Of a stretch of 64,000 nucleotides of DNA, positions 1 through 64,000 are shown in pieces. The position numbers and the translations under genes were made by a program. Numbering within the stretch: position 1 is the stretch's first letter; each line of letters opens with the position of its first letter. The notes under the pieces are model-generated. The model did not search any database. It was not told the DNA's origin and was given only the letters and a program-made list of their open reading frames with translations. This stretch comes from Deltaproteobacteria bacterium (GTDB lineage Bacteria > Desulfobacterota > Desulfobulbia > Desulfobulbales > Desulfurivibrionaceae): assembly GCA_021802645.1 (NCBI GenBank), contig JAJZRO010000006.1:1-64000 (forward strand), in the 5' to 3' direction.

Positions 1-51
1 ACCGGCCTTCTAAGCCGTAGGTCGCAGGTTCGAATCCTGCCGGGCGCGCCA
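1..51 (+). tRNA. tRNA-Arg (TCT), 3' part only
   Basis: The window opens inside a tRNA. The anticodon loop is at 7-13 with TCT at 9-11, the 3' anticodon stem at 14-18, the T arm at 24-40 (stem GCAGG/CCTGC, loop TTCGAAT), the 3' acceptor strand at 41-47, discriminator G48 and an encoded CCA at 49-51. The D arm and 5' acceptor strand lie left of the window. The outermost anticodon-stem pair (2 with 18) is C-T, a mismatch. Anticodon TCT reads AGA/AGG arginine codons. Confidence 0.93.
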
Positions 52-154
52 GAAACAATCAAAGAAAAATCCAGGTAGCCTCTTGCATCACCCGGCCAGG
101 AGGAGACCAGCGCCACGCGAATGCCGTCTCTGGTCACACCACGGCATATTCCTT

Positions 155-183
155 TTGAAATTAGTGGAAAAATAGAGTATCCC
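155..183 (+). promoter_or_regulatory. Candidate sigma-70 promoter for the lipid locus
   Basis: TTGAAA at 155-160 and TATCCC at 178-183 are separated by 17 bp in an AT-richer stretch upstream of the first ACP gene. The -35 match is good and the -10 match is only partial, so this is a candidate. Confidence 0.3.
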
Positions 184-265
184 GAAATTATTTGTATCTT
201 ATGCGGATGCTCTGCGCTCGACCAAGGTCATCCATTTTCCCCAGCCATTACTCGGTTGCTCGCCC

Positions 266-520
266 ATGGAAAGAGAAGTATTACAAAAAGAAATCCTGAG
301 AATTTTGCGCGAAGACTTCGAGTTCGAGCACCCGGGTCTTTCCGATAATCTGCGGGATGACCATGGCTTTGACAGCATTGATGCCATTGAGCTTCTTGGG
401 AAGATAGAGATTCTTCTCGGTTTCTCCCTGACCAGGGAAGAAAAAGAAAAGGCCATGGGGATCAGAACGATTAATGATGTCCTTGATTATATCGAAGCCA
501 TATCCGCCTCCCGCTCCTGA
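266..520 (+). CDS. Acyl carrier protein (first of two in the locus)
   Basis: This 84-residue protein has the size and helical pattern of an acyl carrier protein. The phosphopantetheine attachment motif is the DSID at residues 36-39, with Ser37 as the expected attachment site, followed by the usual acidic helix II (AIELLGKIE). It would carry growing or finished acyl chains as thioesters in the cytoplasm. It lies 22 bp upstream of a KAS II-like ketosynthase, and a second ACP closes the locus at 13692, so it probably serves a dedicated pathway rather than general fatty acid synthesis. No good Shine-Dalgarno sequence precedes the ATG. GC content looks lower than in the right half of the window. 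Confidence 0.88.
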   Translation: MEREVLQKEILRILREDFEFEHPGLSDNLRDDHGFDSIDAIELLGKIEILLGFSLTREEKEKAMGIRTINDVLDYIEAISASRS

Positions 521-542
521 CCTTCTCATGCGCTAACATTCC

Positions 543-1796
543 ATGCAGAAGCGACGCGTCGTCATCACAGCCTGCTCCGCCATTACGCCCATCGGATATG
601 AGAAAGCCGACATCATCGACAGCCTCAAGCGAGGAAGATCAGGGGTCAAGCCCCTGCGCGATGACGGCCTGTTGAGTAAACATATCCACAGTCGTGTGTT
701 CGGCACGGTGGATTATCCCCTTGAGTATGATTTCAAACGCTTGTACCGCAAGACCATGGGGCCGGTGGCGTATTACGCCTGCCAGGTGGCGAAGGACGTG
801 CTGGAACGATCGGGCCTGAGTGAGGATTTTATCCGCTCCGGACGTCTTGGCGTGGCTTTTGGTTCCACCCATGGCAGTCCGACGGTGCAACGCGAGATCT
901 ATAAGACCTTTTTTCAGGAGTTGGATACGAAATTCTCCTCGCTCGGTGCGGTGGACTATCTGCGCTCCATGGTGCACACGACCGCAGTGAATATTACCAG
1001 GATGTTTGGCATCACCGGCCGCGTGATCGCCTCTTCAACTGCGTGCACCACCAGCAGCCAGGCCATAGGCTTTGGCTATGAAATGGTGAAGTTCGGCATG
1101 CAAGATGCCATGCTCTGCGGTGGTGCCGATGAATACGACACGACCACGGTCGCGGTGTTTGATAATCTGATGGCCTGTTCCACCACGTATAACGACCGGC
1201 CGCACCAGACGCCACGGCCCTTTGATCGCGATCGCGACGGACTGGTCGTGGGCGAGGGCGGCGGCGCCGTGCTGCTTGAGGAATACGAGTCGGCGAAGCG
1301 TCGTGGCGCGCCGATTCTGGCCGAGATTATTGGTTTCGCCTGCAACAACAATGGCGGCGACCTCATCCTGCCCAACCTGGACGGCATTACCGCAACCCTG
1401 CGCCTGGCCCTCGACGATGCCGGGATTTCCCCGGCAGAGGTGGATTTTATCAGCGCGCATGCCACCGCCACCAAGATGGGCGATGTGATCGAAGCCCAGG
1501 CCATTGCCGCTGTGTACGGAAACGACGGCCCCTTCGTGACCGGTCTGAAGAGTTTCATGGGCCATACCATGAGTACCTGCGGCGTGATTGAAACGATTTT
1601 GACCCTCTACATGATGGAGCAGGGGTTTATTGCCCCCACCCTGAATCTTGAGCACATCGATGAACGCTGTCGCATGCTGCGTCTGGTGCGGGAAGTGACG
1701 ATGGCCCCCATCCACATCGGCGCGATTCAGAATTTTGCTTTCGGCGGAGTCAACACCTGTCTTATCGTTAAAAAATGCAGCGCAGTGGATGAATAG
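543..1796 (+). CDS. Beta-ketoacyl-ACP synthase, KAS I/II (FabF) type
   Basis: This 417-residue thiolase-fold enzyme would condense an acyl primer with malonyl-ACP. The elongating-KAS triad is complete: Cys168 in STACTTS, His306 in SAHATAT and His341 in MGHTMS, with Lys336 in the LKSFMGH loop. Length is normal for FabF. The His306 motif (AHATAT) differs from the usual HGTST, and the region after His341 reads STCGVIE, which suggests a specialised secondary-metabolism or lipid KAS rather than housekeeping FabF. It follows the ACP by 22 bp and precedes a PlsC acyltransferase, the expected order for an ACP-dependent lipid pathway. The partner substrate is not evident. Confidence 0.9.
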   Translation: MQKRRVVITACSAITPIGYEKADIIDSLKRGRSGVKPLRDDGLLSKHIHSRVFGTVDYPLEYDFKRLYRKTMGPVAYYACQVAKDVLERSGLSEDFIRSGRLGVAFGSTHGSPTVQREIYKTFFQELDTKFSSLGAVDYLRSMVHTTAVNITRMFGITGRVIASSTACTTSSQAIGFGYEMVKFGMQDAMLCGGADEYDTTTVAVFDNLMACSTTYNDRPHQTPRPFDRDRDGLVVGEGGGAVLLEEYESAKRRGAPILAEIIGFACNNNGGDLILPNLDGITATLRLALDDAGISPAEVDFISAHATATKMGDVIEAQAIAAVYGNDGPFVTGLKSFMGHTMSTCGVIETILTLYMMEQGFIAPTLNLEHIDERCRMLRLVREVTMAPIHIGAIQNFAFGGVNTCLIVKKCSAVDE

Positions 1797-1822
1797 CTGC
1801 CAGCGTCGGTGAAAGGATAGGC

Positions 1823-2563
1823 ATGTTCAGGGATGTCTTTGTCACCAGCCTTTGTTGGGTATGGTTCATTCTGGGCTATTTCCTCTTTTTCTCATGGCGT
1901 TATCCTCTCTACGCCATGGTGGCAAAGGATCCGGAGTTCGTCTTCCAACGCCTGAACAGCTCTTTTTTTCGGGTGCTTTTCCGGATCATCAAGTGCACGG
2001 TTCCCGGCTACAGGGTGGACGTGGCGAGTGAGGTGACCGCTATCCGTTCCGCAGTGATTGTCTGCAACCACCTCTCTTACCTGGACCCGCTGCTTTTAAT
2101 TGCCTTGTTTGAGCGTCACCGAACCATCGCCAAGGCACGATTTTTCACCATGCCGGTTTTTGGTTGGTTAATCAGAAGAGCGGGGTACTTCCCGGCCCAC
2201 GGGGAAGGGAAGTACGCCAGGATCATGATTCAGCAGATAGAAACCATGAAGGATTTCTTGCGGAAGGGCGGCAATCTCTTTGTCTTTCCGGAAGGAACCC
2301 GGAGCCGGGATGGCAGGGTGGGCAAGCTGAACCGGGGGGCGTTGAAGATTGCCCGACTGTGTGGGGCACCAATTTACGTTCTGCGGCTCGCCCATACGGA
2401 CGAGCTGTTCCCGCCAGGGAATTTTTTTTTTCGAACCAAGCTGACCAACCCCATCAGCCTGAAGCTTCTCGCCCGCGTCGAACCTTGCTGTCAAGGCGAG
2501 GCACTCTCCCTGTCCGTGCTTGAACAGCGGATCAATGAGGTATTTTCAAGGTGTGACTTATGA
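1823..2563 (+). CDS. PlsC-type lysophospholipid/1-acylglycerol-3-phosphate acyltransferase
   Basis: A 246-residue membrane-associated acyltransferase. An N-terminal hydrophobic segment (about residues 10-32) is followed by the HX4D catalytic motif (His83 to Asp88, in NHLSYLD) and the FPEGTR substrate-binding motif at 155-160. The family transfers acyl groups from acyl-ACP or acyl-CoA to a hydroxyl, usually on a glycerophosphate. Here, between a ketosynthase and a radical SAM enzyme, it probably attaches the product of the locus to a polar acceptor; that is inference. Its stop overlaps the start of the following radical SAM gene by 4 bp, which indicates translational coupling. GAAAGGAT upstream of the ATG is a plausible ribosome-binding site. 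Confidence 0.9.
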   Translation: MFRDVFVTSLCWVWFILGYFLFFSWRYPLYAMVAKDPEFVFQRLNSSFFRVLFRIIKCTVPGYRVDVASEVTAIRSAVIVCNHLSYLDPLLLIALFERHRTIAKARFFTMPVFGWLIRRAGYFPAHGEGKYARIMIQQIETMKDFLRKGGNLFVFPEGTRSRDGRVGKLNRGALKIARLCGAPIYVLRLAHTDELFPPGNFFFRTKLTNPISLKLLARVEPCCQGEALSLSVLEQRINEVFSRCDL

Positions 2564-4044
2564 AGGTTATCCTCATCTCCATGCCCGACGTGACGCCCAT
2601 CGTCATCCACGAAGCAGCACTGCATCTGCCCAACCATGGCATTGCCTCGGTGGGGGGCAATATCGATGAGGAACATGATGTTTATTTGATTGATCTCATC
2701 CGCAAACGGAGGGGTATCAAGAAATACCTGACCAAAATCATCGGCAAGATCAGGCCGGATCTGGTGGGCCTCTCCGCCATGGCGTGGCAGTACGACACCT
2801 GTGTCAGGATTGCCCGCCTGATCAAGGAGCTCGACCCCGGCATCAGGATCGTTATCGGCGGTTATCATGCGACCCTGATGTGCGAGGAAATCGCGGTTGC
2901 GGAAGAAGCCAAGTGGATTGATTTCATGATCCGTGGCGAAGGCGAAGAGGCCTGCCGGCGCTTGGTGAACGCGCTGGCGGGGCCTGACGATCTTGCGGCA
3001 ATCCCCTCGCTTTCCTACAAGCGGGATGGGGTTTTTGTCCATAACCCCAGGGGAGAAAACCTTGACCTGAGCAAGCTGAAACTCCCTATTCGGGACAAGC
3101 GCCGCTTAACATGGGGGTATCATGCCCTCTATTTCAAGATGGAATTGATCGAGACCTCCCGGGGGTGTACGCGGTCGTGTAATTTTTGCTCCATGCGGCA
3201 CATGTACGGCCGGACGTTCCGGACCTATCCCATCAGCCGGGTGCTGGAAGATATTGATGACATCTACTATCGTTGCAAGACGCGATGGATATTTATTACC
3301 GACGACAATATGGTTCTGAACCCGGCGCGGGTCATGGAACTCTGTGACGCCATCATTGCCAGAAAGTATCAGGGGCTCAACCTCGTCGTGCAGGCGGATT
3401 GTGTCTCCATGGCCACCAACGAGAAGATGGTCGCCAAAATGGCGGCGGCTGGTTTCCGTTCGATCTTTCTCGGCATTGAAAACGGGTCGGTCAAGAACCT
3501 GAGCAGCGCCGGCAAGGGCGATATCCTTGCCTATTCCAAGAAAGCCGTTGAAAACTGCCATCGCTATGGCATGATGGTGGTCGGCGGATTGATCTTCGGC
3601 TTTCCGGATGACGATGCGGAGTCTATCAGGGAAAATTATGAATTTTTTAAATATCTCGAGGCGGATGCCGCGTATTGTCAGATTCTCACCCCCTACCCTA
3701 AGACCGCCATGCGTGAGCAGCTGATTGCGCAAGGATTGGTGACCAATACAACCGATTACAAAAAATACAATGGCCTGTGGGCCAATGTGCGGACCAAACA
3801 CCTGGACGCGGAACAACTCCGATACCAATTCTGGTACCAGCGGCAGGTCGTGCTCGGCTGGTGGGATCCTCCCGCCGCCGCCAAACGGCATGGACTGGGA
3901 TGGACTTCCATCTGGCGTTTTGTGTTTAAGCCCTTATTGAAGCTCTATTTCCAGAGGATTCTGAAGAAACATGGCTGGGAAGGCCGGTATCAAAAGGAGA
4001 TCGCGCGGTGGGAGAAAATGAACAACTTTCCGGATCTCACCTGA
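2560..4044 (+). CDS. B12-binding-domain radical SAM protein
   Basis: A 494-residue class B-like radical SAM enzyme. Residues 1-140 form a Rossmann-like cobalamin-binding domain (DLVGLSAM, then IVIGGYHAT near 98). The radical SAM core follows, with the 4Fe-4S cysteines Cys203, Cys207 and Cys210 in CTRSCNFC. Such enzymes make methylations, cyclisations or rearrangements at unactivated carbons, often in lipids and natural products. The true SxxGxxxxH corrinoid motif is not seen clearly, so cobalamin binding is predicted from the fold and not from a ligand histidine. It overlaps plsC by 4 bp and lies 18 bp before a second, different radical SAM enzyme. Its exact reaction cannot be read from the sequence. 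Confidence 0.88.
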   Translation: MKVILISMPDVTPIVIHEAALHLPNHGIASVGGNIDEEHDVYLIDLIRKRRGIKKYLTKIIGKIRPDLVGLSAMAWQYDTCVRIARLIKELDPGIRIVIGGYHATLMCEEIAVAEEAKWIDFMIRGEGEEACRRLVNALAGPDDLAAIPSLSYKRDGVFVHNPRGENLDLSKLKLPIRDKRRLTWGYHALYFKMELIETSRGCTRSCNFCSMRHMYGRTFRTYPISRVLEDIDDIYYRCKTRWIFITDDNMVLNPARVMELCDAIIARKYQGLNLVVQADCVSMATNEKMVAKMAAAGFRSIFLGIENGSVKNLSSAGKGDILAYSKKAVENCHRYGMMVVGGLIFGFPDDDAESIRENYEFFKYLEADAAYCQILTPYPKTAMREQLIAQGLVTNTTDYKKYNGLWANVRTKHLDAEQLRYQFWYQRQVVLGWWDPPAAAKRHGLGWTSIWRFVFKPLLKLYFQRILKKHGWEGRYQKEIARWEKMNNFPDLT

Positions 4045-4062
4045 CACGCAGATTGAAAAGGT

Positions 4063-5100
4063 ATGCAGATTTATAATCTTGAATTCACCGAGCAGGAAAT
4101 CCGTGATGCCGTGGCCGCAGGCAAACTGCTTTCCATGGAGATCGAGTTCAGCCGTCTCTGTAATTTCCGTTGTTCGTACTGCTATGTGCCGAACAGAAGT
4201 GGAGAGAGCAATGAGCTCTCCCGGGAGGAGATAAAGGATGTCATCCTCCAGGCCAAGGGGCTTGGCGCCCGGAAGATCATCATCCTGGGCGGTGAACCGA
4301 GCATCTATCCGCACCTTGTCGAAATGCTCCGATTTCTCGGCCGGGAGGGGCTGGAGATCGAGATGTTCACCAATGGTTCCGGCATCGATGCAAATCTTGC
4401 CGCTGTCCTGGCCGAAGAAAGGGTGCGGGTTGTCCTGAAGTTGAATTCCCGGGACGAGGCGATTCAAGACCGCCTGGCCGGGAAGAACGGGGCCTTCCAG
4501 ATCATCCACCGGGCCCTGGCCACCCTGCGCCAGGTCGGCTATCCCTCCCCGGAGCAGTTTCTGGCAATCAGCACCGTGATCTGTCGGCAAAACATCGCGG
4601 AATTACCGGCCATGTGGCAGTGGCTGCGGCAAGAAAACATCGAGCCGTATTTCGAGGTCATCACCCCCCAGGCCAATGCCTTGGACAATATGTGGCTCAG
4701 CGTTACCTCCAGCGAATTGAAGGAGTTGTTCACCCGGCTCTCCGCAATGGACCGGGAACAATTCGGCCGGAATTGGGAACCCCAGCCGCCGCTGGTGGGG
4801 AATAAGTGCATGCGCCACCAGGTCTCCTGCGTGGTTACCGCCACCGGCGAGGTCTTTCCCTGCGTGGGGGTTACCATTGTCCTGGACAATATCCGCAACC
4901 ACAGCCTTGCCCATATCCTGAAGCACAGCGAGGTGGTCAACAACCTGAAGAATTATCGGCAGATGATCAAAGGGGCATGCCGGACCTGTGAAAAAGCCGA
5001 AGAATGCTACGGCTGCCGCGGGGCAGCCTACCAGATGACAGGCGATTATCTTGCCTCAGACCCCACCTGTTGGCGCAATGCCTCGGGTGTCGGCAGCTGA
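4063..5100 (+). CDS. Radical SAM/SPASM-type enzyme
   Basis: A 345-residue radical SAM protein with Cys33, Cys37 and Cys40 in CNFRCSYC near the N terminus, the GGEPS loop typical of AdoMet binding, and a Cys-rich C terminus. The C-terminal region (about residues 245-340) has a CMRHQVSC, FPCVG and CRTCEKAEECYGC series that matches SPASM or twitch auxiliary Fe-S clusters. Family members modify peptides, carbohydrates and small molecules. No peptide precursor gene is seen close by, so within this locus a lipid head group or acyl intermediate is a reasonable but unproven substrate. It is the last rightward gene before a convergent three-gene block. Confidence 0.87.
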   Translation: MQIYNLEFTEQEIRDAVAAGKLLSMEIEFSRLCNFRCSYCYVPNRSGESNELSREEIKDVILQAKGLGARKIIILGGEPSIYPHLVEMLRFLGREGLEIEMFTNGSGIDANLAAVLAEERVRVVLKLNSRDEAIQDRLAGKNGAFQIIHRALATLRQVGYPSPEQFLAISTVICRQNIAELPAMWQWLRQENIEPYFEVITPQANALDNMWLSVTSSELKELFTRLSAMDREQFGRNWEPQPPLVGNKCMRHQVSCVVTATGEVFPCVGVTIVLDNIRNHSLAHILKHSEVVNNLKNYRQMIKGACRTCEKAEECYGCRGAAYQMTGDYLASDPTCWRNASGVGS

Positions 5101-5143
5101 TTCGTCCCTTTCCGGCCTGCAACCTCTTCCAGGCCTGGCCTTC

Positions 5144-5713
5144 TCAGATCACGAAGGGAAGGAACATCTTGGTCGTTTTTCGGTACTCGAGATACGGTGG
5201 GCCGAAAAAGGCGATGTTTTCCTTTTCCTCGATGCATCCAGCGAACACCAGAAAAACGGTGGTGGCGGTGATGGCGATGAGCCCGGCCGGACTGAAGTGC
5301 TTGAGAAAGGCCCCCCAGGCCAGCAGCAAGAGCGAGCTGTACATGGGGTGCCGGATGTGGCGGTAGATCCCGACGGTAACCAGGATGGCCGTGTTTTCGA
5401 AGGCGAAATTTTCCGGCGCCGCCGTCCTGGCCCTTGAGCCACCCACCGTCCGGAGCATGTGGAGCCCCCAAAGGACGAAAAGGATGGAGGTCGCCAGCAG
5501 CAGCCAGGAGATGAGCTGCTTTGGCGCATACCAGTCGTCAAACCAAAAGGGGTGATTGGATAGGACCAGGAACAGAATCCCTTCAAAGGCGAAAAAACGG
5601 TAAAAGCCGTGGCAGCGTGGATTGTGGAGCGGCTTCCAGGAAACCGCCAGGAACACCAGGGAAAAGGCAACGAAAAGCAGGCTGTTGAGGGGCGAAAGAG
5701 GCACCATTTCCAT
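5144..5713 (-). CDS. ICMT/PEMT-family membrane methyltransferase
   Basis: A 189-residue polytopic membrane protein with about four or five hydrophobic segments. The C-terminal half has the diagnostic family signature: GIYRHIRHPMYS (about residues 115-126), which resembles the RHPxY AdoMet motif of isoprenylcysteine carboxyl methyltransferase, followed by an E-E pair and FGPPYLEYRK near the end. The family methylates carboxyl, thiol or amine groups on membrane lipids. It is the most distal gene of the leftward block with the KAS III and radical SAM genes, so methylation of the lipid product is a sensible guess. The upstream start at 5713 leaves 30 bp to the KAS III gene. Confidence 0.85.
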   Translation of the reverse strand: MEMVPLSPLNSLLFVAFSLVFLAVSWKPLHNPRCHGFYRFFAFEGILFLVLSNHPFWFDDWYAPKQLISWLLLATSILFVLWGLHMLRTVGGSRARTAAPENFAFENTAILVTVGIYRHIRHPMYSSLLLLAWGAFLKHFSPAGLIAITATTVFLVFAGCIEEKENIAFFGPPYLEYRKTTKMFLPFVI

Positions 5714-5743
5714 CTTCCCTTGCAGGACGAGACCCGGGCGCGT

Positions 5744-6892
5744 TCAGACGACCGTCAGCAGCACCCAGCCAACGGAGAACCGGCCGCTTTCGGGAATAAA
5801 ACCGAGAATTCTGTCTCCCTTCTTGAGCCTGCCGGAGGCGAAGAGTTCCTCCAGCATGATATAGAAGGAGGCAGAGCCGGTGTTGCCTTTGTACGCCAGG
5901 TTGGTGAACCAGCGCTCCTCGGGGATTGCAAAGCCTATCTCCTGCAGTTGCTGGCGTAAGGGCTCCCGGAAATAGTGCGAGGAATAATGCGGTAAGAACC
6001 AATTGATGTCCCTGGGTGTCAGGCCGTGTTTGGCCGCAATTGCAGGCAGGCTTTTCCCCACCAGCGTCGGGATCACCTCCCGGTTCAGTAATCGGGCATC
6101 CTGCTTGACCGTAAAAACACCCCGCAGGGCGGCCTCTCCTTCCACGGCATATTCTCTCCAGCCTCTGAGCCGACCGTCTTCCTGTTTCACGGCCCCGGCA
6201 TACATGCAGGTCTCCAGGAGATGGGCATGGGAGGTAATCTCGATCCAGTCGATCCTGAGGGCAGGGCGGTTCGCCGGCGGTTCTTTTTCGAGCAATACCG
6301 CGCCGGCGCCATCGGAGAGCATCCAGCGCAGGAATTCCGCTTCGAAGGAAAAGGCCGGATTTTGTTTTTTGTTCTCTGGCGATTCGGCGGTCTCATGATG
6401 CATGGCCTGAATAAACGCGGTCCGCATAAACGTGGAGGCCAGTTCCGAGCCGGTTGCGACCGCCATGTCAGTCAAGCCAAGGGCAACCGCCATGGCGCCG
6501 TATTTTAAGGCCGTAATTCCGGAAAGGCATATCCCCGCGGTGCTGACGACCTCACACGGGCCCAACCCCAATTCGCCGTGCACCATGGAGGCATGGCCCG
6601 GCATCAGCTGATCGGGCGAGGAGGTGCCGCAGCAGAGGCAGCCGATGGAGTGCTCACCGGTCGGCAAAAGGCGGCGGACCGCCTCGGCCGCCAATCCCGC
6701 GTTCGTGTGGGTGGCGGCACCCGTTTCCGGGTCGATGGCATAGTGCCTGGCAGCAATGCCGTTGTTGGCAAGAATGATTTGTCGCGTTTTGGCGGCGATG
6801 CGAGCGGGTTTGCCGAGGTATCGATCCAGCTCGTTATTGTTGACCGCTTTTCCCGGCAGAAAGGCCGCTGCGGCTGTGATAAACGCATTCAT
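5744..6892 (-). CDS. Beta-ketoacyl-ACP synthase III-like (KAS III/DarB-like)
   Basis: A 382-residue thiolase-fold condensing enzyme. The KAS III catalytic triad is present: Cys122 in STAGICLSG, His302 in WFLPHYSS and Asn337 in YKGNTGS. It is longer than housekeeping FabH (about 320 residues) and resembles the KAS III-like enzymes of secondary lipid and resorcinol-type pathways, which join acyl-ACP or beta-ketoacyl-ACP units. It starts 4 bp after the preceding radical SAM gene on the same strand and so is probably co-transcribed. It would supply the initiating or terminal condensation that complements the KAS II-like enzyme at 543; which one primes is unknown. Confidence 0.88.
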   Translation of the reverse strand: MNAFITAAAAFLPGKAVNNNELDRYLGKPARIAAKTRQIILANNGIAARHYAIDPETGAATHTNAGLAAEAVRRLLPTGEHSIGCLCCGTSSPDQLMPGHASMVHGELGLGPCEVVSTAGICLSGITALKYGAMAVALGLTDMAVATGSELASTFMRTAFIQAMHHETAESPENKKQNPAFSFEAEFLRWMLSDGAGAVLLEKEPPANRPALRIDWIEITSHAHLLETCMYAGAVKQEDGRLRGWREYAVEGEAALRGVFTVKQDARLLNREVIPTLVGKSLPAIAAKHGLTPRDINWFLPHYSSHYFREPLRQQLQEIGFAIPEERWFTNLAYKGNTGSASFYIMLEELFASGRLKKGDRILGFIPESGRFSVGWVLLTVV

Positions 6893-6895
6893 TGA

Positions 6896-8194
6896 CTATA
6901 ACCTGGCGTTTTGGTGGCTGTTGGCAAGAAGGGTCGCATATCGCTCGTAGAAGCGCTTTTCGTCAAGCCCCGTAGGGGTAACGGCATTGGTGAGGGTATA
7001 GAAGTCGAGGTCGTGATTGACGATGCGATGGCGCTCTTGCTGGTAAAGGGGGGTGCCAGGCAGGGGGGTCATGACGGTGATCATGGGGAGATCAATCCGT
7101 CTGGTGCCCAGATAGGCCTCCAGCCGGTCAAAGTCCTCTTCATCGTACTCCGGGGAGATGATAAAGTCACCCACGATGGTAATCCCCATCGCATTGAGGA
7201 TGGCAATGGCTTCATTGTTTATGCTGGCCTTATTGGCCTTGTTCATTGCCGACAGGCTGGCGTCGTTAATTTCCTCAAAGCCGATAATGACCGCCCGCAA
7301 CCCTGCCGTTTTCCATTCCTCTAACATTTCCGGATGGCGGACCACTGTATCGGAACGGATGTCCGCCAAATATTGCTTGTGGTCGAGGCCGGCTGTCCGC
7401 AAGGCGCGGCCGAGGGCGGTGGCCCGCGTGACATTGCCAAAGGTATTCGCATCCACCAGCCGGATCATCGGGATATCGGGGAGTAATTTGATATCCCTGA
7501 TGACGGTTTCAATGGATTTTGTCAGATAGCACCCGCCGGTCTGCCCCTGAACGGAACAAAAGGAGCACCGGTGTGGACAGCCATATGCCGAAGCGACGAA
7601 CCCCATGCTCACATTCATCTTCTTCAGCGTATAGTGTGGACGATAGTGGCTTACCAGGTCATACGCCGGAGGATGGGTCATGACCAAATCATCCGTGCTG
7701 TTACGAAGCAACGGCCTTTCCATCGGCTTGCCTGGCCGGGTGGGGAGAACGCCTGGCAGTTCACTGGCGTCGCGGCCCTCTTCGAGGGCGCGCACCAGTT
7801 CGGCAAACACCTTTTTGCCGATGCCGACGACGATGTAATCCACGGTGGGATGATTGAAAAACGCCGGGTCATTACTGGCGTGAATGCCGCCCACCACCAC
7901 GTACGCCCGGCAGGCGTCCTTGATCGTGGCGGCAAGCTGCAGCATGGTGTTTGCCTCGCAGGTCATGCCGGTGATACCGACGACGTCGGGTTGCAACTCG
8001 CGCAATTCCCTTTCCAGGCCATCGGGCTCCACTTTCAGGTCAAGGAGATGTACCTGATGGGCGAGCAGGTTCCCTGCCAATTCTTCAAGCGCAAGCGGTT
8101 CGCCCCGGAAAATTTGTTTGATGGAGGCTATCCCGTAGCGTTCTTCCGGAATACTCCGTCCACAGTTGGGAGGATTGACAAGAAGGATGTTCAT
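6896..8194 (-). CDS. B12-binding-domain radical SAM protein (second)
   Basis: A 432-residue enzyme of the same broad class as the gene at 2560 but clearly not a close copy. The N-terminal domain (about 1-140) has the Rossmann pattern with LQPDVVGITGM and VVVGGIHAS, and the 4Fe-4S cysteines are Cys206, Cys210 and Cys213 in CPHRCSFC. The C-terminal part carries the usual TIM-barrel and GDFIISPE region. It is the first gene of the leftward block, so its promoter should lie in 8195-8624. With two such enzymes plus a SPASM enzyme, the locus has unusual capacity for radical chemistry. Substrate unknown. Confidence 0.87.
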   Translation of the reverse strand: MNILLVNPPNCGRSIPEERYGIASIKQIFRGEPLALEELAGNLLAHQVHLLDLKVEPDGLERELRELQPDVVGITGMTCEANTMLQLAATIKDACRAYVVVGGIHASNDPAFFNHPTVDYIVVGIGKKVFAELVRALEEGRDASELPGVLPTRPGKPMERPLLRNSTDDLVMTHPPAYDLVSHYRPHYTLKKMNVSMGFVASAYGCPHRCSFCSVQGQTGGCYLTKSIETVIRDIKLLPDIPMIRLVDANTFGNVTRATALGRALRTAGLDHKQYLADIRSDTVVRHPEMLEEWKTAGLRAVIIGFEEINDASLSAMNKANKASINNEAIAILNAMGITIVGDFIISPEYDEEDFDRLEAYLGTRRIDLPMITVMTPLPGTPLYQQERHRIVNHDLDFYTLTNAVTPTGLDEKRFYERYATLLANSHQNARL

Positions 8195-8624
8195 CGGTTG
8201 CGGTTTATAGACAGCCGGTGTCGGGGCAGCGAGTTACAGCCCAAGTCGGCGTGGAGTGCCTAGTCCCGTTGTGGAGGTTGTTGGCGAGAGGTTGCGTGAT
8301 TCAGCTTCATTGGGAGTTCCGCACGGCGAAAGAGAGGGCAAAGCGCCGGGTGAGATTCCGTAATCCATACAAAAGGGTTCTTGCCAAGTTGCTCCTATCT
8401 GTTTTATAAGGATTTCATCTTGTTGGAGTCTTGTTGGGCGTTCCCCCAATCGGTGGATTGGGGGGTGTATTCCTCGCGATGCGCGACGAGTCGGGGCCCA
8501 CAAACTCCGCATTGTATCTCTTCCGAATTTATCGTATGCCTGAGGAAGCATACACGTTAGGAGCCATCTTTTCATCAACTTTAGGCGGGTGAACCTGTGC
8601 CGTCTGCCAAAGGAAAACGTCGTT
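8195..8624. other. 430-bp divergent intergenic region of the lipid locus
   Basis: This gap separates the leftward radical SAM/KAS III/methyltransferase block from the rightward PagL-to-ACP block and must hold promoters for both. I see no convincing coding sequence. It contains a perfect hairpin at 8443-8464 and two copies of CTTGTTGG about 12 bp apart (near 8419 and 8430). No clear sigma-70 or sigma-54 element could be fixed by eye. Confidence 0.6.
8443..8464. repeat. Perfect 9-bp inverted repeat (hairpin)
   Basis: CCCCCAATC (8443-8451) and GATTGGGGG (8456-8464) are perfect complements around a 4-nt GGTG spacer. No T-run follows on either strand, so it is not an intrinsic terminator. Its place in the divergent region suits an operator or an RNA hairpin in the leader of the rightward genes. 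Confidence 0.7.
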
Positions 8625-9248
8625 ATGCGCCCACGACACGTCATGAGAAACGTCGCCCCGAGCCGCAGGAAAGGCATCGGCCTGTTCCTGCTGGTCATGC
8701 TGATTTCGTATGTGGCTCTGTTGCCGCGCCCTGCCGAAGCAGCCACGTTTGACACCTCAAAAGACAGTTGGGCGGTGCTGGGGGGGTATGGGCAAAGTTT
8801 TCCCGGTTGGGGACAAACCACGCAGCGCGTTGAAACCATTGATCTGGTCCCGCGTTATGAGCATCACATCTTCGATGATCTTGGTTCCGGTTGGTACCGA
8901 GGCTTTCATTCCATTTTGCTGGAAGTTCCGGTGCATTTTGTCGTGAGCCCCGATGTCTCCAGCATGGTTGGCCTCAACTTTCTGGCATGCTACACCTTCA
9001 CCGCGGGCGAAAAAATCCATCCTTACGTGTTCGGGGGCGGTGGCCCGGTCTACAGTTTCGCGGATATATCCGGGATGGGGGCGAGATGGAACGGCAACTA
9101 CCAGTTCGGTATCGGACTGAATTACCCAATGGAACAAGGGCATAATTTTCTGTTGGAGTGGCGCTACCATCATATCTCCAACGGGGGCAGCGAGGAGCCT
9201 AATGAGCCCTTGAATTCCTGCAAGATTCTTGTCGGTATCACTTTTTAA
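8625..9248 (+). CDS. PagL-like acyloxyacyl hydrolase (lipid A 3-O-deacylase family)
   Basis: With the ATG at 8625 (AAAGGA 9 bp upstream) the protein has 207 residues; an in-frame GTG at 8589 lacks such a site. A basic N terminus and hydrophobic core end in a PAEA-A signal-cleavage pattern near residue 39. The mature part is beta-barrel-like, with alternating aromatic strands and a terminal Phe. The PagL catalytic motif is present: His183-x-Ser185-Asn186 in YHHISNGG, close to the C terminus as in the family. It would remove an ester-linked acyl chain from an outer-membrane lipid. It heads the rightward block that ends in BtrH, ABC exporter and ACP genes, so the product of the locus may be processed in the outer membrane. 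Confidence 0.85.
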   Translation: MRPRHVMRNVAPSRRKGIGLFLLVMLISYVALLPRPAEAATFDTSKDSWAVLGGYGQSFPGWGQTTQRVETIDLVPRYEHHIFDDLGSGWYRGFHSILLEVPVHFVVSPDVSSMVGLNFLACYTFTAGEKIHPYVFGGGGPVYSFADISGMGARWNGNYQFGIGLNYPMEQGHNFLLEWRYHHISNGGSEEPNEPLNSCKILVGITF

Positions 9249-9291
9249 TGTCAGCGAGTCGTGTCGCGGTGGCGAGACGTGAGGAGGTACG

Positions 9292-9975
9292 ATGAAGAGC
9301 TGGAGGTTGCTTGGAATACTGGCTGTCGGCGTTATGTTGTCTTCTTGTGCGGGGCATCAGCAGACGGCGGCGCCGGCGCCTGAACAAGCGGAACAGGCGC
9401 CAGGTGGCGTCAGTCGTCTTGATGGGGTTTCGCTTGAAACGGTGCAGAAAGAACCGAAGCTCGGTGTGGCCGCTTATGAAAATGTCGTGGTGGATCCAGT
9501 CCAGATGAGCCACCAGCTTGTTGCAGACTATCCGGAAGCGGGTCAGCAACTGCAGTCAGGTATGATCGCGCAGCTCAAAACCAAAAAAGGATATAGGCAC
9601 GTGGGGGCGGCTGAAGCAAGCGGCCGTCAGCCCCAAGGAAGAACCATGATTGTTGACCTCAAGGTCCTCGATATGCGGATCGTGAGCACTGGCGCCAGGA
9701 TATGGGGAGGGGTCATGGCTGGCTCGTCGTATATGGATCTCTCTCTCAAGTTGACCGATGCGTCGACGCGGCGGGTTATCCATGAGAAAATTCTTACCAC
9801 CCACAACAATGCCTTTGCCGCCTCCTGGGCGGTGGAGGCTGAAAAAGCGTTACCCACCGATATGGGGAAAATCGTCGGGGAGTATCTGTATACCGTGGTG
9901 CCCCCTCCGTCGGGCTCCAAGTCGTCAGGGGCTGCGGTCAAAAGTAAGCACAGTGGTTCGCGCAGGAAGCCGTAA
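9292..9975 (+). CDS. DUF4410-type lipoprotein
   Basis: A 227-residue predicted lipoprotein. The N terminus has a short basic segment, a hydrophobic core and the lipobox LSSC with Cys19 as the lipidated residue, followed by an Ala/Pro/Glu-rich linker. The body (about residues 55-205) shows the DUF4410 pattern of a small periplasmic alpha/beta domain, including MIVDLKVLDMR and a glycine-rich GGVMAGSSYMDL stretch. The C-terminal tail is Ser/Lys-rich. GAGGAGG-like bases 6-8 bp before the ATG mark the start. It sits 43 bp after the PagL-like gene and is probably an envelope accessory of the locus; its function is not known. Confidence 0.8.
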   Translation: MKSWRLLGILAVGVMLSSCAGHQQTAAPAPEQAEQAPGGVSRLDGVSLETVQKEPKLGVAAYENVVVDPVQMSHQLVADYPEAGQQLQSGMIAQLKTKKGYRHVGAAEASGRQPQGRTMIVDLKVLDMRIVSTGARIWGGVMAGSSYMDLSLKLTDASTRRVIHEKILTTHNNAFAASWAVEAEKALPTDMGKIVGEYLYTVVPPPSGSKSSGAAVKSKHSGSRRKP

Positions 9976-10097
9976 ATTTGACCAACCGGCAGCCGAAACC
10001 GCCTCGCGCCGTTGCTTGGTGAAGCGGCCAGACCGTTGCTGGCGACACCCTTGTCGCCTTCTGGGAAAGAGTCAATCCAATCTCCTTAGGATTGTTC

Positions 10098-10595
10098 ATG
10101 GCAGTGGAGAAAGAGGTGGGAAAGGATGGGGCTGAGGAGCGAGTCGTGCTGCCGCGCCACCAGGAGCCTGCGACTCCGGCCAGCGCAGAAATGACCGCTG
10201 GCCTCAAGATCGTGAGTTACGCCCTGAATAATCACGGTGAATACGAATTGACGCCTGATTTTGTCTGGCAGCCGGTCAGCGTCGTCAATCAACAGGCGTG
10301 GCAGGAAATTGAAAAGAAGATCGACTGTTCCCGGCAAAGGGTGGCGGCAGGTCGGGTGAGTTGTCTCCATTACTATATGACCGCCCACCAGATGGATGTC
10401 ACGCTTGTGGCGCAGTATACGGGGCAACCGCGTTGGAAGGTGTTGCTGCATCTTGCTCCCTTTGTCTATGCCAGGCTGTCTTCTCGTTCTTTGGCGAAAT
10501 ACGCCCGGTTGTACAAGATTTCCGTGGATGAGTTGAGGCACGGCCGCCTTCTGCCCCCTGTTTACAATCTCGAGACCGAGCAGTCACGTGCATAA
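10098..10595 (+). CDS. Conserved hypothetical protein, possible HTH-like C-terminal half
   Basis: The 165-residue protein starts at the ATG at 10098, with TTAGGA 6 bp upstream; an upstream in-frame TTG is less likely. I do not recognise a named family. The C-terminal 65 residues (YTGQPRWKVLLHLAP then LAKYARLYKISVDELR) have the spacing of an XRE-like helical domain with two short helices around a turn, and may bind DNA or a protein partner. No membrane segment or signal peptide. The gene overlaps the following BtrH-type gene by 8 bp, which implies co-translation and a role in the same pathway, possibly as a regulator or a carrier-protein partner. Confidence 0.7.
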   Translation: MAVEKEVGKDGAEERVVLPRHQEPATPASAEMTAGLKIVSYALNNHGEYELTPDFVWQPVSVVNQQAWQEIEKKIDCSRQRVAAGRVSCLHYYMTAHQMDVTLVAQYTGQPRWKVLLHLAPFVYARLSSRSLAKYARLYKISVDELRHGRLLPPVYNLETEQSRA

Positions 10596-11607
10596 CCTTT
10601 TGTTTGATTTCCCCCATCGCCAATCTGCCCATTGCGAAAGCGGGGTGGCAGCAAATCTTTTGACCCAGCGGGGCATTAAGATCTCCGAGGCGATGGCCTT
10701 TGGCATTGGCGGTGGTCTTTTTTTCGGTTATTTGCCCTTCATCCGGATCAATGGCCTGCCCTTGGTTACCTACCGTAGCCCTGCCGGGCATATTCTGCGG
10801 CAGATCGCTTCCATAAACGAAGTGTGCATGTATGAAAAGAAGTTCCGGAACCCGGATGAGGCGATGGCGGCCTTGGATCAGGCGCTCGCCGCGTCTCTCC
10901 CGGTGGGGTTGCAAACCGGGGTTTTCTGGCTTCCTTATTTTCCCAAAGCGCTACGGTTTCATTTCAACGCCCACAACCTCGTTGTCTATGGCAAACAAGG
11001 GGAAGAATACCTGATCAGCGACCCGGTTTTCCCCGCGCCGGTCCGTTGCCCGGCAGAGGATCTGGCGCGGGCTCGATTCGCCTCCGGTGCTCTTGCGCCA
11101 AAGGGGAAAATGTACTATCTGACGCGAACGCCGCCGGAATTGGACTATGGTCCCCTGATCGCCCGCGGGATTCGCTCTGTTTGCCGCATGATGCTGGACA
11201 GTTATTTCCCCCTGATTGGGGTTCGTGGTATCCGCTTTTTGGCCAAAAGAATGCGTCACTGGCCACAGCGTCTGGGGCGGGAGCGAGCGGAGCTGCATCT
11301 CGGACATGTGGTGCGCATGCAGGAGGAAATCGGCACTGGCGGGGGAGGTTTTCGATTCATGTATGCGGCCTTTCTTCAGGAGGGTGCTGCAATCATGCAG
11401 GATCAGGAGCTGCGCGAATACGCCGCGCTTTTGACCGCAGCCGGGGATGCCTGGCGGGAGTTCGCCGCGATGGCGGTTCGAATATGCAAGGGGCGTGTCC
11501 GTCCCGATGACAGCTATCCCGCCATGGTGGAGTGCCTCAATCAGTGCGCCGCCCTAGAGGGGAAAGCTTTTGCGGGGCTGAAACAATGGGCGAAGCAGCA
11601 GCCATGA
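10588..11607 (+). CDS. BtrH N-terminal-domain / DUF4872 acyltransferase-like protein
   Basis: A 339-residue cytoplasmic protein that starts with GTG inside the end of the preceding gene. The N-terminal half carries the cysteine-peptidase-like BtrH_N fold with Cys16 in SAHCES as the likely nucleophile and His979-strand features such as FNAHNLVVYGKQ supplying the histidine around residue 132; an aspartate follows in LISDPVF. The C-terminal half is a helical DUF4872-like domain. In butirosin synthesis BtrH moves an acyl group from an ACP to an amine. A similar ACP-to-acceptor transfer is a good hypothesis here because two ACPs lie in the locus. The acceptor is not identified. Confidence 0.82.
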   Translation: MHNLLFDFPHRQSAHCESGVAANLLTQRGIKISEAMAFGIGGGLFFGYLPFIRINGLPLVTYRSPAGHILRQIASINEVCMYEKKFRNPDEAMAALDQALAASLPVGLQTGVFWLPYFPKALRFHFNAHNLVVYGKQGEEYLISDPVFPAPVRCPAEDLARARFASGALAPKGKMYYLTRTPPELDYGPLIARGIRSVCRMMLDSYFPLIGVRGIRFLAKRMRHWPQRLGRERAELHLGHVVRMQEEIGTGGGGFRFMYAAFLQEGAAIMQDQELREYAALLTAAGDAWREFAAMAVRICKGRVRPDDSYPAMVECLNQCAALEGKAFAGLKQWAKQQP

Positions 11608-12383
11608 ATCACGAAAAACAATGGCGGCCTGATCGTGGCGCAAGCGCTGTTTCGGCTGAGCGTTTGTGTAAGCGGTACAAGAACGCCCCGGCCCCAGCCC
11701 TGAATGATTTGAGTCTGGAGGTGCGGCAGGGGGAGTTCTATGGCCTGCTGGGGCCCAACGGGGCAGGGAAAACCACGGTTATCTCCATTATCGCCGGTCT
11801 CGTGCCACCCGATTATGGCACCATTCGGGTTATGGGCATGACGTTTCAGAAAGAACGGAACGAGATTAAACGGATTGCGGCCGTGGTCCCCCAAGAAATC
11901 GGATTGTATGATAAGCTCACGGCCATTGAAAATCTTGTTTTTTTTGGGAAGATTTGCGGCATCAGGGGAAAGAAACTGACGGAACGGGTCCAATATGCTC
12001 TCGAGTTCGCGCGCCTTACGGGGCATGCGCGTAGCCAGGTCGCCACTTTTTCCGTCGGGATGAAACGGCGATTGAACCTGGCGGTCGGCTTGTTGGGCGA
12101 TCCGCGACTGCTGATCCTTGATGAACCTTGCGTCGGCATTGACGCCCAGTCCAGGAATCTGATCCATGAGCAGCTGACCGCCATCAATCGACGGGGAACC
12201 ACCATCATCTACACAACGCACTATATGGAGGAAGCCCAGCAACTCTGTGGCCGTATCGGCATTATCGACAATGGCCGATTGATCCAGGAGGGAACGCCCG
12301 TCATCTTGCTCCAGCAACGCGGGAAGGCCAATCTGGAGGAACTCTTCTTGGACCTGACCGGCAAGGGGCTCCGCGATTCATGA
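11586..12383 (+). CDS. ABC transporter ATP-binding protein
   Basis: The 265-residue protein can start at ATG 11586 (22 bp inside the BtrH-type gene) or ATG 11604; neither has a strong ribosome-binding site, and translational coupling is likely. It has Walker A (GPNGAGKTT), a Q-loop (VVPQEIG), the degenerate signature FSVGMKRR in place of LSGGQ, Walker B with LLILDEP and the H-loop histidine in YTTHYMEEA. This is the DRA/ABC-2 export subclass (ABCA/NodI-like). It overlaps the permease start by 4 bp. Together they would export the lipid or a conjugate across the inner membrane. Confidence 0.93.
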   Translation: MGEAAAMNHEKQWRPDRGASAVSAERLCKRYKNAPAPALNDLSLEVRQGEFYGLLGPNGAGKTTVISIIAGLVPPDYGTIRVMGMTFQKERNEIKRIAAVVPQEIGLYDKLTAIENLVFFGKICGIRGKKLTERVQYALEFARLTGHARSQVATFSVGMKRRLNLAVGLLGDPRLLILDEPCVGIDAQSRNLIHEQLTAINRRGTTIIYTTHYMEEAQQLCGRIGIIDNGRLIQEGTPVILLQQRGKANLEELFLDLTGKGLRDS

Positions 12384-13672
12384 TGAAAGTTTTTCCCGCA
12401 ATCATCAAGGAACTGCTTACCCTGGTGAGGGATCGCGCCGGGTTGCTGGTCCTTTTCTTGATGCCTGCAATCCTCGTCGTGGTAATCACCTTGGTGCAGG
12501 AAAATATCCTTGAACTCACGGGGCAGAAAAATTTCAAGGTGCTGTTCCTGGACTCGGACCAGGGTGGACTTGGCAAATTACTGCGGGAGCAGCTGGCGAG
12601 CGGCAATCTGGAGTTGGTTGTCCAGGATGCGAAGCAGGCGCGGGTCGGAGATATTGAGGCAGCGGTCGCCAATGGCGAGTACCAGGCCGGGATTGTCATC
12701 CCGCCCGGTGCCTCCCGGCGCTTTCAGAAGGCGGCAGCGCGCCTGTTGCAGCCCGACCAAGGCGCGGCCCGCCCGCAGGACAGCCTCGTCACCTCTCTGT
12801 ATCTTTTTATGGATCCCGCGATGATGGCCGGCTCACGTGCAGCGATCACTGGTCGCTTGCAAAATGCCTTGGCCGCGATTGCCTTGGAGGTCAAGCTTTC
12901 GATGCTCAGCAAGACGATGCAGGCGGCGCTGGATCGGCTTGGCGTCCCTCCGGGAAGCACCCCGCTGGCCAACGAGAAGCTCGCCGTTCTTTTTAGACAG
13001 CCGCTTCTGGCGGTGACAGAAAACCAGGTCGGCGGCCAATCAGGAGGAGTGCCCCAATATAATCCGGTTCAGCAAAACGTGCCGGCGTGGGCTTTGTTCG
13101 GCATGTTTTTTACCGCCATTCCTATTGCCGGCTCAATCATTCGTGAGCGTACTTCAGGCGTATGGACCCGTCTCATGACGCTTCCTGTTTCCCCGCTGGC
13201 CCTCTTTGCGGGGAAGGCCTTCGCGTACATCGGCGTCTGTTTTTGCCAGTTTTTGCTTATTGCCCTGATCGGTATTTTTCTTTTTCCCCTTCTTGGCTTG
13301 CCCGCCTTCATCATCGCAACAAAACTTCCCGCCGTGTTGCTGGCCTTGTTGCTTTCAAGCCTTGCAGCCTGCGGCTACGGCATCTTCCTCGGTTTGGCCT
13401 GTAACTCTTACGAACAGGCATCCACCTTGGGAGCGACCACGGTGGTTGCCGCCGCCGCCATTGGTGGCGTTATGGTACCGGTCTATGCCATGCCGCATAC
13501 CATGCAGCGCCTCAGCATCATATCGCCCATTAATTGGGGGCTGGACGCCATTCATGCCCTGCTCCTGCGGGGAGCCGCCTTGCCCGCAGTGTACGGTGAT
13601 TTTGGCCGATTGTTTCTCTTCTTTGCGGTCTGTGCTTTCCTGGCCTGGAAGCTTGCGCTGACACGGCAATAA
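12380..13672 (+). CDS. ABC-2 type permease
   Basis: A 430-residue membrane protein of the ABC2_membrane_3 kind: one N-terminal transmembrane helix (about residues 21-40), a large extracytoplasmic domain of about 180 residues, then five or so helices from residue 235 to the C terminus with the IRERTSGVWTRLM coupling segment. It overlaps the ATPase gene by 4 bp, so the two form one exporter (probably homodimeric). The large soluble domain fits exporters that hand a lipid-like substrate to periplasmic acceptors. Its gene lies 19 bp before the second ACP, linking export to the ACP pathway. Confidence 0.9.
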   Translation: MMKVFPAIIKELLTLVRDRAGLLVLFLMPAILVVVITLVQENILELTGQKNFKVLFLDSDQGGLGKLLREQLASGNLELVVQDAKQARVGDIEAAVANGEYQAGIVIPPGASRRFQKAAARLLQPDQGAARPQDSLVTSLYLFMDPAMMAGSRAAITGRLQNALAAIALEVKLSMLSKTMQAALDRLGVPPGSTPLANEKLAVLFRQPLLAVTENQVGGQSGGVPQYNPVQQNVPAWALFGMFFTAIPIAGSIIRERTSGVWTRLMTLPVSPLALFAGKAFAYIGVCFCQFLLIALIGIFLFPLLGLPAFIIATKLPAVLLALLLSSLAACGYGIFLGLACNSYEQASTLGATTVVAAAAIGGVMVPVYAMPHTMQRLSIISPINWGLDAIHALLLRGAALPAVYGDFGRLFLFFAVCAFLAWKLALTRQ

Positions 13673-13691
13673 CCCCTTATGGCTACAAACC

Positions 13692-13958
13692 ATGGACGAA
13701 TTACAGCAAGAGCTTATCCGCTTGATATGCACGACCTGCAATCTTGATGATGTTGATACGGAGCAGGTGGGGCCGGATGACCCTTTGATCGGGCCGGACT
13801 CCCCCTTGGGAATCGATTCTCTGGATGCCTTGGAGATTGCCGTTGCGGTCCAGAAAGGGTACGGGGTCCGAATGGATTCGGAGAACACCAGCCGGGAGGT
13901 GTTGCAGTCCGTGGCGTGTCTTGCCGATTATATCAGTAAAAACAGCAGAAAACCGTGA
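13692..13958 (+). CDS. Acyl carrier protein (second of two)
   Basis: An 88-residue ACP with the phosphopantetheine site Ser43 in GIDSLDAL and a typical four-helix pattern. It is not a copy of the ACP at 266: the N-terminal helix and the GPDDPLIGPDSP loop differ, so the two carriers probably have distinct partners. It is the last gene of the rightward block, 19 bp after the ABC permease, and is followed by a strong terminator. A carrier next to a BtrH-type acyltransferase suggests it delivers the acyl or aminoacyl group that BtrH moves. Confidence 0.87.
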   Translation: MDELQQELIRLICTTCNLDDVDTEQVGPDDPLIGPDSPLGIDSLDALEIAVAVQKGYGVRMDSENTSREVLQSVACLADYISKNSRKP

Positions 13959-14040
13959 GATGCCAGAATAGGCGTTGAGGAAGAGGGGCCTTACGATACC
14001 CGTCGGTGTCGGGCCGTTCCAAGGCGTGATGAGGATAAAA

Positions 14041-14068
14041 AAGCCGCATCAAATGATGCGGCTTTTTT
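14041..14068. terminator. Bidirectional intrinsic terminator
   Basis: A perfect 10-bp stem, AAGCCGCATC (14041-14050) and GATGCGGCTT (14055-14064), encloses an AAAT loop. It is preceded by a run of A and followed by a run of T, so it can stop transcription on both strands: the ACP operon from the left and the Ala/Lys-rich small gene from the right. Confidence 0.93.
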
Positions 14069-14095
14069 ATATCTGTAAAGCAAGAAAAAAACTGT

Positions 14096-14341
14096 TTACT
14101 TCGCCGGTTCGGCAGCCGGCTCAGCAGCCGGAGCAGCGGCTTCTTTCTTCGCTTTCTTGTGGGCCTTCTTGTGGGCTTTCTTGTGGGCCTTCTTGGGAGC
14201 CTTCTTGGCCGGTGCGGCGGCGTCGGCAGCCGGGGCAGTGGCGGCGGCGTCGGTGGTGGCGGCCGGCTCGGCGGCGTTAACTACCGCGGCGAACGAAACG
14301 GCAATGATACCGGCAACGAGAGTAGAAAGCAGCTTCTTCAT
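14096..14341 (-). CDS. Small exported Ala/Lys-rich repeat protein
   Basis: Translated from the ATG ending at 14341 (GGAG about 9 bp upstream), the protein has 81 residues. The first 24 form a clear signal peptide (MKKLL, hydrophobic core, VNAAE cleavage pattern). The mature part is low-complexity: an Ala/Pro/Thr stretch, then KKAHKKAHKKAHKK-type repeats encoded by 12-bp DNA repeats, then an Ala/Glu/Pro tail. It resembles acid-shock or histone-H1-like tails in composition only. It would be a positively charged periplasmic or surface peptide. It has its own promoter and terminator, so it is a monocistronic, probably well-expressed gene. Function unknown. Confidence 0.82.
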   Translation of the reverse strand: MKKLLSTLVAGIIAVSFAAVVNAAEPAATTDAAATAPAADAAAPAKKAPKKAHKKAHKKAHKKAKKEAAAPAAEPAAEPAK

Positions 14342-14376
14342 GGGTGGAGTCTCCTGACAATGTTTTTTTTGTGCGG

Positions 14377-14394
14377 CTGTGGCCCCTGCCACAG
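14377..14394 (-). other. 5' leader hairpin of the Ala/Lys-rich gene
   Basis: CTGTGGC (14377-14383) pairs perfectly with GCCACAG (14388-14394) across a 4-nt loop. It lies between the proposed promoter and the ATG, so it would sit close to the 5' end of the mRNA, where such stems often protect transcripts from decay. Confidence 0.55.
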
Positions 14395-14404
14395 TGCACA
14401 ACCC

Positions 14405-14433
14405 ATGCTACAGCCAGGGGAATGTGCCGTCAA
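14405..14433 (-). promoter_or_regulatory. Sigma-70 promoter of the Ala/Lys-rich gene
   Basis: On the minus strand TTGACG (14433-14428) and TAGCAT (14410-14405) are 17 bp apart. Transcription would start near 14398, giving a leader of about 57 nt before the ATG. Confidence 0.6.
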
Positions 14434-14498
14434 GGAAGGAGCGTCACGTTACAAAAATATAATGTTGGCCCCCACCGCAGGAGGGAGCGTGCTGCCGC

Positions 14499-15806
14499 TT
14501 ATTGGCGCCCGACGCCAAGATAGGTGAACCCGGCCGCGCGGACCCGTACCGGATCGTAGACGTTGCGCAGGTCGATGAAGACCGGGTTGCGCATGAGCGA
14601 CTTGAGGCGGTCAAGGTCGAGCGCCCGGTATTGATTCCATTCGGTGAGGAGCACCACGGCATCGGCGTCCTGGCAGGCCTCGTAGGCGTTGGCGGCAAAG
14701 GTGACCTCGGGCAATATGCGGCCGGCCTCTTCCATGCCCTCCGGGTCGTGAACCCGGAGCCGGGCGCCTTTTTCATGCAGAGCCGGCACGATGGTCAGCG
14801 CCGGTGCTTCGCGCATGTCGTCGGTCTCCGGCTTGAAGGTAAGCCCCAGCACGGCGATGGTTTTGCCGGTCTCGCTGCCGCCCAGCGCATCGCGGATCTT
14901 TTTGACCATCCGGGCCTTCTGGGCGGCGTTCACCTCCACCGCGGCCTCGACGATCCGGGAGGGCGCGCCATATTCCTGGGCGGTGCGTAACAGGGCCAGG
15001 GTATCCTTTGGGAAGCAGGAGCCGCCATACCCCGGGCCGGGGTGGAGGAATTTCTTGCCGATGCGGCCGTCGAGGCCGATGCCCTTGGCAAGGTCGATGA
15101 CATTGGCGTCCACCGCCTCGCAGAGGTTGGCCATCTCGTTGATGAAGCTGATCTTCACCGCCAGGAAGGCGTTGGCCGCGTACTTGATCAGTTCCGCGGT
15201 CTCCGGGGTGGTGATGACAAACGGCGTGGCGATGAGGTAGAGCGGGTCGTAGAGGTCGCGCATCACCGCGGCGGCCCGCTCCGAGCCGGTGCCGATCACT
15301 ACCCGGTCCGGCCGCATGAAGTCGTTGATCGCGGCGCCCTCCCGCAGGAACTCCGGGTTGGAGACCACCTCAAAATCGGCCTGCGGGTTCGCTTCGGCCA
15401 TGATTCGCGCCACTTGGCGGGTGGTACCCACCGGCACCGTGCTCTTGTCGACGATCACCGTGTAGCGGTTGAGATGGGGGGCCAATTCGCGGGCGGCGGC
15501 GTAGAGATAGGACAAATCGGCGTAGCCGTTGCCATGGCGGTGGCTGGGGGTGCCCACGGCGAGGAAGATTGCCTGGGCCTGGCGGGCCGCTTGCGCCATG
15601 TCGGTGGTGAAGGCAAGGCGGCCATCTGCCACGTTTTTTCGCACCAGGTCGTGGAGTCCTGGCTCGTAGATCGGGATGTCGCCGCGCGTGAGCGCCGCAA
15701 TCTTGGCGGCGTCCTTGTCCATACAAAGGACCTGGTGGCCGAACTCGGCGAAGCAGGCGCCGGAAACCAATCCCACGTAGCCGGTGCCGATCATGGTGAT
15801 GTGCAT
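14499..15806 (-). CDS. ugd: UDP-glucose 6-dehydrogenase
   Basis: A 435-residue NAD-dependent enzyme that oxidises UDP-glucose to UDP-glucuronate. The N terminus has the Rossmann motif GTGYVGLV, the middle has the catalytic-cysteine motif GYGGSCFPKD (near residue 260), and the C-terminal domain carries LGLTFKPETDDMREAP, all diagnostic. Length is normal. It lies 18 bp after the epimerase gene on the same strand, so the pair would make UDP-glucuronate and its C4 epimer for surface polysaccharides. An inverted repeat TTGGCG/CGCCAA covers its last codons but lacks a T-run. Confidence 0.96.
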   Translation of the reverse strand: MHITMIGTGYVGLVSGACFAEFGHQVLCMDKDAAKIAALTRGDIPIYEPGLHDLVRKNVADGRLAFTTDMAQAARQAQAIFLAVGTPSHRHGNGYADLSYLYAAARELAPHLNRYTVIVDKSTVPVGTTRQVARIMAEANPQADFEVVSNPEFLREGAAINDFMRPDRVVIGTGSERAAAVMRDLYDPLYLIATPFVITTPETAELIKYAANAFLAVKISFINEMANLCEAVDANVIDLAKGIGLDGRIGKKFLHPGPGYGGSCFPKDTLALLRTAQEYGAPSRIVEAAVEVNAAQKARMVKKIRDALGGSETGKTIAVLGLTFKPETDDMREAPALTIVPALHEKGARLRVHDPEGMEEAGRILPEVTFAANAYEACQDADAVVLLTEWNQYRALDLDRLKSLMRNPVFIDLRNVYDPVRVRAAGFTYLGVGRQ

Positions 15807-15824
15807 GGGGTGCTCCCTCCTCGT

Positions 15825-16841
15825 TCAGATGCGGTAATAGCTGCGGTACCACGTTACGAATTTTTCCAATCCCTCGGCCAGCGGCGTGGAAGGCCGGAAG
15901 CCGACGTCGCGGGTGAGATCGTCGATGTCGGCGTAAGTGGCCGGCACGTCGCCGTCCTGCATGGGCAGATACTCCCGGATCGCCTTTTTGCCGAGCAACT
16001 CCTCCAGGGTTTCGATGAAGTAGAGCAGTTCCTCGGGCTGGTTGTTGCCGATATTGTAGATCCGGTAGGGGCAGGTGCTGGTGGCGGGGTCGGGTTGGTC
16101 GCTGCGGAAGGCCGGATCGGCCTCGGGGCGCTTGTGCAGCACCCGGCAGACTCCTTCGACGATGTCGTCGATGTAGGTGAAGTCGCGTCGCATCTTGCCG
16201 TGGTTGAAGACCTTGATCGGTTCCCCGGCCAGGATCGCCTTGGTGAAAAGGAAATAGGCCATGTCCGGCCGGCCCCAGGGCCCATACACCGTGAAGAACC
16301 GAAGCCCGGTCACCGGCAGGCCGTAGAGATGGCTGTAGGTGTGGGCCAGGAGTTCGTTGGACTTTTTGGTGGCGGCATAGAGCGAGACCGGGTGGTCGAC
16401 GTTGTCGTGGACCGAGAAGGGAAACTTGGTGTTGGCGCCGTAGACCGAGCTTGAGGAGGCAAAGACCAGATGCTGCACACCGTTGTGGCGGCACCCTTCC
16501 AGGACGTTGACGAAGCCGACCAGATTGGCATCCACGTAAGCATTGGGGTTGAGGAGGGAGTAGCGCACCCCGGCCTGGGCCGCCAGATTCACCACCGCAT
16601 CGAAACGGTGTTCACTGAAAAGAGCGGCCATGCCCGGACGGTCGGCCAGGTCGATCTGGCGGAAGGTAAATTGGGGGTGCCCCTTCACCTGGGCGAGCCG
16701 CGCCTGTTTGAGTCCCGGATCGTAGTAGTCGTTCAGATTGTCGATGCCAACCACGGTTTTGCCCTCGGCGAGCAGGCGCTGGCAGAGGAAGGAACCGATA
16801 AACCCGGCGGCGCCGGTGACGAGGATGGTGTTGATCTTCAT
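15825..16841 (-). CDS. NAD-dependent epimerase, UDP-glucuronate 4-epimerase type
   Basis: A 338-residue short-chain dehydrogenase/reductase. It has the NAD motif TGAAGFIGS near residue 10, the NDYYDPGLK segment common in UDP-GlcA epimerases, the catalytic Ser-Ser-Ser and the YAATKK (YxxxK) motif near 150-156. Family members interconvert UDP-glucuronate and UDP-galacturonate. Co-transcription with ugd supports this substrate. The product would feed capsule, exopolysaccharide or LPS core assembly in the cytoplasm. Confidence 0.9.
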   Translation of the reverse strand: MKINTILVTGAAGFIGSFLCQRLLAEGKTVVGIDNLNDYYDPGLKQARLAQVKGHPQFTFRQIDLADRPGMAALFSEHRFDAVVNLAAQAGVRYSLLNPNAYVDANLVGFVNVLEGCRHNGVQHLVFASSSSVYGANTKFPFSVHDNVDHPVSLYAATKKSNELLAHTYSHLYGLPVTGLRFFTVYGPWGRPDMAYFLFTKAILAGEPIKVFNHGKMRRDFTYIDDIVEGVCRVLHKRPEADPAFRSDQPDPATSTCPYRIYNIGNNQPEELLYFIETLEELLGKKAIREYLPMQDGDVPATYADIDDLTRDVGFRPSTPLAEGLEKFVTWYRSYYRI

Positions 16842-16883
16842 GTGTTGTTCCCTTGCAGGAGCGTGAATGAAAAGTGTGCGGAC

Positions 16884-16912
16884 AGCTTAGGCGATTCAGG
16901 GAAGATTGCCAA
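16884..16912 (-). promoter_or_regulatory. Candidate sigma-70 promoter of the epimerase-ugd operon
   Basis: On the minus strand TTGGCA (16912-16907) and TAAGCT (16889-16884) are 17 bp apart, about 45 bp before the epimerase start. The -10 element is a partial match. Confidence 0.35.
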
Positions 16913-17043
16913 TTTTTTTTCCAGTTGACTGTCCCACTATTTGCTTGCTTCTTTCCCTGTTTTTGCCGACAATTTGCTCATGCGGTCCGGCGTTATTCCT
17001 CCCACCCTCCTGCTCCTCCCCCTCCATCAACCAAGGTGCGTCC

Positions 17044-18366
17044 ATGCGGAAACGGAAGAAGCTTTTCGTGCTGGATACCAATGTGATCCTGCACGACAGT
17101 TCCTGCATCTACCAGTTCGACGAACATGATGTGGCCATCCCGATCCCGGTCCTTGAAGAACTCGATCAATTCAAAAAGGGCAACGACGCCCTCAACTTTC
17201 ATGCCCGTGAATTCGCCCGCTCCCTCGATGCCCTAAGCGGCGACAAACTTTTCAACGGCGGGGTGCCGATCGGCGCGGGGCAGGGCAAGGTGAGCATCAA
17301 GCTCGACCGCGACATGCATCCCGATCTCGCCGGCAATTTTTCCACCCAGAAGACCGATCACCACATCCTGAACATCGCGTACCACCTGGCCCAGGAGGAC
17401 CGGGTCCGGCAGGTGATTCTGGTGACCAAGGACGTCAACCTGCGGATGAAGGCCAAGTCAGTCGGTATCTTGGCCGAGGATTACAAGACCGACCATGTCA
17501 AGGATGTCGATGCGCTTTATCGGGGGCACAGCATTCAGGAGGGGGTGCCGGAGCAGGTCTTTGCCCAGCTTTTCAACGGCACCGCCGACTGTGATGCGGC
17601 CGAGTTGCCGATAGCCAAGCAGCTCAAGGCCAATGAGTATATGATCCTACGCAACGGCGTCAAGTCGGCGCTGGGGGTTTATGATGCCGCCAGCCATCGT
17701 ATCCGCCGGGTGGAGCGGGCGATTTCCTACGGCGTTATGCCGCGCAACGCCGAACAGACCTTTGCCCTGGATGCCTTGCTCAACCGGGATGTCCAGCTGG
17801 TGACCATCACCGGCAAGGCCGGCACCGGCAAGACGTTGCTGGCCCTCGCCGCGGCTCTCAAGCGGAAGAAGGAGTACCGGCAGATTTTTATGGCCAGGCC
17901 GGTGGTGCCGCTCTCCAACAAGGATTTGGGGTATCTGCCCGGCGATGTGCATTCCAAGCTCGAGCCCTACATGCAGCCGCTTTTCGACAACCTGGGCGTT
18001 ATGCAGTTTCCCGAGGAGGAGAAGGGCGGCCGCAGCATCACCGAACTGCTGGCGGAAAAGAAACTGGTGATCGCGCCACTTGCCTATATTCGCGGCCGCT
18101 CGCTGGTGCAGGTCTTCTTCATTGTCGATGAGGCCCAGAACCTCACGCCCCACGAGATCAAGACCATCATCACCCGCGCCGGCGAGGGCACCAAGATCGT
18201 CTTCACCGGCGACATCTTCCAGATCGACCACCCCTACCTGGACAGCCACTCCAACGGCTTGAGCTATCTCATCGAGAAGATGCAGGGCCAGAAGCTTTAC
18301 GCCCACATCAACCTCGAAAAGGGCGAGCGCTCCGAGCTGGCCGAGCTGGCCAGCAACCTGCTTTAG
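17044..18366 (+). CDS. PhoH-family ATPase with N-terminal PIN domain
   Basis: The ATG at 17044 (AAGGTG upstream) gives 440 residues; longer in-frame readings start in non-coding sequence. The N-terminal half is a PIN-type nuclease domain (LDTNVILHD, then LEELDQFK and later acidic residues), and the C-terminal half is a PhoH P-loop ATPase with GKAGTGKT, the Walker B VDEAQN and the TGD motif. PIN-PhoH proteins act on RNA, often as helicase-nucleases. The two-domain form is common in bacteria. It converges on the APC permease with a 4-bp overlap of stop codons. No operon partner. Confidence 0.93.
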   Translation: MRKRKKLFVLDTNVILHDSSCIYQFDEHDVAIPIPVLEELDQFKKGNDALNFHAREFARSLDALSGDKLFNGGVPIGAGQGKVSIKLDRDMHPDLAGNFSTQKTDHHILNIAYHLAQEDRVRQVILVTKDVNLRMKAKSVGILAEDYKTDHVKDVDALYRGHSIQEGVPEQVFAQLFNGTADCDAAELPIAKQLKANEYMILRNGVKSALGVYDAASHRIRRVERAISYGVMPRNAEQTFALDALLNRDVQLVTITGKAGTGKTLLALAAALKRKKEYRQIFMARPVVPLSNKDLGYLPGDVHSKLEPYMQPLFDNLGVMQFPEEEKGGRSITELLAEKKLVIAPLAYIRGRSLVQVFFIVDEAQNLTPHEIKTIITRAGEGTKIVFTGDIFQIDHPYLDSHSNGLSYLIEKMQGQKLYAHINLEKGERSELAELASNLL

Positions 18367-19802
18367 CCCTTGCGCTTGTGGCGTCTTTTTCCCTGCGCGT
18401 TGCCGGGCGCCAGTTTGCTGTGGTGCATGGAGTAGCTGAAGTAGACGATCAGTCCCAGCACCAGCCAGACCGCGAAGCGGATCCAGGTCAGCGGCGGGAG
18501 GAAGGCCATCAGCGCTCCGCACGACACGGCGCCCATCAGCGGGAACACCGGGTTGAGTGGATTCTTGAACGGCCGGTGCAGGTGGGGTTGGCTGATGCGC
18601 AGCGCGATGACCCCGAGGCAGACGAGAACAAAGGCGGCCAGGGTGCCGATGTTGACCAGCTCGGCGAGTTCGCCCAAGGGAATGAAGCCGGCGATGGTGG
18701 CGATGATGACTCCGCAGAGACCGATGACCCGGACCGGGGTTTTGGTCTTCGGGTGGACGTCGGCAAAGAATTTGGCAAGCAGGCCGTCGCGGGACATGGC
18801 GAAAAAGACCCGAGTCAGGCCGTAGTAGAGGACCAGCATGACGGTGGTAAGTCCCGCGATGACCCCGGTGGCGACCAGGGCTGAGGCCCAGCGGATTCCC
18901 AGCAGTTGGAGGGAGTGAGCGACCGGCGAGGCGACATTCAGCTCGGTGTAGGAGACCACCCCGGTGAGCAGCCCGGAAACGAGGATATAGATGGCGGTGC
19001 AGAAGATCAGCGAGACGATGATGCCGATCGGCACGTCGCGTTGCGGATTTTTAGCCTCTTCCGCCGCGGTGGAAACGGCGTCGAAGCCGACGTAGGCGAA
19101 GAAGACCATGGCGGCGCCGGCCAGCACCCCGACGGGTTTGCCCTCCGGACTGGTGCCGCTCCAGCCGAAGGGCATGAACGGATGCCAGTTTGCGGGATTG
19201 ACGTGGGAACTGGCGACGGCCACGAAGACCGCGATGGTGATGAGCTTGATTACGACCATCACCATGTTGGTGCGGGCGCTTTCCCGGACCCCCATCATGA
19301 GCAACACCATGAGGACCAGGACGATGCCGGCGGCCGGCAGGTTGATGATGCCGCCCAGAATCGGCGCCTTGGTGAGCGCCTCGGGAAGCCCAAGACCCAT
19401 GGCGGCGAGGGCGTTGGTGAAGTAGCCAGCCCAGCCATTGGCCACCGCCGCCGTGGCCACTCCGTATTCCAGAATCAGATCCCAGCCGATGATCCAGGCG
19501 ATCAGTTCGCCAAAGGCGGCGTAGCTGTAGCCGTAGGCGCTGCCGCAGCCGCCGACCGCCGCGGCCAGCTCGGCGTAAGCGAGGGCCGCGAAGGTGCAGG
19601 CAATGCCGGCGACGACAAAGGAAAGCACGACCGCAGGACCCGCCTGGGTGGCGGCGGCAATGCCCGTCAGCACGAAGATGCCGGTACCGATGATGGCGCC
19701 GATGCCGAGAAAGGTGAGGTCAAAGGCGGAGAGGCATTTCTTCAGCCCCGTTTCCTCAAAATCGTCCGGCGTCGTAGTTTTGGTGCGAAAGATTTGCAGC
19801 AT
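18363..19802 (-). CDS. APC-superfamily amino acid permease
   Basis: A 479-residue inner-membrane transporter with about 12 transmembrane helices. The first helix has the family motif GIGAIIGTGIFVLTG, and the conserved VFFAYVGFDAVSTAAEEAKNP segment in helix 6 matches cationic or branched amino acid permeases (CAT/YfnA-like). The C-terminal tail is basic. It probably imports an amino acid by proton symport; the substrate cannot be decided. It is monocistronic and convergent with the PhoH gene, sharing 4 bp at the stop codons. Confidence 0.92.
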   Translation of the reverse strand: MLQIFRTKTTTPDDFEETGLKKCLSAFDLTFLGIGAIIGTGIFVLTGIAAATQAGPAVVLSFVVAGIACTFAALAYAELAAAVGGCGSAYGYSYAAFGELIAWIIGWDLILEYGVATAAVANGWAGYFTNALAAMGLGLPEALTKAPILGGIINLPAAGIVLVLMVLLMMGVRESARTNMVMVVIKLITIAVFVAVASSHVNPANWHPFMPFGWSGTSPEGKPVGVLAGAAMVFFAYVGFDAVSTAAEEAKNPQRDVPIGIIVSLIFCTAIYILVSGLLTGVVSYTELNVASPVAHSLQLLGIRWASALVATGVIAGLTTVMLVLYYGLTRVFFAMSRDGLLAKFFADVHPKTKTPVRVIGLCGVIIATIAGFIPLGELAELVNIGTLAAFVLVCLGVIALRISQPHLHRPFKNPLNPVFPLMGAVSCGALMAFLPPLTWIRFAVWLVLGLIVYFSYSMHHSKLAPGNAQGKRRHKRKG

Positions 19803-20097
19803 GGGCTCCCGTTCCTCGTGCCGATTGGGGTGTTGGCCTTGCGACCGATGTGAATGATCTGCTTGTTCGTTACCGGTATAGCCGGTTGGTTGGCGGATGT
19901 AAAGACCGTGCGAGGTTCGGGGCGCGAGAAGGGCGCGGAAACGAGAGGGAGGAGTGCGCCGGGATTTTCAGTTTGCAAGGTTGTCTTCGGCATGCTACGG
20001 TGACGCCAAAATTGCGGCGGCTGCGAGGGCGGGTGGGCCCGATTGCCGGTTATAAATTGATGGATGATTTTCGGGCGATGCTCCCCCTGGGGCGGAG

Positions 20098-21468
20098 ATG
20101 GTTTCGCAACAAACGATTGTCTACATACTCGACGATGAGCTGGTGACGGTCCGGCGCCTGGTGCAGGCGCTGGGACGCGATGGGTACCAGGTGGAGGGAT
20201 TTGTCACCGCTGGCGAGGCCATGAGCCGCATTGCCGAGCGGGCGCCCGATGTCCTGGTCACCGACGTGCGCCTCGGCGATGCCAATGCCCTGGATATGCT
20301 CCAGCACGTCGTTGGCCTGGCGCCCCAGACGATGATCATCCTCATGACCGGCTACGCCTCGATCAGTCAGGCGGTGGAGGCGATCAAGGGTGGGGCGTTC
20401 CACTACCTCGCCAAGCCGTTCCGTCTGGAGGAATTGCGACAGACCATCCGGGACGCCCTCCTGGCCCGGCAGGCGCGCCAGGGGGAAGGAGAGCCCGATT
20501 GGGAGGTCGGTGGCGGTGACCGGTTCGGTGAGCTCATCGGTCGCTCGTCGGCCATGCAGGAGGTCTTCAAGGCCATCCGGCAGGTGGCCTCGCTGAACTG
20601 CAACGTCCTCATCCAGGGAGAGAGCGGCACCGGCAAGGAACTGGTGGCGCGGGCGCTCCACGCCAACAGCCATCGAGCCAACCATCCCTTTATCCCCTTC
20701 AACTGCGGGGCCTTCAGTGTCGATCTGGTGGCCAACGAACTCTTTGGCCATGAAAAAGGCGCCTTCACCGGCGCGGTCAGCACCAAGCTGGGTCTCCTGG
20801 AGGCGGCGAACGGCGGCACGGTCTTTCTCGACGAGATTGGCGAGATGCCGCTTGCCATGCAGATCAAGCTCCTGCGCGTCATTCAGGAGCGGACCTTGCT
20901 GCGGGTCGGCGGGGTGACCCCGATCGCCATTGATGTCCGGATCATCGCGGCGACGAACCGCGACCTGGAAAAGATGGTGGCGGCGGGTGAGTTCCGGCAG
21001 GATCTCTTCTACCGCCTCAAGGTGGTGCTCATCGAGTTGCCGCCGCTCAGGGAACGGACCGAAGATATCCCGCTCCTGGTGAACCACTTTGTCTCCCTGG
21101 TCGCCGCCCAGTTCGGCAAGCCGGTCATTCCTGAGGTCGGGGCCGATTTTCTGGAGGTTCTGGCCTCCTATCCCTTCCCCGGCAATGTGCGGGAGTTGCA
21201 AAATATTGTCGAACGGGCGGTGGCGTTGGCCCAGGAGCCGGTCCTGACGCCGAAGGATCTGCCGCCCGACATTTTCCTGACCGAGGCGCGGCCGGCCCCG
21301 CCGGAGACGATGACCGACCATCTGAAGCTGCTCGAACAGGAGCACATCTTCGAGGTCTACCGCCGGACCGGCTTCAACCAGACCGAAACCGCCCGCCTGC
21401 TTGGTATCTCCCGGACTACTCTGTGGCGCCGCCTGAAAGAGTGCCATCTGATTCCGGACAAAAAGTAA
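20098..21468 (+). CDS. NtrC-family sigma-54-dependent response regulator
   Basis: A 456-residue activator in three parts. The receiver (1-120) has phospho-acceptor Asp56 in VTDVRL and the conserved Lys in LAKPF. The AAA+ domain (about 150-385) has Walker A GESGTGKE (174-181) and the sigma-54 contact loop GAFTGA (221-226), so it should open sigma-54 promoters. The C-terminal Fis-type helix-turn-helix ends in GISRTTLWRRL. No histidine kinase gene is adjacent. The downstream intergenic region holds a sigma-54 promoter and two matching upstream sites, so the target is most likely the following usp-TauE/SafE-TIGR02186 operon. The start at the ATG overlaps GGCGGAG. Confidence 0.95.
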   Translation: MVSQQTIVYILDDELVTVRRLVQALGRDGYQVEGFVTAGEAMSRIAERAPDVLVTDVRLGDANALDMLQHVVGLAPQTMIILMTGYASISQAVEAIKGGAFHYLAKPFRLEELRQTIRDALLARQARQGEGEPDWEVGGGDRFGELIGRSSAMQEVFKAIRQVASLNCNVLIQGESGTGKELVARALHANSHRANHPFIPFNCGAFSVDLVANELFGHEKGAFTGAVSTKLGLLEAANGGTVFLDEIGEMPLAMQIKLLRVIQERTLLRVGGVTPIAIDVRIIAATNRDLEKMVAAGEFRQDLFYRLKVVLIELPPLRERTEDIPLLVNHFVSLVAAQFGKPVIPEVGADFLEVLASYPFPGNVRELQNIVERAVALAQEPVLTPKDLPPDIFLTEARPAPPETMTDHLKLLEQEHIFEVYRRTGFNQTETARLLGISRTTLWRRLKECHLIPDKK

Positions 21469-21494
21469 CTCCCTCCCCGTTTTTATCCCCCTCT

Positions 21495-21511
21495 TGTTTC
21501 ATAGTTGAACA
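21495..21511 (+). promoter_or_regulatory. Putative activator site (UAS 1)
   Basis: TGTTTCATAGTTGAACA shares 14 of 17 bases with the site at 21561 and has partial dyad symmetry (GTTTCA and TTGAAC). It lies about 160 bp upstream of the sigma-54 promoter. Confidence 0.6.
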
Positions 21512-21560
21512 ACTGTTCCAGAATATTAAACCACCAAATTCCGCCAAGTTGCCATTATAG

Positions 21561-21577
21561 TGTTTCAAAGTGGAACT
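21561..21577 (+). promoter_or_regulatory. Putative activator site (UAS 2)
   Basis: TGTTTCAAAGTGGAACT repeats UAS 1 with three changes and has better dyad symmetry (GTTTCA, 3 bp, TGGAAC). The two sites are 66 bp apart centre to centre, and this one is about 90 bp from the -12 element, a usual distance for enhancer sites of NtrC-type activators. Confidence 0.62.
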
Positions 21578-21644
21578 CACGGCCTGGGTTCCCGTCTGCG
21601 GGCGCATAGGCGTGAAAGTCGTAAAAACAAAGAGATGTGCGATT

Positions 21645-21659
21645 TGGCACGGATAGTGC
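21645..21659 (+). promoter_or_regulatory. Sigma-54 promoter of the usp-TauE/SafE operon
   Basis: TGGCACG (21645-21651), 4 bp, then GTGC (21656-21659): the invariant GG (21646-21647) and GC (21658-21659) have the required 10-bp spacing. Only the first T of TTGC differs from consensus. It lies about 60 bp before the ATG at 21720. Confidence 0.82.
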
Positions 21660-21719
21660 TTGCGATGAGGGGCATTGGATGCCTCATCGTGGTGTTTCGA
21701 TCCGGAAGAGAGGAGCCGC

Positions 21720-22271
21720 ATGACCTCGGGGATTGCCCTTCTGCTGAACGGCTCCATGGCTGATCTTTCCGCCACCGTTCACGCTATTGCATTGGCGAAA
21801 CGAACCGCCAGCGTTGTCCATGCCGTGTTTGTCGAGACGGATGGGCGGGGGCAGAACGCCGGCGGCGAGGGCGACGGCCTGAAGGGCGGTGAAACCGAGG
21901 GCCGCGCCGCTCAGTTTATTGCATTGGCGTGTTGGTTGGGGGATGTGGAACAGGTGCGGGTTCACGTCCATACGTTGGAGAGTTGGGCCGATGAGCTGCT
22001 GGTGCGGTTCTGCAGCACCTATCGCATCTTCTGTCTGGTGCTCGGCGCTCGGGACCGGGAGGCCATCGTGCGCAAGGCCGCCTGGTTCGAGCGATTCCGG
22101 CGGCGCATTGCCGGGGAGCGCGATTGGTTTCTGCCGCTGCCCTGGTCGGTCATTATTGCGCCGTGGGAAAAGCCGGTTTTCGAACAGATGCTCAATCGAT
22201 TGAAACAGGGGGCCTGGAGCACTGCCGCCATCAAAAGGCTGGCGGGCAGCCTGCAACCAGGTCTCCTATAG
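21720..22271 (+). CDS. Universal-stress-protein-like protein
   Basis: With the ATG at 21720 (GAGGAG 5 bp upstream) the protein has 183 residues. The pattern of alternating strands and helices (GIALLLNG, VVHAVFVET, FCLVLGARD, WSVIIAP) fits a Usp/adenine nucleotide alpha-hydrolase-like fold, but the ATP-binding G-x2-G-x9-G(S/T) motif is not seen, so it may not bind ATP. It leads the sigma-54 operon, 38 bp ahead of the TauE/SafE transporter. Usp-like proteins next to membrane transporters often have regulatory roles; that is inference here. The name rests on fold pattern and context. Confidence 0.65.
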   Translation: MTSGIALLLNGSMADLSATVHAIALAKRTASVVHAVFVETDGRGQNAGGEGDGLKGGETEGRAAQFIALACWLGDVEQVRVHVHTLESWADELLVRFCSTYRIFCLVLGARDREAIVRKAAWFERFRRRIAGERDWFLPLPWSVIIAPWEKPVFEQMLNRLKQGAWSTAAIKRLAGSLQPGLL

Positions 22272-22309
22272 TTTAATGGGACCGAATCAAACTAAAGGGA
22301 GGAAAGGAA

Positions 22310-23236
22310 ATGTACATGTATCTTCCAATCGCCCTCACCAGCGTGAATTATCTGGTGGTGGTGGGCTTGGGACTGGCGGTCGGGTTGTTGTCCGGCCTCT
22401 TCGGCGTGGGTGGAGGCTTTCTCATGACCCCGCTTTTGATGATGATCGGCATTCCGCCGACCATCGCGGCGGCGACCGACGCCAACCAGATCGTGGCGGC
22501 TTCGGCCTCCGGCTGTTTTTCGCACTGGCGGCTGGGCAACGTCGATATCAAGATGGGGCTCCTGCTGACCCTGGGCGGTTTTGCCGGTGGCGCGGTGGGC
22601 GTGCAGGTGATTAAAGCCCTGCTTGCCGCCGGCGGTGCCGACTTCCTCATCAAGATGACCTACGTGGTCATGCTCGGTGTCGTCGGCATCTTCATGTTCT
22701 TTGAGAGCCTTTCGGCACTGAAGAAGCAGAAGGCGGGCACCACCAAGGAGCATCATGCTCCGAAGGCGGAAAAGAAGGGCGGCTTTTTTGCCTCCCTGCC
22801 GATGCAGACCCACTTCGAGAAATCCGGCGTCACCCACTCCGCCCTGGTGCCTCTCGTCCTCGGCGTTTTCGTCGGCGTTCTCGCGGCGATCATGGGTGTA
22901 GGCGGCGGCTTCATCATGGTGCCGGTCATGATCTACATGCTGCGCATGCCCATGCACGTGGTGGTGGGCACCGGCCTCTTCCAGGTGCTCTTCACCTGCA
23001 TCGAGGTTACCATTCTGCAGGCCTATTCCAACCATACCGTGGACTTCTTCCTGGCCCTGCTGCTCCTGATCGGTTCGGTGTTCGGCGCCCAGATCGGCAC
23101 CGCGCTTGGCAAGAAGCTCCATGGCGATCAGTTGAAGATCCTGCTCGCCATCATCGTGCTGGTGGTCACCGTAAAAATCGTGCTGGAACTGGTTCTGGAG
23201 CCCTCCATCCTTCTTTCCTACGCGGGAGGTCACTAA
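22310..23236 (+). CDS. TauE/SafE (TSUP) family transporter
   Basis: A 308-residue polytopic inner-membrane protein with about eight helices. Both halves carry the duplicated family motif of Gly-rich helix starts: GLLSGLFGVGGGFLMTP in the first half and GVLAAIMGVGGGFIMVP in the second. A charged cytoplasmic loop with a Lys-rich stretch links them. TSUP proteins export sulfite, sulfoacetate or other small organosulfur anions. AGGAAAGGAA precedes the ATG. It is followed with 1 bp gap by the TIGR02186 gene, a recurrent pair. The sigma-54 promoter upstream implies regulated use, perhaps on sulfur-oxyanion stress. Confidence 0.92.
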   Translation: MYMYLPIALTSVNYLVVVGLGLAVGLLSGLFGVGGGFLMTPLLMMIGIPPTIAAATDANQIVAASASGCFSHWRLGNVDIKMGLLLTLGGFAGGAVGVQVIKALLAAGGADFLIKMTYVVMLGVVGIFMFFESLSALKKQKAGTTKEHHAPKAEKKGGFFASLPMQTHFEKSGVTHSALVPLVLGVFVGVLAAIMGVGGGFIMVPVMIYMLRMPMHVVVGTGLFQVLFTCIEVTILQAYSNHTVDFFLALLLLIGSVFGAQIGTALGKKLHGDQLKILLAIIVLVVTVKIVLELVLEPSILLSYAGGH

Positions 23237-23237
23237 A

Positions 23238-24032
23238 ATGAAACGCACTGTGATGACCGTACTGAAACAGTGGGCAGCCGTGGCGGTCGCTGCCGCGGCG
23301 ATGATTGCCTTGCCGGCAGCGGCCCAGGCCGCCTTGACCTGCCAGGTGAACCCGACCAAGGTGCCGATTACGTTATCGTACCACGGCGCTAAGCTGACCA
23401 TCAGCGGCCAGAGCGCCCTCAACGACGAACTGGTGCTCAAGATCTCCACCCCGCCGAAGGATGCGGCCATGAAGTACAAGGGCAAGGCCGCCGGTCTCTT
23501 CTGGATGAAGAAGGGGACCATGGAGTTCAAGGGGGTGCCCCAGGTCTATCTGGTGAGCAGCACCGCCAAGCTGAACCTGATCCTCTCCGATGCCGAACGC
23601 CAGCAGTACCAGCTCGGCTATGACGCCATGGGGAACGCGGTCAAGGTGGAAGACAGCAAGGGCCAACCGGTGGAGCGGAAATGGTTCGACGAGTTTATCC
23701 GTTTTAAGGAAAAGGAGATGGTGTATAATATCCAGGAAGGCACCATCACCCGGAAACACGGCGAAAACGGCAACGCCTTCGAGGTCGTGATGGATTGGCC
23801 TTACCAGGCGGCGCCGGGCGTTTACAATGTCGAAGTCTTCGCCGTCAATGGCGGTAAAGTGGTCGACAAGGCGGCCACCACCTTTGAGGTGGAGCGGACC
23901 GGGCTCATCGCCGCCCTCTCCAAGATGGCGGTGGATCAGGCCGCGCTCTATGGGATTATGGCGGTTGCCATCGCCATGATGGCTGGCTTCGCGGTCGGGG
24001 TCATCTTCAAAAAAGGCGGTGGCAGCCATTAA
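23238..24032 (+). CDS. TIGR02186-family membrane-anchored periplasmic protein
   Basis: A 264-residue protein with an N-terminal signal segment (hydrophobic core then QAALT near 30), a periplasmic beta-rich domain (about 35-225), and a C-terminal transmembrane helix (about 237-257) ending in a short basic tail FKKGGGSH. This arrangement matches the TIGR02186 proteins that accompany TauE/SafE transporters. The role is not known; an accessory or substrate-handling subunit of the transporter is the natural inference. The gene starts 1 bp after the transporter's stop. No terminator was found downstream before the leader at 24142. Confidence 0.82.
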   Translation: MKRTVMTVLKQWAAVAVAAAAMIALPAAAQAALTCQVNPTKVPITLSYHGAKLTISGQSALNDELVLKISTPPKDAAMKYKGKAAGLFWMKKGTMEFKGVPQVYLVSSTAKLNLILSDAERQQYQLGYDAMGNAVKVEDSKGQPVERKWFDEFIRFKEKEMVYNIQEGTITRKHGENGNAFEVVMDWPYQAAPGVYNVEVFAVNGGKVVDKAATTFEVERTGLIAALSKMAVDQAALYGIMAVAIAMMAGFAVGVIFKKGGGSH

Positions 24033-24141
24033 GGCCCACAACGGGTAGAGTCGTTTCCGTAACTAACTGCCCGGTTCTCTGGTGGGGGCGCGTCATGGTG
24101 CAAGGTGGCGTGTCCCCACATTTGTTCCGTAGTTATAGTGC

Positions 24142-24215
24142 GCGGGCTCGGAGAGGTTCCGGCCCGCAGGCCTTATCGCCATGCCGACCGCGTTTGCCAC
24201 CGGGGTACCCCGGTG
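24142..24215 (+). other. Structured 5' leader of the dikinase-signalling cluster
   Basis: Two strong elements lie in the 226 bp between TIGR02186 and dikinase A. Stem 1 (24142-24167) pairs GCGGGC-CGGA with UCCG-GCCCGC (10 bp, one bulged U at 24148, 5-nt GAGGU loop). Element 2 (24198-24215) is a perfect 18-bp palindrome, CACCGGGGTACCCCGGTG. Neither has a T-run. The pattern matches no riboswitch consensus I know, and it ends about 45 nt before the ATG at 24259, where AAGGAAGGA gives a ribosome-binding site. Confidence 0.6.
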
Positions 24216-24258
24216 ACTGCCCTTCCCGCATGCTGGGGGGGATACTCCAAGGAAGGAT

Positions 24259-26874
24259 ATGGCGATTGTCGATGCCCTGAAAGATCTTTTCCCCGGCGGT
24301 TGGCCTTGGCAGCGTGGAGCGCCCAAGTACTGCCGCCCCATCCCCCTCATCTTTTCCCGGTTTCGCGAGGTGCTCAAGGCGAATAACCGCGCCCTGGAAC
24401 TGATCGCCGACATGGGCGAGAAGCTGAGCGGTGATTACCTCTTCGACCAGCGCTACGTGCACACCACGGTGGAAGAGCTGATCCAGGCCATGCATGAGGC
24501 GGTTGCCGCCCTCAACAATCTGACCGAAGACCGCTGGACCGCTCTGGTCGAGATTCTGGCCGAGCTTGAGGCCCGGGTCCGGACCATCGTTACCGGCCGT
24601 GATGACCGGGAAGGGCCGGCCTTGCTCTGGCTGACGGATATCCAATCGCACCACTGGCCGCTGGTTGGCGGCAAGGCGGCGCACATCTCGGAGTTGTGCC
24701 AGAGTCCGCAGACCCAGGTGCCGGAAGGGTTTGTCATCACCACCCGTTCGTTCCACGACCTGCTCGATGCCAACGGGCTGCGGGAGGATTTTGCCCGCTT
24801 CGAGCAACTCATGGCCGACGGGCAGGTCGATGAGGAGCCCCTGGAGGCCTTGCGGGCCGCGCTGGAACAGAAGGTGCAACAGGCTCAACCGCCACCCGAT
24901 CTGATCGCGGCCCTGACCGCGATGGTGGAGCGTCTGCAGGAGGCGGTTGGCGCCGGGGCAGCCCCTCTTTTCCTCGCCGTCCGCAGCAGCGCCCAAGAAG
25001 AGGACATGGATTTTTCCTTTGCCGGTCAGTTCCGTTCGGTGTTGCAGGTGCCGGCGCAACCGGCGGCGATTTTCCAGGCGTACCTGCAGGTGGTGGCGAG
25101 CCTCTTCGGGGCCAAGGCGGTGCGCTACCGGCGGCAGGTCTTTCCCGAAGGGGGGCCCTTATCCATTGCCGCCTGTTGCCAGCGCATGATCAGCGCCAAG
25201 GCCAGCGGCATCATTTACACCGAGGATCCGATGACGCCCGGTTCGCGGGACATGCTGGTGGTCGGCGCCTTCGGCCAAGGCCAGGCCGTGGTGGAGGGGC
25301 AGTTGCCCACCGATTTTTTCCGCCTTGCCAAGGGGGAGCCGCCGCAGCTTCTTGACGCCACCATCGCCCGCAAGGAGGAGGCCCTGATGGGCGTGGCCGA
25401 CGCTGACGGCGGGCTTGCCACCGTCAAGGTGACGGCGGCGCAGGCCCAGGAGCCCTGTCTGGCCGAGGCCAAGTTGCTGGAACTGGCCGGGATCGCCAGC
25501 CGTCTGGAGACCTTGTTCAAGCGGCCCCAGGATATCGAGTGGACGGTGGATACGGCCGATACCCTCTATATCCTCCAGGCCCGGCCGTTGTTGTTGCGCG
25601 AAGCAGGGCAGGAGCGCAAGCCGCTGTCGGAAAAACTCGCCGACTATCCGCTGATCGCCACCGCCCAGGGCCGCGTCGCCCAGCAGGGCATCGGGGCCGG
25701 GCCGGTCTGTCTGGTGGAGACCCTGGCCGACCTCAAAACCTTCCCCGAGGGGGCGGTGCTGGTGAGCCATCGGGATTCCTCCCAGTTTGTCCAGGTGATG
25801 CAGCGGGCCGCGGCCATCGTCACCGAGGTGGGTACGCCGGTAAGCCACATGGCCACTCTCTGCCGGGAGTTCCGGGTGCCGTGTCTGGTGGGGGTGCCGG
25901 AGATCTTCGGCAAGGTCATCGCCGGGGAGGAGATCACCGTCGACGCCGATGATCGCCGGATTTACCGCGGCCGGGTGGTGGAACTCCTCACCTACCAGGC
26001 GGCCACGGCCATGAACGTGCAGATGGCCCCGGAGTTTCGGGTGTTGCGCCGCATCCTCCGCACGGTCTCCCGCCTGCATCTCGTGGACCCCCTCATGCAG
26101 GATTTTCGGCCGGAGGGCTGCAAGACCTTCCACGACATGCTGCGGTTCATCCATGAGACCGCGGTGCTCACCCTGGTGGATATCGGCCGGGACGAGGAGT
26201 GCGTCAGCGGCGGCAAGGTGGCCCGTCACCTGGATCTGCCCATTCCGGCCGGCATCCTGGTCATCGATATCGGCGGCGGCCTGGCGCCGGATGCCCCGGC
26301 CGACCACGTTCCCTACAGTGCCGTCCGTTCCTTGCCGTTTCGCGCCATTCTGCAGGGCATGCTTTTTCCCGAGGTCTGGCATCGGGCCGCCATGCCGGTG
26401 AGTTTCCGGGACATGATGCACAGCATGCTGACTGCCCCCCAGGATGCCCTTTCCGGTCAGTATACCGGCCATAATATTGCCATCATCAGCGATACCTATG
26501 TTAATCTTTGCTTCCGTTTCGGGTATCATTTCAACATCATCGACGCCTTCTGCCACGAGGTGGAGCGCGACAACCATATCTACTTCCGCTTTTTGGGCGG
26601 CGCCACCGACATCGCCAAGCGGTCGCGGCGGGCCACGCTCATCGCCACGATTCTGGAGGCCTTTGATTTCAGCGTGCGCACCCGGGGGGACTTGGTCATC
26701 GCCCGCACCAGCAACCTGGTGCAGAGCGAGATGGAGCGCAGCCTCGATATTTTGGGCCGGTTGGTCGGCTTTACGCGGCAGCTCGATGTGCAGATGACCG
26801 ACGAGGCGGCAGTGGAGCGGTACGCCGAGGCGTTTCTCATGGGAGATTACGGCATCGTCGCCCGCGAAGGATGA
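24259..26874 (+). CDS. Dikinase-like protein A (PEP/pyruvate-binding ATP-grasp + phospho-His domain + unknown C-terminal domain)
   Basis: An 871-residue protein. Residues 15-110 are a helical N-terminal region (NNRALELIADMGEKL). Residues 130-450 match the PEP synthase/PPDK ATP-binding domain: VGGKAAHISEL, VPEGFVIT, AVRSSAQEED, SFAGQFRSVL, ASGIIYTEDP, DIEW and LQARP. Residues 470-560 are the swivelling phospho-histidine domain with the candidate catalytic His530 in TPVSHMATLCREF. The last 290 residues are not the PEP-binding barrel: they carry CKTFHDMLRFIHE, VIDIGGGL, FRFGYHFNIIDA and NHIYFRFLGG, shared by the three paralogues below. It may therefore move phosphate from ATP to His and on to an unknown acceptor. 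First gene of the ten-gene cluster. Confidence 0.85.
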   Translation: MAIVDALKDLFPGGWPWQRGAPKYCRPIPLIFSRFREVLKANNRALELIADMGEKLSGDYLFDQRYVHTTVEELIQAMHEAVAALNNLTEDRWTALVEILAELEARVRTIVTGRDDREGPALLWLTDIQSHHWPLVGGKAAHISELCQSPQTQVPEGFVITTRSFHDLLDANGLREDFARFEQLMADGQVDEEPLEALRAALEQKVQQAQPPPDLIAALTAMVERLQEAVGAGAAPLFLAVRSSAQEEDMDFSFAGQFRSVLQVPAQPAAIFQAYLQVVASLFGAKAVRYRRQVFPEGGPLSIAACCQRMISAKASGIIYTEDPMTPGSRDMLVVGAFGQGQAVVEGQLPTDFFRLAKGEPPQLLDATIARKEEALMGVADADGGLATVKVTAAQAQEPCLAEAKLLELAGIASRLETLFKRPQDIEWTVDTADTLYILQARPLLLREAGQERKPLSEKLADYPLIATAQGRVAQQGIGAGPVCLVETLADLKTFPEGAVLVSHRDSSQFVQVMQRAAAIVTEVGTPVSHMATLCREFRVPCLVGVPEIFGKVIAGEEITVDADDRRIYRGRVVELLTYQAATAMNVQMAPEFRVLRRILRTVSRLHLVDPLMQDFRPEGCKTFHDMLRFIHETAVLTLVDIGRDEECVSGGKVARHLDLPIPAGILVIDIGGGLAPDAPADHVPYSAVRSLPFRAILQGMLFPEVWHRAAMPVSFRDMMHSMLTAPQDALSGQYTGHNIAIISDTYVNLCFRFGYHFNIIDAFCHEVERDNHIYFRFLGGATDIAKRSRRATLIATILEAFDFSVRTRGDLVIARTSNLVQSEMERSLDILGRLVGFTRQLDVQMTDEAAVERYAEAFLMGDYGIVAREG

Positions 26875-27010
26875 TGCTCTTGCAAAAAACCCTGAAGGCT
26901 GGCGGGCGGGAACGAGGAAGCGACAAGGTACATAACGCGGACCATCTGCGGCGCGGCTTTTTGCGAGGCCGACAAGGGGAGCGGGCGTGGGCAAGTGAGG
27001 AGGAGAGTGC

Positions 27011-27397
27011 ATGAGCGACAAGGTAAAACGGCTGCTGGTGATCGATGATGAGCCGATTGTGGGAAAAAGGCTCCAGCAGGTGTTCAGCAAGATCGGTTTC
27101 GAGGTCGAGACCTATACCGAGCCGGTGGCGGCGATGGCCGCCATGGCGGCCCACCCCTTCGATATCGTGGTGACCGATCTCAAGATGGAGGGCATGGATG
27201 GCCTGGAGGTGCTCCGGCAGGCCAAGGCGATGAACCCGGCCGCGCGGGTGATCATCATCACCGGCTATGCCTCGCCGGATACCGCCGAGCTGGCGCAACA
27301 GCAGGGGGTGTTCGCATTCCTGGCCAAGCCCTTCCGGCTGGATGAGCTGAAACAGGTGATTTTTCGGGCTCTGGAAGAGTTGGAGGCAGGCCAATGA
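27011..27397 (+). CDS. Single-domain response regulator (receiver only) 1
   Basis: A 128-residue CheY-like receiver. The acidic pair is in VIDDEP, the phospho-acceptor Asp is in VVTDLKM, and the conserved Thr and Lys lie in ITGYAS and LAKPF. There is no output domain, so it must act by protein-protein contact, for example on a histidine kinase or on the neighbouring dikinase proteins. It lies 136 bp after dikinase A and 16 bp before histidine kinase 1. The ATG follows GAGGAGAG. The similar receiver at 38251 sits in the mirror position beside dikinase D. Confidence 0.93.
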   Translation: MSDKVKRLLVIDDEPIVGKRLQQVFSKIGFEVETYTEPVAAMAAMAAHPFDIVVTDLKMEGMDGLEVLRQAKAMNPAARVIIITGYASPDTAELAQQQGVFAFLAKPFRLDELKQVIFRALEELEAGQ

Positions 27398-27413
27398 GCA
27401 GGAGAGGCGCCTG

Positions 27414-28925
27414 ATGCGCAGCGATCTCTTTGTCGCGCCCGTTCCGGAAGCGCCCCAGGAAAGCGGTCAGCCGCCCGAGGACTCCGCCCCCGGCTGTCCG
27501 TGTCTTGCCATGCTCCCCCGCTCCATTCGCGGCCGGCTGATCTTCTCCTTTGTGGTGGTGGCGGTGCTCGGCATCGTGGCCGTCGCCACCTCCCTCTATG
27601 CGATATGGCGGATCGAGGACAAGGTGCGGGTCATCGAATCCTTCTATGAACTCAACCAGAATGTCCTGGAGGTGCGGCGTTACGAGAAGAACTATCTTCT
27701 CTACAACAATACCAAGGATCTGATGAGCGCCCTTGACTACCTCGACCAGGTGCGGGCCACCATTATGCTCGTCAAGAAGGCCTTGCCGCAGGACGAGGCG
27801 GAACTGCAGGTTTTTTACAGCGAGGAACTGGTCCGCTACGAGAACATCTCCCGGCAGCTCCTGGCCGCGCCCTCGGCGGAGCGCCAGAAGAAGATGCTGG
27901 AGAGCCTCCTGCGCCGCCACGGCCAGGAGATCATCAAGCGCGTTTTCGACATGGACACCCGGGCCCGGCTGCGGGTGGAGCGGGAGGTGGCCAATTACAA
28001 GAAAACCGGGGTTCTCATCCTCGGGCTGGCGATCCTGCTGGGCGGGGTGTTGATTTTTTATCTGATCCGCTGGATCACCCGGCCGCTCGGCGCCATCCGT
28101 GAGGCCTCCGCCCAGATCATGCAGGGCAAGCTGAGCTCCATTCCGGTCAACGAGGATATCGTCTGTTCGGTGGAGGGGCTGGAGCTGGTCAATTCCCTGA
28201 ATCTGATGCTGAAGGCGCTTCACGTCAAGCAGGGGCAGCTGGTGCAGTCGGAAAAGCTGGCCGCCATCGGCAAGGTGACCGCCGGCATCGCCCACGAGAT
28301 CAACAATCCGCTCAACAACATCTCGCTCACCGCCGAGGTGCTGCTGGAGGATCTGCCCAATCTCGACTGTCACGAACGGCTCGACATGGTCCGCGACATC
28401 CTCACCCAGTCGGACCGGGCCCGCAACGTGGTGCATCACCTGCTGGAGTTTTCGCGGACCCGCAAGGCGGAAGGGGTGCAACCGCTGGACCTGGGCAAGT
28501 TGATGGCCGACTCCATCGTCTTGGTCAAGAACCAATTCCGCTTGGGCGGCATTACCTACCAGTACGACCAGCCGACGCAACCGGCCATGGTGCTGGGCAA
28601 CGCGAACCAGCTCCAGCAGGTGCTGGTCAACATCATCCTCAATGCCGTCCAGGCCATGCAGCCCGGCGGGCATCTGGGGCTGGCGGTGGAGGGGCGGGAG
28701 AAAGAGGTGGTGGCCACCATCAGCGATACCGGCGCCGGGATTCCCGCCCAGCTGCTGCCCCACATCTTCGATCCCTTTTTCACCACCAAGAACGAAGGCA
28801 CGGGGTTGGGGCTGTCGCTCAGCTATTCCATTATCAAGGATCACCAGGGCGACATCGAGGTGGAGAGCCAGGAAGGCCGGGGCACCACCTTCCGCATCCG
28901 GTTGCCGCAAGCATCGTCCCGGTGA
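27414..28925 (+). CDS. Membrane sensor histidine kinase 1
   Basis: A 503-residue kinase. Two transmembrane helices (about 42-62 and 200-222) flank an extracytoplasmic helical domain with EVRRYEKNYLLY; then comes HAMP, the HisKA domain with the phospho-acceptor His in AGIAHEINNPLNNI, and the ATPase domain with N box (NIILNAVQAM), G1 (DTGAGIP) and G2 (GTGLGLSLS). A 35-residue Pro-rich tail precedes the first helix; an internal Met (in CLAMLPRS) is an alternative start. It lies 16 bp after receiver 1 and 6 bp before dikinase B, so it is probably co-translated with both. The ligand is unknown. Confidence 0.94.
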   Translation: MRSDLFVAPVPEAPQESGQPPEDSAPGCPCLAMLPRSIRGRLIFSFVVVAVLGIVAVATSLYAIWRIEDKVRVIESFYELNQNVLEVRRYEKNYLLYNNTKDLMSALDYLDQVRATIMLVKKALPQDEAELQVFYSEELVRYENISRQLLAAPSAERQKKMLESLLRRHGQEIIKRVFDMDTRARLRVEREVANYKKTGVLILGLAILLGGVLIFYLIRWITRPLGAIREASAQIMQGKLSSIPVNEDIVCSVEGLELVNSLNLMLKALHVKQGQLVQSEKLAAIGKVTAGIAHEINNPLNNISLTAEVLLEDLPNLDCHERLDMVRDILTQSDRARNVVHHLLEFSRTRKAEGVQPLDLGKLMADSIVLVKNQFRLGGITYQYDQPTQPAMVLGNANQLQQVLVNIILNAVQAMQPGGHLGLAVEGREKEVVATISDTGAGIPAQLLPHIFDPFFTTKNEGTGLGLSLSYSIIKDHQGDIEVESQEGRGTTFRIRLPQASSR

Positions 28926-28931
28926 CCGCCG

Positions 28932-31475
28932 ATGCCCCTGCCTCCGCTGCCAGACCCCCCCGGCAAGGCCGCCGCTTTTGCCGCCCCCTTCCAGCACTTT
29001 CGCCGGATTCTCGCCTTGAACAATGCGGTGCTCGAAAAGATCGGCCGCATGGAAAGCGCCCTGGCCGGTGAGTACGTCTTCGACCGCAAGTTCCTGGGCG
29101 AGATCGTCGGCGAAACCGGAGAACTGGTGCGGGAGGTGGTCTATTGCCTGAACCGCCTCACCAACGATGGCCATCTGGCGCTCTACGACGCCTATGGCGA
29201 GATCGGCGACAAGCTGGCGGCGCTGGCCAGCGGCGCGGCCGGTCCCTTTGATCGCAGCCTGCTTCTGCCCTACGACCTGCTCAACAGCGACTTCGAGGAG
29301 TTGGTGGGCGCCAAGAACGCTACCCTCTGCGAGATTCGCAACCGTTTGCAACTGCCGGCGCCGGATGGCTTTGCCATCACGGTGGCGGCCTATCGGCAGT
29401 TCATGGCGGAAAACGAGCTCTATAGCCGGATCGATGCCATTGCCGCTGCCAGCGGCTCGGCGGCCGAGCGCGCCGCCGAGATCAGCGCCCTGCTGGCCAG
29501 CGCCGTATTGCCGCGAGCCCTGGTGGCAGCGGTGACGGAAGCGCTTGCCCAACTGCGGAGCCGCAGCGAGGCTGGCCTCACCCTGGCGGTCCGCAGCAGC
29601 GGAATCGGCGAGGATGGCGAATCCCGCAGTTTTGCCGGCCAGTTCCGCTCGCTGCTCGCGGTGCCGTCGAAGCCGGAGGCGGTGCTGATGGCCTATCGGC
29701 AGGTGGTGGCCTCGCGTTTTTCGGTGGCGGCCTTGGAGTATCTGGGCCCCGCGGCGGACAGCCGGGCCATTCCCATGGCGGTGGCGGTGCAGCCCATGGT
29801 CGGTGGTCATGCCGCCGGGGTGACCTACAGCCGCAACCCGGTGGACCCGGAGCGCCCGGAGTTGGTGATTACCGCGGTGCGCGGCGCCGGCCGGGATCTG
29901 GTGGCCGGCCGCAAATCCGCCGACCATTTTACCGTGAGCCGCACTTGGCCGTTTGCGCTGCTGGCAAGTGAGCTGGTGGCGGAGGCTGCCGAGGCGGACG
30001 ATCCCCTGGCCTGGCTGCCCAACGGCCTGCGGCGCGGCTCTGCCACCCTGACCCCGGAGGTGCTCGCCCGGCTCGCCGCCCAGGCGGTGCTGCTGGAGAA
30101 GGCCTTTGGCGAACCGCAGGATATCGAGTGGGCAGTGGCGGGGGAGGCGGAACCGATCATCCTGCAGAGTCGCCCCTTTGCCCTGCCGGCCAAGCCGCCC
30201 CCGCCGCCCGCCGCCATTGCGGCCGAACTCGCGGCTGCCCAGCCGTTGATGGCGGGCAAGGGGCAGGTCGCCCAGCTGGGGATCGCCGCCGGCCGGGTGG
30301 TACTGGTGGACCAGGCCACGGTGGCCGAGGAATTCCCGGTGGGGGCCATCGCGGTGGCCCGTTTCCCCAGCCCACAGCTGAGCCCCATCGTCTGGCGGGC
30401 CGCGGCCATCATCACCGATATCGGCGGCCCCACCGGCCATCTTGCCACCATTGCCCGCGAGTACCGCACTCCTGCCCTGTTCGGCACCGGCGAGGCAACC
30501 CGCCGGTTGGCCGCCGGCGAGGAGGTGACCGTCGACGTCGAAAACAAGATGGTCTACCGCGGCGTGATCGAAGGGCTGGTGCGCCTGCAGGCGGCGGAAA
30601 AGGATGCCTATCGCGCCTCCCCCGAATTGCGGACCTTGCGGCGCATGCTGCGTTGGGTGGCGCCGATCACCCTCACCGATCCCACCGCCCCGGAATTCCG
30701 GGCGGAAAACTGCCGCACCTTCCACGACATTCTGCGCTTCTGCCATGAAAAGGCAGTGGACGCCCTGATCCATCTCCATGCCGGCCCGATCGGCAGCGAA
30801 CGCGAAGGGGGCAGCCGCCTGGTGCGGTTGCCGGTGCCGCTCAAGCTCGGGGTGCTCGATCTGGGTTCGGGCGTAGCGCCGGGGGCGCCGCCGGCGGGCG
30901 AACTCGACTGGACCAAGCTGGCCAGCCGGCCGCTGTTGGCGATCCTCACCGGCTTTCTGCGTGGGGTGGAGAGCGATCAAGGGCCGGCTGCCCTCGACTT
31001 CCGCGATCTGCTGACCACCATCAGCCGGCCGCTATCGCTCTTGACCAACTGGCCCGCCTATGCCGGCAACAACCTGGCGATCATCGCCGAGGATTACTGC
31101 AACCTGTCGCTGCGTCTCGGCTACCACTTCAATGTGGTGGACGCCTATCTGTCGGCGGAGCCGGATAACAACTACATCTACTTCCGCTTTGTCGGCGGCA
31201 TGGCCGAGCAGCAGAAACGCGAACGGCGGGCGCGGTTGATCGGCGCCATCCTGGCCGGCCTCTATTTCAAGGTGGAACGCCATGGCGATCTGGTGGTGGC
31301 CAAGGCCAGGAATCTCGATCCGGGGCAGATGGAGCGGGTGCTGATCCGGCTAGGCGAGTTGATCAGCTTTACCCGCCAGCTCGATGTGCGGATGCGGGAC
31401 GAGGAGGCCATCGACCAGTTTTTTGCGCGCTTTCTGGCGGCGGTCAAGGACGAACAGGCCGGCGGCAACGGGTGA
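28932..31475 (+). CDS. Dikinase-like protein B
   Basis: An 847-residue paralogue of protein A. The N-terminal helical region is more divergent (NNAVLEKIGRMESAL). The ATP-grasp block has LAVRSSGIGED, SFAGQFRSLL, QDIEWAV and LQSRP. His503 in GPTGHLATIAREY is the probable phospho-acceptor. The C-terminal domain keeps CRTFHDILRFCHEKAV, GVLDLGSG, LSLRLGYHFNVVDA and NYIYFRFVGG. The PEP barrel is absent, as in A. It begins 6 bp after histidine kinase 1 and its TGA overlaps the ATG of dikinase C, so B and C are translationally coupled and may form a hetero-oligomer. Confidence 0.84.
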   Translation: MPLPPLPDPPGKAAAFAAPFQHFRRILALNNAVLEKIGRMESALAGEYVFDRKFLGEIVGETGELVREVVYCLNRLTNDGHLALYDAYGEIGDKLAALASGAAGPFDRSLLLPYDLLNSDFEELVGAKNATLCEIRNRLQLPAPDGFAITVAAYRQFMAENELYSRIDAIAAASGSAAERAAEISALLASAVLPRALVAAVTEALAQLRSRSEAGLTLAVRSSGIGEDGESRSFAGQFRSLLAVPSKPEAVLMAYRQVVASRFSVAALEYLGPAADSRAIPMAVAVQPMVGGHAAGVTYSRNPVDPERPELVITAVRGAGRDLVAGRKSADHFTVSRTWPFALLASELVAEAAEADDPLAWLPNGLRRGSATLTPEVLARLAAQAVLLEKAFGEPQDIEWAVAGEAEPIILQSRPFALPAKPPPPPAAIAAELAAAQPLMAGKGQVAQLGIAAGRVVLVDQATVAEEFPVGAIAVARFPSPQLSPIVWRAAAIITDIGGPTGHLATIAREYRTPALFGTGEATRRLAAGEEVTVDVENKMVYRGVIEGLVRLQAAEKDAYRASPELRTLRRMLRWVAPITLTDPTAPEFRAENCRTFHDILRFCHEKAVDALIHLHAGPIGSEREGGSRLVRLPVPLKLGVLDLGSGVAPGAPPAGELDWTKLASRPLLAILTGFLRGVESDQGPAALDFRDLLTTISRPLSLLTNWPAYAGNNLAIIAEDYCNLSLRLGYHFNVVDAYLSAEPDNNYIYFRFVGGMAEQQKRERRARLIGAILAGLYFKVERHGDLVVAKARNLDPGQMERVLIRLGELISFTRQLDVRMRDEEAIDQFFARFLAAVKDEQAGGNG

Positions 31476-34075
31476 TGCCAGTGCTGCGGATGCTGCGACA
31501 ACAGTGGACGAAGTGGCAGGAGGCGCGGCGGCAGCGCCAGCTCGCCGCCGATCAGCGTCTCAAGGCGCGCTATCACGTCTTTCGTTCCCTGCTGGCCTGC
31601 AACAACCGGGCAGTGGACGCCCTGACCGACATCGCCATTCTGCTGCGGCTGCAAGGGGAAACCGCCACCCTGACCCGCCTGGTGGGCAGCCTGATCGGCG
31701 AAACGGCCGAGATGGTGGAGCGTCTGGAGCAGCTGACCACCGGCTATCGGGCGTTGCGGGGCGTCCAGCAGGGTCTGGCCCGGCGGGTTGCCGCCAAGCT
31801 CAAGGAGTTGGCGCCGGTGACGCAGCCGCCACTCTGCCTGCCGCTCACCGGGGAACTGCGCCACCAGCCGTTGCTGATCGGCAACAAGGCGGCCGCCCTG
31901 GCCGGATTGCAGGGGGTCGACGGGGTGTCGGTGCCGGCCGGTTTCGTGATCAGCGTGGCCGGTGGTCGCCTGTTTTTGGAGCATCAGGGGTTGTCGCTGG
32001 AACTGGTGCACCGGTTGGCGGCCCTGGGCGCCGAGGCCCAGGATATTCCCCCGGCCGCGGCCGAGACCATGCAGCAGCTTATCCGCCAGGCCCAACTGCC
32101 GCCGGAGCTGGCGGTAGCCATGGCCACCGCGGCCCGTCCTTTCTTCGCCGCCGGCCTAGCTTTGGCGGTGCGCAGCAGCAGCATCAGCGAAGACGGCCGC
32201 CACCATTCCTTTGCCGGCCAGTTCAGTTCGGTGCTCAACGTGCGCACCGAGGCCCAGTTGCACGAGGCCTTCAAGGAGGTAGTGGCCAGCAATTTCAATG
32301 CCCGCAGCCTTGCCTATCGCCGTCATGCCGGCCTCGATCCCCTCACCTTCGATATGGCAGTGCTGTGCCTGGAAATGATCGAACCCCGGGCGGCCGGCGT
32401 CCTGCTGACCAGGTTGCCCCAGGCGCCGGAGGGGGAGGCCATGCTGATCAGCGCGGTGCCCGGCCTGGGCGAGGCTGCGGTCGCCGGCAGCGCCGCGGCG
32501 GATCTCTATGTGGTGGCGCGGGATGGCACCGTGGACTGGCCGCGCTCCACCGTCGCCGACAAGGAGAAATATCTGGCCAGCGAGGCGGCAGGCGGCGTCG
32601 GCTGGCGGGCGGTACCGGTGGCCGAGCGCCAGCGCGCCCTTCTCGCTGACCAGGAACTGGCGGCCTTGGCGAGCGTGGGCCGGCTGGTGGAGGCGCGGGA
32701 AGGGGTAGCCCAGGATATCGAATGGGCTTTAGATCGTCAAGGGCAGCCGGTCATTCTGCAGGCCCGGCCGTTGATCAGCCAAGGCCGCCAGGCCAGCGCC
32801 GAGTGGCAGCCCCACTCTCCCCCGCTGGCCCAGGGGCTCGTTGCCGCGGGCGGCCGCGCCACTGGCCGGGTGCGGCTGGTGCAGGGGCGCAGCGACTTCA
32901 GCCAGGTGCCGCAGGAACCGCTGGTGCTGGTGATGCCGCAGAGCTTTGTCGATGCCGCCAACCTCCTCGGGCTGGTGAGCGCGGTCGTGGTTGAGTTGGG
33001 CAGTCCGGCCGACCACCTGGCCTGTGTTGCACGGGAACACGGCACTCCGCTGGTCTGCGGCGTGAAGGGGGCCGGCCGGCGTCTGGCCGCAGGCGAGTGG
33101 GTCACGGTGGACGGCGATCACGGGCTGATCTATGCCGCGAGTGGCGAGGAGGTTGCCGCCGCGCAACGACTCTGGCAGCAGGCAGGCGGTCTTGCCCGAC
33201 CGGCCCCGCCGCCGTTACCGCCGCTCTCCCATGCATTGCAGGAGTTGGTGACCACCCTCCACCTCACCGATGCCTACGGCCCCACTTTCTCCATCGTGGA
33301 GTGCCGTTCGCTGCACGATATCGTCCGCTTTGCCCATGAAAAGGCGGTACTGGCCATGTTCGAGGCCGGCGACGAATTGCTGGAGGCGAATCTGCAGGCG
33401 GTGTACGTGCTGGAGGTGCCGGTGCCCTTTTTTGTCAGCGTCATCGACCTGGGCGGCGGGTTGACCTTGACCGAGGGCCGCCAACGCCGCATTGCGCCAG
33501 ACCAGGTGGTTTCCTTGCCTTTCCAGGCGCTGTGGCGGGGGATCGTCACCCCTGGCCTGCGGTGGGGGCCGCCGCCGGGCGGCGCGCCCATGGGCGCGGT
33601 GATGTCTTCCTGGCTCACCGACCAGAAGTCGGAACGGCCCATCGGCATGCCCAACTACGCCTTGGTCAGCCGCGACTACTGCAACCTGAACGCCCGCATG
33701 GACTTTCATTTCATCATGGTCGATGCGGTCTGCGGTCTGGACCCGCGCAGCAACCATATCCGCTTTCGTTTCAAGGGCGGAGGAACTAATTTGCCGCGAC
33801 GACGACGTCGGGCCTTGTGTATTGCAGAAATTTTTGTACATTACGGCTTTTTAGTCGACGTGCGGGAAGATTTGGTCAACGCGACGCTCCAGGGGGCCCC
33901 GCACGAGGTGGTGGAAGAAAAACTGGAGGTGGTCGGCCGGGTTCTCGGGTTCACACGCCTGCTGGACGCGGTAATGCGGGACGAGGCCACCGTGCATGCG
34001 GTGGCGCAGGCGTTTATCGAAGGCGACTTCGGGCTCCGCCGGCTGGAAGCGACAGGGAACAAGGGGACCGTGTAA
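31475..34075 (+). CDS. Dikinase-like protein C
   Basis: I place the start at ATG 31475, which overlaps the TGA of B (TGATG); an in-frame GTG at 31472 is possible. The 866-residue protein shares the layout: N-terminal helices (YHVFRSLLACNNRAVD), ATP-grasp with LAVRSSSISED, SFAGQFSSVL, QDIEW and LQARP, and His514 in SPADHLACVAREH. In the C-terminal domain, CRSLHDIVRFAHEKAV, VIDLGGGL and CNLNARMDFHFIMVDA match the other copies but the NHIRFRFKGGG element is slightly changed. It is the most divergent copy, so its partner or substrate may differ. Confidence 0.84.
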   Translation: MPVLRMLRQQWTKWQEARRQRQLAADQRLKARYHVFRSLLACNNRAVDALTDIAILLRLQGETATLTRLVGSLIGETAEMVERLEQLTTGYRALRGVQQGLARRVAAKLKELAPVTQPPLCLPLTGELRHQPLLIGNKAAALAGLQGVDGVSVPAGFVISVAGGRLFLEHQGLSLELVHRLAALGAEAQDIPPAAAETMQQLIRQAQLPPELAVAMATAARPFFAAGLALAVRSSSISEDGRHHSFAGQFSSVLNVRTEAQLHEAFKEVVASNFNARSLAYRRHAGLDPLTFDMAVLCLEMIEPRAAGVLLTRLPQAPEGEAMLISAVPGLGEAAVAGSAAADLYVVARDGTVDWPRSTVADKEKYLASEAAGGVGWRAVPVAERQRALLADQELAALASVGRLVEAREGVAQDIEWALDRQGQPVILQARPLISQGRQASAEWQPHSPPLAQGLVAAGGRATGRVRLVQGRSDFSQVPQEPLVLVMPQSFVDAANLLGLVSAVVVELGSPADHLACVAREHGTPLVCGVKGAGRRLAAGEWVTVDGDHGLIYAASGEEVAAAQRLWQQAGGLARPAPPPLPPLSHALQELVTTLHLTDAYGPTFSIVECRSLHDIVRFAHEKAVLAMFEAGDELLEANLQAVYVLEVPVPFFVSVIDLGGGLTLTEGRQRRIAPDQVVSLPFQALWRGIVTPGLRWGPPPGGAPMGAVMSSWLTDQKSERPIGMPNYALVSRDYCNLNARMDFHFIMVDAVCGLDPRSNHIRFRFKGGGTNLPRRRRRALCIAEIFVHYGFLVDVREDLVNATLQGAPHEVVEEKLEVVGRVLGFTRLLDAVMRDEATVHAVAQAFIEGDFGLRRLEATGNKGTV

Positions 34076-34105
34076 CGGCCCGGGACAATAAAGAAGTTGG
34101 ATATC

Positions 34106-35635
34106 ATGTTGGCAGGTCCTGAAAAATATGCCGCGCTGGTGGCGTTGAGTGAGCAGTATGGTTGCCCGTGGGTGGAATATCATGAGTCGGTGACCGGCCC
34201 CCAGTTCCTGCTGTGGACCTTGGACATGGCCAAGCTCCTGGCCGAAGGCTGGTTCCCGCGGGTGGTGGCCGACGGGCGGGCGGTGGTGATCGCCACTGCC
34301 CCCGGTCCGGCCGTGGCCGCCAAGGTGCGCGAGACCATCGGCGTAAAGGAGGTTGACTTCCAGGTCACGCTGCCGGAGGACCTTGCCCGGATCTTCGACC
34401 ACAACCAGGATCTCAACCCGGGCTTTCCGCCCACTGGCGGCCGTACTCCGCTGGCCAAGGTGCGGACCTACCTGGCCGGCCGGCGTTCGCTCCTCGCCCA
34501 TTACCGCACCCTGCTGGCCAAGAGTCGCACCGGCCTCGCCTTCATCCGCACCGGGCTCTCCTTCACCACCATCGCCCTGCTTTTTCTCCGCCTGCTGGGG
34601 GCCAAGTATTATCTGCTCCTGGAAGTGCCGCTGTTGGTCAGCGGGATTATCATGGCCTATGATGGCCTCAAGTGGTATCTGCCGGCCCGGCAGCTGTATG
34701 GCGGTCTGCCGTCTTGTATCGATACCGGGGCCACCGGCGGCACCACCGTGCTGGAGGCCTATAATGCCGAGAAAAATCCGGAATTCCGGCGCAGCGCGGT
34801 GATCCCCGGGGCTGCGGCGTTGCGCGTCGGCTGGACCAGCCTGTCGCCGGTGATGCGGCGTCGTTATCTGGCCAGTGATCGCACCGATCTCGCCGAGGAG
34901 CGGACGGTGCTTGCCTGCTTCCGCACCAAAATGGCCAAGGTCCGTACCGGTTTGGCCTTCACCCGCACCGGCTTTGCCTTTATCAGCCTGGGACTGGGCC
35001 TGCTGCGCCAGTTTCATGCCAGTCGCTGGCTGCCCTTCGACATTGGCCTCATTGCCATCGGCATGCTGATGGCAATGGAGGGCCTGTTCTGGTATCTGCG
35101 CGGCCGCAAGGCGGGCGTGGAAGGTCATGCCTCGGTGCAGGAGAAGGGCGGGCGCTCCACCGTCTGGGATTATTTCTTCCCGCATCGTCATTTCCCGCCG
35201 GGGCCGGCGAGCAACCCCATGACCCTGCCGGTCAAGAGTTCGCATGTGCCGGGTATCTGGGCCACGACTGGGGTTGCCTTGGAGCGCACCGTCCTGGCGG
35301 AACGCCGCAACGTGATGGCGCGGTTGCGCACGGTCATGGCCCGTGCGCGGACCGGATTCGCCTTTATCCGCACGGGACTCAGCGTGTTTTTGATCGGCGT
35401 TGCCTTTTTGCTTGCCTTTACCGATAAAGGCGGGCCCGGCTGGGCGGCATTCAGCTATTCCATGATGGTGGCCGGCCTTCTTTTGGTGACCGATGGTTTT
35501 CTCTGGAGCCTGCCGGCCGAACGGACCCGGCGGCAGTTCCCCTATTGCTACGGCTACATGGAGATCACCATCCCGGATTACGGCACCCCGGCCCGTTTCT
35601 GGAAAAAAGTGGTATTCAGCAATGGCGAAAGTTGA
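34106..35635 (+). CDS. Membrane protein with T2SS-E_N-like N terminus and three DUF202-like repeats
   Basis: With ATG 34106 (an upstream TTG 34097 is possible) the protein has 509 residues. The first 105 residues resemble the N-terminal domain found ahead of GspE/PilB ATPases (LLAEGWFPRVVADGRAVVIAT, then VTLPEDLARIF), but there is no ATPase domain. Three DUF202-type segments follow, near residues 120-195, 255-335 and 393-470. Each begins with an Arg-rich run such as ARTGFAFIRTGLS and contains two transmembrane helices. It lies between dikinase C and a similar protein, and overlaps the latter by 14 bp. It probably anchors or couples the cluster to the membrane; function unknown. Confidence 0.8.
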   Translation: MLAGPEKYAALVALSEQYGCPWVEYHESVTGPQFLLWTLDMAKLLAEGWFPRVVADGRAVVIATAPGPAVAAKVRETIGVKEVDFQVTLPEDLARIFDHNQDLNPGFPPTGGRTPLAKVRTYLAGRRSLLAHYRTLLAKSRTGLAFIRTGLSFTTIALLFLRLLGAKYYLLLEVPLLVSGIIMAYDGLKWYLPARQLYGGLPSCIDTGATGGTTVLEAYNAEKNPEFRRSAVIPGAAALRVGWTSLSPVMRRRYLASDRTDLAEERTVLACFRTKMAKVRTGLAFTRTGFAFISLGLGLLRQFHASRWLPFDIGLIAIGMLMAMEGLFWYLRGRKAGVEGHASVQEKGGRSTVWDYFFPHRHFPPGPASNPMTLPVKSSHVPGIWATTGVALERTVLAERRNVMARLRTVMARARTGFAFIRTGLSVFLIGVAFLLAFTDKGGPGWAAFSYSMMVAGLLLVTDGFLWSLPAERTRRQFPYCYGYMEITIPDYGTPARFWKKVVFSNGES

Positions 35636-36836
35636 GAGTGAGATGCTGGCACAGCCCTTTGCCGGGGCCGGTTTGCTGCCGGCGGAACAGCTGGTAGCGG
35701 CCGGCGAGGCCGCCGTCCTGCGCGGCGTTCCCTTGGCCCGCATCCTCCATGAGGAATACGGCGTGCCGCGCGAGAAGTTGCTGGCTGCGTTGTGCGCCTA
35801 TTATCGGTGCGCCGCCATCGAATACGACGAGCGGCTGCCCATCCCGCCCGAACTGCTGCGCGGCGAGCTGGGCAAGCAGATGGGGCAACGCGGCTGGTTC
35901 CCGGTGATCAAGGATATCGACGGCACCATTGTTGTCGCGGCCAGCGTCCCCACCGACCCGGTCATGCGCGCGGAGGTTGCAGCGGCCTTTGGCCCCGGTC
36001 CCTATGAGTTCCGGGTGGCCTTGCCCGACGACATCGCCTGGTTCATCCAGGACTTCCTGCATGCCCCCCCTGGTCAGCTCATCGGCACTGAACGGACCGG
36101 CCTGGCCTTCTGGCGCAATATCATGGCCCACTGGCGCACCAGGATGGCCTGCTACCGCACCGATCTCGCCAAGGCCCGCACCGCGCTGGCCTTTGTCCGG
36201 ATGGGGCTTGCCTTTGCCACCCTGTCCCGCACGCTTTTGAGCAGCAAGAGCTTCAGCATTGCGCCGGCCGTGGCCTACGGCGTGCTGGCGGTGGGGCTGC
36301 TGCTGCTTTTCGGCGCGCTGCCCACCTACCTCAAGGTCCGCCGGTCACGGATGACCCCACCACGGCACCAGACGCTGGTCGAGGTGAGCGCCGCCACCTT
36401 GAGTTTCCTGGAGAACTACCACAACCTGGAATGTGCGCCAAAACCAGCGCAGATCAAGGAAACCATGCTGGCGCGCCTCGGCGACCTGCTGGCCGATTAC
36501 AGCACCATCATCTATCCGGCCCCGGCCAGCCGCGAACGCACCCACCTGGCGCGGGAACGCAACGTGCTGGCCGGCCAGCGGACCGTGGCCGGCTGCTACC
36601 GCACCATTTATGCGCGGGCCCGCACCGGCTTGGCCTTTATCCGCACCGGCGTCTCCTTCGTCAGTATCGGCATCGGTCTCATCGGTTACTTCGGCTTGGG
36701 TGGGCAGACCCTTTTTGATATGATGTTGATTATCATCGGCCTGCTGATGATCGTCGATGGCGCATTCTGGTACCTGCCGGTGCGCAAGGAGCAGGCCGAG
36801 CTGCCCAGGACACGGAGCGCCGTTTTGGCGGGGTGA
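35622..36836 (+). CDS. Membrane protein with T2SS-E_N-like N terminus and two DUF202-like repeats
   Basis: The ATG at 35622 (14 bp inside the previous gene) gives 404 residues; ATG 35643 is an alternative. The N-terminal 150 residues have the GspE/PilB N-terminal pattern (LLPAEQLVAAGEAAVLRG, LARILHEEYGVPREKLLAAL, then VALPDDIAWFIQDF). Two DUF202-like repeats occupy about 155-245 and 300-390, each with an Arg-rich run (KARTALAFVRMGLA; ARARTGLAFIRTGVS) and paired helices. It is a shorter relative of the preceding protein. It ends 6 bp before histidine kinase 2. No enzymatic motif is visible. Confidence 0.8.
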   Translation: MAKVESEMLAQPFAGAGLLPAEQLVAAGEAAVLRGVPLARILHEEYGVPREKLLAALCAYYRCAAIEYDERLPIPPELLRGELGKQMGQRGWFPVIKDIDGTIVVAASVPTDPVMRAEVAAAFGPGPYEFRVALPDDIAWFIQDFLHAPPGQLIGTERTGLAFWRNIMAHWRTRMACYRTDLAKARTALAFVRMGLAFATLSRTLLSSKSFSIAPAVAYGVLAVGLLLLFGALPTYLKVRRSRMTPPRHQTLVEVSAATLSFLENYHNLECAPKPAQIKETMLARLGDLLADYSTIIYPAPASRERTHLARERNVLAGQRTVAGCYRTIYARARTGLAFIRTGVSFVSIGIGLIGYFGLGGQTLFDMMLIIIGLLMIVDGAFWYLPVRKEQAELPRTRSAVLAG

Positions 36837-36842
36837 GCCGGC

Positions 36843-38264
36843 ATGAAGATCGAATACAAGATCTATCTCTCCAACGCGATCCATATCCTGTTGCTCGTCT
36901 TGATCGGCATCTTTGCCCTGCAGAACCTCAATCAGATTCTGACCAAGTTCCGTTTCACCGTCATTGCCGAAGGGCTGAACGCCACCTTCCTCGAGATGCG
37001 GCTGGCGGAAAAGAACTATTTCCTCTATGGCGACGCCGAGGCGCTGGCCAACATCAAAGGCAAGATCGACCAGACCAGCGAGACGCTCCAGCAGGTGCGG
37101 CAGGATATCACCCGGGCGGTGGGGGCCGAGAAATACAACCGGCTGCAAGGGTATCTCAAGGGATATGGCCAACTCATCGCTTCACTCGACAAAAGCAGGC
37201 TTCGGGACCCGGTTGCCCAGCAGAAACTCCGGGAGGCGGGCCAGAACCTCAAGACCTTTTCCGAAAACATCACGGCCCTTGAAAGCGACAGCATCGGGGC
37301 GATCATCGTCCACTCCAAAAATATCTTGCTCTATTCCTTCTGGGCTGTGGTACTGTTCGCCTTTCTGTTCAGCTACCTCATCGTGCACAATATCGGCTTT
37401 TCGCTGCGCAAGATCGTGGAGCTGACCCGTTCGATCTCCAAAGGCAACTATGAGAAGATCGCGGAGAAACCGTCGAATGACGAGATGGGGGCGGTGATCA
37501 GCGCCATCAATGCCATGGCGGAGGAGTTGCAGAAACGGGAAAAGGAGATCGTGCAATCGAAACGGCTCGCCTCCATCGGCGTGCTGGTGGCCGGCGTGGC
37601 CCACGATCTCAACAATCCGCTCAACAATATCTCCATGATCGCCCAGACCTATGCCGAGGTGTACGACAGCCTCAGCCGGGAGGAGCGCATCGGCTTCATG
37701 GAGCGGGTCGATGAAGAAACGGAACGGCTACGGGTGATCATCCGCAACCTGCTGGATTACGCCAAGCCGAAGGAGCAGCATCTGGCCAGGGCGGTTACCA
37801 ACATGGTGATCCAGAAGATCCTGGCCCTGGTGCAGAACATGCTCGATATCTCCAACATCCAGACCCGGCTGGCCTTGGCCGACAACCTGCCGGATATCTA
37901 TATCGACGAGCATCAGATCCAGCAGGTGCTGGTCAATATCGTCACCAATGCCATCCAGGCCATGGACAAAGGCGGCGAGCTGCGGATCGTTTCGCGGTAT
38001 CTGCCGGCCCAGGACGACATCGAAATCGAGATCGGCGACAACGGCAAAGGCATTGCCCCCGAGTTTCTCGATCACATCTTCGACCCGTTTTTCACCACCA
38101 AGGAGGAGTCCGGCACCGGACTTGGTCTGTGGGTCAGCTACGGCATTATCAAGAACCATCAGGGGAACATCCGAGTGGCCAGCGAGGTCGGCGTCGGCAC
38201 GACGTTTACCATAACCCTACCCAGTTGCAAAAAGTTAAAGAGGTGCTGTGATGGCGAAGCATAA
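36843..38264 (+). CDS. Membrane sensor histidine kinase 2
   Basis: A 473-residue kinase similar to kinase 1. The N-terminal helix (about 7-29) is followed by a helical sensor region with RLAEKNYFLYG, a second helix near 160-180, HAMP, and the HisKA motif AGVAHDLNNPLNNI. The ATPase domain has NIVTNAIQAM, DNGKGIA and GTGLGLWVS. The shared EKNY(L/F)LY stretch in both kinase sensors suggests they detect related signals. Its last 14 bp overlap the start of receiver 2, which supports kinase-receiver pairing. Spacing of 6 bp to the preceding DUF202 gene suggests one operon. Confidence 0.94.
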   Translation: MKIEYKIYLSNAIHILLLVLIGIFALQNLNQILTKFRFTVIAEGLNATFLEMRLAEKNYFLYGDAEALANIKGKIDQTSETLQQVRQDITRAVGAEKYNRLQGYLKGYGQLIASLDKSRLRDPVAQQKLREAGQNLKTFSENITALESDSIGAIIVHSKNILLYSFWAVVLFAFLFSYLIVHNIGFSLRKIVELTRSISKGNYEKIAEKPSNDEMGAVISAINAMAEELQKREKEIVQSKRLASIGVLVAGVAHDLNNPLNNISMIAQTYAEVYDSLSREERIGFMERVDEETERLRVIIRNLLDYAKPKEQHLARAVTNMVIQKILALVQNMLDISNIQTRLALADNLPDIYIDEHQIQQVLVNIVTNAIQAMDKGGELRIVSRYLPAQDDIEIEIGDNGKGIAPEFLDHIFDPFFTTKEESGTGLGLWVSYGIIKNHQGNIRVASEVGVGTTFTITLPSCKKLKRCCDGEA

Positions 38265-38619
38265 CATTATGGTCATTGATGACGAGAAGATCGTGGGCGA
38301 CATGGCGAAACTCTCGTTCGAGCAGGACGGGTACGAGGTAGAGACCTTCCTGAACGGCGAGTCGGCTCTGGAGCGCCTCAAGGAGAAGCGCTTCGACGTC
38401 GTGGTCACCGATCTCAAGATGAAGGGGGTGGACGGCCTCGAGGTGCTGCGCACCGTGAAGAAGCTCCATCCCGGCACGGTGGTGATCATGATTACCGCCT
38501 TTGCCAACCTGGACGTGGCCATCGAGGCGTTGCGGGACGATGTGCACGACTTCTTCCCCAAGCCGGTCAAGATCAAGGAGTTGAAGACCTCGATCAAGAA
38601 GGCCCTGGGCGATCTGTGA
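38251..38619 (+). CDS. Single-domain response regulator (receiver only) 2
   Basis: A 122-residue receiver from ATG 38251, preceded by AAAGAGG; the in-frame GTG just before it is less likely. The acidic pair is VIDDEK, the acceptor Asp is in VVTDLKM, the Thr in ITAFA and the Lys in FPKPVK. No output domain. It is close to receiver 1 in sequence (shared VVTDLKM and DGLEVLR). It overlaps kinase 2 by 14 bp and precedes dikinase D by 36 bp, so the same kinase-receiver-dikinase trio occurs at both ends of the cluster. Confidence 0.93.
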   Translation: MAKHNIMVIDDEKIVGDMAKLSFEQDGYEVETFLNGESALERLKEKRFDVVVTDLKMKGVDGLEVLRTVKKLHPGTVVIMITAFANLDVAIEALRDDVHDFFPKPVKIKELKTSIKKALGDL

Positions 38620-38655
38620 GAGCGCCCAGGCGGCGCGAACCCACGGGCGCGTGAC

Positions 38656-41226
38656 ATGACACCGGCTTGGTGGGATAAACTGACGGGGCTGTCGGGGCGG
38701 CGGCAAGGCACGTCGGCCGATCTGGCCGCGCGCTTTCATTTTTTCCAGGCGGTGCTCGACGGCAACAACCGCACCCTGGAACTCATGACCGAGATGGGAG
38801 AAAAGCTCGGCGGCGACTATCTCTTTGACGTCAACTACACCAGGAGCGCCTATGCCGCGTTGTTTGCGGCCATCTCCGATTCCCTGCGCAATTTCAATCA
38901 GCTTACCGATGACCGCTATCCCGAGCTTGCCAAGACCTTAAACCGCATCGACGGCCTGGTCCAGCGGATGCTCACCAACACCGAACCGGCCTCCGGCCGG
39001 TTGGTCCTCTTCTACCCCGAGATCACCTGGGACCTGGCCGATGAGGTGGGCGGCAAGAATTATCATCTGGCCGAGCTGGCCAATGCCCTGCACCTGCCGG
39101 TACCCGAGTCCTTTGCCATCACCACCACCGCCTTTACTCTCTTTTTCCGGCACAATGGGCTGGAGGAGCGGCTGGCCGAGCTGCCCAGGGCGGATGAAGG
39201 CGCGCTCGCCGGTTTGCGGGGTGCGATCCTGGCCGGCGAGTTCCCGGAGGAGTTCACTGCCGCGCTCGCGGCTGCGGTGGCCACCTTGCGAAGCCGGCTC
39301 GGCAGCACCGCCACCCTGGCGGTGCGCAGCAGCGCCGAGGAGGAGGATGGCGACTTCTCCTTTGCCGGCCAGTTCGAAACGGTGCTCAACATCCCCTGCA
39401 CGGTCGCGGCGGTGCAGGCCGCCTACAAGGAGGTGGTGGCCAGCCTCTTTCAGACGAACGCCATCAGCTACCAGCGCCAGTTGGGCTATGATCTCGGCCG
39501 GCTTAAGATGGCGGTGGGCTGCGTGGCCATGGTCGCGGCGCAGGCGAGCGGCGTCATCTTCACGGCCGCCGGCGGCAGGGACCGGAGCCGGCTGGCGATC
39601 AGCGCCGCTTGGGGGCTCGGCAAGGCGGTGGTGGATGGCCTGACCGACGCCGACCTGTACACGGTGGCCAAGGGCGACGAGTTGCGGCTGGTGGCGCGCC
39701 GCATCGGCGCCAAGGCTCAGATGGTGGTGAACACCGGCGCCAGCGGCATCGAGACCAAAGAGACGCCGCCGGCCCAGCAACAGGTGGCGTGCCTGAGCGA
39801 GAAGGAGGTGCTCGCCTTGGCCCAGCAGGCCACGGCCATCGAGGAACACTTCAAGTGCCCGCAGGATATCGAATGGGCCAAGGATGCGGCCGGCCGCCTC
39901 TTTTTCCTCCAGACCCGGCCGCTGCGCATGGAGGAACCGGAGGAGGCGACTGCCTCAGCGCTGCCGCCGGAGACGCCGACCGGTCATGCGGTGTTGCTGC
40001 GCGGCCAGGGAGTGGTGGTCCAGCGCGGGATTGCCGCGGGCTCGGTTTTTCTCCTGCGCCACCTCGACGAACTGGAGCGGATCCCCAAGGGCAGCATCCT
40101 GGTAGCGGGCCACGACTCCCCCCTTTTCGTCCAGGCGATCCCTTTTCTCCACGCCATCATTACCGACGTCGGCGTGCCCACCAGCCACATGGCCTCCATC
40201 TGCCGGGAGTTCAACCTCCCCACCGTGGTCAATGCCGGGTCCGCCACCGCGACCTTGCGCCATGGCCAGGAGGTCACCCTGCACGCCAACGAGGGCAGCG
40301 ATTGGGTGCTCTACGAGGGTATCGTCCATGGCCTGCTGCGGCAGGAGAAGCAGACCGCGGCCAAGATGCGGGCGCTCTACGAGTTTCGGCGCCAGAAATA
40401 CATCATGCGCCACATCGCGCCGCTCCATCTGATCAACCCCCTCGACCAGGAATTTACCCCGGAGAAGTGCCAGACGATCCATGACCTGATTCGCTTCATG
40501 CACGAGAAGGCGGTGCAGGCGCTGGTCGCCAGCGCCGAACGCCAGGGACGGGGCCGTTTGTTCGGCGGGCAGACAGGGCCGCGGAAGCTGGCGTTGCCGA
40601 TTCCGGTCGAACTCCTGGTGATCGACCTTGGCGACGGCCTGCGCAAGGCGGCGGGCAAAAAGGAGGTGGAACCGGCCCAGGTGGAATCGGTGCCCCTGGC
40701 GGCGGTGCTGGCCGGCATGTTGACCCCCGGCGTCTGGCAGCAGGAGGCGATGGCCCTGCGTGGGGCGGACCTCTTTTCCGGCATGATGCGGGCGGCCGAC
40801 CTCACCGCCGGCAATGAGGCGACGCTGGCCCACAACGTGGCCCTGGTCAGCCGGGATTATCTGAACATGGGGCTGCGTTTCGGCTACCACTTCAACATGC
40901 TGGACTGCTACTGCAGCGAGACGCCGCGCAACAACCACATCTATTTCCGTTTTGTCGGCGGCGCCGCCGCCATCACCAACCGTTCCCGCCGGATCGCCCT
41001 CATGGCCATGGTGCTGGCGGAATACGGCTTTGCCCTCAAGGCCAAGGGCGATCTCCTGGTCGGCCGGATTTCCGGCCTGAGCCGCCCGGAGATCGAACGG
41101 ATTCTCACCCAGATCGGGCGGCTGATCGGCTTTACCCGGCAGCTCGACGCCCGGTTGGAGGCCGACGAGACGGTGCGGCTCCTGGCCCGCCGTTTCCTGG
41201 CCGGCGACTATCGCGTGGCGCTCTGA
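38656..41226 (+). CDS. Dikinase-like protein D
   Basis: An 856-residue paralogue, closest to A: both have NNR(A/T)LEL(I/M)(A/T)(D/E)MGEKL(S/G)GDYLFD in the N-terminal helices. The ATP-grasp domain has AVRSSAEEED, SFAGQFETVL, QDIEW and LQTRP; His511 in VPTSHMASICREF is the probable phospho-acceptor. The C-terminal domain keeps CQTIHDLIRFMHEKAV, VIDLGDGL, LNMGLRFGYHFNMLDC and NHIYFRFVGG. The PEP barrel is absent. It closes the cluster; its stop lies in a 7-bp inverted repeat shared with the stop of the convergent phosphatase gene. Confidence 0.85.
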   Translation: MTPAWWDKLTGLSGRRQGTSADLAARFHFFQAVLDGNNRTLELMTEMGEKLGGDYLFDVNYTRSAYAALFAAISDSLRNFNQLTDDRYPELAKTLNRIDGLVQRMLTNTEPASGRLVLFYPEITWDLADEVGGKNYHLAELANALHLPVPESFAITTTAFTLFFRHNGLEERLAELPRADEGALAGLRGAILAGEFPEEFTAALAAAVATLRSRLGSTATLAVRSSAEEEDGDFSFAGQFETVLNIPCTVAAVQAAYKEVVASLFQTNAISYQRQLGYDLGRLKMAVGCVAMVAAQASGVIFTAAGGRDRSRLAISAAWGLGKAVVDGLTDADLYTVAKGDELRLVARRIGAKAQMVVNTGASGIETKETPPAQQQVACLSEKEVLALAQQATAIEEHFKCPQDIEWAKDAAGRLFFLQTRPLRMEEPEEATASALPPETPTGHAVLLRGQGVVVQRGIAAGSVFLLRHLDELERIPKGSILVAGHDSPLFVQAIPFLHAIITDVGVPTSHMASICREFNLPTVVNAGSATATLRHGQEVTLHANEGSDWVLYEGIVHGLLRQEKQTAAKMRALYEFRRQKYIMRHIAPLHLINPLDQEFTPEKCQTIHDLIRFMHEKAVQALVASAERQGRGRLFGGQTGPRKLALPIPVELLVIDLGDGLRKAAGKKEVEPAQVESVPLAAVLAGMLTPGVWQQEAMALRGADLFSGMMRAADLTAGNEATLAHNVALVSRDYLNMGLRFGYHFNMLDCYCSETPRNNHIYFRFVGGAAAITNRSRRIALMAMVLAEYGFALKAKGDLLVGRISGLSRPEIERILTQIGRLIGFTRQLDARLEADETVRLLARRFLAGDYRVAL

Positions 41227-41240
41227 GCCGGGACGGCTCA
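41224..41240. repeat. Inverted repeat spanning two convergent stop codons
   Basis: TGAGCCG (41224-41230), GGA, CGGCTCA (41234-41240). The left TGA is the stop of dikinase D and the right TCA is the complement of the phosphatase stop. No T-run follows, so it is at best a weak, bidirectional end signal. Confidence 0.6.
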
Positions 41241-41894
41241 GGCGGCGTGGTAGAAGCGCAGCGCCGGCAGCTCCACGGCGGTGAGCAGGTGGCCGTAGGC
41301 GGCGCCGGTGTCGATGCCGATCTTGTGCGGCGTGATGAACGGGGTGGCAAAAGGGGTATGGCCGAAGACCACCCGCTTGCCGTAGTCGTACTCCTCGCTC
41401 AGGAAGGGTTCGCGGACCTCGCAGAGGTCGGCCATGCTCTGTGCCGCGAGCGGCACCCCGGCCCGCAGCCCGGCATGGACAAAGAGGTATTCCTCCGTCT
41501 CCCAGTACGGCAGCAGTGAGTCGAGAAAGGCCCGGTGCGCCGGAGGGAGGAACGAGAGGGCGGCGAGCTCGGCCAGGCTGGCGCCACCGTAGCTTTCCAG
41601 GGTGTCTTCCAGACCGAGGCGGCGCAGGTAGGGCAACAGCGCCTGATCGCCGCTCTTGTGGTATTCCTGCAACAGATATTCGTGGTTGCCCATCAAGGCC
41701 ACCAGGTGCACCCCCTGCGCCCGCAGTTCGCAGAACTGGTCGAGCACCTGCCGGGCCGCCGGTCCGCGGTCGAGATAGTCCCCCAGCACCACCAGGGTGT
41801 CATGCGCCCGATCAAGGGGGAGGCGACCGAGCAGCCGGCTGAGCTTGTCGGCACAGCCGTGGATGTCGCCGATGGCAAAGATGGTGCCGTGCAT
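41238..41894 (-). CDS. Metallophosphoesterase, bacterial serine/threonine or bis(nucleosyl) phosphatase type
   Basis: With the ATG ending at 41894 (GGGAG 7 bp upstream) the protein has 218 residues; the longer reading adds 15 unlikely residues. It has the full calcineurin-like metal-site set: GDIHG near residue 8, GDYLDRG near 36, GNHE near 68, and histidines in LFVHAG and VFGHTP. This is the PrpA/PrpE or ApaH-like class, cytoplasmic, hydrolysing phosphoprotein or diadenosine polyphosphates. It converges on the dikinase cluster; whether it reverses phosphorylation made there is only a guess. Confidence 0.9.
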   Translation of the reverse strand: MHGTIFAIGDIHGCADKLSRLLGRLPLDRAHDTLVVLGDYLDRGPAARQVLDQFCELRAQGVHLVALMGNHEYLLQEYHKSGDQALLPYLRRLGLEDTLESYGGASLAELAALSFLPPAHRAFLDSLLPYWETEEYLFVHAGLRAGVPLAAQSMADLCEVREPFLSEEYDYGKRVVFGHTPFATPFITPHKIGIDTGAAYGHLLTAVELPALRFYHAA

Positions 41895-42070
41895 GCAATC
41901 TCCCGCCGCAGTAAGTAGTGATGCCCTTCCCATTACCATACCTTCTTCCGTCGTGCGGAGCCAGCCCCTATTTGGGAGGTGGCGTAACCGAAGCCTGTCG
42001 CAAATTTAACCGAAACATCACACGGGCCAGGTATTAGAGAGGAAACGATCACGCCAGGAGGTACCCGTCC

Positions 42071-44470
42071 GTGAGCCGACTCTCCTTCGCCGCCTTTCCC
42101 GCCCCTGCGCCCAGCGCTGCCGCCGCCTCGCGTCCTACCGAACGTGAATGCATCGCCCTGCTGGGCCTCGACCCGCGTGAGCCCGCGACTCTGCCTTTTT
42201 TCGGACCGGACACCACCGCCGGCTGCGAGAACGAGTTGCAGGTGGCGGTGACCGGTCGTCGAGAGACCGTCGACCTGCCGCGGGTCATCGAGCAATCGAG
42301 TTTTTACGCCAACATCATCAAGCGCGCCAGTCGTGGCGAGACCTCGTCCCGGCTGCGCCGCCACCTCGAACGGTATCTCGCCGACAATGTCGAGCAGGTC
42401 TGGGAAAACAGCTGGGTGCGTTTCCCGCTCCGTCTCCTGAACACCAAGGCGCAGGCGATTCTGGCCGCCGATCTCAAGGCGGACAAGCAGAATCCTGCCA
42501 GCGCCGAGCGGGGCGACACGGGCCGCTTCTTTGTCGAGGAGGCAGGCGAGCGGCAGCTCAGGATCCCCATCAGCTACCTGCTCAAGCTGGCCCTGGCCGA
42601 TGTGATGGGCGAGGGCGACGGGCAGGAGACGATCGAGCGCACCGGCCATCGGCTGCTGGGCCATCTCTTGAGCGACAACACCTCGCCGGAGACCTTTTCC
42701 TTCCATGTGGTGCATATGCACCCGCAGAGCGGTTACGGCCGGGCCCTGGCGCGGGAGACCGCCAAGCGCTTTCTCTTCACCCAACTGCTGGTCATGTATG
42801 CCAACGAGAAATTCGAACTTGGCCGCCGCGGCCAGAACGCGGCGCTTTTTTTCTCGCCCCACCCGCCGGTGCGGCAGCGCTACCTGAACGAATGCATCTC
42901 CGATGCCTTTTACCGCGAACTCTTCATGAGCCCCTGCCTCTCGGGCTGGGACGAGGGGGAGGCCAAGCACCAGTACATGATCCTCTGCCACCAGGTACTG
43001 AGCCGCAGCCATTTGAACGCGGTGATGAAGCTGCGCGAGGCGGGCATCATCGGCAACAACCTGGTGGTGCTGCCCCAGACCTCCAACATCAGCCTGGCCA
43101 ACAACGGCACCCACGTCAGCATCGGCAGCCGCAAGCTCTCCCGGCTGCTGCGCGACCCGGCCTCTGGTTTTGCCGCCCGCCACGAGAAATACCTGGGCGA
43201 CCTGGTGGCCAAGGTGATGGAGCATTTCTTCCCTCTCTTTGTCGGCACTTACAGCGCCGCGCCGTACCGCCTCGGCTTCGAGGAGTTCCACCCCGAACAG
43301 GCCCTGGGCTTCCTGCCCCACGAACTCGACTACACCCACCTGCGCATGCTCTGGCGCCGCTGGCGGAAGAAGGCGGCCAACAAGGTCTGCGGCCGCGCCA
43401 TCACCCCCTTCGGCCCGCCGCTGCTCGATCACTGGCTCGGCCGGCTCTGCGGCTGCAAAGGGGATTTCGTCCCGGACTTCCGCCTCATCGACTATCCGGT
43501 GGCGTTGCTTTCCAGCGAGCGGAGCGCCAGCCAGGACGGCCGCCTCGGCAACGACCAGCGCCTCAAGGAGGATCTGGACACCCTCGGCATCTTCGATCGG
43601 CGGATGTCGGTCTATTTGCCCTACAAGCTGCGGGAATTCGCCGTCATGGGCTTTGCCGGCTTCGAGGCCCGCCACTATTCGCAGTTCGAGCAGTTCGCCC
43701 TCGACCTCGGCCGCGCCACCGAACTGCAAACCCTGCTCACTGCTCTGGCCTTCAAGCTCATCGCCAGCGGGATGTGCAGCCATCAGCATATTCCCGACAC
43801 CCCCTTTGTCGAGAGCGAGCGGCGGCAGCTCTTGTTCGGCACCGCCATCGGCATTCCCACCTTCTTCGTGCACAAGGAGACGCCCAACCGTTTCCTGCGC
43901 GCCCTGCTCAAGAAAACCACCAAGACCCGCTCCAGCCGTCGTTACGGTGGCTATCTGCGGGTGCTCCATCAGGAGTACCGCCTGGCGCTCCTTCAGTTCA
44001 TCCGTGAAGAAGGCGAGGAGCTGGTGGCAGCCATGGGGCTGGAGGAATTGTTGACCGACCTGGAATTACGGGTGCGGGAGCCGCAGCGCTATGCGGCCCA
44101 GGAGCGACTCACGGCCGGCATTCTTGCCAAGGCCGGCGGTAAGAGTCCGCTCGCTCTGCCGGCCCGTGAATTCAATCTAGCGGCGGAACGCTATTATCGG
44201 GAGGAGCTCCGGCAGGCGCAAATGCTGGAGGGCTGGCAGTATGTGGCCGAGGATATCCGGACCATGGCGGCCGGCGAGATGCCGCTGGCCCTTGAGGTGC
44301 GCGCCGAAGTGGCGGCCATTCTCGGCGACCAGGGGAGTGAGGGCTTTTTGCAACAGGCAGAGGACGAACTGCTGGGCGAGCGGCTGGCACCACGTACCGC
44401 GGTGCGGCTCATTCAGCTCATGCTGCTGGCGGAAGATCTCGACAGCAAGCGGTTGCGCACGGCAATCTAG
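42071..44470 (+). CDS. Large conserved hypothetical protein, 799 residues
   Basis: I do not recognise this family. It starts at GTG 42071 with AGGAGG 8 bp upstream. The protein is mainly helical and soluble, with no signal peptide or transmembrane helix. Conserved-looking, charged and aromatic-rich stretches include HPQSGYGRALARETAKR (about 216-232), CLSGWDEGEAKHQYM (near 292), NNGTHVSIGSRK and LGFLPHELDYTHLRMLWRRWRKK (near 413). It ends 9 bp before phosphatidylserine decarboxylase, so it is probably co-transcribed with psd and the Lgt-like gene and may act in phospholipid synthesis or membrane homeostasis. The length and conservation suggest an enzyme, but no catalytic motif can be assigned. 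Confidence 0.82.
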   Translation: MSRLSFAAFPAPAPSAAAASRPTERECIALLGLDPREPATLPFFGPDTTAGCENELQVAVTGRRETVDLPRVIEQSSFYANIIKRASRGETSSRLRRHLERYLADNVEQVWENSWVRFPLRLLNTKAQAILAADLKADKQNPASAERGDTGRFFVEEAGERQLRIPISYLLKLALADVMGEGDGQETIERTGHRLLGHLLSDNTSPETFSFHVVHMHPQSGYGRALARETAKRFLFTQLLVMYANEKFELGRRGQNAALFFSPHPPVRQRYLNECISDAFYRELFMSPCLSGWDEGEAKHQYMILCHQVLSRSHLNAVMKLREAGIIGNNLVVLPQTSNISLANNGTHVSIGSRKLSRLLRDPASGFAARHEKYLGDLVAKVMEHFFPLFVGTYSAAPYRLGFEEFHPEQALGFLPHELDYTHLRMLWRRWRKKAANKVCGRAITPFGPPLLDHWLGRLCGCKGDFVPDFRLIDYPVALLSSERSASQDGRLGNDQRLKEDLDTLGIFDRRMSVYLPYKLREFAVMGFAGFEARHYSQFEQFALDLGRATELQTLLTALAFKLIASGMCSHQHIPDTPFVESERRQLLFGTAIGIPTFFVHKETPNRFLRALLKKTTKTRSSRRYGGYLRVLHQEYRLALLQFIREEGEELVAAMGLEELLTDLELRVREPQRYAAQERLTAGILAKAGGKSPLALPAREFNLAAERYYREELRQAQMLEGWQYVAEDIRTMAAGEMPLALEVRAEVAAILGDQGSEGFLQQAEDELLGERLAPRTAVRLIQLMLLAEDLDSKRLRTAI

Positions 44471-44479
44471 GGGGAAGCC

Positions 44480-45496
44480 ATGCATCAATACGTGGAACGT
44501 CTGCACGGGGTGGCGCTCGACGAGGAACTCTTCGGCGACCGCATCGTCCGTTTTCTCTATTCCCAGGCGCGGGAACGGGCGCCCTTCCTCTTTCGCCTGG
44601 CCACCTCGGCCCGCATTTCAAGCCTGCTGGGCTGGTGTAACTTCGACCTCCGGTTCGCCCCGTATCTTTTGGGGAACACCAACTTCCTCGCGCGCTGCGG
44701 GGTCGATCTCAGCGAGTGTCTGGCTCCGGCCGCCCACTTCACCACGCCGCGCCGCGTTTTCGAACGGCAGATCCGCTACTGGCGATGCCGTCCCATGCAG
44801 TGCGATCGGCAGGCCGTGGTGTCGCCGGCCGACGCCCGGGTCATCATCGGCTCCCTGGCCGCCGACTCGGCCTTGTTCGTCAAAGGCAAGTTCTTCGAGT
44901 ACGAGGAGTTGCTGGGCGTGGGCGAAAGCCGGTGGCTGGCCGCCTTTGCCGAGGGCGACTATGCGATCTTCCGGCTGACCCCGGACAAGTACCATTACAA
45001 CCACACGCCGGTGGCCGGCCGGGTAGTGGATCATTATCTGTTCGACGGCGCCTATCATTCCTGCAATCCTGGCGCGGTGGTGGCCATGGTTACCCCCTAT
45101 TCCAAGAACCGGCGGGTGGTGACCATCATCGATACCGATGTTCCGGGCGGCACCGGGGTGGGGTTGGTGGCGATAATCGAGGTGGTGGCGATGATGATCG
45201 GCGACATTGTCCAGTGCTACAGCGACACCGGCTACGATTGGCCGCAGCGGGTGCGGCCCGGCATGTTTCTGAGCAAGGGCGTGCCCAAGAGCCTTTATCG
45301 CCCGGGCAGCAGCACCGACATCCTGTTTTTTCAGAAGGGGCGGATCCGTTTCGCCGAGGACCTGGTGGAAAAGGCGCGGCGCTCCGATGTGGTGAGCCGC
45401 TTTTCCGTCGGCTTCGGTCAGCCGCTGGTGGAGGTGGAGGTCAAGGTGCGGTCGCTGCTGGCCACGGCAAGCATGACAAGGAGAGAAAGCGAATGA
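44480..45496 (+). CDS. psd: Phosphatidylserine decarboxylase
   Basis: A 338-residue pro-enzyme that makes phosphatidylethanolamine. Family marks are VSPADAR near 115 (SPADG in most), the histidine segment YHYNHTPVAG near 171-180, and the self-cleavage region GSST at 276-279. The common LGST reads PGSST here; Gly-Ser is retained, so pyruvoyl formation is expected, but the local sequence is unusual. There is an N-terminal extension of about 90 residues, longer than the short PssD2-type proteins. It follows the 799-residue gene by 9 bp and its TGA overlaps the next ATG (ATGA). Confidence 0.9.
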   Translation: MHQYVERLHGVALDEELFGDRIVRFLYSQARERAPFLFRLATSARISSLLGWCNFDLRFAPYLLGNTNFLARCGVDLSECLAPAAHFTTPRRVFERQIRYWRCRPMQCDRQAVVSPADARVIIGSLAADSALFVKGKFFEYEELLGVGESRWLAAFAEGDYAIFRLTPDKYHYNHTPVAGRVVDHYLFDGAYHSCNPGAVVAMVTPYSKNRRVVTIIDTDVPGGTGVGLVAIIEVVAMMIGDIVQCYSDTGYDWPQRVRPGMFLSKGVPKSLYRPGSSTDILFFQKGRIRFAEDLVEKARRSDVVSRFSVGFGQPLVEVEVKVRSLLATASMTRRESE

Positions 45497-46548
45497 ACAA
45501 TACGGTTTTTGTGGTGGTTTTGGGGTTGTTGCTGAAGCCGTTCCTCTGGTGGGCGAGTACGGTGCTGCCGCGGGAGCGCTGGCAGATTCTGGCCGCGGTC
45601 CCGACCCGCAAGGCCCAGGCCGACGGTTGCTGGCACGGGACCAATATGACCTTTTATGGCGTACTCCTTGCCACGGGCGGTCTCGGTGGCGTGGTGACCT
45701 TCTTCTTCCTGCTCGCCACCGTCGGGGTGCCGCTCAAGGTGACCATGGCCTTGATCGCCACGGTTCTTTTCGGTTCGACCCTGGCGGCCAAAGCCTTCGC
45801 CCGGTTGGTGGAGCGGAAGCGCAATACCCTGACCGTGGCCGGTGCCGCCATTACCGGACTCATTGCCATGCCACTGGTAGTCATCCTCTATAATGGGCTA
45901 ACGCCCCGGTTCGAGGCCGCGCCCTTGGCGCTCATGCCCGTGATGGCCGCCTTGGCGGTCGCCTATCTGTTCGGCGAGGGAATTGGCCGGCTCGCCTGCA
46001 TCAGTTTCGGTTGCTGCTACGGCCGTCCGGTTTCCGAGCTGGGTCCTTGGGGGCAGCGGATTTTCAGCCGCATCGCCACCACCTTCGAGGGGCGGACCAA
46101 GAAGATCAGTTACGCCTCGGGCCTCGATAATGTCAAGGTGGTGCCGATCCAGGCCATCACGTCGTACTGTTCGGTCAGCGTCGGCCTGGTTGCCATGTAT
46201 TGCTATCTGGAGGGCTACTTCACCGGCGCCTTCCTCGTCGCCTCTCTTTTCGCCTTCGGCTGGCGCATTGTCTCCGAGCGGTTCCGGGCCGATTTCCGTG
46301 GCACCGCCACCTTCACCCTCTATCAGCAGATGGCGGTGGCGGCCATGGTCTTCTCGCTGCTGCTCGCGGTGGCGGCAAACAGCCCCATGGAGACGAAGGC
46401 GGACCTCGGGGCGGGGTTTGCCGCCCTCTGGCAGCCGATGCCCATCCTCTTTTTCCAGGGGGTTTGGCTGGCGCTCTTTCTTTACACGGGATTGAGTAAG
46501 GTGACCGGCGCCACCCTGGCCTTTCACGTTCGCCAGGAGCGGCTGTAG
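45493..46548 (+). CDS. Prolipoprotein diacylglyceryl transferase-like membrane protein
   Basis: The ATG at 45493 overlaps the psd stop (ATGA) and gives 351 residues; much longer readings that run through psd are artefacts. It is a polytopic membrane protein with seven or so helices. The central segment FGEGIGRLACISFGCCYGRP resembles the Lgt signature loop of phosphatidylglycerol-using transferases. The catalytic His and Arg of Lgt are not clearly identified, so it may be an Lgt paralogue acting on another lipid rather than lipoprotein precursors. Being coupled to psd supports a lipid-related function. Confidence 0.78.
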   Translation: MNNTVFVVVLGLLLKPFLWWASTVLPRERWQILAAVPTRKAQADGCWHGTNMTFYGVLLATGGLGGVVTFFFLLATVGVPLKVTMALIATVLFGSTLAAKAFARLVERKRNTLTVAGAAITGLIAMPLVVILYNGLTPRFEAAPLALMPVMAALAVAYLFGEGIGRLACISFGCCYGRPVSELGPWGQRIFSRIATTFEGRTKKISYASGLDNVKVVPIQAITSYCSVSVGLVAMYCYLEGYFTGAFLVASLFAFGWRIVSERFRADFRGTATFTLYQQMAVAAMVFSLLLAVAANSPMETKADLGAGFAALWQPMPILFFQGVWLALFLYTGLSKVTGATLAFHVRQERL

Positions 46549-46579
46549 CTGCCGGGCGGGGTCGGCGGTATCGGCAGGT

Positions 46580-47281
46580 TTAACCTTTCAGACGGTAGCC
46601 GATGCCGCGCACCGTCTCGATGTGCTGGCCGGCATCCCCCAGTTTTTTGCGCAGGCCGAAGACCTGGACGTCCACCGCCCGCGGGGTGATGACGTACTCG
46701 TAGCCCCGCACCGCGTCGATGATCTGCTGGCGGCTGAAGACCCAGCCCGGCCGCCGGGCCAGCAGTTCGAGGATGCCGAACTCGGTGAGGGTGAGGGTGA
46801 CGGCTTCGCCGGCCACCGCGACCTCGTGCCGCTTGGCGTCGATGCGGATATCGTGGACCACGATGAGCGGGGCGCCCCCTTTTTCTTCCCCGTCGGCGAG
46901 CCCGCTCTTGCGCCGCAGGGCCGCCTTGACGCGGGCGACCAAGATTTTGGGGCTGAAGGGCTTGGTGATGTAGTCGTCCGCCCCTTGCTCCAGGCCGGTG
47001 GCGATGTCGTTCTCCTCGCCCTTGGCGGTGAGCATGATGATCGGCAGGTCGGCGGTTTCGGGGGCGGCCCGCAGGGCCCGGCAGAGCTCAAGACCATCCA
47101 TCCCCGGCAGCATGAGGTCGAGGAGCACCAGGTCCGGCGGTTCCGCCTTGATTCGGCGCAGGCCCTCAATGCCGTTTTCGGCGTGGCTCACCGCCAAACC
47201 CGCCTTGGTGAGATTATAGCCCGCCAGCTGCTGGATGTTCTCATCGTCCTCGACGATGAGGATGTGCGGTTTTATTTTCAC
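46580..47281 (-). CDS. PhoB/OmpR-family response regulator
   Basis: A 233-residue regulator starting at GTG (47281). The receiver has the acidic pair VEDDEN, the acceptor Asp in LLDLMLPG and Lys in ITKPF. The C-terminal winged-helix domain (about 135-230) has the LTLTEFGILELL and RAVDVQVFGLRKKL elements, typical of PhoB. Longer in-frame readings enter the phoU gene and are rejected. It follows phoU by 11 bp. Its likely partner kinase is the PhoR-like gene at 53011, although the two are apart. It is the best candidate to bind the 11-bp-periodic operators at 48226, 48304 and 49875. Confidence 0.9.
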   Translation of the reverse strand: MKIKPHILIVEDDENIQQLAGYNLTKAGLAVSHAENGIEGLRRIKAEPPDLVLLDLMLPGMDGLELCRALRAAPETADLPIIMLTAKGEENDIATGLEQGADDYITKPFSPKILVARVKAALRRKSGLADGEEKGGAPLIVVHDIRIDAKRHEVAVAGEAVTLTLTEFGILELLARRPGWVFSRQQIIDAVRGYEYVITPRAVDVQVFGLRKKLGDAGQHIETVRGIGYRLKG

Positions 47282-47292
47282 GGCGGCTGCGG

Positions 47293-47961
47293 CTAGTCCA
47301 TGAAATATTCGGGGGTATGGCGGACGATCTCCGCATCGACCAGATAGATCACGTCCTCGGCGATATTGGTGGCGTGGTCGGCGATGCGTTCGAGGTGGCG
47401 GCCCACCGACAGGGCGTGCAGCAGGCAGTTGACGTGCTCCGGGCCGCCGGCCATCTCGCTTTTTACCGTTTCGTACATCTCGCGGTTCATGGCGTCGACC
47501 TTGTCGTCCTGGGCCCGCACCTTGTGGCCCAAGCGGGGGTCGAGGTTGACCAGGGCGTCGATGCTGTCGCCCAGCATCCGCTGCACCGTGGTGGACATGG
47601 ATTCGTAGTCGAAGGGCATGCAGATGCGGGACTGGGTCGCCAGAAAGAGCGAACGTTCGGCGATGTTCACCGCGAGATCCCCCACCCGTTCGAGGTCGCT
47701 GTTGATCTTGAGCACTGCGATGATGAACCTGAGGTCGATGGCCACCGGCTGGTGCAGCGCCAGGATCTTGAGGCACTCCTCCTCGATGTCCACCTCCATC
47801 TGGTCGATGTTGACGTCGCCGCGGATCACCTCGTTGGCGAGGTCGGCGCTCCGGTCCAGGACGGAACGGGTGGCCTTGGCCACGTGTTCTTCCACCACCG
47901 CGCTCATGGTGATGACCTTTTTTTTGAGATTCTCGATTTCCTTGCGCAGATGCTCTGACAT
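47293..47961 (-). CDS. phoU: PhoU-family phosphate regulation protein
   Basis: A 222-residue all-helical cytoplasmic protein made of two similar three-helix halves, as in the PhoU family. Conserved stretches are ECLKILALHQPVAIDLRFI in the first half and HLERIADHATNIAEDVIYL in the second; the E/DxxxD metal-cluster residues (for example ERVGDLAVNIAE) are visible in both. PhoU restrains the Pho regulon through PhoR and the Pst transporter. AGGAGA precedes the ATG. No pstSCAB genes lie in the window. Divergent from the porin with 478 bp between. Confidence 0.95.
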   Translation of the reverse strand: MSEHLRKEIENLKKKVITMSAVVEEHVAKATRSVLDRSADLANEVIRGDVNIDQMEVDIEEECLKILALHQPVAIDLRFIIAVLKINSDLERVGDLAVNIAERSLFLATQSRICMPFDYESMSTTVQRMLGDSIDALVNLDPRLGHKVRAQDDKVDAMNREMYETVKSEMAGGPEHVNCLLHALSVGRHLERIADHATNIAEDVIYLVDAEIVRHTPEYFMD

Positions 47962-48225
47962 GGCGTGTTCTCCTGCCTGGCCGGATGCGGTCGGTGCCGT
48001 GGTTTCGGTCTCTCGGAGTAGTCCCTGACTGGTGGACGGTTTGGCGGCATAACGATTAAGGAAGAGGCTGGGCCTCTTTGCCGCCGGTTGCGGTGTCTCC
48101 GGATGAGGCTTCCTCCATGGAATACCTCGTCCGGGGCTGGATAGTCAAGGCCGGAATAAGCGCGGCCGTGGTGGCGGCCGCCGTTCCGATCCGCTTTTCC
48201 CGGCGCGCCATCATGCCGTACGGAT

Positions 48226-48252
48226 GTTATGGAGGGGTTAGTTTTCGATTAG
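48226..48252 (-). promoter_or_regulatory. Pho-box-like direct repeats facing phoU
   Basis: On the minus strand CTAAT (48252-48248), CTAAC (48241-48237) and ATAAC (48230-48226) recur at exactly 11-bp intervals. An 11-bp period places each unit on the same helix face, as in operators of PhoB/OmpR-type regulators. Confidence 0.58.
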
Positions 48253-48303
48253 GAATGCAATAGAAGTTCCGCGTTATTCCCGCATGTCGCGGTCGAGATG
48301 CTT

Positions 48304-48343
48304 TTTAATCATTTTTTTACGGAAAGATAACCCCACGCTAACC
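48304..48343 (+). promoter_or_regulatory. Pho-box-like direct repeats facing the porin
   Basis: GATAACC (48326-48332) and GCTAACC (48337-48343) match at 6 of 7 positions with 11-bp period. Two weaker units in phase precede them: TTTAATC at 48304 and TTTTACG at 48315. The array is about 97 bp from the porin ATG. Confidence 0.6.
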
Positions 48344-48439
48344 GTCGTCTCCTAAGGTCGTTCCCACAAGAGGCAATGATCGTTCCTGCCGGGCCAGGGC
48401 GATCGGAGATAAAACTTTCGGGAGCAAAGGAGACGTATC

Positions 48440-49741
48440 ATGAGGAAGATGTTACTTGCCGTGGCGGTGTTGACCATCGGCGCGGGGCTGCCGACGCTGG
48501 CGCATGCCGGAGTCGGCGCGGAATCTCAGGACGAGATCAGGCAGGAGCTGGACTCCCTGCGGCAGAAGATGAACTCCCAGATGGGGCGCATCGAAGAACT
48601 GGAAGGGAAACTCAAGAAGCAGGAAGAGGCGGGCGCCAGCCCCAGCAAGGTGACGCTGGCCAACGAGTTCATCGATCAGCTGACCTTAAAGGGCGATCTG
48701 CGGGTCCGCTACGAGCGGCGGGCTCTTGACTATTATGACCAGGCCAACGCCAGCGACGTGAATCGTGACCGCTGGCGCACCCGATTCCGGCTTGGCGGGG
48801 TGTGGGAGAACAAGGCGGAGAACTGGGAGGTGGGTGCTGGCCTGGCCACCGGCGAAGCGGCCAATGCCGATGGTTCTCATCTGGCGACCAGCACCAACGG
48901 CACCTGGTCGAAAAGCAGCCCCTTCCAGTCCAACGATATCTGGCTCGACTACGCCTATGCCGCGCACAAGTGGCAGGACTTCAAATTCACCATCGGGCAG
49001 CAGTTCAACCCCTACGAGACCTCCTGGGTCTTGTGGGACAGCGATGTGCGGCTCGCCGGCCTGACCGCTCAGTATGGCAAGAAGGAGGGCGCGTTTGTCA
49101 CGGTGGGCGGCTACGATGCCAAGCTGGTGAATGACGACAACTCCGCCATGCTCTACGTGGGGCAGGCGGGTTACCGGGGCAAGGTGAGCAGCGTGGGCTA
49201 CACCGTGGCTGCCGGCTACCAGAAGTACGACCAGTCCTTTATCAACGACAAGGCCAACACCGCGCTCAACAATATCGACCCGACCAAGTATGCCTTGGAG
49301 ATCGGCGATTTGTACGGCAAGGTTTCCTTCCCGGTGGCGGCGGCCAACCTCTCGCTTTACGGCCATATCTGGAAGAACTTCGGCGCGGACGGCGCCGTGG
49401 GGCAAAGCCAGGTCAAGGATTTCCCCAAGCAGCCGGGTGATGCCGATGTGGGCTGGGTGGTGGGGATTGATGCCAAGATCGACAAGGTGCGGCTCGGTTA
49501 TGCCTACGCGGTGGTGGAGGCCGACTCCCTCTATGGCGGGCTGACGGACTCCGATTTCGGCGACGGTATTTCCACCACCAACAAGAAGGGCCACCGGGTG
49601 CAGGCGGGCTACGATTTCACCAAGAACTGGGCGGCGGATTTCACCTGGCTCAACTATAAGCAGGACGAACGATTCTACTCGGCCAACAACAAGGTGGACA
49701 GCGTCAATCTTCTCCAGTTCGACGTGAATTACAAATTCTAA
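48440..49741 (+). CDS. Outer-membrane porin, putative phosphate-regulated
   Basis: A 433-residue protein with a signal peptide (hydrophobic core then AHAG near 23), a short coiled-coil region (about 30-58, heptad-like QEELDSLRQKMNSQMGRIEELEGKL without the full run) and a beta barrel with alternating aromatic strands to a terminal Phe (VNYKF). This is the putative-porin type common in this lineage. The coiled-coil may bind peptidoglycan, as in OprB or Slp-type porins. Location opposite phoU with Pho-box-like sites suggests an anion or phosphate channel. AAAGGAGA lies 6 bp before the ATG, and a strong terminator follows the stop. Confidence 0.88.
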   Translation: MRKMLLAVAVLTIGAGLPTLAHAGVGAESQDEIRQELDSLRQKMNSQMGRIEELEGKLKKQEEAGASPSKVTLANEFIDQLTLKGDLRVRYERRALDYYDQANASDVNRDRWRTRFRLGGVWENKAENWEVGAGLATGEAANADGSHLATSTNGTWSKSSPFQSNDIWLDYAYAAHKWQDFKFTIGQQFNPYETSWVLWDSDVRLAGLTAQYGKKEGAFVTVGGYDAKLVNDDNSAMLYVGQAGYRGKVSSVGYTVAAGYQKYDQSFINDKANTALNNIDPTKYALEIGDLYGKVSFPVAAANLSLYGHIWKNFGADGAVGQSQVKDFPKQPGDADVGWVVGIDAKIDKVRLGYAYAVVEADSLYGGLTDSDFGDGISTTNKKGHRVQAGYDFTKNWAADFTWLNYKQDERFYSANNKVDSVNLLQFDVNYKF

Positions 49742-49756
49742 CCGGATCATCCCCCT

Positions 49757-49805
49757 CCTGCGATGCCGGCGAGCGGCTCAGGGTGCCGGCATCGCAGGTG
49801 TTTTT
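49757..49805 (+). terminator. Intrinsic terminator after the porin
   Basis: A 14-bp perfect stem, CCTGCGATGCCGGC (49757-49770) and GCCGGCATCGCAGG (49785-49798), with a 14-nt loop, is followed by TGTTTTT (49799-49805). It ends 16-60 bp after the porin stop. Confidence 0.94.
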
Positions 49806-49828
49806 CTCCTTCTTTCCTTCTCTTCTCC

Positions 49829-49856
49829 GCCCCCTGCCGCATCTGCGGCAGGGGGC
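49829..49856 (+). repeat. Second strong hairpin downstream of the porin
   Basis: GCCCCCTGCCGC (49829-49840) pairs perfectly with GCGGCAGGGGGC (49845-49856) around ATCT. The following ACTTT is too short for a sure terminator. It may back up the first terminator or shield the next promoter region. Confidence 0.7.
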
Positions 49857-49874
49857 ACTTTCCGCAACCGGAAA

Positions 49875-49901
49875 ATAACGATCCCCTAATCCCGCCCTAA
49901 C
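49875..49901 (+). promoter_or_regulatory. Pho-box-like direct repeats before the small-protein genes
   Basis: ATAAC (49875-49879), CTAAT (49886-49890) and CTAAC (49897-49901) recur at exactly 11-bp steps, the same units and order as the phoU-facing array read from its own strand. They lie about 75-100 bp before the ATG at 49974. Confidence 0.6.
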
Positions 49902-49907
49902 GGGCAG

Positions 49908-49923
49908 GGGATACCGTTATCCC
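49908..49923 (+). repeat. Palindrome between the Pho-box-like array and the start codon
   Basis: GGGATA (49908-49913), CCGT, TATCCC (49918-49923) forms a perfect 6-bp inverted repeat. It could be an operator half-site pair or a leader stem near the transcript start. Confidence 0.5.
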
Positions 49924-49973
49924 GTCGCGCGGAAGGTCGCGCCCCCATCAACGCCAAGAAGGAGGAACGTCCG

Positions 49974-50225
49974 ATGTCCTGCCAACACCTCTCGTGTTAT
50001 CGCTCTGCCGGGAACAACTGGGCAGTCGCTCATTGCGCCGCCAAAGAGACGCCTTATGTCCCCAGTCTGTGCGACCTGGAGGCCTTCTGTCGCAGCGGTC
50101 GCCATGCCCTTTGCCCCTTCTATCTTCTGGCCGACCTTGGGGGGCAGGGATTCGCAGGGGAGCATGCCGGCATCGCCTTGACGGTCGGCGATTTTTCGGT
50201 AGCCACGGCCGCCAGCATGCCATGA
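49974..50225 (+). CDS. Small cysteine-rich protein
   Basis: An 83-residue cytoplasmic protein with six cysteines (positions 3, 8, 21, 33, 39 and 47), in a CxxxxC then LCDLEAFCRSGRHALCP arrangement. The spacing suggests a small zinc- or Fe-S-binding fold. Similar LEEFC(x)nCP segments occur in uncharacterised proteins of sulfate and metal reducers. AAGGAGGA lies 8 bp before the ATG, and the Pho-box-like array is just upstream, so it may be phosphate-regulated. The next small gene starts 25 bp later. Function unknown. Confidence 0.72.
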   Translation: MSCQHLSCYRSAGNNWAVAHCAAKETPYVPSLCDLEAFCRSGRHALCPFYLLADLGGQGFAGEHAGIALTVGDFSVATAASMP

Positions 50226-50250
50226 CCAAGGAACAACAAGGAGGAAAACC

Positions 50251-50484
50251 ATGCGTTCCAGCCTGAGGTTCAACTTGCTGTTTTGCCTGGTGGGGGTGGC
50301 GTTGGCCGCCGGCTGTGGTCTGGGTGTTTTCCATGCGCTCTCACGCAATTCTCAGAGAGGGCCTGTCGTCGAGGCCAGTCAAGGCACCAAGGGGAGGCCG
50401 GTTGCCGGGAGCACCTCAGAAAAAGAGGCCCAAGACGGGAAGGGGGAGGGCATCGACAGCGTACTGCTGGTGTCGGTCCTTTAG
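50251..50484 (+). CDS. Small exported or membrane-anchored protein
   Basis: A 77-residue protein with a basic N terminus, a hydrophobic stretch (about residues 9-27, LLFCLVGVALAAGCGLGVF) and a polar, Ser/Glu/Lys-rich remainder. An LAAGC segment resembles a lipobox, so Cys22 may be lipidated, though the stretch could be a simple membrane anchor. AAGGAGGA precedes the ATG. It forms a pair with the Cys-rich gene. No family recognised. Confidence 0.65.
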   Translation: MRSSLRFNLLFCLVGVALAAGCGLGVFHALSRNSQRGPVVEASQGTKGRPVAGSTSEKEAQDGKGEGIDSVLLVSVL

Positions 50485-50685
50485 TCTCTGGCTTTCGGCT
50501 GCCGGCAAGGGAGCCGAAAGCCCGCCATCGAGAAGGCAACAACGGCCAAACGTGTTCCGGTCGCCACATGTTGGTGGCCAACGGCGAGGGGGGAACACGG
50601 CAGGCGGTTGCCGAATATCGGCCAGTTTTGCCGCGTCGGCCGCAGACGCGGGTGCGACAGGCAATACACGCAAGGAGAAATAGGT

Positions 50686-52518
50686 ATGGAAACCCTCGCC
50701 CCAGACAATTTTTCTCGGGAAACCATCATCCAACTGTTGGATAACAACGGCCTGACCAGTTGGTTCCAGCCGATCTTCAACCGTCGTACCGGCGCGGTGT
50801 TCGGTTACGAGGCCCTGGCCAGGCTGCGCGACCCCGGCGGTCGCGCAGCCGATATTGCCGCCCTGTTCCAGAAGGCCCAGGCCGAAGGGCTTGTTTCTTC
50901 CCTCGACATGCTGTGTCGGGAAAACGCCTTCTGTCGTGCGGTCGAACTTGGCCTGGCCGAGGTACCTGCCTATCTGTACGTGAATATCTGCCCGGCGACC
51001 CTCATGCATCCGGAGCACCGGGGCGGGCTGACGGATCGACTCGCCGAGGAATGCGGCATCGCCAAGGAGCGGATCATTCTGGAGTTGACCGAGCAGGAGG
51101 CGATCCGCAACTACGATCTCTTCAAGCGCTCGGTGGAGCACTACCGGGACCGTGGCTACAAGATCGCCATCGACGATTTCGGCGCCGGCTACGGCGGGCT
51201 CAAGATGCTCTCCATTATCCAGCCCGATTACGTCAAGGTGGACCGTCACTTCATCACCGGAATCGACCATGACTCCTTCAAGTATAATCTGGTGGATGCC
51301 ATTGCCACGGTCTGCCACAAGCTCGGCATCACCGTGATCGCGGAAGGCATCGAGCGGCCGGAGGAGTTGGAGACGGTGGCGCGCTTTGACATCGATCTGC
51401 TTCAGGGATATCTGCTGGGGCGGCCGGCGCCGGAGTTGCTCCGGCAGGAGATGGCGCCGGTTGTCCGCGAGCGGGAGGCGGTGGCCGGCTGCGCCAACTC
51501 CCTGAAGCCTTGCGCCATCGGCAATACGGTCCGCTATGTGGAGCCTCTCGGCCCGGGCCAGTTGCTCATGGAGGCATTTCAGCGCTTCAAGGAAGACCCC
51601 GATCAGAATGGCCTGCCGGTGGTGGATGGTGGGCGGGTGCTGGGCATGTTGAGCCGGATGGACTTTCTGGAAAAGGAACTGGTGGGACCGTGCGGCTATG
51701 GCTTTGCCCTTTCCGCCCATCGGCGCATCCACGAGGTGCTGGGAGGGGAATATCTGCTGGTTGACGCGGCAACGCCGGTGGAGGAGGTGGTCCGGCGGGT
51801 GAAGGCCCGGCGGGGGCGGCACCTCTACGACGACATCTGCGTTGCCCAGCACGGCCGGTATCTCGGCACGGTGGCCATCGCCGCCCTGCTCGACGCCATC
51901 ACCCAGCGGAGTATCCAGCTGGCGCGCGGCTCCAACCCGCTCACCGGTCTGCCGGGCAACGAATTCATCCAGCGCACCATCACCAACCTCATCGAGCAGC
52001 GGGTGGATTTCGACGTGTGCTACATCGATATCGACGACTTCAAGCCGTACAACGACTACTACGGCTTCGAGAAGGGCGACCAGGTGCTCAAGCGGCTGGG
52101 GCAGCTCATTGTCGATATCGTGCAGCCCAACGAGAGCGATCGCTTCCGTTTTGTCGGCCATATCGGCGGTGACGACTTCATCGTCGTCACCCGTTCGCTC
52201 CTTTCCTACCCGGCCTGCCAGCGCATCGTCAGGGGATTCACTCAAATGCTGGCGGAGTTTCACGGGATGCCGGAGCTGGAACAGGGATATTACCTGGCCA
52301 CCGACCGCCAGGGACAACTGCGCAGGATTGCGCTGCTGTCGCTTTCCATTGGCATTGTCGGCACTGGCGAGTGTGTGGTGCAGTCCTACGGCGAACTGGC
52401 CTTTCTTGCCTCCGGGGTCAAGCGGGCCGCCAAGCAGGAAAAGGGATGCTCCATCGTGCGGAACCGGCGGGAGATTGCCCAATCGCCGGTGCTGCCCCAA
52501 GCCAACGAGGCGGCCTGA
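50686..52518 (+). CDS. EAL-CBS-GGDEF cyclic-di-GMP protein
   Basis: The ATG at 50686 (AAGGAGA upstream) gives 610 residues with no membrane helix. The EAL domain is N-terminal (about 1-255): YEALARL, the Asn in YVNICPATL, the Glu in LELTEQEA, DDFGAGYGG, the Lys in YVKVD, AEGIE and LQGYLLGRP, so phosphodiesterase activity is expected. A CBS-pair-like segment lies at about 280-405. The GGDEF domain (about 425-590) reads GGDDF at the active site and has no RxxD inhibitory site at the usual place; cyclase activity is uncertain. This order (EAL-CBS-GGDEF) is a known but less common one, with the CBS pair as the likely nucleotide sensor. Confidence 0.92.
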   Translation: METLAPDNFSRETIIQLLDNNGLTSWFQPIFNRRTGAVFGYEALARLRDPGGRAADIAALFQKAQAEGLVSSLDMLCRENAFCRAVELGLAEVPAYLYVNICPATLMHPEHRGGLTDRLAEECGIAKERIILELTEQEAIRNYDLFKRSVEHYRDRGYKIAIDDFGAGYGGLKMLSIIQPDYVKVDRHFITGIDHDSFKYNLVDAIATVCHKLGITVIAEGIERPEELETVARFDIDLLQGYLLGRPAPELLRQEMAPVVREREAVAGCANSLKPCAIGNTVRYVEPLGPGQLLMEAFQRFKEDPDQNGLPVVDGGRVLGMLSRMDFLEKELVGPCGYGFALSAHRRIHEVLGGEYLLVDAATPVEEVVRRVKARRGRHLYDDICVAQHGRYLGTVAIAALLDAITQRSIQLARGSNPLTGLPGNEFIQRTITNLIEQRVDFDVCYIDIDDFKPYNDYYGFEKGDQVLKRLGQLIVDIVQPNESDRFRFVGHIGGDDFIVVTRSLLSYPACQRIVRGFTQMLAEFHGMPELEQGYYLATDRQGQLRRIALLSLSIGIVGTGECVVQSYGELAFLASGVKRAAKQEKGCSIVRNRREIAQSPVLPQANEAA

Positions 52519-52582
52519 GGAGAAGGATGCGGGTGCGGGCTCCAGGCCGGGGGTCCATCGACAGAAAAGGAAAGGTAATCGA

Positions 52583-53014
52583 ATGATGACGGAGAGGGAA
52601 CAGGCCGCTGCAGTGGCGCGGCCGGGCAAGGTGCTCATCGTCGAGGACGACGAGTACATCGCCGAGTTGTTGCGCTACTGGTTCCAGCGGGCTGGTTTCG
52701 TGACCCGCATCGTCGGGGATGGCCTGGCGGCGTGTAGCCTGGTGGAAGGGGAACGGCCGGACGCCATCCTGCTCGATCTCATGCTGCCGGGACTCGACGG
52801 CCGCGAGGTCTGCCGGCTGATCCGGCATCATCGCGACCCCGGCATCGCGGCCACTCCCATCATCATGCTCACCGCCCTGTCGGCGCCGGAGGAAAAGGCC
52901 GATGGGTTGCGACTGGGCGCCGATCTCTATCTCACCAAGCCTTATTCGGTGCGCGAAGTGCTGACGGCCGCCGCATCCCTGATGCGTCGGCAGGGCCTGC
53001 TGCTGGCAAATTAG
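52583..53014 (+). CDS. Receiver-only response regulator adjacent to phoR
   Basis: The ATG at 52583 (AAGGAAAGG upstream) gives 143 residues. The receiver has VEDDEY, the acceptor Asp in LLDLMLPG, LTAL and Lys in LTKPYS; there is no output domain, only a short helical C terminus. It shares 4 bp with the stop of the convergent PhoR-like gene, so the two genes point at each other and are not one operon. It lies 65 bp after the EAL-CBS-GGDEF gene and may modulate it or a distant kinase. Confidence 0.92.
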   Translation: MMTEREQAAAVARPGKVLIVEDDEYIAELLRYWFQRAGFVTRIVGDGLAACSLVEGERPDAILLDLMLPGLDGREVCRLIRHHRDPGIAATPIIMLTALSAPEEKADGLRLGADLYLTKPYSVREVLTAAASLMRRQGLLLAN

Positions 53015-54816
53015 GCCGGCGTGGTCGTCGGCGCCTGGCGCAGATGGATGGCGAAGGTGCTGCCCTTGCCGGGCGTACTGGTGAGGGTCACCCTGCCGCC
53101 ATGGGCCTGGACGATGTGCTTGACGATGGCCAGCCCCAGACCGGTACCGCCCGTACCGCTGCTGCGCGCCTTGTCCACCCGGAAGAAGCGTTCGAAGACG
53201 CGGGACTGATCGCGAGGCGCGATGCCAACCCCCTGATCCTCCACCGTCACCACTACCTCGTCGTCCGTTGCCGTGGCGAAGACCAGCACGTCGCTGTCTG
53301 GCGGGCTGTATTTGATCGCATTGTCGATGAGGTTGACCAGCGCCTGTTCGAACAGCGGCGGGTTCAGCCAGGCGGCCAAGGTGGGCGGGCATTCCTGGCG
53401 GATGCTGATTTTCTTGGCCGTGGCCGCGGGCAGACAGGTTTGGACCGCCCCGGCGATCGCCTCCCGGATCGGGTGATGGTCGAGGGTGATCTCGTGGCGT
53501 TCCGTTTCCTTTTCCAGCCGTGAGAGGGCGAGCAGATCCTCGACAATGGCGTGCAGTCGCTTGGCCTGCTGGTGGATGATGTTCAGGAAGCGGCGGGCGT
53601 TGTCAGGCTCCGTAAGCGCGCCATCGAGCAAGGTTTCGACAAAGCCGGCAATGGAGGTGATCGGCGTTTTCAACTCGTGGGAAACGTTGGCGACGAAATC
53701 GCGGCGCACCGTTTCCAGTCGCCGCAGGTTGGTGACGTCGCTCATGACGACGAGCGCCCCGGTCACCCGTTGCCCTTCTCCTTCCTTGAGCGGCACGCCG
53801 CAGAGATAGAAGGAACGGCTGTCGCCCTTGGCATCCGGCAGGGCAATCTCGCGTTCCTGGCGGGTTGCCGCGGCGAGCGTTGCTTTGATGAAGCGCTGGA
53901 GATCGAGGTTGCGCACTGCCTCCAGCGTGGGCCTTCCCTTGACCCGACGGGGATCGAGGCCGAGGAGGGCGAGGGCGGCGGGGTTGAAACTCTGGACGCG
54001 TTCCTCGGCATCCACCGTCAGCACCCCTTCCACCATGCTGCCGAAGACCGCCTCCAGTTCGTTGCGCTCCTGGCTGACCAGGGCGATTCGTTCCGTCAGT
54101 TGGCCGACCAGGTGATCGAGGGCCGCGGCGAGGGCAAGGATGCTGTCCGGGCCGGTCAAGCTCATGCTTTTGCGGGAGGGGGTACCGGTGGCGAGGTCCG
54201 TGGCCCATTGGCGCATCGCCTTGAGCGTCAGCTCCTGGTCGCGATGCAGGAACCAGGCGATTGTCGCGGCCACGGCAAAGAGCACCATGGCGACCACGAT
54301 GATTCCGTGTTGCTGCGCCCTTTGCCAGTGCGCCAACGCGGCGGCGGGTAAAGCGGTGCGGAGCACGCCGAGCAGTCTGGTTCCATCGTTGAGCGGCAGG
54401 GCGACATAGAACATTTCGGTGTTGAGCGTGTAGCTGTGGCGGTGGGAGGCGCCAACGCGGCCGGCAAGGGCGGCAATGACCTCCGGCCGGTCGCGGTGAT
54501 TTTCCATGTCGGCCGGTTTTTCGTGGGAATCCGCCAGGATGGTGCCGTCCGGGAGAATGATGGTGACCCTGGTGGCGGTATCGGAGGCGATGGCGGTGCA
54601 GAAGGTCTGGAGTCGCTTGTGGTCGCCGGCCTTGACCAGGGCGATGACCTCGCTTTGGGCGATGCGTCCTCGCGCCTCCAGATCCTTTTCCATCCTTGCC
54701 ACGGCCAGATGATCGTCGAGCGAGATGGCCGCGCCGGCCAGGACCGCGAGAACAAGGCCGATGAGGATCAGGTGGGTGGTGAAAGGGTGCCGGAGGATTG
54801 GGTAGGGGAGGCGCAT
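53011..54816 (-). CDS. PhoR-like membrane sensor histidine kinase
   Basis: A 601-residue kinase. Two transmembrane helices (about 15-35 and 172-192) bracket a periplasmic domain, followed by a short linker, a PAS domain (about 255-365, VFGSMVEGVLTVDAEERV), HisKA with the phospho-acceptor in FVANVSHELKTPI, and the ATPase domain with NLIDNAIKYS, DQGVGIA and GTGLGLAIVKH. This matches PhoR-type kinases, longer than E. coli PhoR. The PhoB-like gene lies about 6 kb away, as a split phoB-phoR pair. The ATG is in GCGC-ATG context with a weak site. Confidence 0.92.
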   Translation of the reverse strand: MRLPYPILRHPFTTHLILIGLVLAVLAGAAISLDDHLAVARMEKDLEARGRIAQSEVIALVKAGDHKRLQTFCTAIASDTATRVTIILPDGTILADSHEKPADMENHRDRPEVIAALAGRVGASHRHSYTLNTEMFYVALPLNDGTRLLGVLRTALPAAALAHWQRAQQHGIIVVAMVLFAVAATIAWFLHRDQELTLKAMRQWATDLATGTPSRKSMSLTGPDSILALAAALDHLVGQLTERIALVSQERNELEAVFGSMVEGVLTVDAEERVQSFNPAALALLGLDPRRVKGRPTLEAVRNLDLQRFIKATLAAATRQEREIALPDAKGDSRSFYLCGVPLKEGEGQRVTGALVVMSDVTNLRRLETVRRDFVANVSHELKTPITSIAGFVETLLDGALTEPDNARRFLNIIHQQAKRLHAIVEDLLALSRLEKETERHEITLDHHPIREAIAGAVQTCLPAATAKKISIRQECPPTLAAWLNPPLFEQALVNLIDNAIKYSPPDSDVLVFATATDDEVVVTVEDQGVGIAPRDQSRVFERFFRVDKARSSGTGGTGLGLAIVKHIVQAHGGRVTLTSTPGKGSTFAIHLRQAPTTTPA

Positions 54817-54923
54817 GGCCGTCGCGGTGGTAGAGGTTTCTGTCTATTAAACCTCAAAAACGCCCAAAGGACAAATGAAGAAAAGGAGAGGACTTTTGGC
54901 GGGGGTAAGAAAACGACAGATTA

Positions 54924-54945
54924 CTGCCCGTGAGCGGCCGGGCAG
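54924..54945 (-). terminator. Weak hairpin after the parA-like gene
   Basis: CTGCCCG (54924-54930) pairs with CGGGCAG (54939-54945) across an 8-nt loop. Reading leftward it is about 45 bp beyond the parA-like stop; the following TAATCTGTCGTTTTC has few T, so terminator strength is low. Confidence 0.35.
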
Positions 54946-54987
54946 TGCCGACAAATCCAGGAGGAGGCGCAGGCTCAGGAGGGAAGT

Positions 54988-55944
54988 TCAGGTAAACAGG
55001 TTCTGGTTGCCGGTGATCTTGCGGATCAGTTCGCGGTAGTCTTGGGCGCCGTTGGAACCCGGCGCGAACTCGTAAATCGTCTGGCCGTAGGCAGGCGCTT
55101 CGGAAAGACGAACGTTGTAGCGGATGGGTTCGCAAACCGCGGCGCCGTACAATTTTTTGAGTTGCTCGAGGAAATCGTCACCCTGTTTGACGCGGCTGTC
55201 GCGTAAGGTGGGCAGGATGTACTTGAGCGCCAGTCCCTTGCGGTATTTCTGGATCGCGGCGATGCTCTTGAGGAATTCGCCGAAACCTTGCAGTGACATG
55301 ATCTCCAGGGACACCGGAACGAGCAGTTCGTTGACATAGAAGAGGACGTTGACGGTGAGCGGGTCCCACCCCGGCGAGGTGTCCACCACCACGTAATCGT
55401 AGTCCGCCTCCAAGGGGGTGAGGGCGTCGGCCAGCGTCTGCTCGCCGCCGAAATCCTTGCGATCGATGATCCGCTTGAGTCCGGCCAGCCCCTTGCCGCC
55501 GGCCAACAGCCAGAGGTTCTTGCGGGCCTGGATCACCGCCTCGGCCGGGGTCAGTTCCTCGGCCACCAGTTCGGTGAGCCCGGCCTTCGGTTTCATGCCG
55601 AGCATGAAGGCCGATTGCCCCTGGGTATCGGTATCCACCAGCAGCACCCGGAAGCCGGCCATGGCAAGCCCGGCCGCCAGGTTTACCGAGGTGGTGGTCT
55701 TGCCGACCCCTCCTTTGCTGAGGGAGACCCCGATGCGGCGGACGTTGTCGTTTGTCTTGGCAACCTTGGGGGCCGCCGGCGCGGGGGTCGGTGCCGCCGG
55801 TGGCGGTGGTGCCGGTGCCGGACGGGGAAATTCGAGGGGGAATTGCTGGTTGCACCCCTGGCAACGGGCCATCTTGACGTTGGGCGGGATCCGCTTCTCG
55901 TCGATATTGTGCTGCTTTTTGCAATGGGGACAGATGATCAGCAT
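54988..55944 (-). CDS. ParA-family ATPase with N-terminal zinc ribbon
   Basis: From the ATG ending at 55944 (AAAAGGAAA upstream) the protein has 318 residues. Residues 1-35 form an MJ0042-type zinc finger (Cys5, Cys8, Cys28, Cys31), then a Pro/Ala-rich linker (about 40-62). The ParA/MinD ATPase follows with the deviant Walker A KGGVGKTT (77-84), the DTDTQGQS motif and VVVDTSPGWDPL. This zinc-ribbon fusion is unusual for ParA. It is the third gene of a PilZ / small DNA-binding-like / ParA operon, so it may position a c-di-GMP-linked complex rather than partition a chromosome. Confidence 0.88.
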   Translation of the reverse strand: MLIICPHCKKQHNIDEKRIPPNVKMARCQGCNQQFPLEFPRPAPAPPPPAAPTPAPAAPKVAKTNDNVRRIGVSLSKGGVGKTTTSVNLAAGLAMAGFRVLLVDTDTQGQSAFMLGMKPKAGLTELVAEELTPAEAVIQARKNLWLLAGGKGLAGLKRIIDRKDFGGEQTLADALTPLEADYDYVVVDTSPGWDPLTVNVLFYVNELLVPVSLEIMSLQGFGEFLKSIAAIQKYRKGLALKYILPTLRDSRVKQGDDFLEQLKKLYGAAVCEPIRYNVRLSEAPAYGQTIYEFAPGSNGAQDYRELIRKITGNQNLFT

Positions 55945-56017
55945 CTTTTGGTTTCCTTTTCGGGCGGCCCGGTGAGCGGAAAGGGCTGACGGGTGCTCAT
56001 CATGGCAATGGGGTTCC

Positions 56018-56404
56018 TCATCGTTTCTCAGCCCGGTCGAGCCCGCGGAAGAGCCATTGGTAGATTGCGCTCTTCTGGCCCTGTTTCTTGAAATCCTGCA
56101 ACACGATCCGGACGGCAAGTTCTACGAGCAGCGAGCGGGTGACGCGGGGGCGATCCTTTTCGGGGAGCATGTCGATGATGGTTTGGCGGGCGTCCTCCAG
56201 ATGATCGTAAACCGCTTCCCCGAGATAGTAGGTGGTCTTGATCTTGGTCAGTCGGAGATCCGCGCGCCATTCCGCTTGGTCATGCCCCGCCGCTTCGCCC
56301 TTCTTGCCGCGAATCATTTTTTCGATGGCCTTGGCCGCCTCGGCTGGCGGTTGCTCCCGGCCGTGCAGGAGGGCGCCGAGAATGTCGATTTTTCTGCTGC
56401 TCAT
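56018..56404 (-). CDS. Small putative DNA-binding partner of the ParA-like protein
   Basis: The ATG ending at 56404 gives 128 residues. The middle and C-terminal part (about 45-105) reads RLTKIKTTYYLGEAVYDHLEDAR then RVTRSLLVELAVRIVLQDF, a pattern of short strand and two helices that resembles a ribbon-helix-helix DNA-binding protein. No confident family name. It overlaps the PilZ gene by 4 bp and lies 73 bp before parA. A ParB-like or adaptor role to ParA is inference from context. Confidence 0.7.
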   Translation of the reverse strand: MSSRKIDILGALLHGREQPPAEAAKAIEKMIRGKKGEAAGHDQAEWRADLRLTKIKTTYYLGEAVYDHLEDARQTIIDMLPEKDRPRVTRSLLVELAVRIVLQDFKKQGQKSAIYQWLFRGLDRAEKR

Positions 56405-56817
56405 GCCGGCGGATGCGGAAAGAGGTCGCGGCGTTGGCGGAGGATGAAATCCTGGAGTTGTTGCGCCGCCGGCAGGGCGAGATCGACGAGTTCGATGCCG
56501 CAATGGAAGGCGTTGGCCTTGTCATCCTTCGTGACATGCCGGACCAGCCCCCGCAGCGCAAGGGTCTGGTTGCCGAGGGTCAGGAGGAGGTCGTGGGTCT
56601 GGCCAGGCACCAAAACCGTGCCTTCGGCCAGCAGGATGCCGATACCATGGCTGCCGATATCGACGAGGGCGTGGTGTTGGCCCGCGATCTGCACGGTAAT
56701 GTGGTCGGCGTCGGTGACTTGGCTGCGGAAGGAGTCGCGGGTGACGTCATCCGCGTCGGCCTGGCTCAATTCGGCCGGCGGTGCATCTTCCGGTGCGCCG
56801 TTTCTGGTGGGTGCCAT
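56401..56817 (-). CDS. PilZ-domain protein
   Basis: A 138-residue protein whose middle section matches PilZ. The Arg motif RxxxR is seen as RDSFR near residue 27, and the second motif reads DIGSHGIGI where DxSxxGxG is usual, so c-di-GMP binding is likely weaker or altered. The C-terminal 40 residues continue the beta-barrel pattern. It is the first gene of the operon, overlapping the small DNA-binding-like gene by 4 bp. In the c-di-GMP context of this region it may bring c-di-GMP signals to the ParA-like ATPase. Confidence 0.83.
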   Translation of the reverse strand: MAPTRNGAPEDAPPAELSQADADDVTRDSFRSQVTDADHITVQIAGQHHALVDIGSHGIGILLAEGTVLVPGQTHDLLLTLGNQTLALRGLVRHVTKDDKANAFHCGIELVDLALPAAQQLQDFILRQRRDLFPHPPA

Positions 56818-56965
56818 CCTCTCCTCCCGTTCGCTCCTGCAACAAGGCGACCGCCATGGGTGGCCGCCGCGGATTTCTTTCGATTATGGATTGGTATCGT
56901 TGACCCTGTCAAGGAGAAAGGCGCTGTAGAGCCGGGCGAACGGGTCAAAAAAGTCGCCGACGATA

Positions 56966-57238
56966 TCACAAGTCGTTCGGACCGGAGCGGTTGACCAATT
57001 CCTGAAGTCGCCTGCCGTAGCGGGCCGGGTCGAAGGCCTGGCCGGCGGCGAGGACCTGCAGGACTTCCTCGACCACCACATGGCCGATGAGGATGCGGGC
57101 CTCTTGGTCCGTCAAGCCTTGGGCGATGAGGCGTGCCAGGGTGAGGCGCATCTCCGGCGGGTCGTTGGCGGCAAGCTGCTGCTCGATCACGGCGTTGATC
57201 GCCTGTTGCAGGCGGGCGGTCTTTTGCGAGTCGCGCAT
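56966..57238 (-). CDS. Small conserved helical protein
   Basis: From the ATG ending at 57238 (AGAGGAG upstream) the protein has 90 residues, mostly helical, with EMRLTLARLIAQGLTDQEARILIGHVVVEEVLQVL near the centre. This GLT-x-QEA pattern is shared by small widespread proteins of no known function. It has no signal peptide or membrane segment. It is divergent from the receiver-PAS-GGDEF gene and stands apart from the PilZ operon by 148 bp that hold no clear feature. Confidence 0.72.
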   Translation of the reverse strand: MRDSQKTARLQQAINAVIEQQLAANDPPEMRLTLARLIAQGLTDQEARILIGHVVVEEVLQVLAAGQAFDPARYGRRLQELVNRSGPNDL

Positions 57239-57443
57239 GGAATTCTCCTCTTTGCTGCACCAACCATAGCGGCTTGGCCCTTTTTTGGCAACCCGGATAC
57301 ATCCCCCCGACAATCGCGGTTGGCGGGAAGGTGCCGGGGCGGGTATAGTGTCTTCATGCGTTGCCGGCCTGGTGCGATGAAGGCCATGATTGCCAGGCGC
57401 TGGCGCGGATTGGGGTACGCATTGTCTTGTCATCGAGGTGGCC

Positions 57444-59957
57444 ATGGAAGTTTTGGTGGTGGATAACAATCCGGTTTTCCTGCGGCTGCTGGAGAATTTT
57501 CTCGCCAAAGCCGGCCACGAGGTGCTCGCCGCCGGCAGCGGGCTCGAGGCCCTGCGGCTGCTGGAGAGCCATCAGCCGGTCGTGATCTTCATCGACCTGG
57601 TGATGCCCAATATCGGCGGCGACAAGTTGTGTCAGCTCATTCGGAGCAAACCGGGTTTTGCCGACGTGCTGCTGGTTATCCTTTCCGCCGTGGTCTCCGA
57701 GGAGGCGATCGATCTCGCCGCCATCGGCGCGGATTTCTGCATCGCCAAGGGGCCGCTGACCGTTATCGCCCCGCATCTGACCGAGGCCCTCGAGCTCGCC
57801 GGCTCACGCCGCGGGGAGCAGCCGCCGCGGGTGGTGGGCGCCGCGCATTTCGAGAAGCGGGAGATCACGCAGGAACTGCTCACCACCGCCCGCCACTATC
57901 GGGCCATGCTCGCCAACCTGGCCGAGGGGGTGCTGGAGGTCTCGTTGCCCGATGCCCGGGTGACTTATGCCAACCCGGCGGCCCTCGACCTGCTGGCGAA
58001 GACCGAGGCCGAGGTGCTGGCGGCTCCCCTGCCTCTCCTCTTTTCCGGTCCTGGTGAGCAGATAGCCCGGTCCCTGTTGCAGCGGGTCGCGGCGGATGGG
58101 CAGCAACTGTTGAAGGCCGAGCAGCCGATCATCCGCGGTGCGCGCCAGCTGGCCTTGAGCATGCGGCTGGTGGCCGAAGCGGATACCCCCCGCTATCTCC
58201 TGGTCCTGCTGCGGGACATCACCGAATACAAGAACGCGGAATACGCCCTCAAGGTCTACAACGCCGACCTGGACCAGATCTTCAACACCGCGGCGGACGG
58301 CATGGTGGTCATCGACCGGGAGTTCACCATCCTGCGGATCAATGGCACCATGCGGCGTATGCTCGTCCTGAAGGGCAGCCTGGTGGGCCGGAAGTGTTTC
58401 GAGGTCTTTCCCGGTGCCGTCTGTCATACCGTAGAGTGCCCCATGGTGCGCATCCTCGAAGGGGAGACGCGGGTCGAATTCGAGGAGGAAAAGGAGGCCA
58501 CCGACGGCCGCTTCGTGCCCTTCCTGGTTACGGCCACCCCCTACCGTTCACCCGAGGGCGATTTGCTGGGCATCGTGGAGGATTTCAGGGACATCACCGA
58601 ACGCAAGCGCTGGGAGAAGAATCTGCAGGAGAGCGAGGAGCGCTACCGCGACCTCTTCGAAAATGCGAGCGACCTGATCCAGAGTGTCACCCCGGAGGGT
58701 CGCTTCCTCTACGTGAACCGGGCGTGGCGCGAGGCCCTGGGCTACACCGAGGCCGAGGTGAAGAGGCTCCAGGTGTGGGACATCATTGCGCCGGAATATC
58801 GGGAGCGCTGCCGCGCCATTCTGCAGGAGGTGATGGTGCAGGGGGTCAGGAGGGAGGTCGAGGCCGTCTTTCTGGCCAGGGATGGGCGGCGGATTCATGT
58901 CCTCGGCAACGTGAGCTGCAAATTCCATCAGGGCACGCCGCTGTACACCCGCGGCATCTTCGCCGACGTCACGGCGCGTAAGCGGGCGGAGGAGGAACTG
59001 CATGCCACCCTGGCCACCCTGCGGGCGATCTACGAAAACAGCCTGGTGGGCATCCTGGTATTGCGCGGCGGCCGCACCGTGGCCGACGTCAATCCCCGTT
59101 TGAGCGAGATTACCGGCTACCGTCGGGAGGAGTTGCTGGGTCAGAGCGTGCGGCTGCTCCATCTTTCCCAGGAGAGCTTCGAGCGGTTCGGCGCCCGATA
59201 TTTCAACCTGCTGGCGGCCAACGAGCTCATCCATCTCGAATACCAGCTCCGACGCAAGGACGGCACCCCGATTTGGTGCCTGCTTTCCGGCAAGGCGTTG
59301 AACCCCGATGATCTCGACGAGGGAGTGATCTGGGTCATCGACGAGATTACCCAGCGGAAGCAGCTTGAAGAGCAGAAGCAGCAACTGATCGAGGAATTGC
59401 AGGAGATGCAGGAGGCGCTGCTCGCCCAGTCCATCCGTGACCCGCTCACCGGCCTCTTCAACCGCCGCTATCTGGACGAGTCCCTTCGCCAGGCGGTGAG
59501 CAAGGCCAGGCGGCACCAGGCGACCCTCGGGGTGGTGCTCTTCGACATCGATCACTTCAAGCGGATCAACGACCAGTATGGCCATCTGGCCGGCGACACG
59601 GTCCTGCGCAGCCTGGGGGCCTTGGTGCAGCAACACATCCGTGGGGAGGATATTGCCTGCCGGTATGGCGGCGAGGAATTCGCCATCCTCTTTCCCGGCA
59701 TCGGCGAGGAGGACGCCCGGCGCCGGGCCGAGGAACTGCGGGAGATGGTGGCCCGTGACCTGGTGGTCGAGGCCGACGGCCAGGTGTTGCGGGGAATCAC
59801 CATCTCCCTCGGGGTGGCGGTTTTTACGGGCCAGGCACTCGCCGCGCCGGAGAAACTCATCGCCACCGCGGATGCCGCCCTCTATCAGGCCAAGAAGGAG
59901 GGCCGCAACCGGGTGGTGGTGGCCGGCTCGTCCGGGGCTACAGCGCCGGCAGCTTGA
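57444..59957 (+). CDS. Receiver-PAS4-GGDEF diguanylate cyclase
   Basis: The ATG at 57444 gives 837 residues. The N-terminal receiver (1-120) has the acceptor Asp in FIDLVMPN and a Lys in IAKGPL, but only one acidic pocket residue (VVDNNP). Four PAS regions follow at about 150-265, 270-400, 405-525 and 530-655. PAS2 has a KCFEVF then CHTVECP cysteine pattern seen in heme or Fe-S sensing relatives. The GGDEF domain (about 660-830) has GGEEF with an RGED inhibitory site five residues upstream, so it should be active and product-inhibited. Convergent 20-bp overlap with the next gene. Confidence 0.92.
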   Translation: MEVLVVDNNPVFLRLLENFLAKAGHEVLAAGSGLEALRLLESHQPVVIFIDLVMPNIGGDKLCQLIRSKPGFADVLLVILSAVVSEEAIDLAAIGADFCIAKGPLTVIAPHLTEALELAGSRRGEQPPRVVGAAHFEKREITQELLTTARHYRAMLANLAEGVLEVSLPDARVTYANPAALDLLAKTEAEVLAAPLPLLFSGPGEQIARSLLQRVAADGQQLLKAEQPIIRGARQLALSMRLVAEADTPRYLLVLLRDITEYKNAEYALKVYNADLDQIFNTAADGMVVIDREFTILRINGTMRRMLVLKGSLVGRKCFEVFPGAVCHTVECPMVRILEGETRVEFEEEKEATDGRFVPFLVTATPYRSPEGDLLGIVEDFRDITERKRWEKNLQESEERYRDLFENASDLIQSVTPEGRFLYVNRAWREALGYTEAEVKRLQVWDIIAPEYRERCRAILQEVMVQGVRREVEAVFLARDGRRIHVLGNVSCKFHQGTPLYTRGIFADVTARKRAEEELHATLATLRAIYENSLVGILVLRGGRTVADVNPRLSEITGYRREELLGQSVRLLHLSQESFERFGARYFNLLAANELIHLEYQLRRKDGTPIWCLLSGKALNPDDLDEGVIWVIDEITQRKQLEEQKQQLIEELQEMQEALLAQSIRDPLTGLFNRRYLDESLRQAVSKARRHQATLGVVLFDIDHFKRINDQYGHLAGDTVLRSLGALVQQHIRGEDIACRYGGEEFAILFPGIGEEDARRRAEELREMVARDLVVEADGQVLRGITISLGVAVFTGQALAAPEKLIATADAALYQAKKEGRNRVVVAGSSGATAPAA

Positions 59958-60375
59958 TCTTGAGGCTTTCCTTTTCCTTTTCCGTCTCCAGTTTCACCTG
60001 CATCTCCAGCTCGCCGCTCCGCAGGCCCAGGGCAAGCGGCATGGCACTTTTGTTGCCCTCGGCGTGGAGGATGGCCCGCATGATGGCCACTACCCCGTCG
60101 AAGATGGCGCGAGGCGGGGTGGGGAGGGAGATTTTTTCGTCCTCCACCTGGATGGTCACGGTGAGGTGTTCCTTCTTGCGTTTGAAGGAAAGTTTGCCGG
60201 CCTTCTCGCTGATGGCATGGAGCAGCGCCAGCGCCAGGTAGCGGGTGCTTTCTTCGCCGATGTCGGCTGGGGTGGCGGTGGCCACCGCCTGAAGGTTGGC
60301 ATGGTAGTTGGTGTCAAGATAGCAGTCGCACATCTCGATGAGTTTCTGGTGCGGGTTGGGGTCGTGCAGTTGCAT
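59938..60375 (-). CDS. Conserved hypothetical protein, 145 residues
   Basis: Starting at the ATG ending at 60375 (GAGG upstream) this soluble protein has an N-terminal CDCYLDTNYHANL segment, a central helix-rich part and a C-terminal beta-strand-like part with charged LEMQVKLETEKEKESL. I do not recognise a family. Its stop overlaps the 3' end of the convergent GGDEF gene by 20 bp. The 90-bp gap to the receiver gene at 60465 shows no promoter by eye. Confidence 0.7.
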   Translation of the reverse strand: MQLHDPNPHQKLIEMCDCYLDTNYHANLQAVATATPADIGEESTRYLALALLHAISEKAGKLSFKRKKEHLTVTIQVEDEKISLPTPPRAIFDGVVAIMRAILHAEGNKSAMPLALGLRSGELEMQVKLETEKEKESLKIKLPAL

Positions 60376-60464
60376 GGGGTGCCTCGTCGTTGGGGTGAAC
60401 GAAACCAATTCTTTCTCGAAGTATCTTCAGCACGCCGGGAGGAAATGTCAAGGCGGGATCGCGG

Positions 60465-61010
60465 TCAGCGGATGCGGCGCGGGCCGTAGGTGGTGAGGAC
60501 GGTGCGGGCCTGGAGTTGTTTCACTTTTCCCGCGGCTTCCTGGAGTTGGGCGCGGACCTCGTCGATGGTGGCGTTTTTTTCCGCCAGCTGCCGCTCCAGG
60601 GTTTTGACCAGCGTATTCAGGTCGTTGATCAGACGCTGCTCCCGCAGGGCACGGTTGATTTTGGCCTCCAGTTCGTCACGGAAAAAGGGCTTGGCCAGGA
60701 AATCGATGGCCCCGGCCTGGATCACCTCGGTATAGGAGTGGGCGTCGCCGTAGCCGGTGACGATGATCACTCCGGTTTCCGGAAAATGCTGTCGCACCTC
60801 GCGGAGGAGATCGAGGCCGGTGAGGCGGGGCATTTTGAGGTCGCTGATGACCAGGGCGAAGTGGCCCTGGCGGAGTTTGCCAAGCGCCTCCTGGCCGTCG
60901 TGCGCCTCGGCGAAGGGCAGGTGGAAGGATTGCACATAGGAGCGCAACAGGTCGAGGAAGGCGGGGTCGTCATCCACGATGAGGATGGTATCAGGGGCCG
61001 GTTCGGTCAT
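60465..61010 (-). CDS. Response regulator with C-terminal coiled coil
   Basis: The ATG ending at 61010 (AGGAGG upstream) gives 181 residues. The receiver (about 8-125) has VDDDPA, the acceptor Asp in VISDLKMP, VTGYGD and Lys in LAKPFF. The last 55 residues are a coiled-coil-like helix (LVKTLERQLAEKNATIDEVRAQLQEAAG with heptad leucines) and no DNA-binding domain. Such proteins act by dimerising or docking on kinases. No partner kinase is adjacent. Confidence 0.9.
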   Translation of the reverse strand: MTEPAPDTILIVDDDPAFLDLLRSYVQSFHLPFAEAHDGQEALGKLRQGHFALVISDLKMPRLTGLDLLREVRQHFPETGVIIVTGYGDAHSYTEVIQAGAIDFLAKPFFRDELEAKINRALREQRLINDLNTLVKTLERQLAEKNATIDEVRAQLQEAAGKVKQLQARTVLTTYGPRRIR

Positions 61011-61118
61011 GATGGCGTCCTCCTGACCAAAATAATACGCCAGTCGGCATCCCAAAAGCAAGGGAGAACGGATCGAGAGCGACCAGCGGCGGCGACCGGG
61101 AGTTCGACGCTATTCATT

Positions 61119-61148
61119 TTGACAGTTCCGCGGCCCCCGTGCTATAGT
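61119..61148 (+). promoter_or_regulatory. Sigma-70 promoter of hemL
   Basis: TTGACA (61119-61124), 18 bp, TATAGT (61143-61148): perfect -35 and near-perfect -10. Transcription would begin about 50 bp before the hemL ATG. Confidence 0.88.
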
Positions 61149-61203
61149 TGCCGGCCAAAGTACGCTGTTCCGTCAACGAGAGCCCGAGCAGGAAGGGGGA
61201 GCC

Positions 61204-62493
61204 ATGAAAATCGAGCGTTCCAAGGAGTTGTTTGCCAAGGCCCAAAGCCTGATCCCCGGAGGAGTGAACAGCCCGGTGCGGGCGTGCAAGTCGGTGGGCT
61301 GCGACCCCCTCTTTGTGGCGCGGGCCAATGGCGCCAAGGTTTACGATGTCGACGGCAACGAGTTCATCGACTTTGTCTGCTCCTGGGGGCCGATGATCCT
61401 CGGCCATAACCATCCGGCGGTGGTGGCGGCCATTACCGAGACGCTGGCCGACGGCACCTCCTTTGGCGCCCCGACCCCCAAAGAGATCGAGCTGGCCGAG
61501 CTGGTGATCGCGGCCCTGCCCGCGGTGGAGAAGGTGCGCTTCGTCAGTTCCGGCACCGAGGCGACCATGAGCGCCATTCGTCTGGCCCGCGGTTACACCG
61601 GCCGCACCAAGGTGGTGAAGTTCGACGGCTGCTACCACGGCCATGCCGACAGCTTCCTGGTGAAGGCCGGCTCCGGGGTGATCACCCTCGGCATCCCCGG
61701 CAGCCCTGGGGTGCCGGAGGATATCGTCAAGAACACCCTTTCCATTCCCTATAATGATGTGGCCACCCTGGAGAAGACCCTGCGGGATGAGAGCCTCGAT
61801 ATTGCCTGCGTCATCGTCGAGCCGGTGGCCGGCAACATGGGGGTGGTGGTGCCGCAACCCGAGTTTTTGCAGGCACTGCGGTCCCTCACCGCCGAGCGCG
61901 GCATCCTGCTCATCTTCGACGAGGTGATCACCGGCTTCCGCCTTTCCCTGGGCGGGGCGCAGCAGTATTACAACATCATGCCCGACCTCACCTGCCTCGG
62001 CAAGATCATCGGTGGCGGCCTGCCGGTGGGGGCCTACGGCGGCAAAAAGGAAATCATGGACCACATCTCCCCGGTGGGCCCGGTCTATCAGGCCGGCACC
62101 TTGTCGGGCAACCCGCTGGCCATGGCCGCCGGCGTCGCCACCTTGAAGGAACTGGCCAAACCCGGCTTCTATCAGGCGCTGGAGCAGAAGGCTGCTGGTT
62201 TTGCCCAGGGGTTGCAGGCCATTGCCGAGAGGTATCTCCCCGGTCAGACCACCCTGAACCGGGTCGGCTCCATGATGACCACCTTTTTCACCCCTGGGCC
62301 GGTCACCGACTTTGCCACCGCCATGCAGGCGAACACCGAACGCTACGGTGCCCACTTCCGTAATATGCTCGCCCAAGGGGTCTGGCTGGCCCCCTCCCAG
62401 TTCGAGGCGGCCTTTGTCTCGGCGGCCCAGTCAGAGGCGGATTTGGCTGCTGCCCTCGACAAAACTGAATGGTCATTCAAAAAGTTGGCGTGA
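61204..62493 (+). CDS. hemL: Glutamate-1-semialdehyde 2,1-aminomutase
   Basis: A 429-residue PLP enzyme of the C5 haem-synthesis pathway that turns glutamate-1-semialdehyde into 5-aminolevulinate. It has the N-terminal [10 protein letters not shown], the class-III aminotransferase DEVITGFRL and the PLP-lysine Lys267 in [25 protein letters not shown] follows. GGGGGAGC precedes the ATG. Same-strand order with atpZ-atpI-atpB downstream, 97 bp away, is seen in related lineages. Cytoplasmic homodimer. Confidence 0.97.
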
Positions 62494-62507
62494 GGGGTAA
62501 AAAGCCG

Positions 62508-62536
62508 TTGACTTTGGGGGGCGGCCATGATACGAA
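62508..62536 (+). promoter_or_regulatory. Sigma-70 promoter of the F0 gene set
   Basis: TTGACT (62508-62513), 17 bp, TACGAA (62531-62536), about 50 bp before the atpZ ATG. The -10 is a weak match. Confidence 0.5.
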
Positions 62537-62590
62537 ACGAAACGATTTTATCGTCGTGGTGCGCTTTCCGGCGCTGAACGCGAGGAGTCA

Positions 62591-62815
62591 ATGGCCAACA
62601 ATCGTAAGGAAATGATGAAGTTGTTGGCCGATTTCAGCACCATCGGCATGGCGGTTGCCTTCTCCATCTTTGTCGGGGTCGGCATCGGCTATTTTCTGGA
62701 CCATAAGGTGTTTGGTGGGCGGACCTCGCCGTGGTTTACCCTGATTTTTCTGGGCTTCGGGGTGGTGGCGGCCTTCAAGAACCTCTTCACCATGGCCAGA
62801 AGGAAGGACCTCTGA
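62591..62815 (+). CDS. atpZ: AtpZ/AtpI-family small membrane protein
   Basis: A 74-residue inner-membrane protein with two helices (about 15-33 and 46-66), the FVGVGIGYFLDH segment and a basic C terminus. AtpZ assists F0 assembly or magnesium/calcium uptake with AtpI. GAGGAG lies 5 bp before the ATG. Its TGA overlaps the next ATG (TGATG). Operon position directly ahead of AtpI and AtpB supports the assignment. Confidence 0.87.
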   Translation: MANNRKEMMKLLADFSTIGMAVAFSIFVGVGIGYFLDHKVFGGRTSPWFTLIFLGFGVVAAFKNLFTMARRKDL

Positions 62816-63228
62816 TGGTCGGGCCTTCGGGCGACACGAAGGCCGGGGATATCTCCCTTCGCGTGGTCCAGGCGGTCAATTGGCTGGCGCTTGCCGGGTT
62901 GGCCGGCGCAGCCTGGGTGGGCTACTCCGGTTTTGTGGCCCGTTCGGTGCTGATTGGCGGCGTGATCGCCAATGCGAGTTTTTTCTTTTTGCAAAGGGAC
63001 CTCACCCGGCTGCTCAGTGGGGACCTGACCGCGGCCAAGGCCCGGTTTTTCATGCGATATTATGTCCGCCTCGGAATCGTGGTGGTGATCCTCTTCCTGC
63101 TGGTCAAGTTCCGGCAGGTGCATACCGTGGGGTTGCTCGTTGGCCTTTCCACGGTGCTCTTGGGGATCGGCATCGCGGTCGCGGGAGCGGCCCGCAGGCT
63201 TTATACAACTCGCAGTAAGGAGGCATAG
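62815..63228 (+). CDS. atpI: ATP synthase subunit I-like membrane protein
   Basis: The ATG at 62815 overlaps the atpZ stop and gives 137 residues; the longer reading enters atpZ and is rejected. It has four hydrophobic segments and a central FLQRDLTRLLSGD loop, as in the AtpI/UncI family, which helps assemble the c-ring of the ATP synthase. AAGGA precedes the ATG. It ends 3 bp before atpB. Confidence 0.85.
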   Translation: MVGPSGDTKAGDISLRVVQAVNWLALAGLAGAAWVGYSGFVARSVLIGGVIANASFFFLQRDLTRLLSGDLTAAKARFFMRYYVRLGIVVVILFLLVKFRQVHTVGLLVGLSTVLLGIGIAVAGAARRLYTTRSKEA

Positions 63229-63231
63229 GGC

Positions 63232-63954
63232 ATGGAACATCCAATATTATTCATCTCGCTCATCCTGCAGTACCTCGGGTTGCCGGTACCGCACGGCCCG
63301 GTTGGGGATACCCTGCTGGCCAAGCTGGTTTCCCCGCACATGACCTACACCTGGTTCGTCATGCTCTTCCTCATCATCGTGCCGAAGCTCACCATGGGCA
63401 ACTTGAGCATGGTGCCGAACAAGGGGCAGAATTTCTGGGAGGTGATCATCGGCGGCCTGGAAGACTTCATGGCCGAGAACATGGGCAAGGAGGGCGCCCG
63501 GATGATGTTCCCGATGCTGGCCACCTTCTTCATCTACATCCTGGTGGCCAACATGGTGGGCCTGATGCCCGGCTTCATGTCTCCCACCTCGAACCTCAAT
63601 GTCACCTTGGGCTGCACCCTGATCGTCTTCTTCACCACCCATATCCTGGGGTTGAAATTCCACGGGGCAGGGTACATCAAGCACTTCCTGGGGCCGATTC
63701 CGTGGCTCATTCCGCTGATGTTCCCCATTGAACTCATCAGCCATCTGGCCCGTATCCTTTCGCTCTCCATCCGTCTTTTCGGCAACATCATGGCCAAGGA
63801 GACCCTCTTGGGCATCCTCTTCATGCTGGCCGGCGCCTACTTCGCGCCGCTGCCCATCCTCTGCCTGGGTGTCTTCGTCTCCATCGTCCAAGCCATGGTC
63901 TTCCTGCTGCTGTCGATTCTGTACTTCTCGGCATCCATGGAACATGCCCACTAA
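63232..63954 (+). CDS. atpB: ATP synthase F0 subunit a
   Basis: A 240-residue inner-membrane protein that forms the proton half-channels of F0. The essential arginine is in LSLSIRLFGNIMAKE (about residue 180), and the C-terminal helix has SIVQAMVFLLLSILYFSASMEHAH. Typical length and six-helix pattern. GGAGGCATAGGGC precedes the ATG. In this lineage the F0 genes lie apart from the F1 genes, and the next gene to the right is expected to be atpE. Confidence 0.97.
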   Translation: MEHPILFISLILQYLGLPVPHGPVGDTLLAKLVSPHMTYTWFVMLFLIIVPKLTMGNLSMVPNKGQNFWEVIIGGLEDFMAENMGKEGARMMFPMLATFFIYILVANMVGLMPGFMSPTSNLNVTLGCTLIVFFTTHILGLKFHGAGYIKHFLGPIPWLIPLMFPIELISHLARILSLSIRLFGNIMAKETLLGILFMLAGAYFAPLPILCLGVFVSIVQAMVFLLLSILYFSASMEHAH

Positions 63955-64000
63955 GCAAGTGAAACCCGTTGCGCAATCAACGAAGAAGGCCAAATAACAA
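63955..64000 (+). other. Right edge after atpB, no gene start seen
   Basis: The last 46 bp after the atpB stop contain no start with a clear ribosome-binding site. The next F0 gene, probably atpE, would start beyond the window. Confidence 0.5.

Follow-up and report, generated by a model that had tools for sequence, protein, structure and literature searches.

Conserved clusters of dikinase-like and two-component genes suggest an undescribed phosphate-transfer signaling system tied to sulfur metabolism

What are four relatives of phosphoenolpyruvate (PEP) synthase doing side by side with the parts of two-component signal transduction? The question is raised by ten genes at positions 24259-41226 of a 64,000-nt stretch of DNA from a deltaproteobacterium (contig JAJZRO010000006.1 of assembly GCA_021802645.1, positions 1-64,000, forward strand), which we call the window. 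A first-pass annotation had described the ten as same-strand genes for four dikinase-like proteins that keep the ATP-grasp and swivel domains, two sensor histidine kinases, two receivers without output domains, and two DUF202 proteins, and had proposed that they form a membrane-linked phosphotransfer system. All ten are open reading frames on the plus strand at the coordinates given there, and Pfam agrees with the domain content assigned to each protein. We refer to the dikinase-like proteins as DIK A to DIK D and to their C-terminal domain as the CTD.

The cluster opens with DIK A (24259-26874), which belongs to clade A of the family and consists of an N-terminal helical domain, an ATP-grasp domain, a phosphohistidine swivel domain, and the CTD. 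It is followed by a single-domain receiver (27011-27397; Response_reg, E = 7e-26) from the receiver clade that follows clade A dikinases, which marks it as the putative dedicated partner of DIK A. Next come a sensor histidine kinase with two hydrophobic segments, a weak HAMP match, HisKA, and HATPase (27414-28925), then DIK B (28932-31475; clade B) and DIK C (31472-34075; clade C), the latter starting with GTG and overlapping DIK B by 4 bp. The first DUF202-repeat membrane protein (34097-35635) has three DUF202 stretches and a weakly MshEN-like N terminus (0.007), and the second (35622-36836) has an N-terminal MshEN domain (E = 1.6e-8) and DUF202 (E = 5e-10). The second sensor kinase (36843-38264) again combines two hydrophobic segments with HAMP, HisKA, and HATPase, along with a weak match to the HBM sensor domain. 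The last two genes encode a receiver (38251-38619; Response_reg, E = 1e-28), the probable partner of DIK D given that receivers preceding clade D dikinases group together, and DIK D itself (38656-41226). HisKA and HATPase_c were found by Pfam in both kinases and DUF202 in both membrane proteins, and Response_reg is the only significant domain in either receiver. The spacings, in gene order, are 136, 16, 6, -4, 21, about -14, 6, about -14, and 36 bp, so that the gaps are indeed mostly below 40 bp, with the one after DIK A as the exception.

The ten genes are only part of the unit, whose start the first-pass annotation had placed too far downstream. The unit begins at a gene for a universal-stress-like (USP) protein of 198 aa (21675-22271, plus strand; Pfam Usp, E = 0.0025, below cut-off), the real start of which may lie about 45 bp downstream. 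USP homologues occur three genes before a DIK gene in at least 12 loci. Between the USP gene and DIK A lie genes for a TauE/SafE (TSUP) membrane transporter with eight hydrophobic segments (22310-23236, plus strand; Pfam TauE, E = 2e-49), whose position before DIK A is conserved, and for an Alph_Pro_TM (TIGR02186) membrane protein (23238-24032, plus strand; PF09608, E = 2e-52). The order tauE, TIGR02186, DIK, receiver is conserved among related loci. Sulfate reducers have many TSUP proteins of the TauE kind, most of them uncharacterized (PMC5840216), and a search of open-licence papers returned nothing for TIGR02186 or PF09608. In loci with another type of dikinase (L116, L155, L031, and others), the gene between tauE and the dikinase encodes, instead of Alph_Pro_TM, a protein of about 230 aa whose two ends bear apparent membrane segments.

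Transcription of the unit would start from a sigma-54 promoter upstream of the USP and TauE genes. The -24/-12-like sequence TGGCACGGATAGTGCT (21645-21660, plus strand), just ahead of the USP gene, has no equal among the sigma-54-like sites in the window and is the sole match there to the consensus with at most one mismatch. Weaker matches occur in the window at the number expected by chance, so the argument for this promoter rests on its position and on comparison: in about 14 related operons, a sigma-54-like site with at most two mismatches lies upstream of USP or tauE (shuffle p <= 0.04). The likely transcriptional activator of the unit is an NtrC-type response regulator (20098-21468, plus strand) composed of a receiver (Response_reg), a sigma-54 activator domain (Sigma54_activat, E = 4e-71), and a Fis-type helix-turn-helix (HTH_8); a receiver-domain gene also stands ahead of USP-tauE in several related loci. 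In Desulfovibrio vulgaris, DVU2957-2967 form an operon annotated as transmembrane transport with a sigma-54 activator gene beside it (PMC4641369), and DVU2958 is a TSUP protein (PMC5840216). This operon resembles the DIK unit as a sigma-54 TSUP operon of a sulfate reducer, and kinship between the two is a lead only. An Rfam search of the unit found no RNA elements. Nine of the proteins had no match among the PADLOC models of anti-phage defense, and a defense-system reading was rejected on that basis. Elsewhere in the window are a tRNA gene of which the window edge leaves only the 3' part (1-48, plus strand; Rfam tRNA), a lipid/peptide-like biosynthetic cluster (543-13669) with ketoacyl synthases, an acyltransferase, two B12-binding radical SAM proteins, a SPASM radical SAM protein, a BtrH_N/DUF4872 protein, and an ABC-2 permease, a PIN-PhoH fusion protein (16906-18366, plus strand), and a receiver-PAS-GGDEF protein, a diguanylate cyclase response regulator (57390-59954, plus strand).

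The first half of each DIK protein (847-871 aa) is that of a dikinase. In all four, Pfam detected PPDK_N at E = 1e-58 to 3e-77 and PEP-utilizers at E = 3e-13 to 4e-17. When 198 distinct family members, taken from about 170 genomic stretches, are aligned (DIK D numbering), the ATP-site residues K134, R224, E406, Q419, and R421 are kept in 190-195 members and the swivel histidine, His511, in every one, with the flanking TxxGG motif changed to TxxGxP in most. The full-length AlphaFold2 model of DIK D (pLDDT 87.9) resembles, in its first half, the ATP domain of rifampin phosphotransferase (RPH; TMt 0.88-0.91) and the carrier domain of pyruvate phosphate dikinase (PPDK; TMt 0.67), and structure comparison places Enzyme I of the PTS within the same swivel fold. 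From these conserved residues we infer that the swivel histidine may be autophosphorylated by ATP, and the phosphotransfer part of the earlier proposal would follow from the same ATP-site and phosphohistidine residues.

Are the DIK proteins, then, ordinary PEP synthase paralogues that happen to lie in a region rich in two-component genes? They share with PEP synthase (PpsA) and PPDK the ATP-grasp and swivel domains, the domain order, and the catalytic residues, and sequence kinship extends over the first ~560 residues. The DIK proteins carry an extra N-terminal helical domain of about 110 aa relative to PEP synthase and PPDK. The best scores of the four against curated NCBIfam models are far below the cut-offs (303 bits against 598 for NF005057 and 297 against 740 for TIGR01418), as they are for the rifampin phosphotransferase model NF041857 (at most 214 bits against 999). 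The genome encodes a separate, normal PEP synthase, the gene order described below is conserved across genera and phyla, and the PEP/pyruvate TIM barrel is missing. Ordinary PEP synthases are therefore hardly a credible reading, and we regard it as refuted in the main.

In place of the barrel, all four proteins end in the CTD, a domain of about 290 aa (from about residue 563 in DIK D) that follows the ATP and swivel domains. The barrel domain PEP-utilizers_C (PF02896), which the first-pass annotation had named as the domain to look for, was matched by Pfam in none of the four. A barrel HMM found nothing below E 2 in the dikinase-like family, and an HHalign comparison of the CTD with a profile of 17 true PEP synthase C termini from related genomes gave a probability of 0.1%, so a barrel hidden in the C terminus was rejected. 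The CTD had no match in Pfam, and searching PDB sequences with CTD profiles returned nothing below E 1.3. A structural model of the CTD (pLDDT 87, pTM 0.78) found no PDB structure at E 0.001 by Foldseek, the best being E 0.02 with a query TM of at most 0.22; resemblance of its C-terminal half to the YbjN/type III chaperone fold (4h5b, ExsC) was weak and not significant. Asp610, His616, His745, Phe766, Arg779, and Asp831 are invariant in all 198 members, and D610, H616, H745, R779, and D831 form the pattern that would be expected of an active or binding site. Taken with the conserved ATP and swivel half, the unmatched CTD indicates that a DIK protein begins as a dikinase and ends in something novel. 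Two variants of this architecture were also seen. A dikinase subfamily in Nitrospirota and deltaproteobacterial MAGs has an additional C-terminal domain of about 213 aa with weak Pfam similarity to 3-keto-disaccharide hydrolase/laminin-G domains (L091:6813-7451, L096, L099, L100), and the genome (L157, G000:C4:36001-55000) also encodes a protein of about 1540 aa with ATP-grasp and swivel matches and no CTD, with a histidine kinase and a receiver nearby on the opposite strand.

The module to which these proteins belong is real and widespread. A CTD profile search found the family in 146 of 395 genomes and 83 of 246 genera of Desulfobacterota and in 38 of 148 Nitrospirota genomes. In the Pseudomonadota sample (1/200) and the Bacteroidota sample (1/198) it returned only genomes already known, and the 197 other sampled genomes of the latter phylum lacked the CTD family. 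Other genera share the complete series tauE, Alph_Pro_TM, A, receiver, kinase, B, C, DUF202, DUF202, kinase, receiver, D, as expected of a conserved system, and two smaller modules, tauE-Alph_Pro_TM-A-receiver and DUF202-DUF202-kinase-receiver-D, are more widespread and extend to Nitrospirota. In a quick DIK tree, A, B, and D form clean clades (support 0.92-1.0), the node of C has 30 tips of which 29 are C, and A2, a second tauE-Alph_Pro_TM-DIK-receiver group, was not monophyletic. Each clade keeps its own neighbors, with B nearly always followed by C. Orthologues of DIK D are up to 72-74% identical to it, compared to 31-40% for DIK A, B, and C of the same window; because of this, and because each paralogue sits in its own clade common to other genera, recent tandem duplication was rejected. 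We found no paper describing the gene cluster or its combination of parts among the open-licence papers searched, and as far as these searches show, the module is undescribed.

Two-component genes are frequent companions of the family. A same-strand two-component gene lies within two genes of 149 of the 198 DIK family members, compared to 1 of 17 ordinary PEP synthases from related genomes (Fisher p = 1.5e-8, indicative since the family members are non-independent). The dikinase genes are thus not scattered apart from two-component neighbors, and chance clustering was rejected on the recurrence of the gene order and on this control. About 90 of 100 DIK-adjacent receivers are single-domain; the residues D, D, D, T, and K are kept in nearly all of them, and the phosphoacceptor Asp in 51 of 52 and 47 of 48 (the exceptions being a single gap and a single Asn). 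A tree of 265 receivers sorts the neighbors of A (20 of the tips in a clade of 21), A2, D, and E dikinases according to the clade of the dikinase. This match between receiver and DIK clades is the strongest sign of a partnership, and gene order and phylogeny together show, at the level of sequence, that the DIK protein is accompanied by a dedicated receiver of its own, and often also by a histidine kinase, a TSUP transporter, or DUF202 proteins. Receiver-dikinase fusion was not found: none of the 198 family members has a receiver domain within the DIK open reading frame, and apparently longer frames were rejected as out-of-frame extensions or separate NtrC-type regulators. Roughly one quarter of members lack a two-component gene at that distance, so some subfamilies, among them one with an added ConA-like domain, may work differently.

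In which direction would phosphate or control pass between the two partners? One interpretation is that the swivel phosphohistidine phosphorylates the receiver Asp directly, with the DIK protein replacing or supplementing a histidine kinase. Seventeen DIK-adjacent receivers in near-complete neighborhoods have no histidine kinase within four genes and keep the Asp, the swivel fold is that of Enzyme I of the PTS, and VadK (Rv1127c) of mycobacteria, a regulatory ATP-dependent histidine kinase derived from PPDK (PMC13400623), offers a precedent for ATP and His parts acting in this way. Unlike the DIK proteins, which have a conserved CTD and dedicated receivers as well, VadK has ATP and His domains and nothing more (about 50 kDa). 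A histidine kinase does lie within four genes in 70 of 98 DIK-receiver cases, which would make the DIK protein redundant as a phosphodonor, and the CTD would have to serve as a receiver-docking domain. We consider such direct transfer to the receiver quite improbable.

An alternative is that the DIK protein is a metabolic enzyme, a small-molecule dikinase with the CTD as binding site for a small acceptor such as a sulfonate or another sulfur compound supplied by TauE, and that the two-component parts regulate only expression or transport. RPH, HpeHI, CreHI, and phenylphosphate synthase share the ATP and swivel machinery with the DIK proteins, and in known non-PEP dikinases of this kind the acceptor domain is the sole part exchanged (PMC4844700, PMC12167813). 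In the CTD, the invariant His, Arg, and Asp residues would suit catalysis, and TauE is nearby, as is a DASS transporter in one locus type. RPH is built in another order, with the RIF-binding domain between the ATP and His domains and the swivel domain last. Fold comparison did not link the CTD to the RIF domain, and two-component partners have not been described for any of the four enzymes. The adjacent receivers, being mostly single-domain, have no DNA-binding output and so cannot act on transcription directly, and they co-diversify with the DIK proteins even in loci that lack a nearby kinase gene. The unit sets four divergent paralogues next to one another and holds no other metabolic enzyme. 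On this evidence a purely metabolic role seems unlikely, if a serious contender.

The membrane link that had been proposed for the cluster is supported by the TauE, Alph_Pro_TM, and DUF202 genes and by a DUF202-receiver fusion encoded directly upstream of a DIK gene at one locus. Two unrelated phosphatases also recur as neighbors. A calcineurin-like phosphoesterase that resembles protein phosphatases is convergent with DIK D (41238-41939, minus strand; Metallophos, E = 5e-17), and in 16 related loci a homologue directly follows the dikinases, again on the opposite strand. The second type, a dual-specificity protein phosphatase with a Cys-rich C-terminal part, stands beside another dikinase subfamily in about 7-10 loci (L029:7184-8260, L032:11399-12460, and others). 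Directly after the cluster, the window also encodes a 799-aa protein (42071-44470, plus strand) with no NCBIfam, Pfam, or PADLOC match and with homologues in three fetched stretches only.

The family co-occurs strongly with dsrA, a gene of dissimilatory sulfite reductase. In raw counts that ignore kinship, dsrA is present in 139 of 146 CTD-positive Desulfobacterota genomes compared to 51 of 249 CTD-negative ones, and in 32 of 38 compared to 29 of 110 in Nitrospirota, so that the association agrees in two phyla. Five of the seven CTD-positive Desulfobacterota genomes without dsrA are less than 90% complete. We take the conserved clusters to suggest an undescribed phosphate-transfer signaling system tied to sulfur metabolism. 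Dikinases bring ATP and AMP into equilibrium, and sulfate reducers make AMP and PPi for each sulfate. The level of DIK phosphohistidine could thus report the balance of ATP to AMP and PPi (or Pi), which sulfate activation and APS reduction disturb, and so tune the sulfur-anion transporter. The co-occurrence with dsrA fits an energy-charge sensor of this kind, but 51 Desulfobacterota and 29 Nitrospirota genomes bear dsrA without the DIK family, and we think it very improbable.

The reading that we prefer, at somewhat short of even chances, is a two-component-coupled dikinase signaling module of dissimilatory sulfite/sulfate reducers, in which an ATP-charged phosphohistidine phosphotransferase controlled by a receiver (or feeding it) works at the membrane beside a sulfur-anion transporter. 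ATP would phosphorylate the swivel histidine in an AMP-forming reaction, as in PEP synthase and RPH, and the swivel would then hand its phosphoryl group on to an acceptor bound at the CTD. Gating of this transfer would fall to the receiver, which would bind the DIK protein and, where a histidine kinase is encoded nearby, be charged by it. The output would be at the membrane, on the TauE/Alph_Pro_TM transporter or a DUF202 complex, and the neighboring phosphatase would reverse it. As with autophosphorylation, we infer the CTD acceptor and the direction of control between receiver and DIK protein. By analogy, VadK, RPH and HpeHI, the D. vulgaris sigma-54 TSUP operon, and the REC-PPDK fusion response regulators of Bacteroides and Heimdallarchaeota (PMC5847659) may serve as precedents for each piece of this mechanism; in the fusions, as in DIK loci, a receiver is linked to a PPDK-type protein, but there the two are fused and here they are separate genes. 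A broader formulation, which we offer only tentatively, is a new class of bacterial signaling: an ATP-driven phosphohistidine carrier, derived from dikinases and equipped with a new-fold CTD, that exchanges phosphate or control with dedicated single-domain receivers in a relay beside a sulfur-anion transporter, regulating dissimilatory sulfur respiration in Desulfobacterota and Nitrospirota.

Roughly a third of sampled Desulfobacterota genomes and a quarter of sampled Nitrospirota genomes carry the DIK family, often in several copies, possibly as part of a new signaling pathway. If the proposed reading is true, sulfate reducers use an undescribed phosphotransfer system that joins an ATP-powered phosphohistidine enzyme to sensor kinases and to a sulfur-anion transporter, and the CTD would add a new acceptor domain to the small-molecule and regulatory dikinases exemplified by RPH, HpeHI, and VadK. 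The clusters provide testable partners in genetically tractable sulfate reducers.
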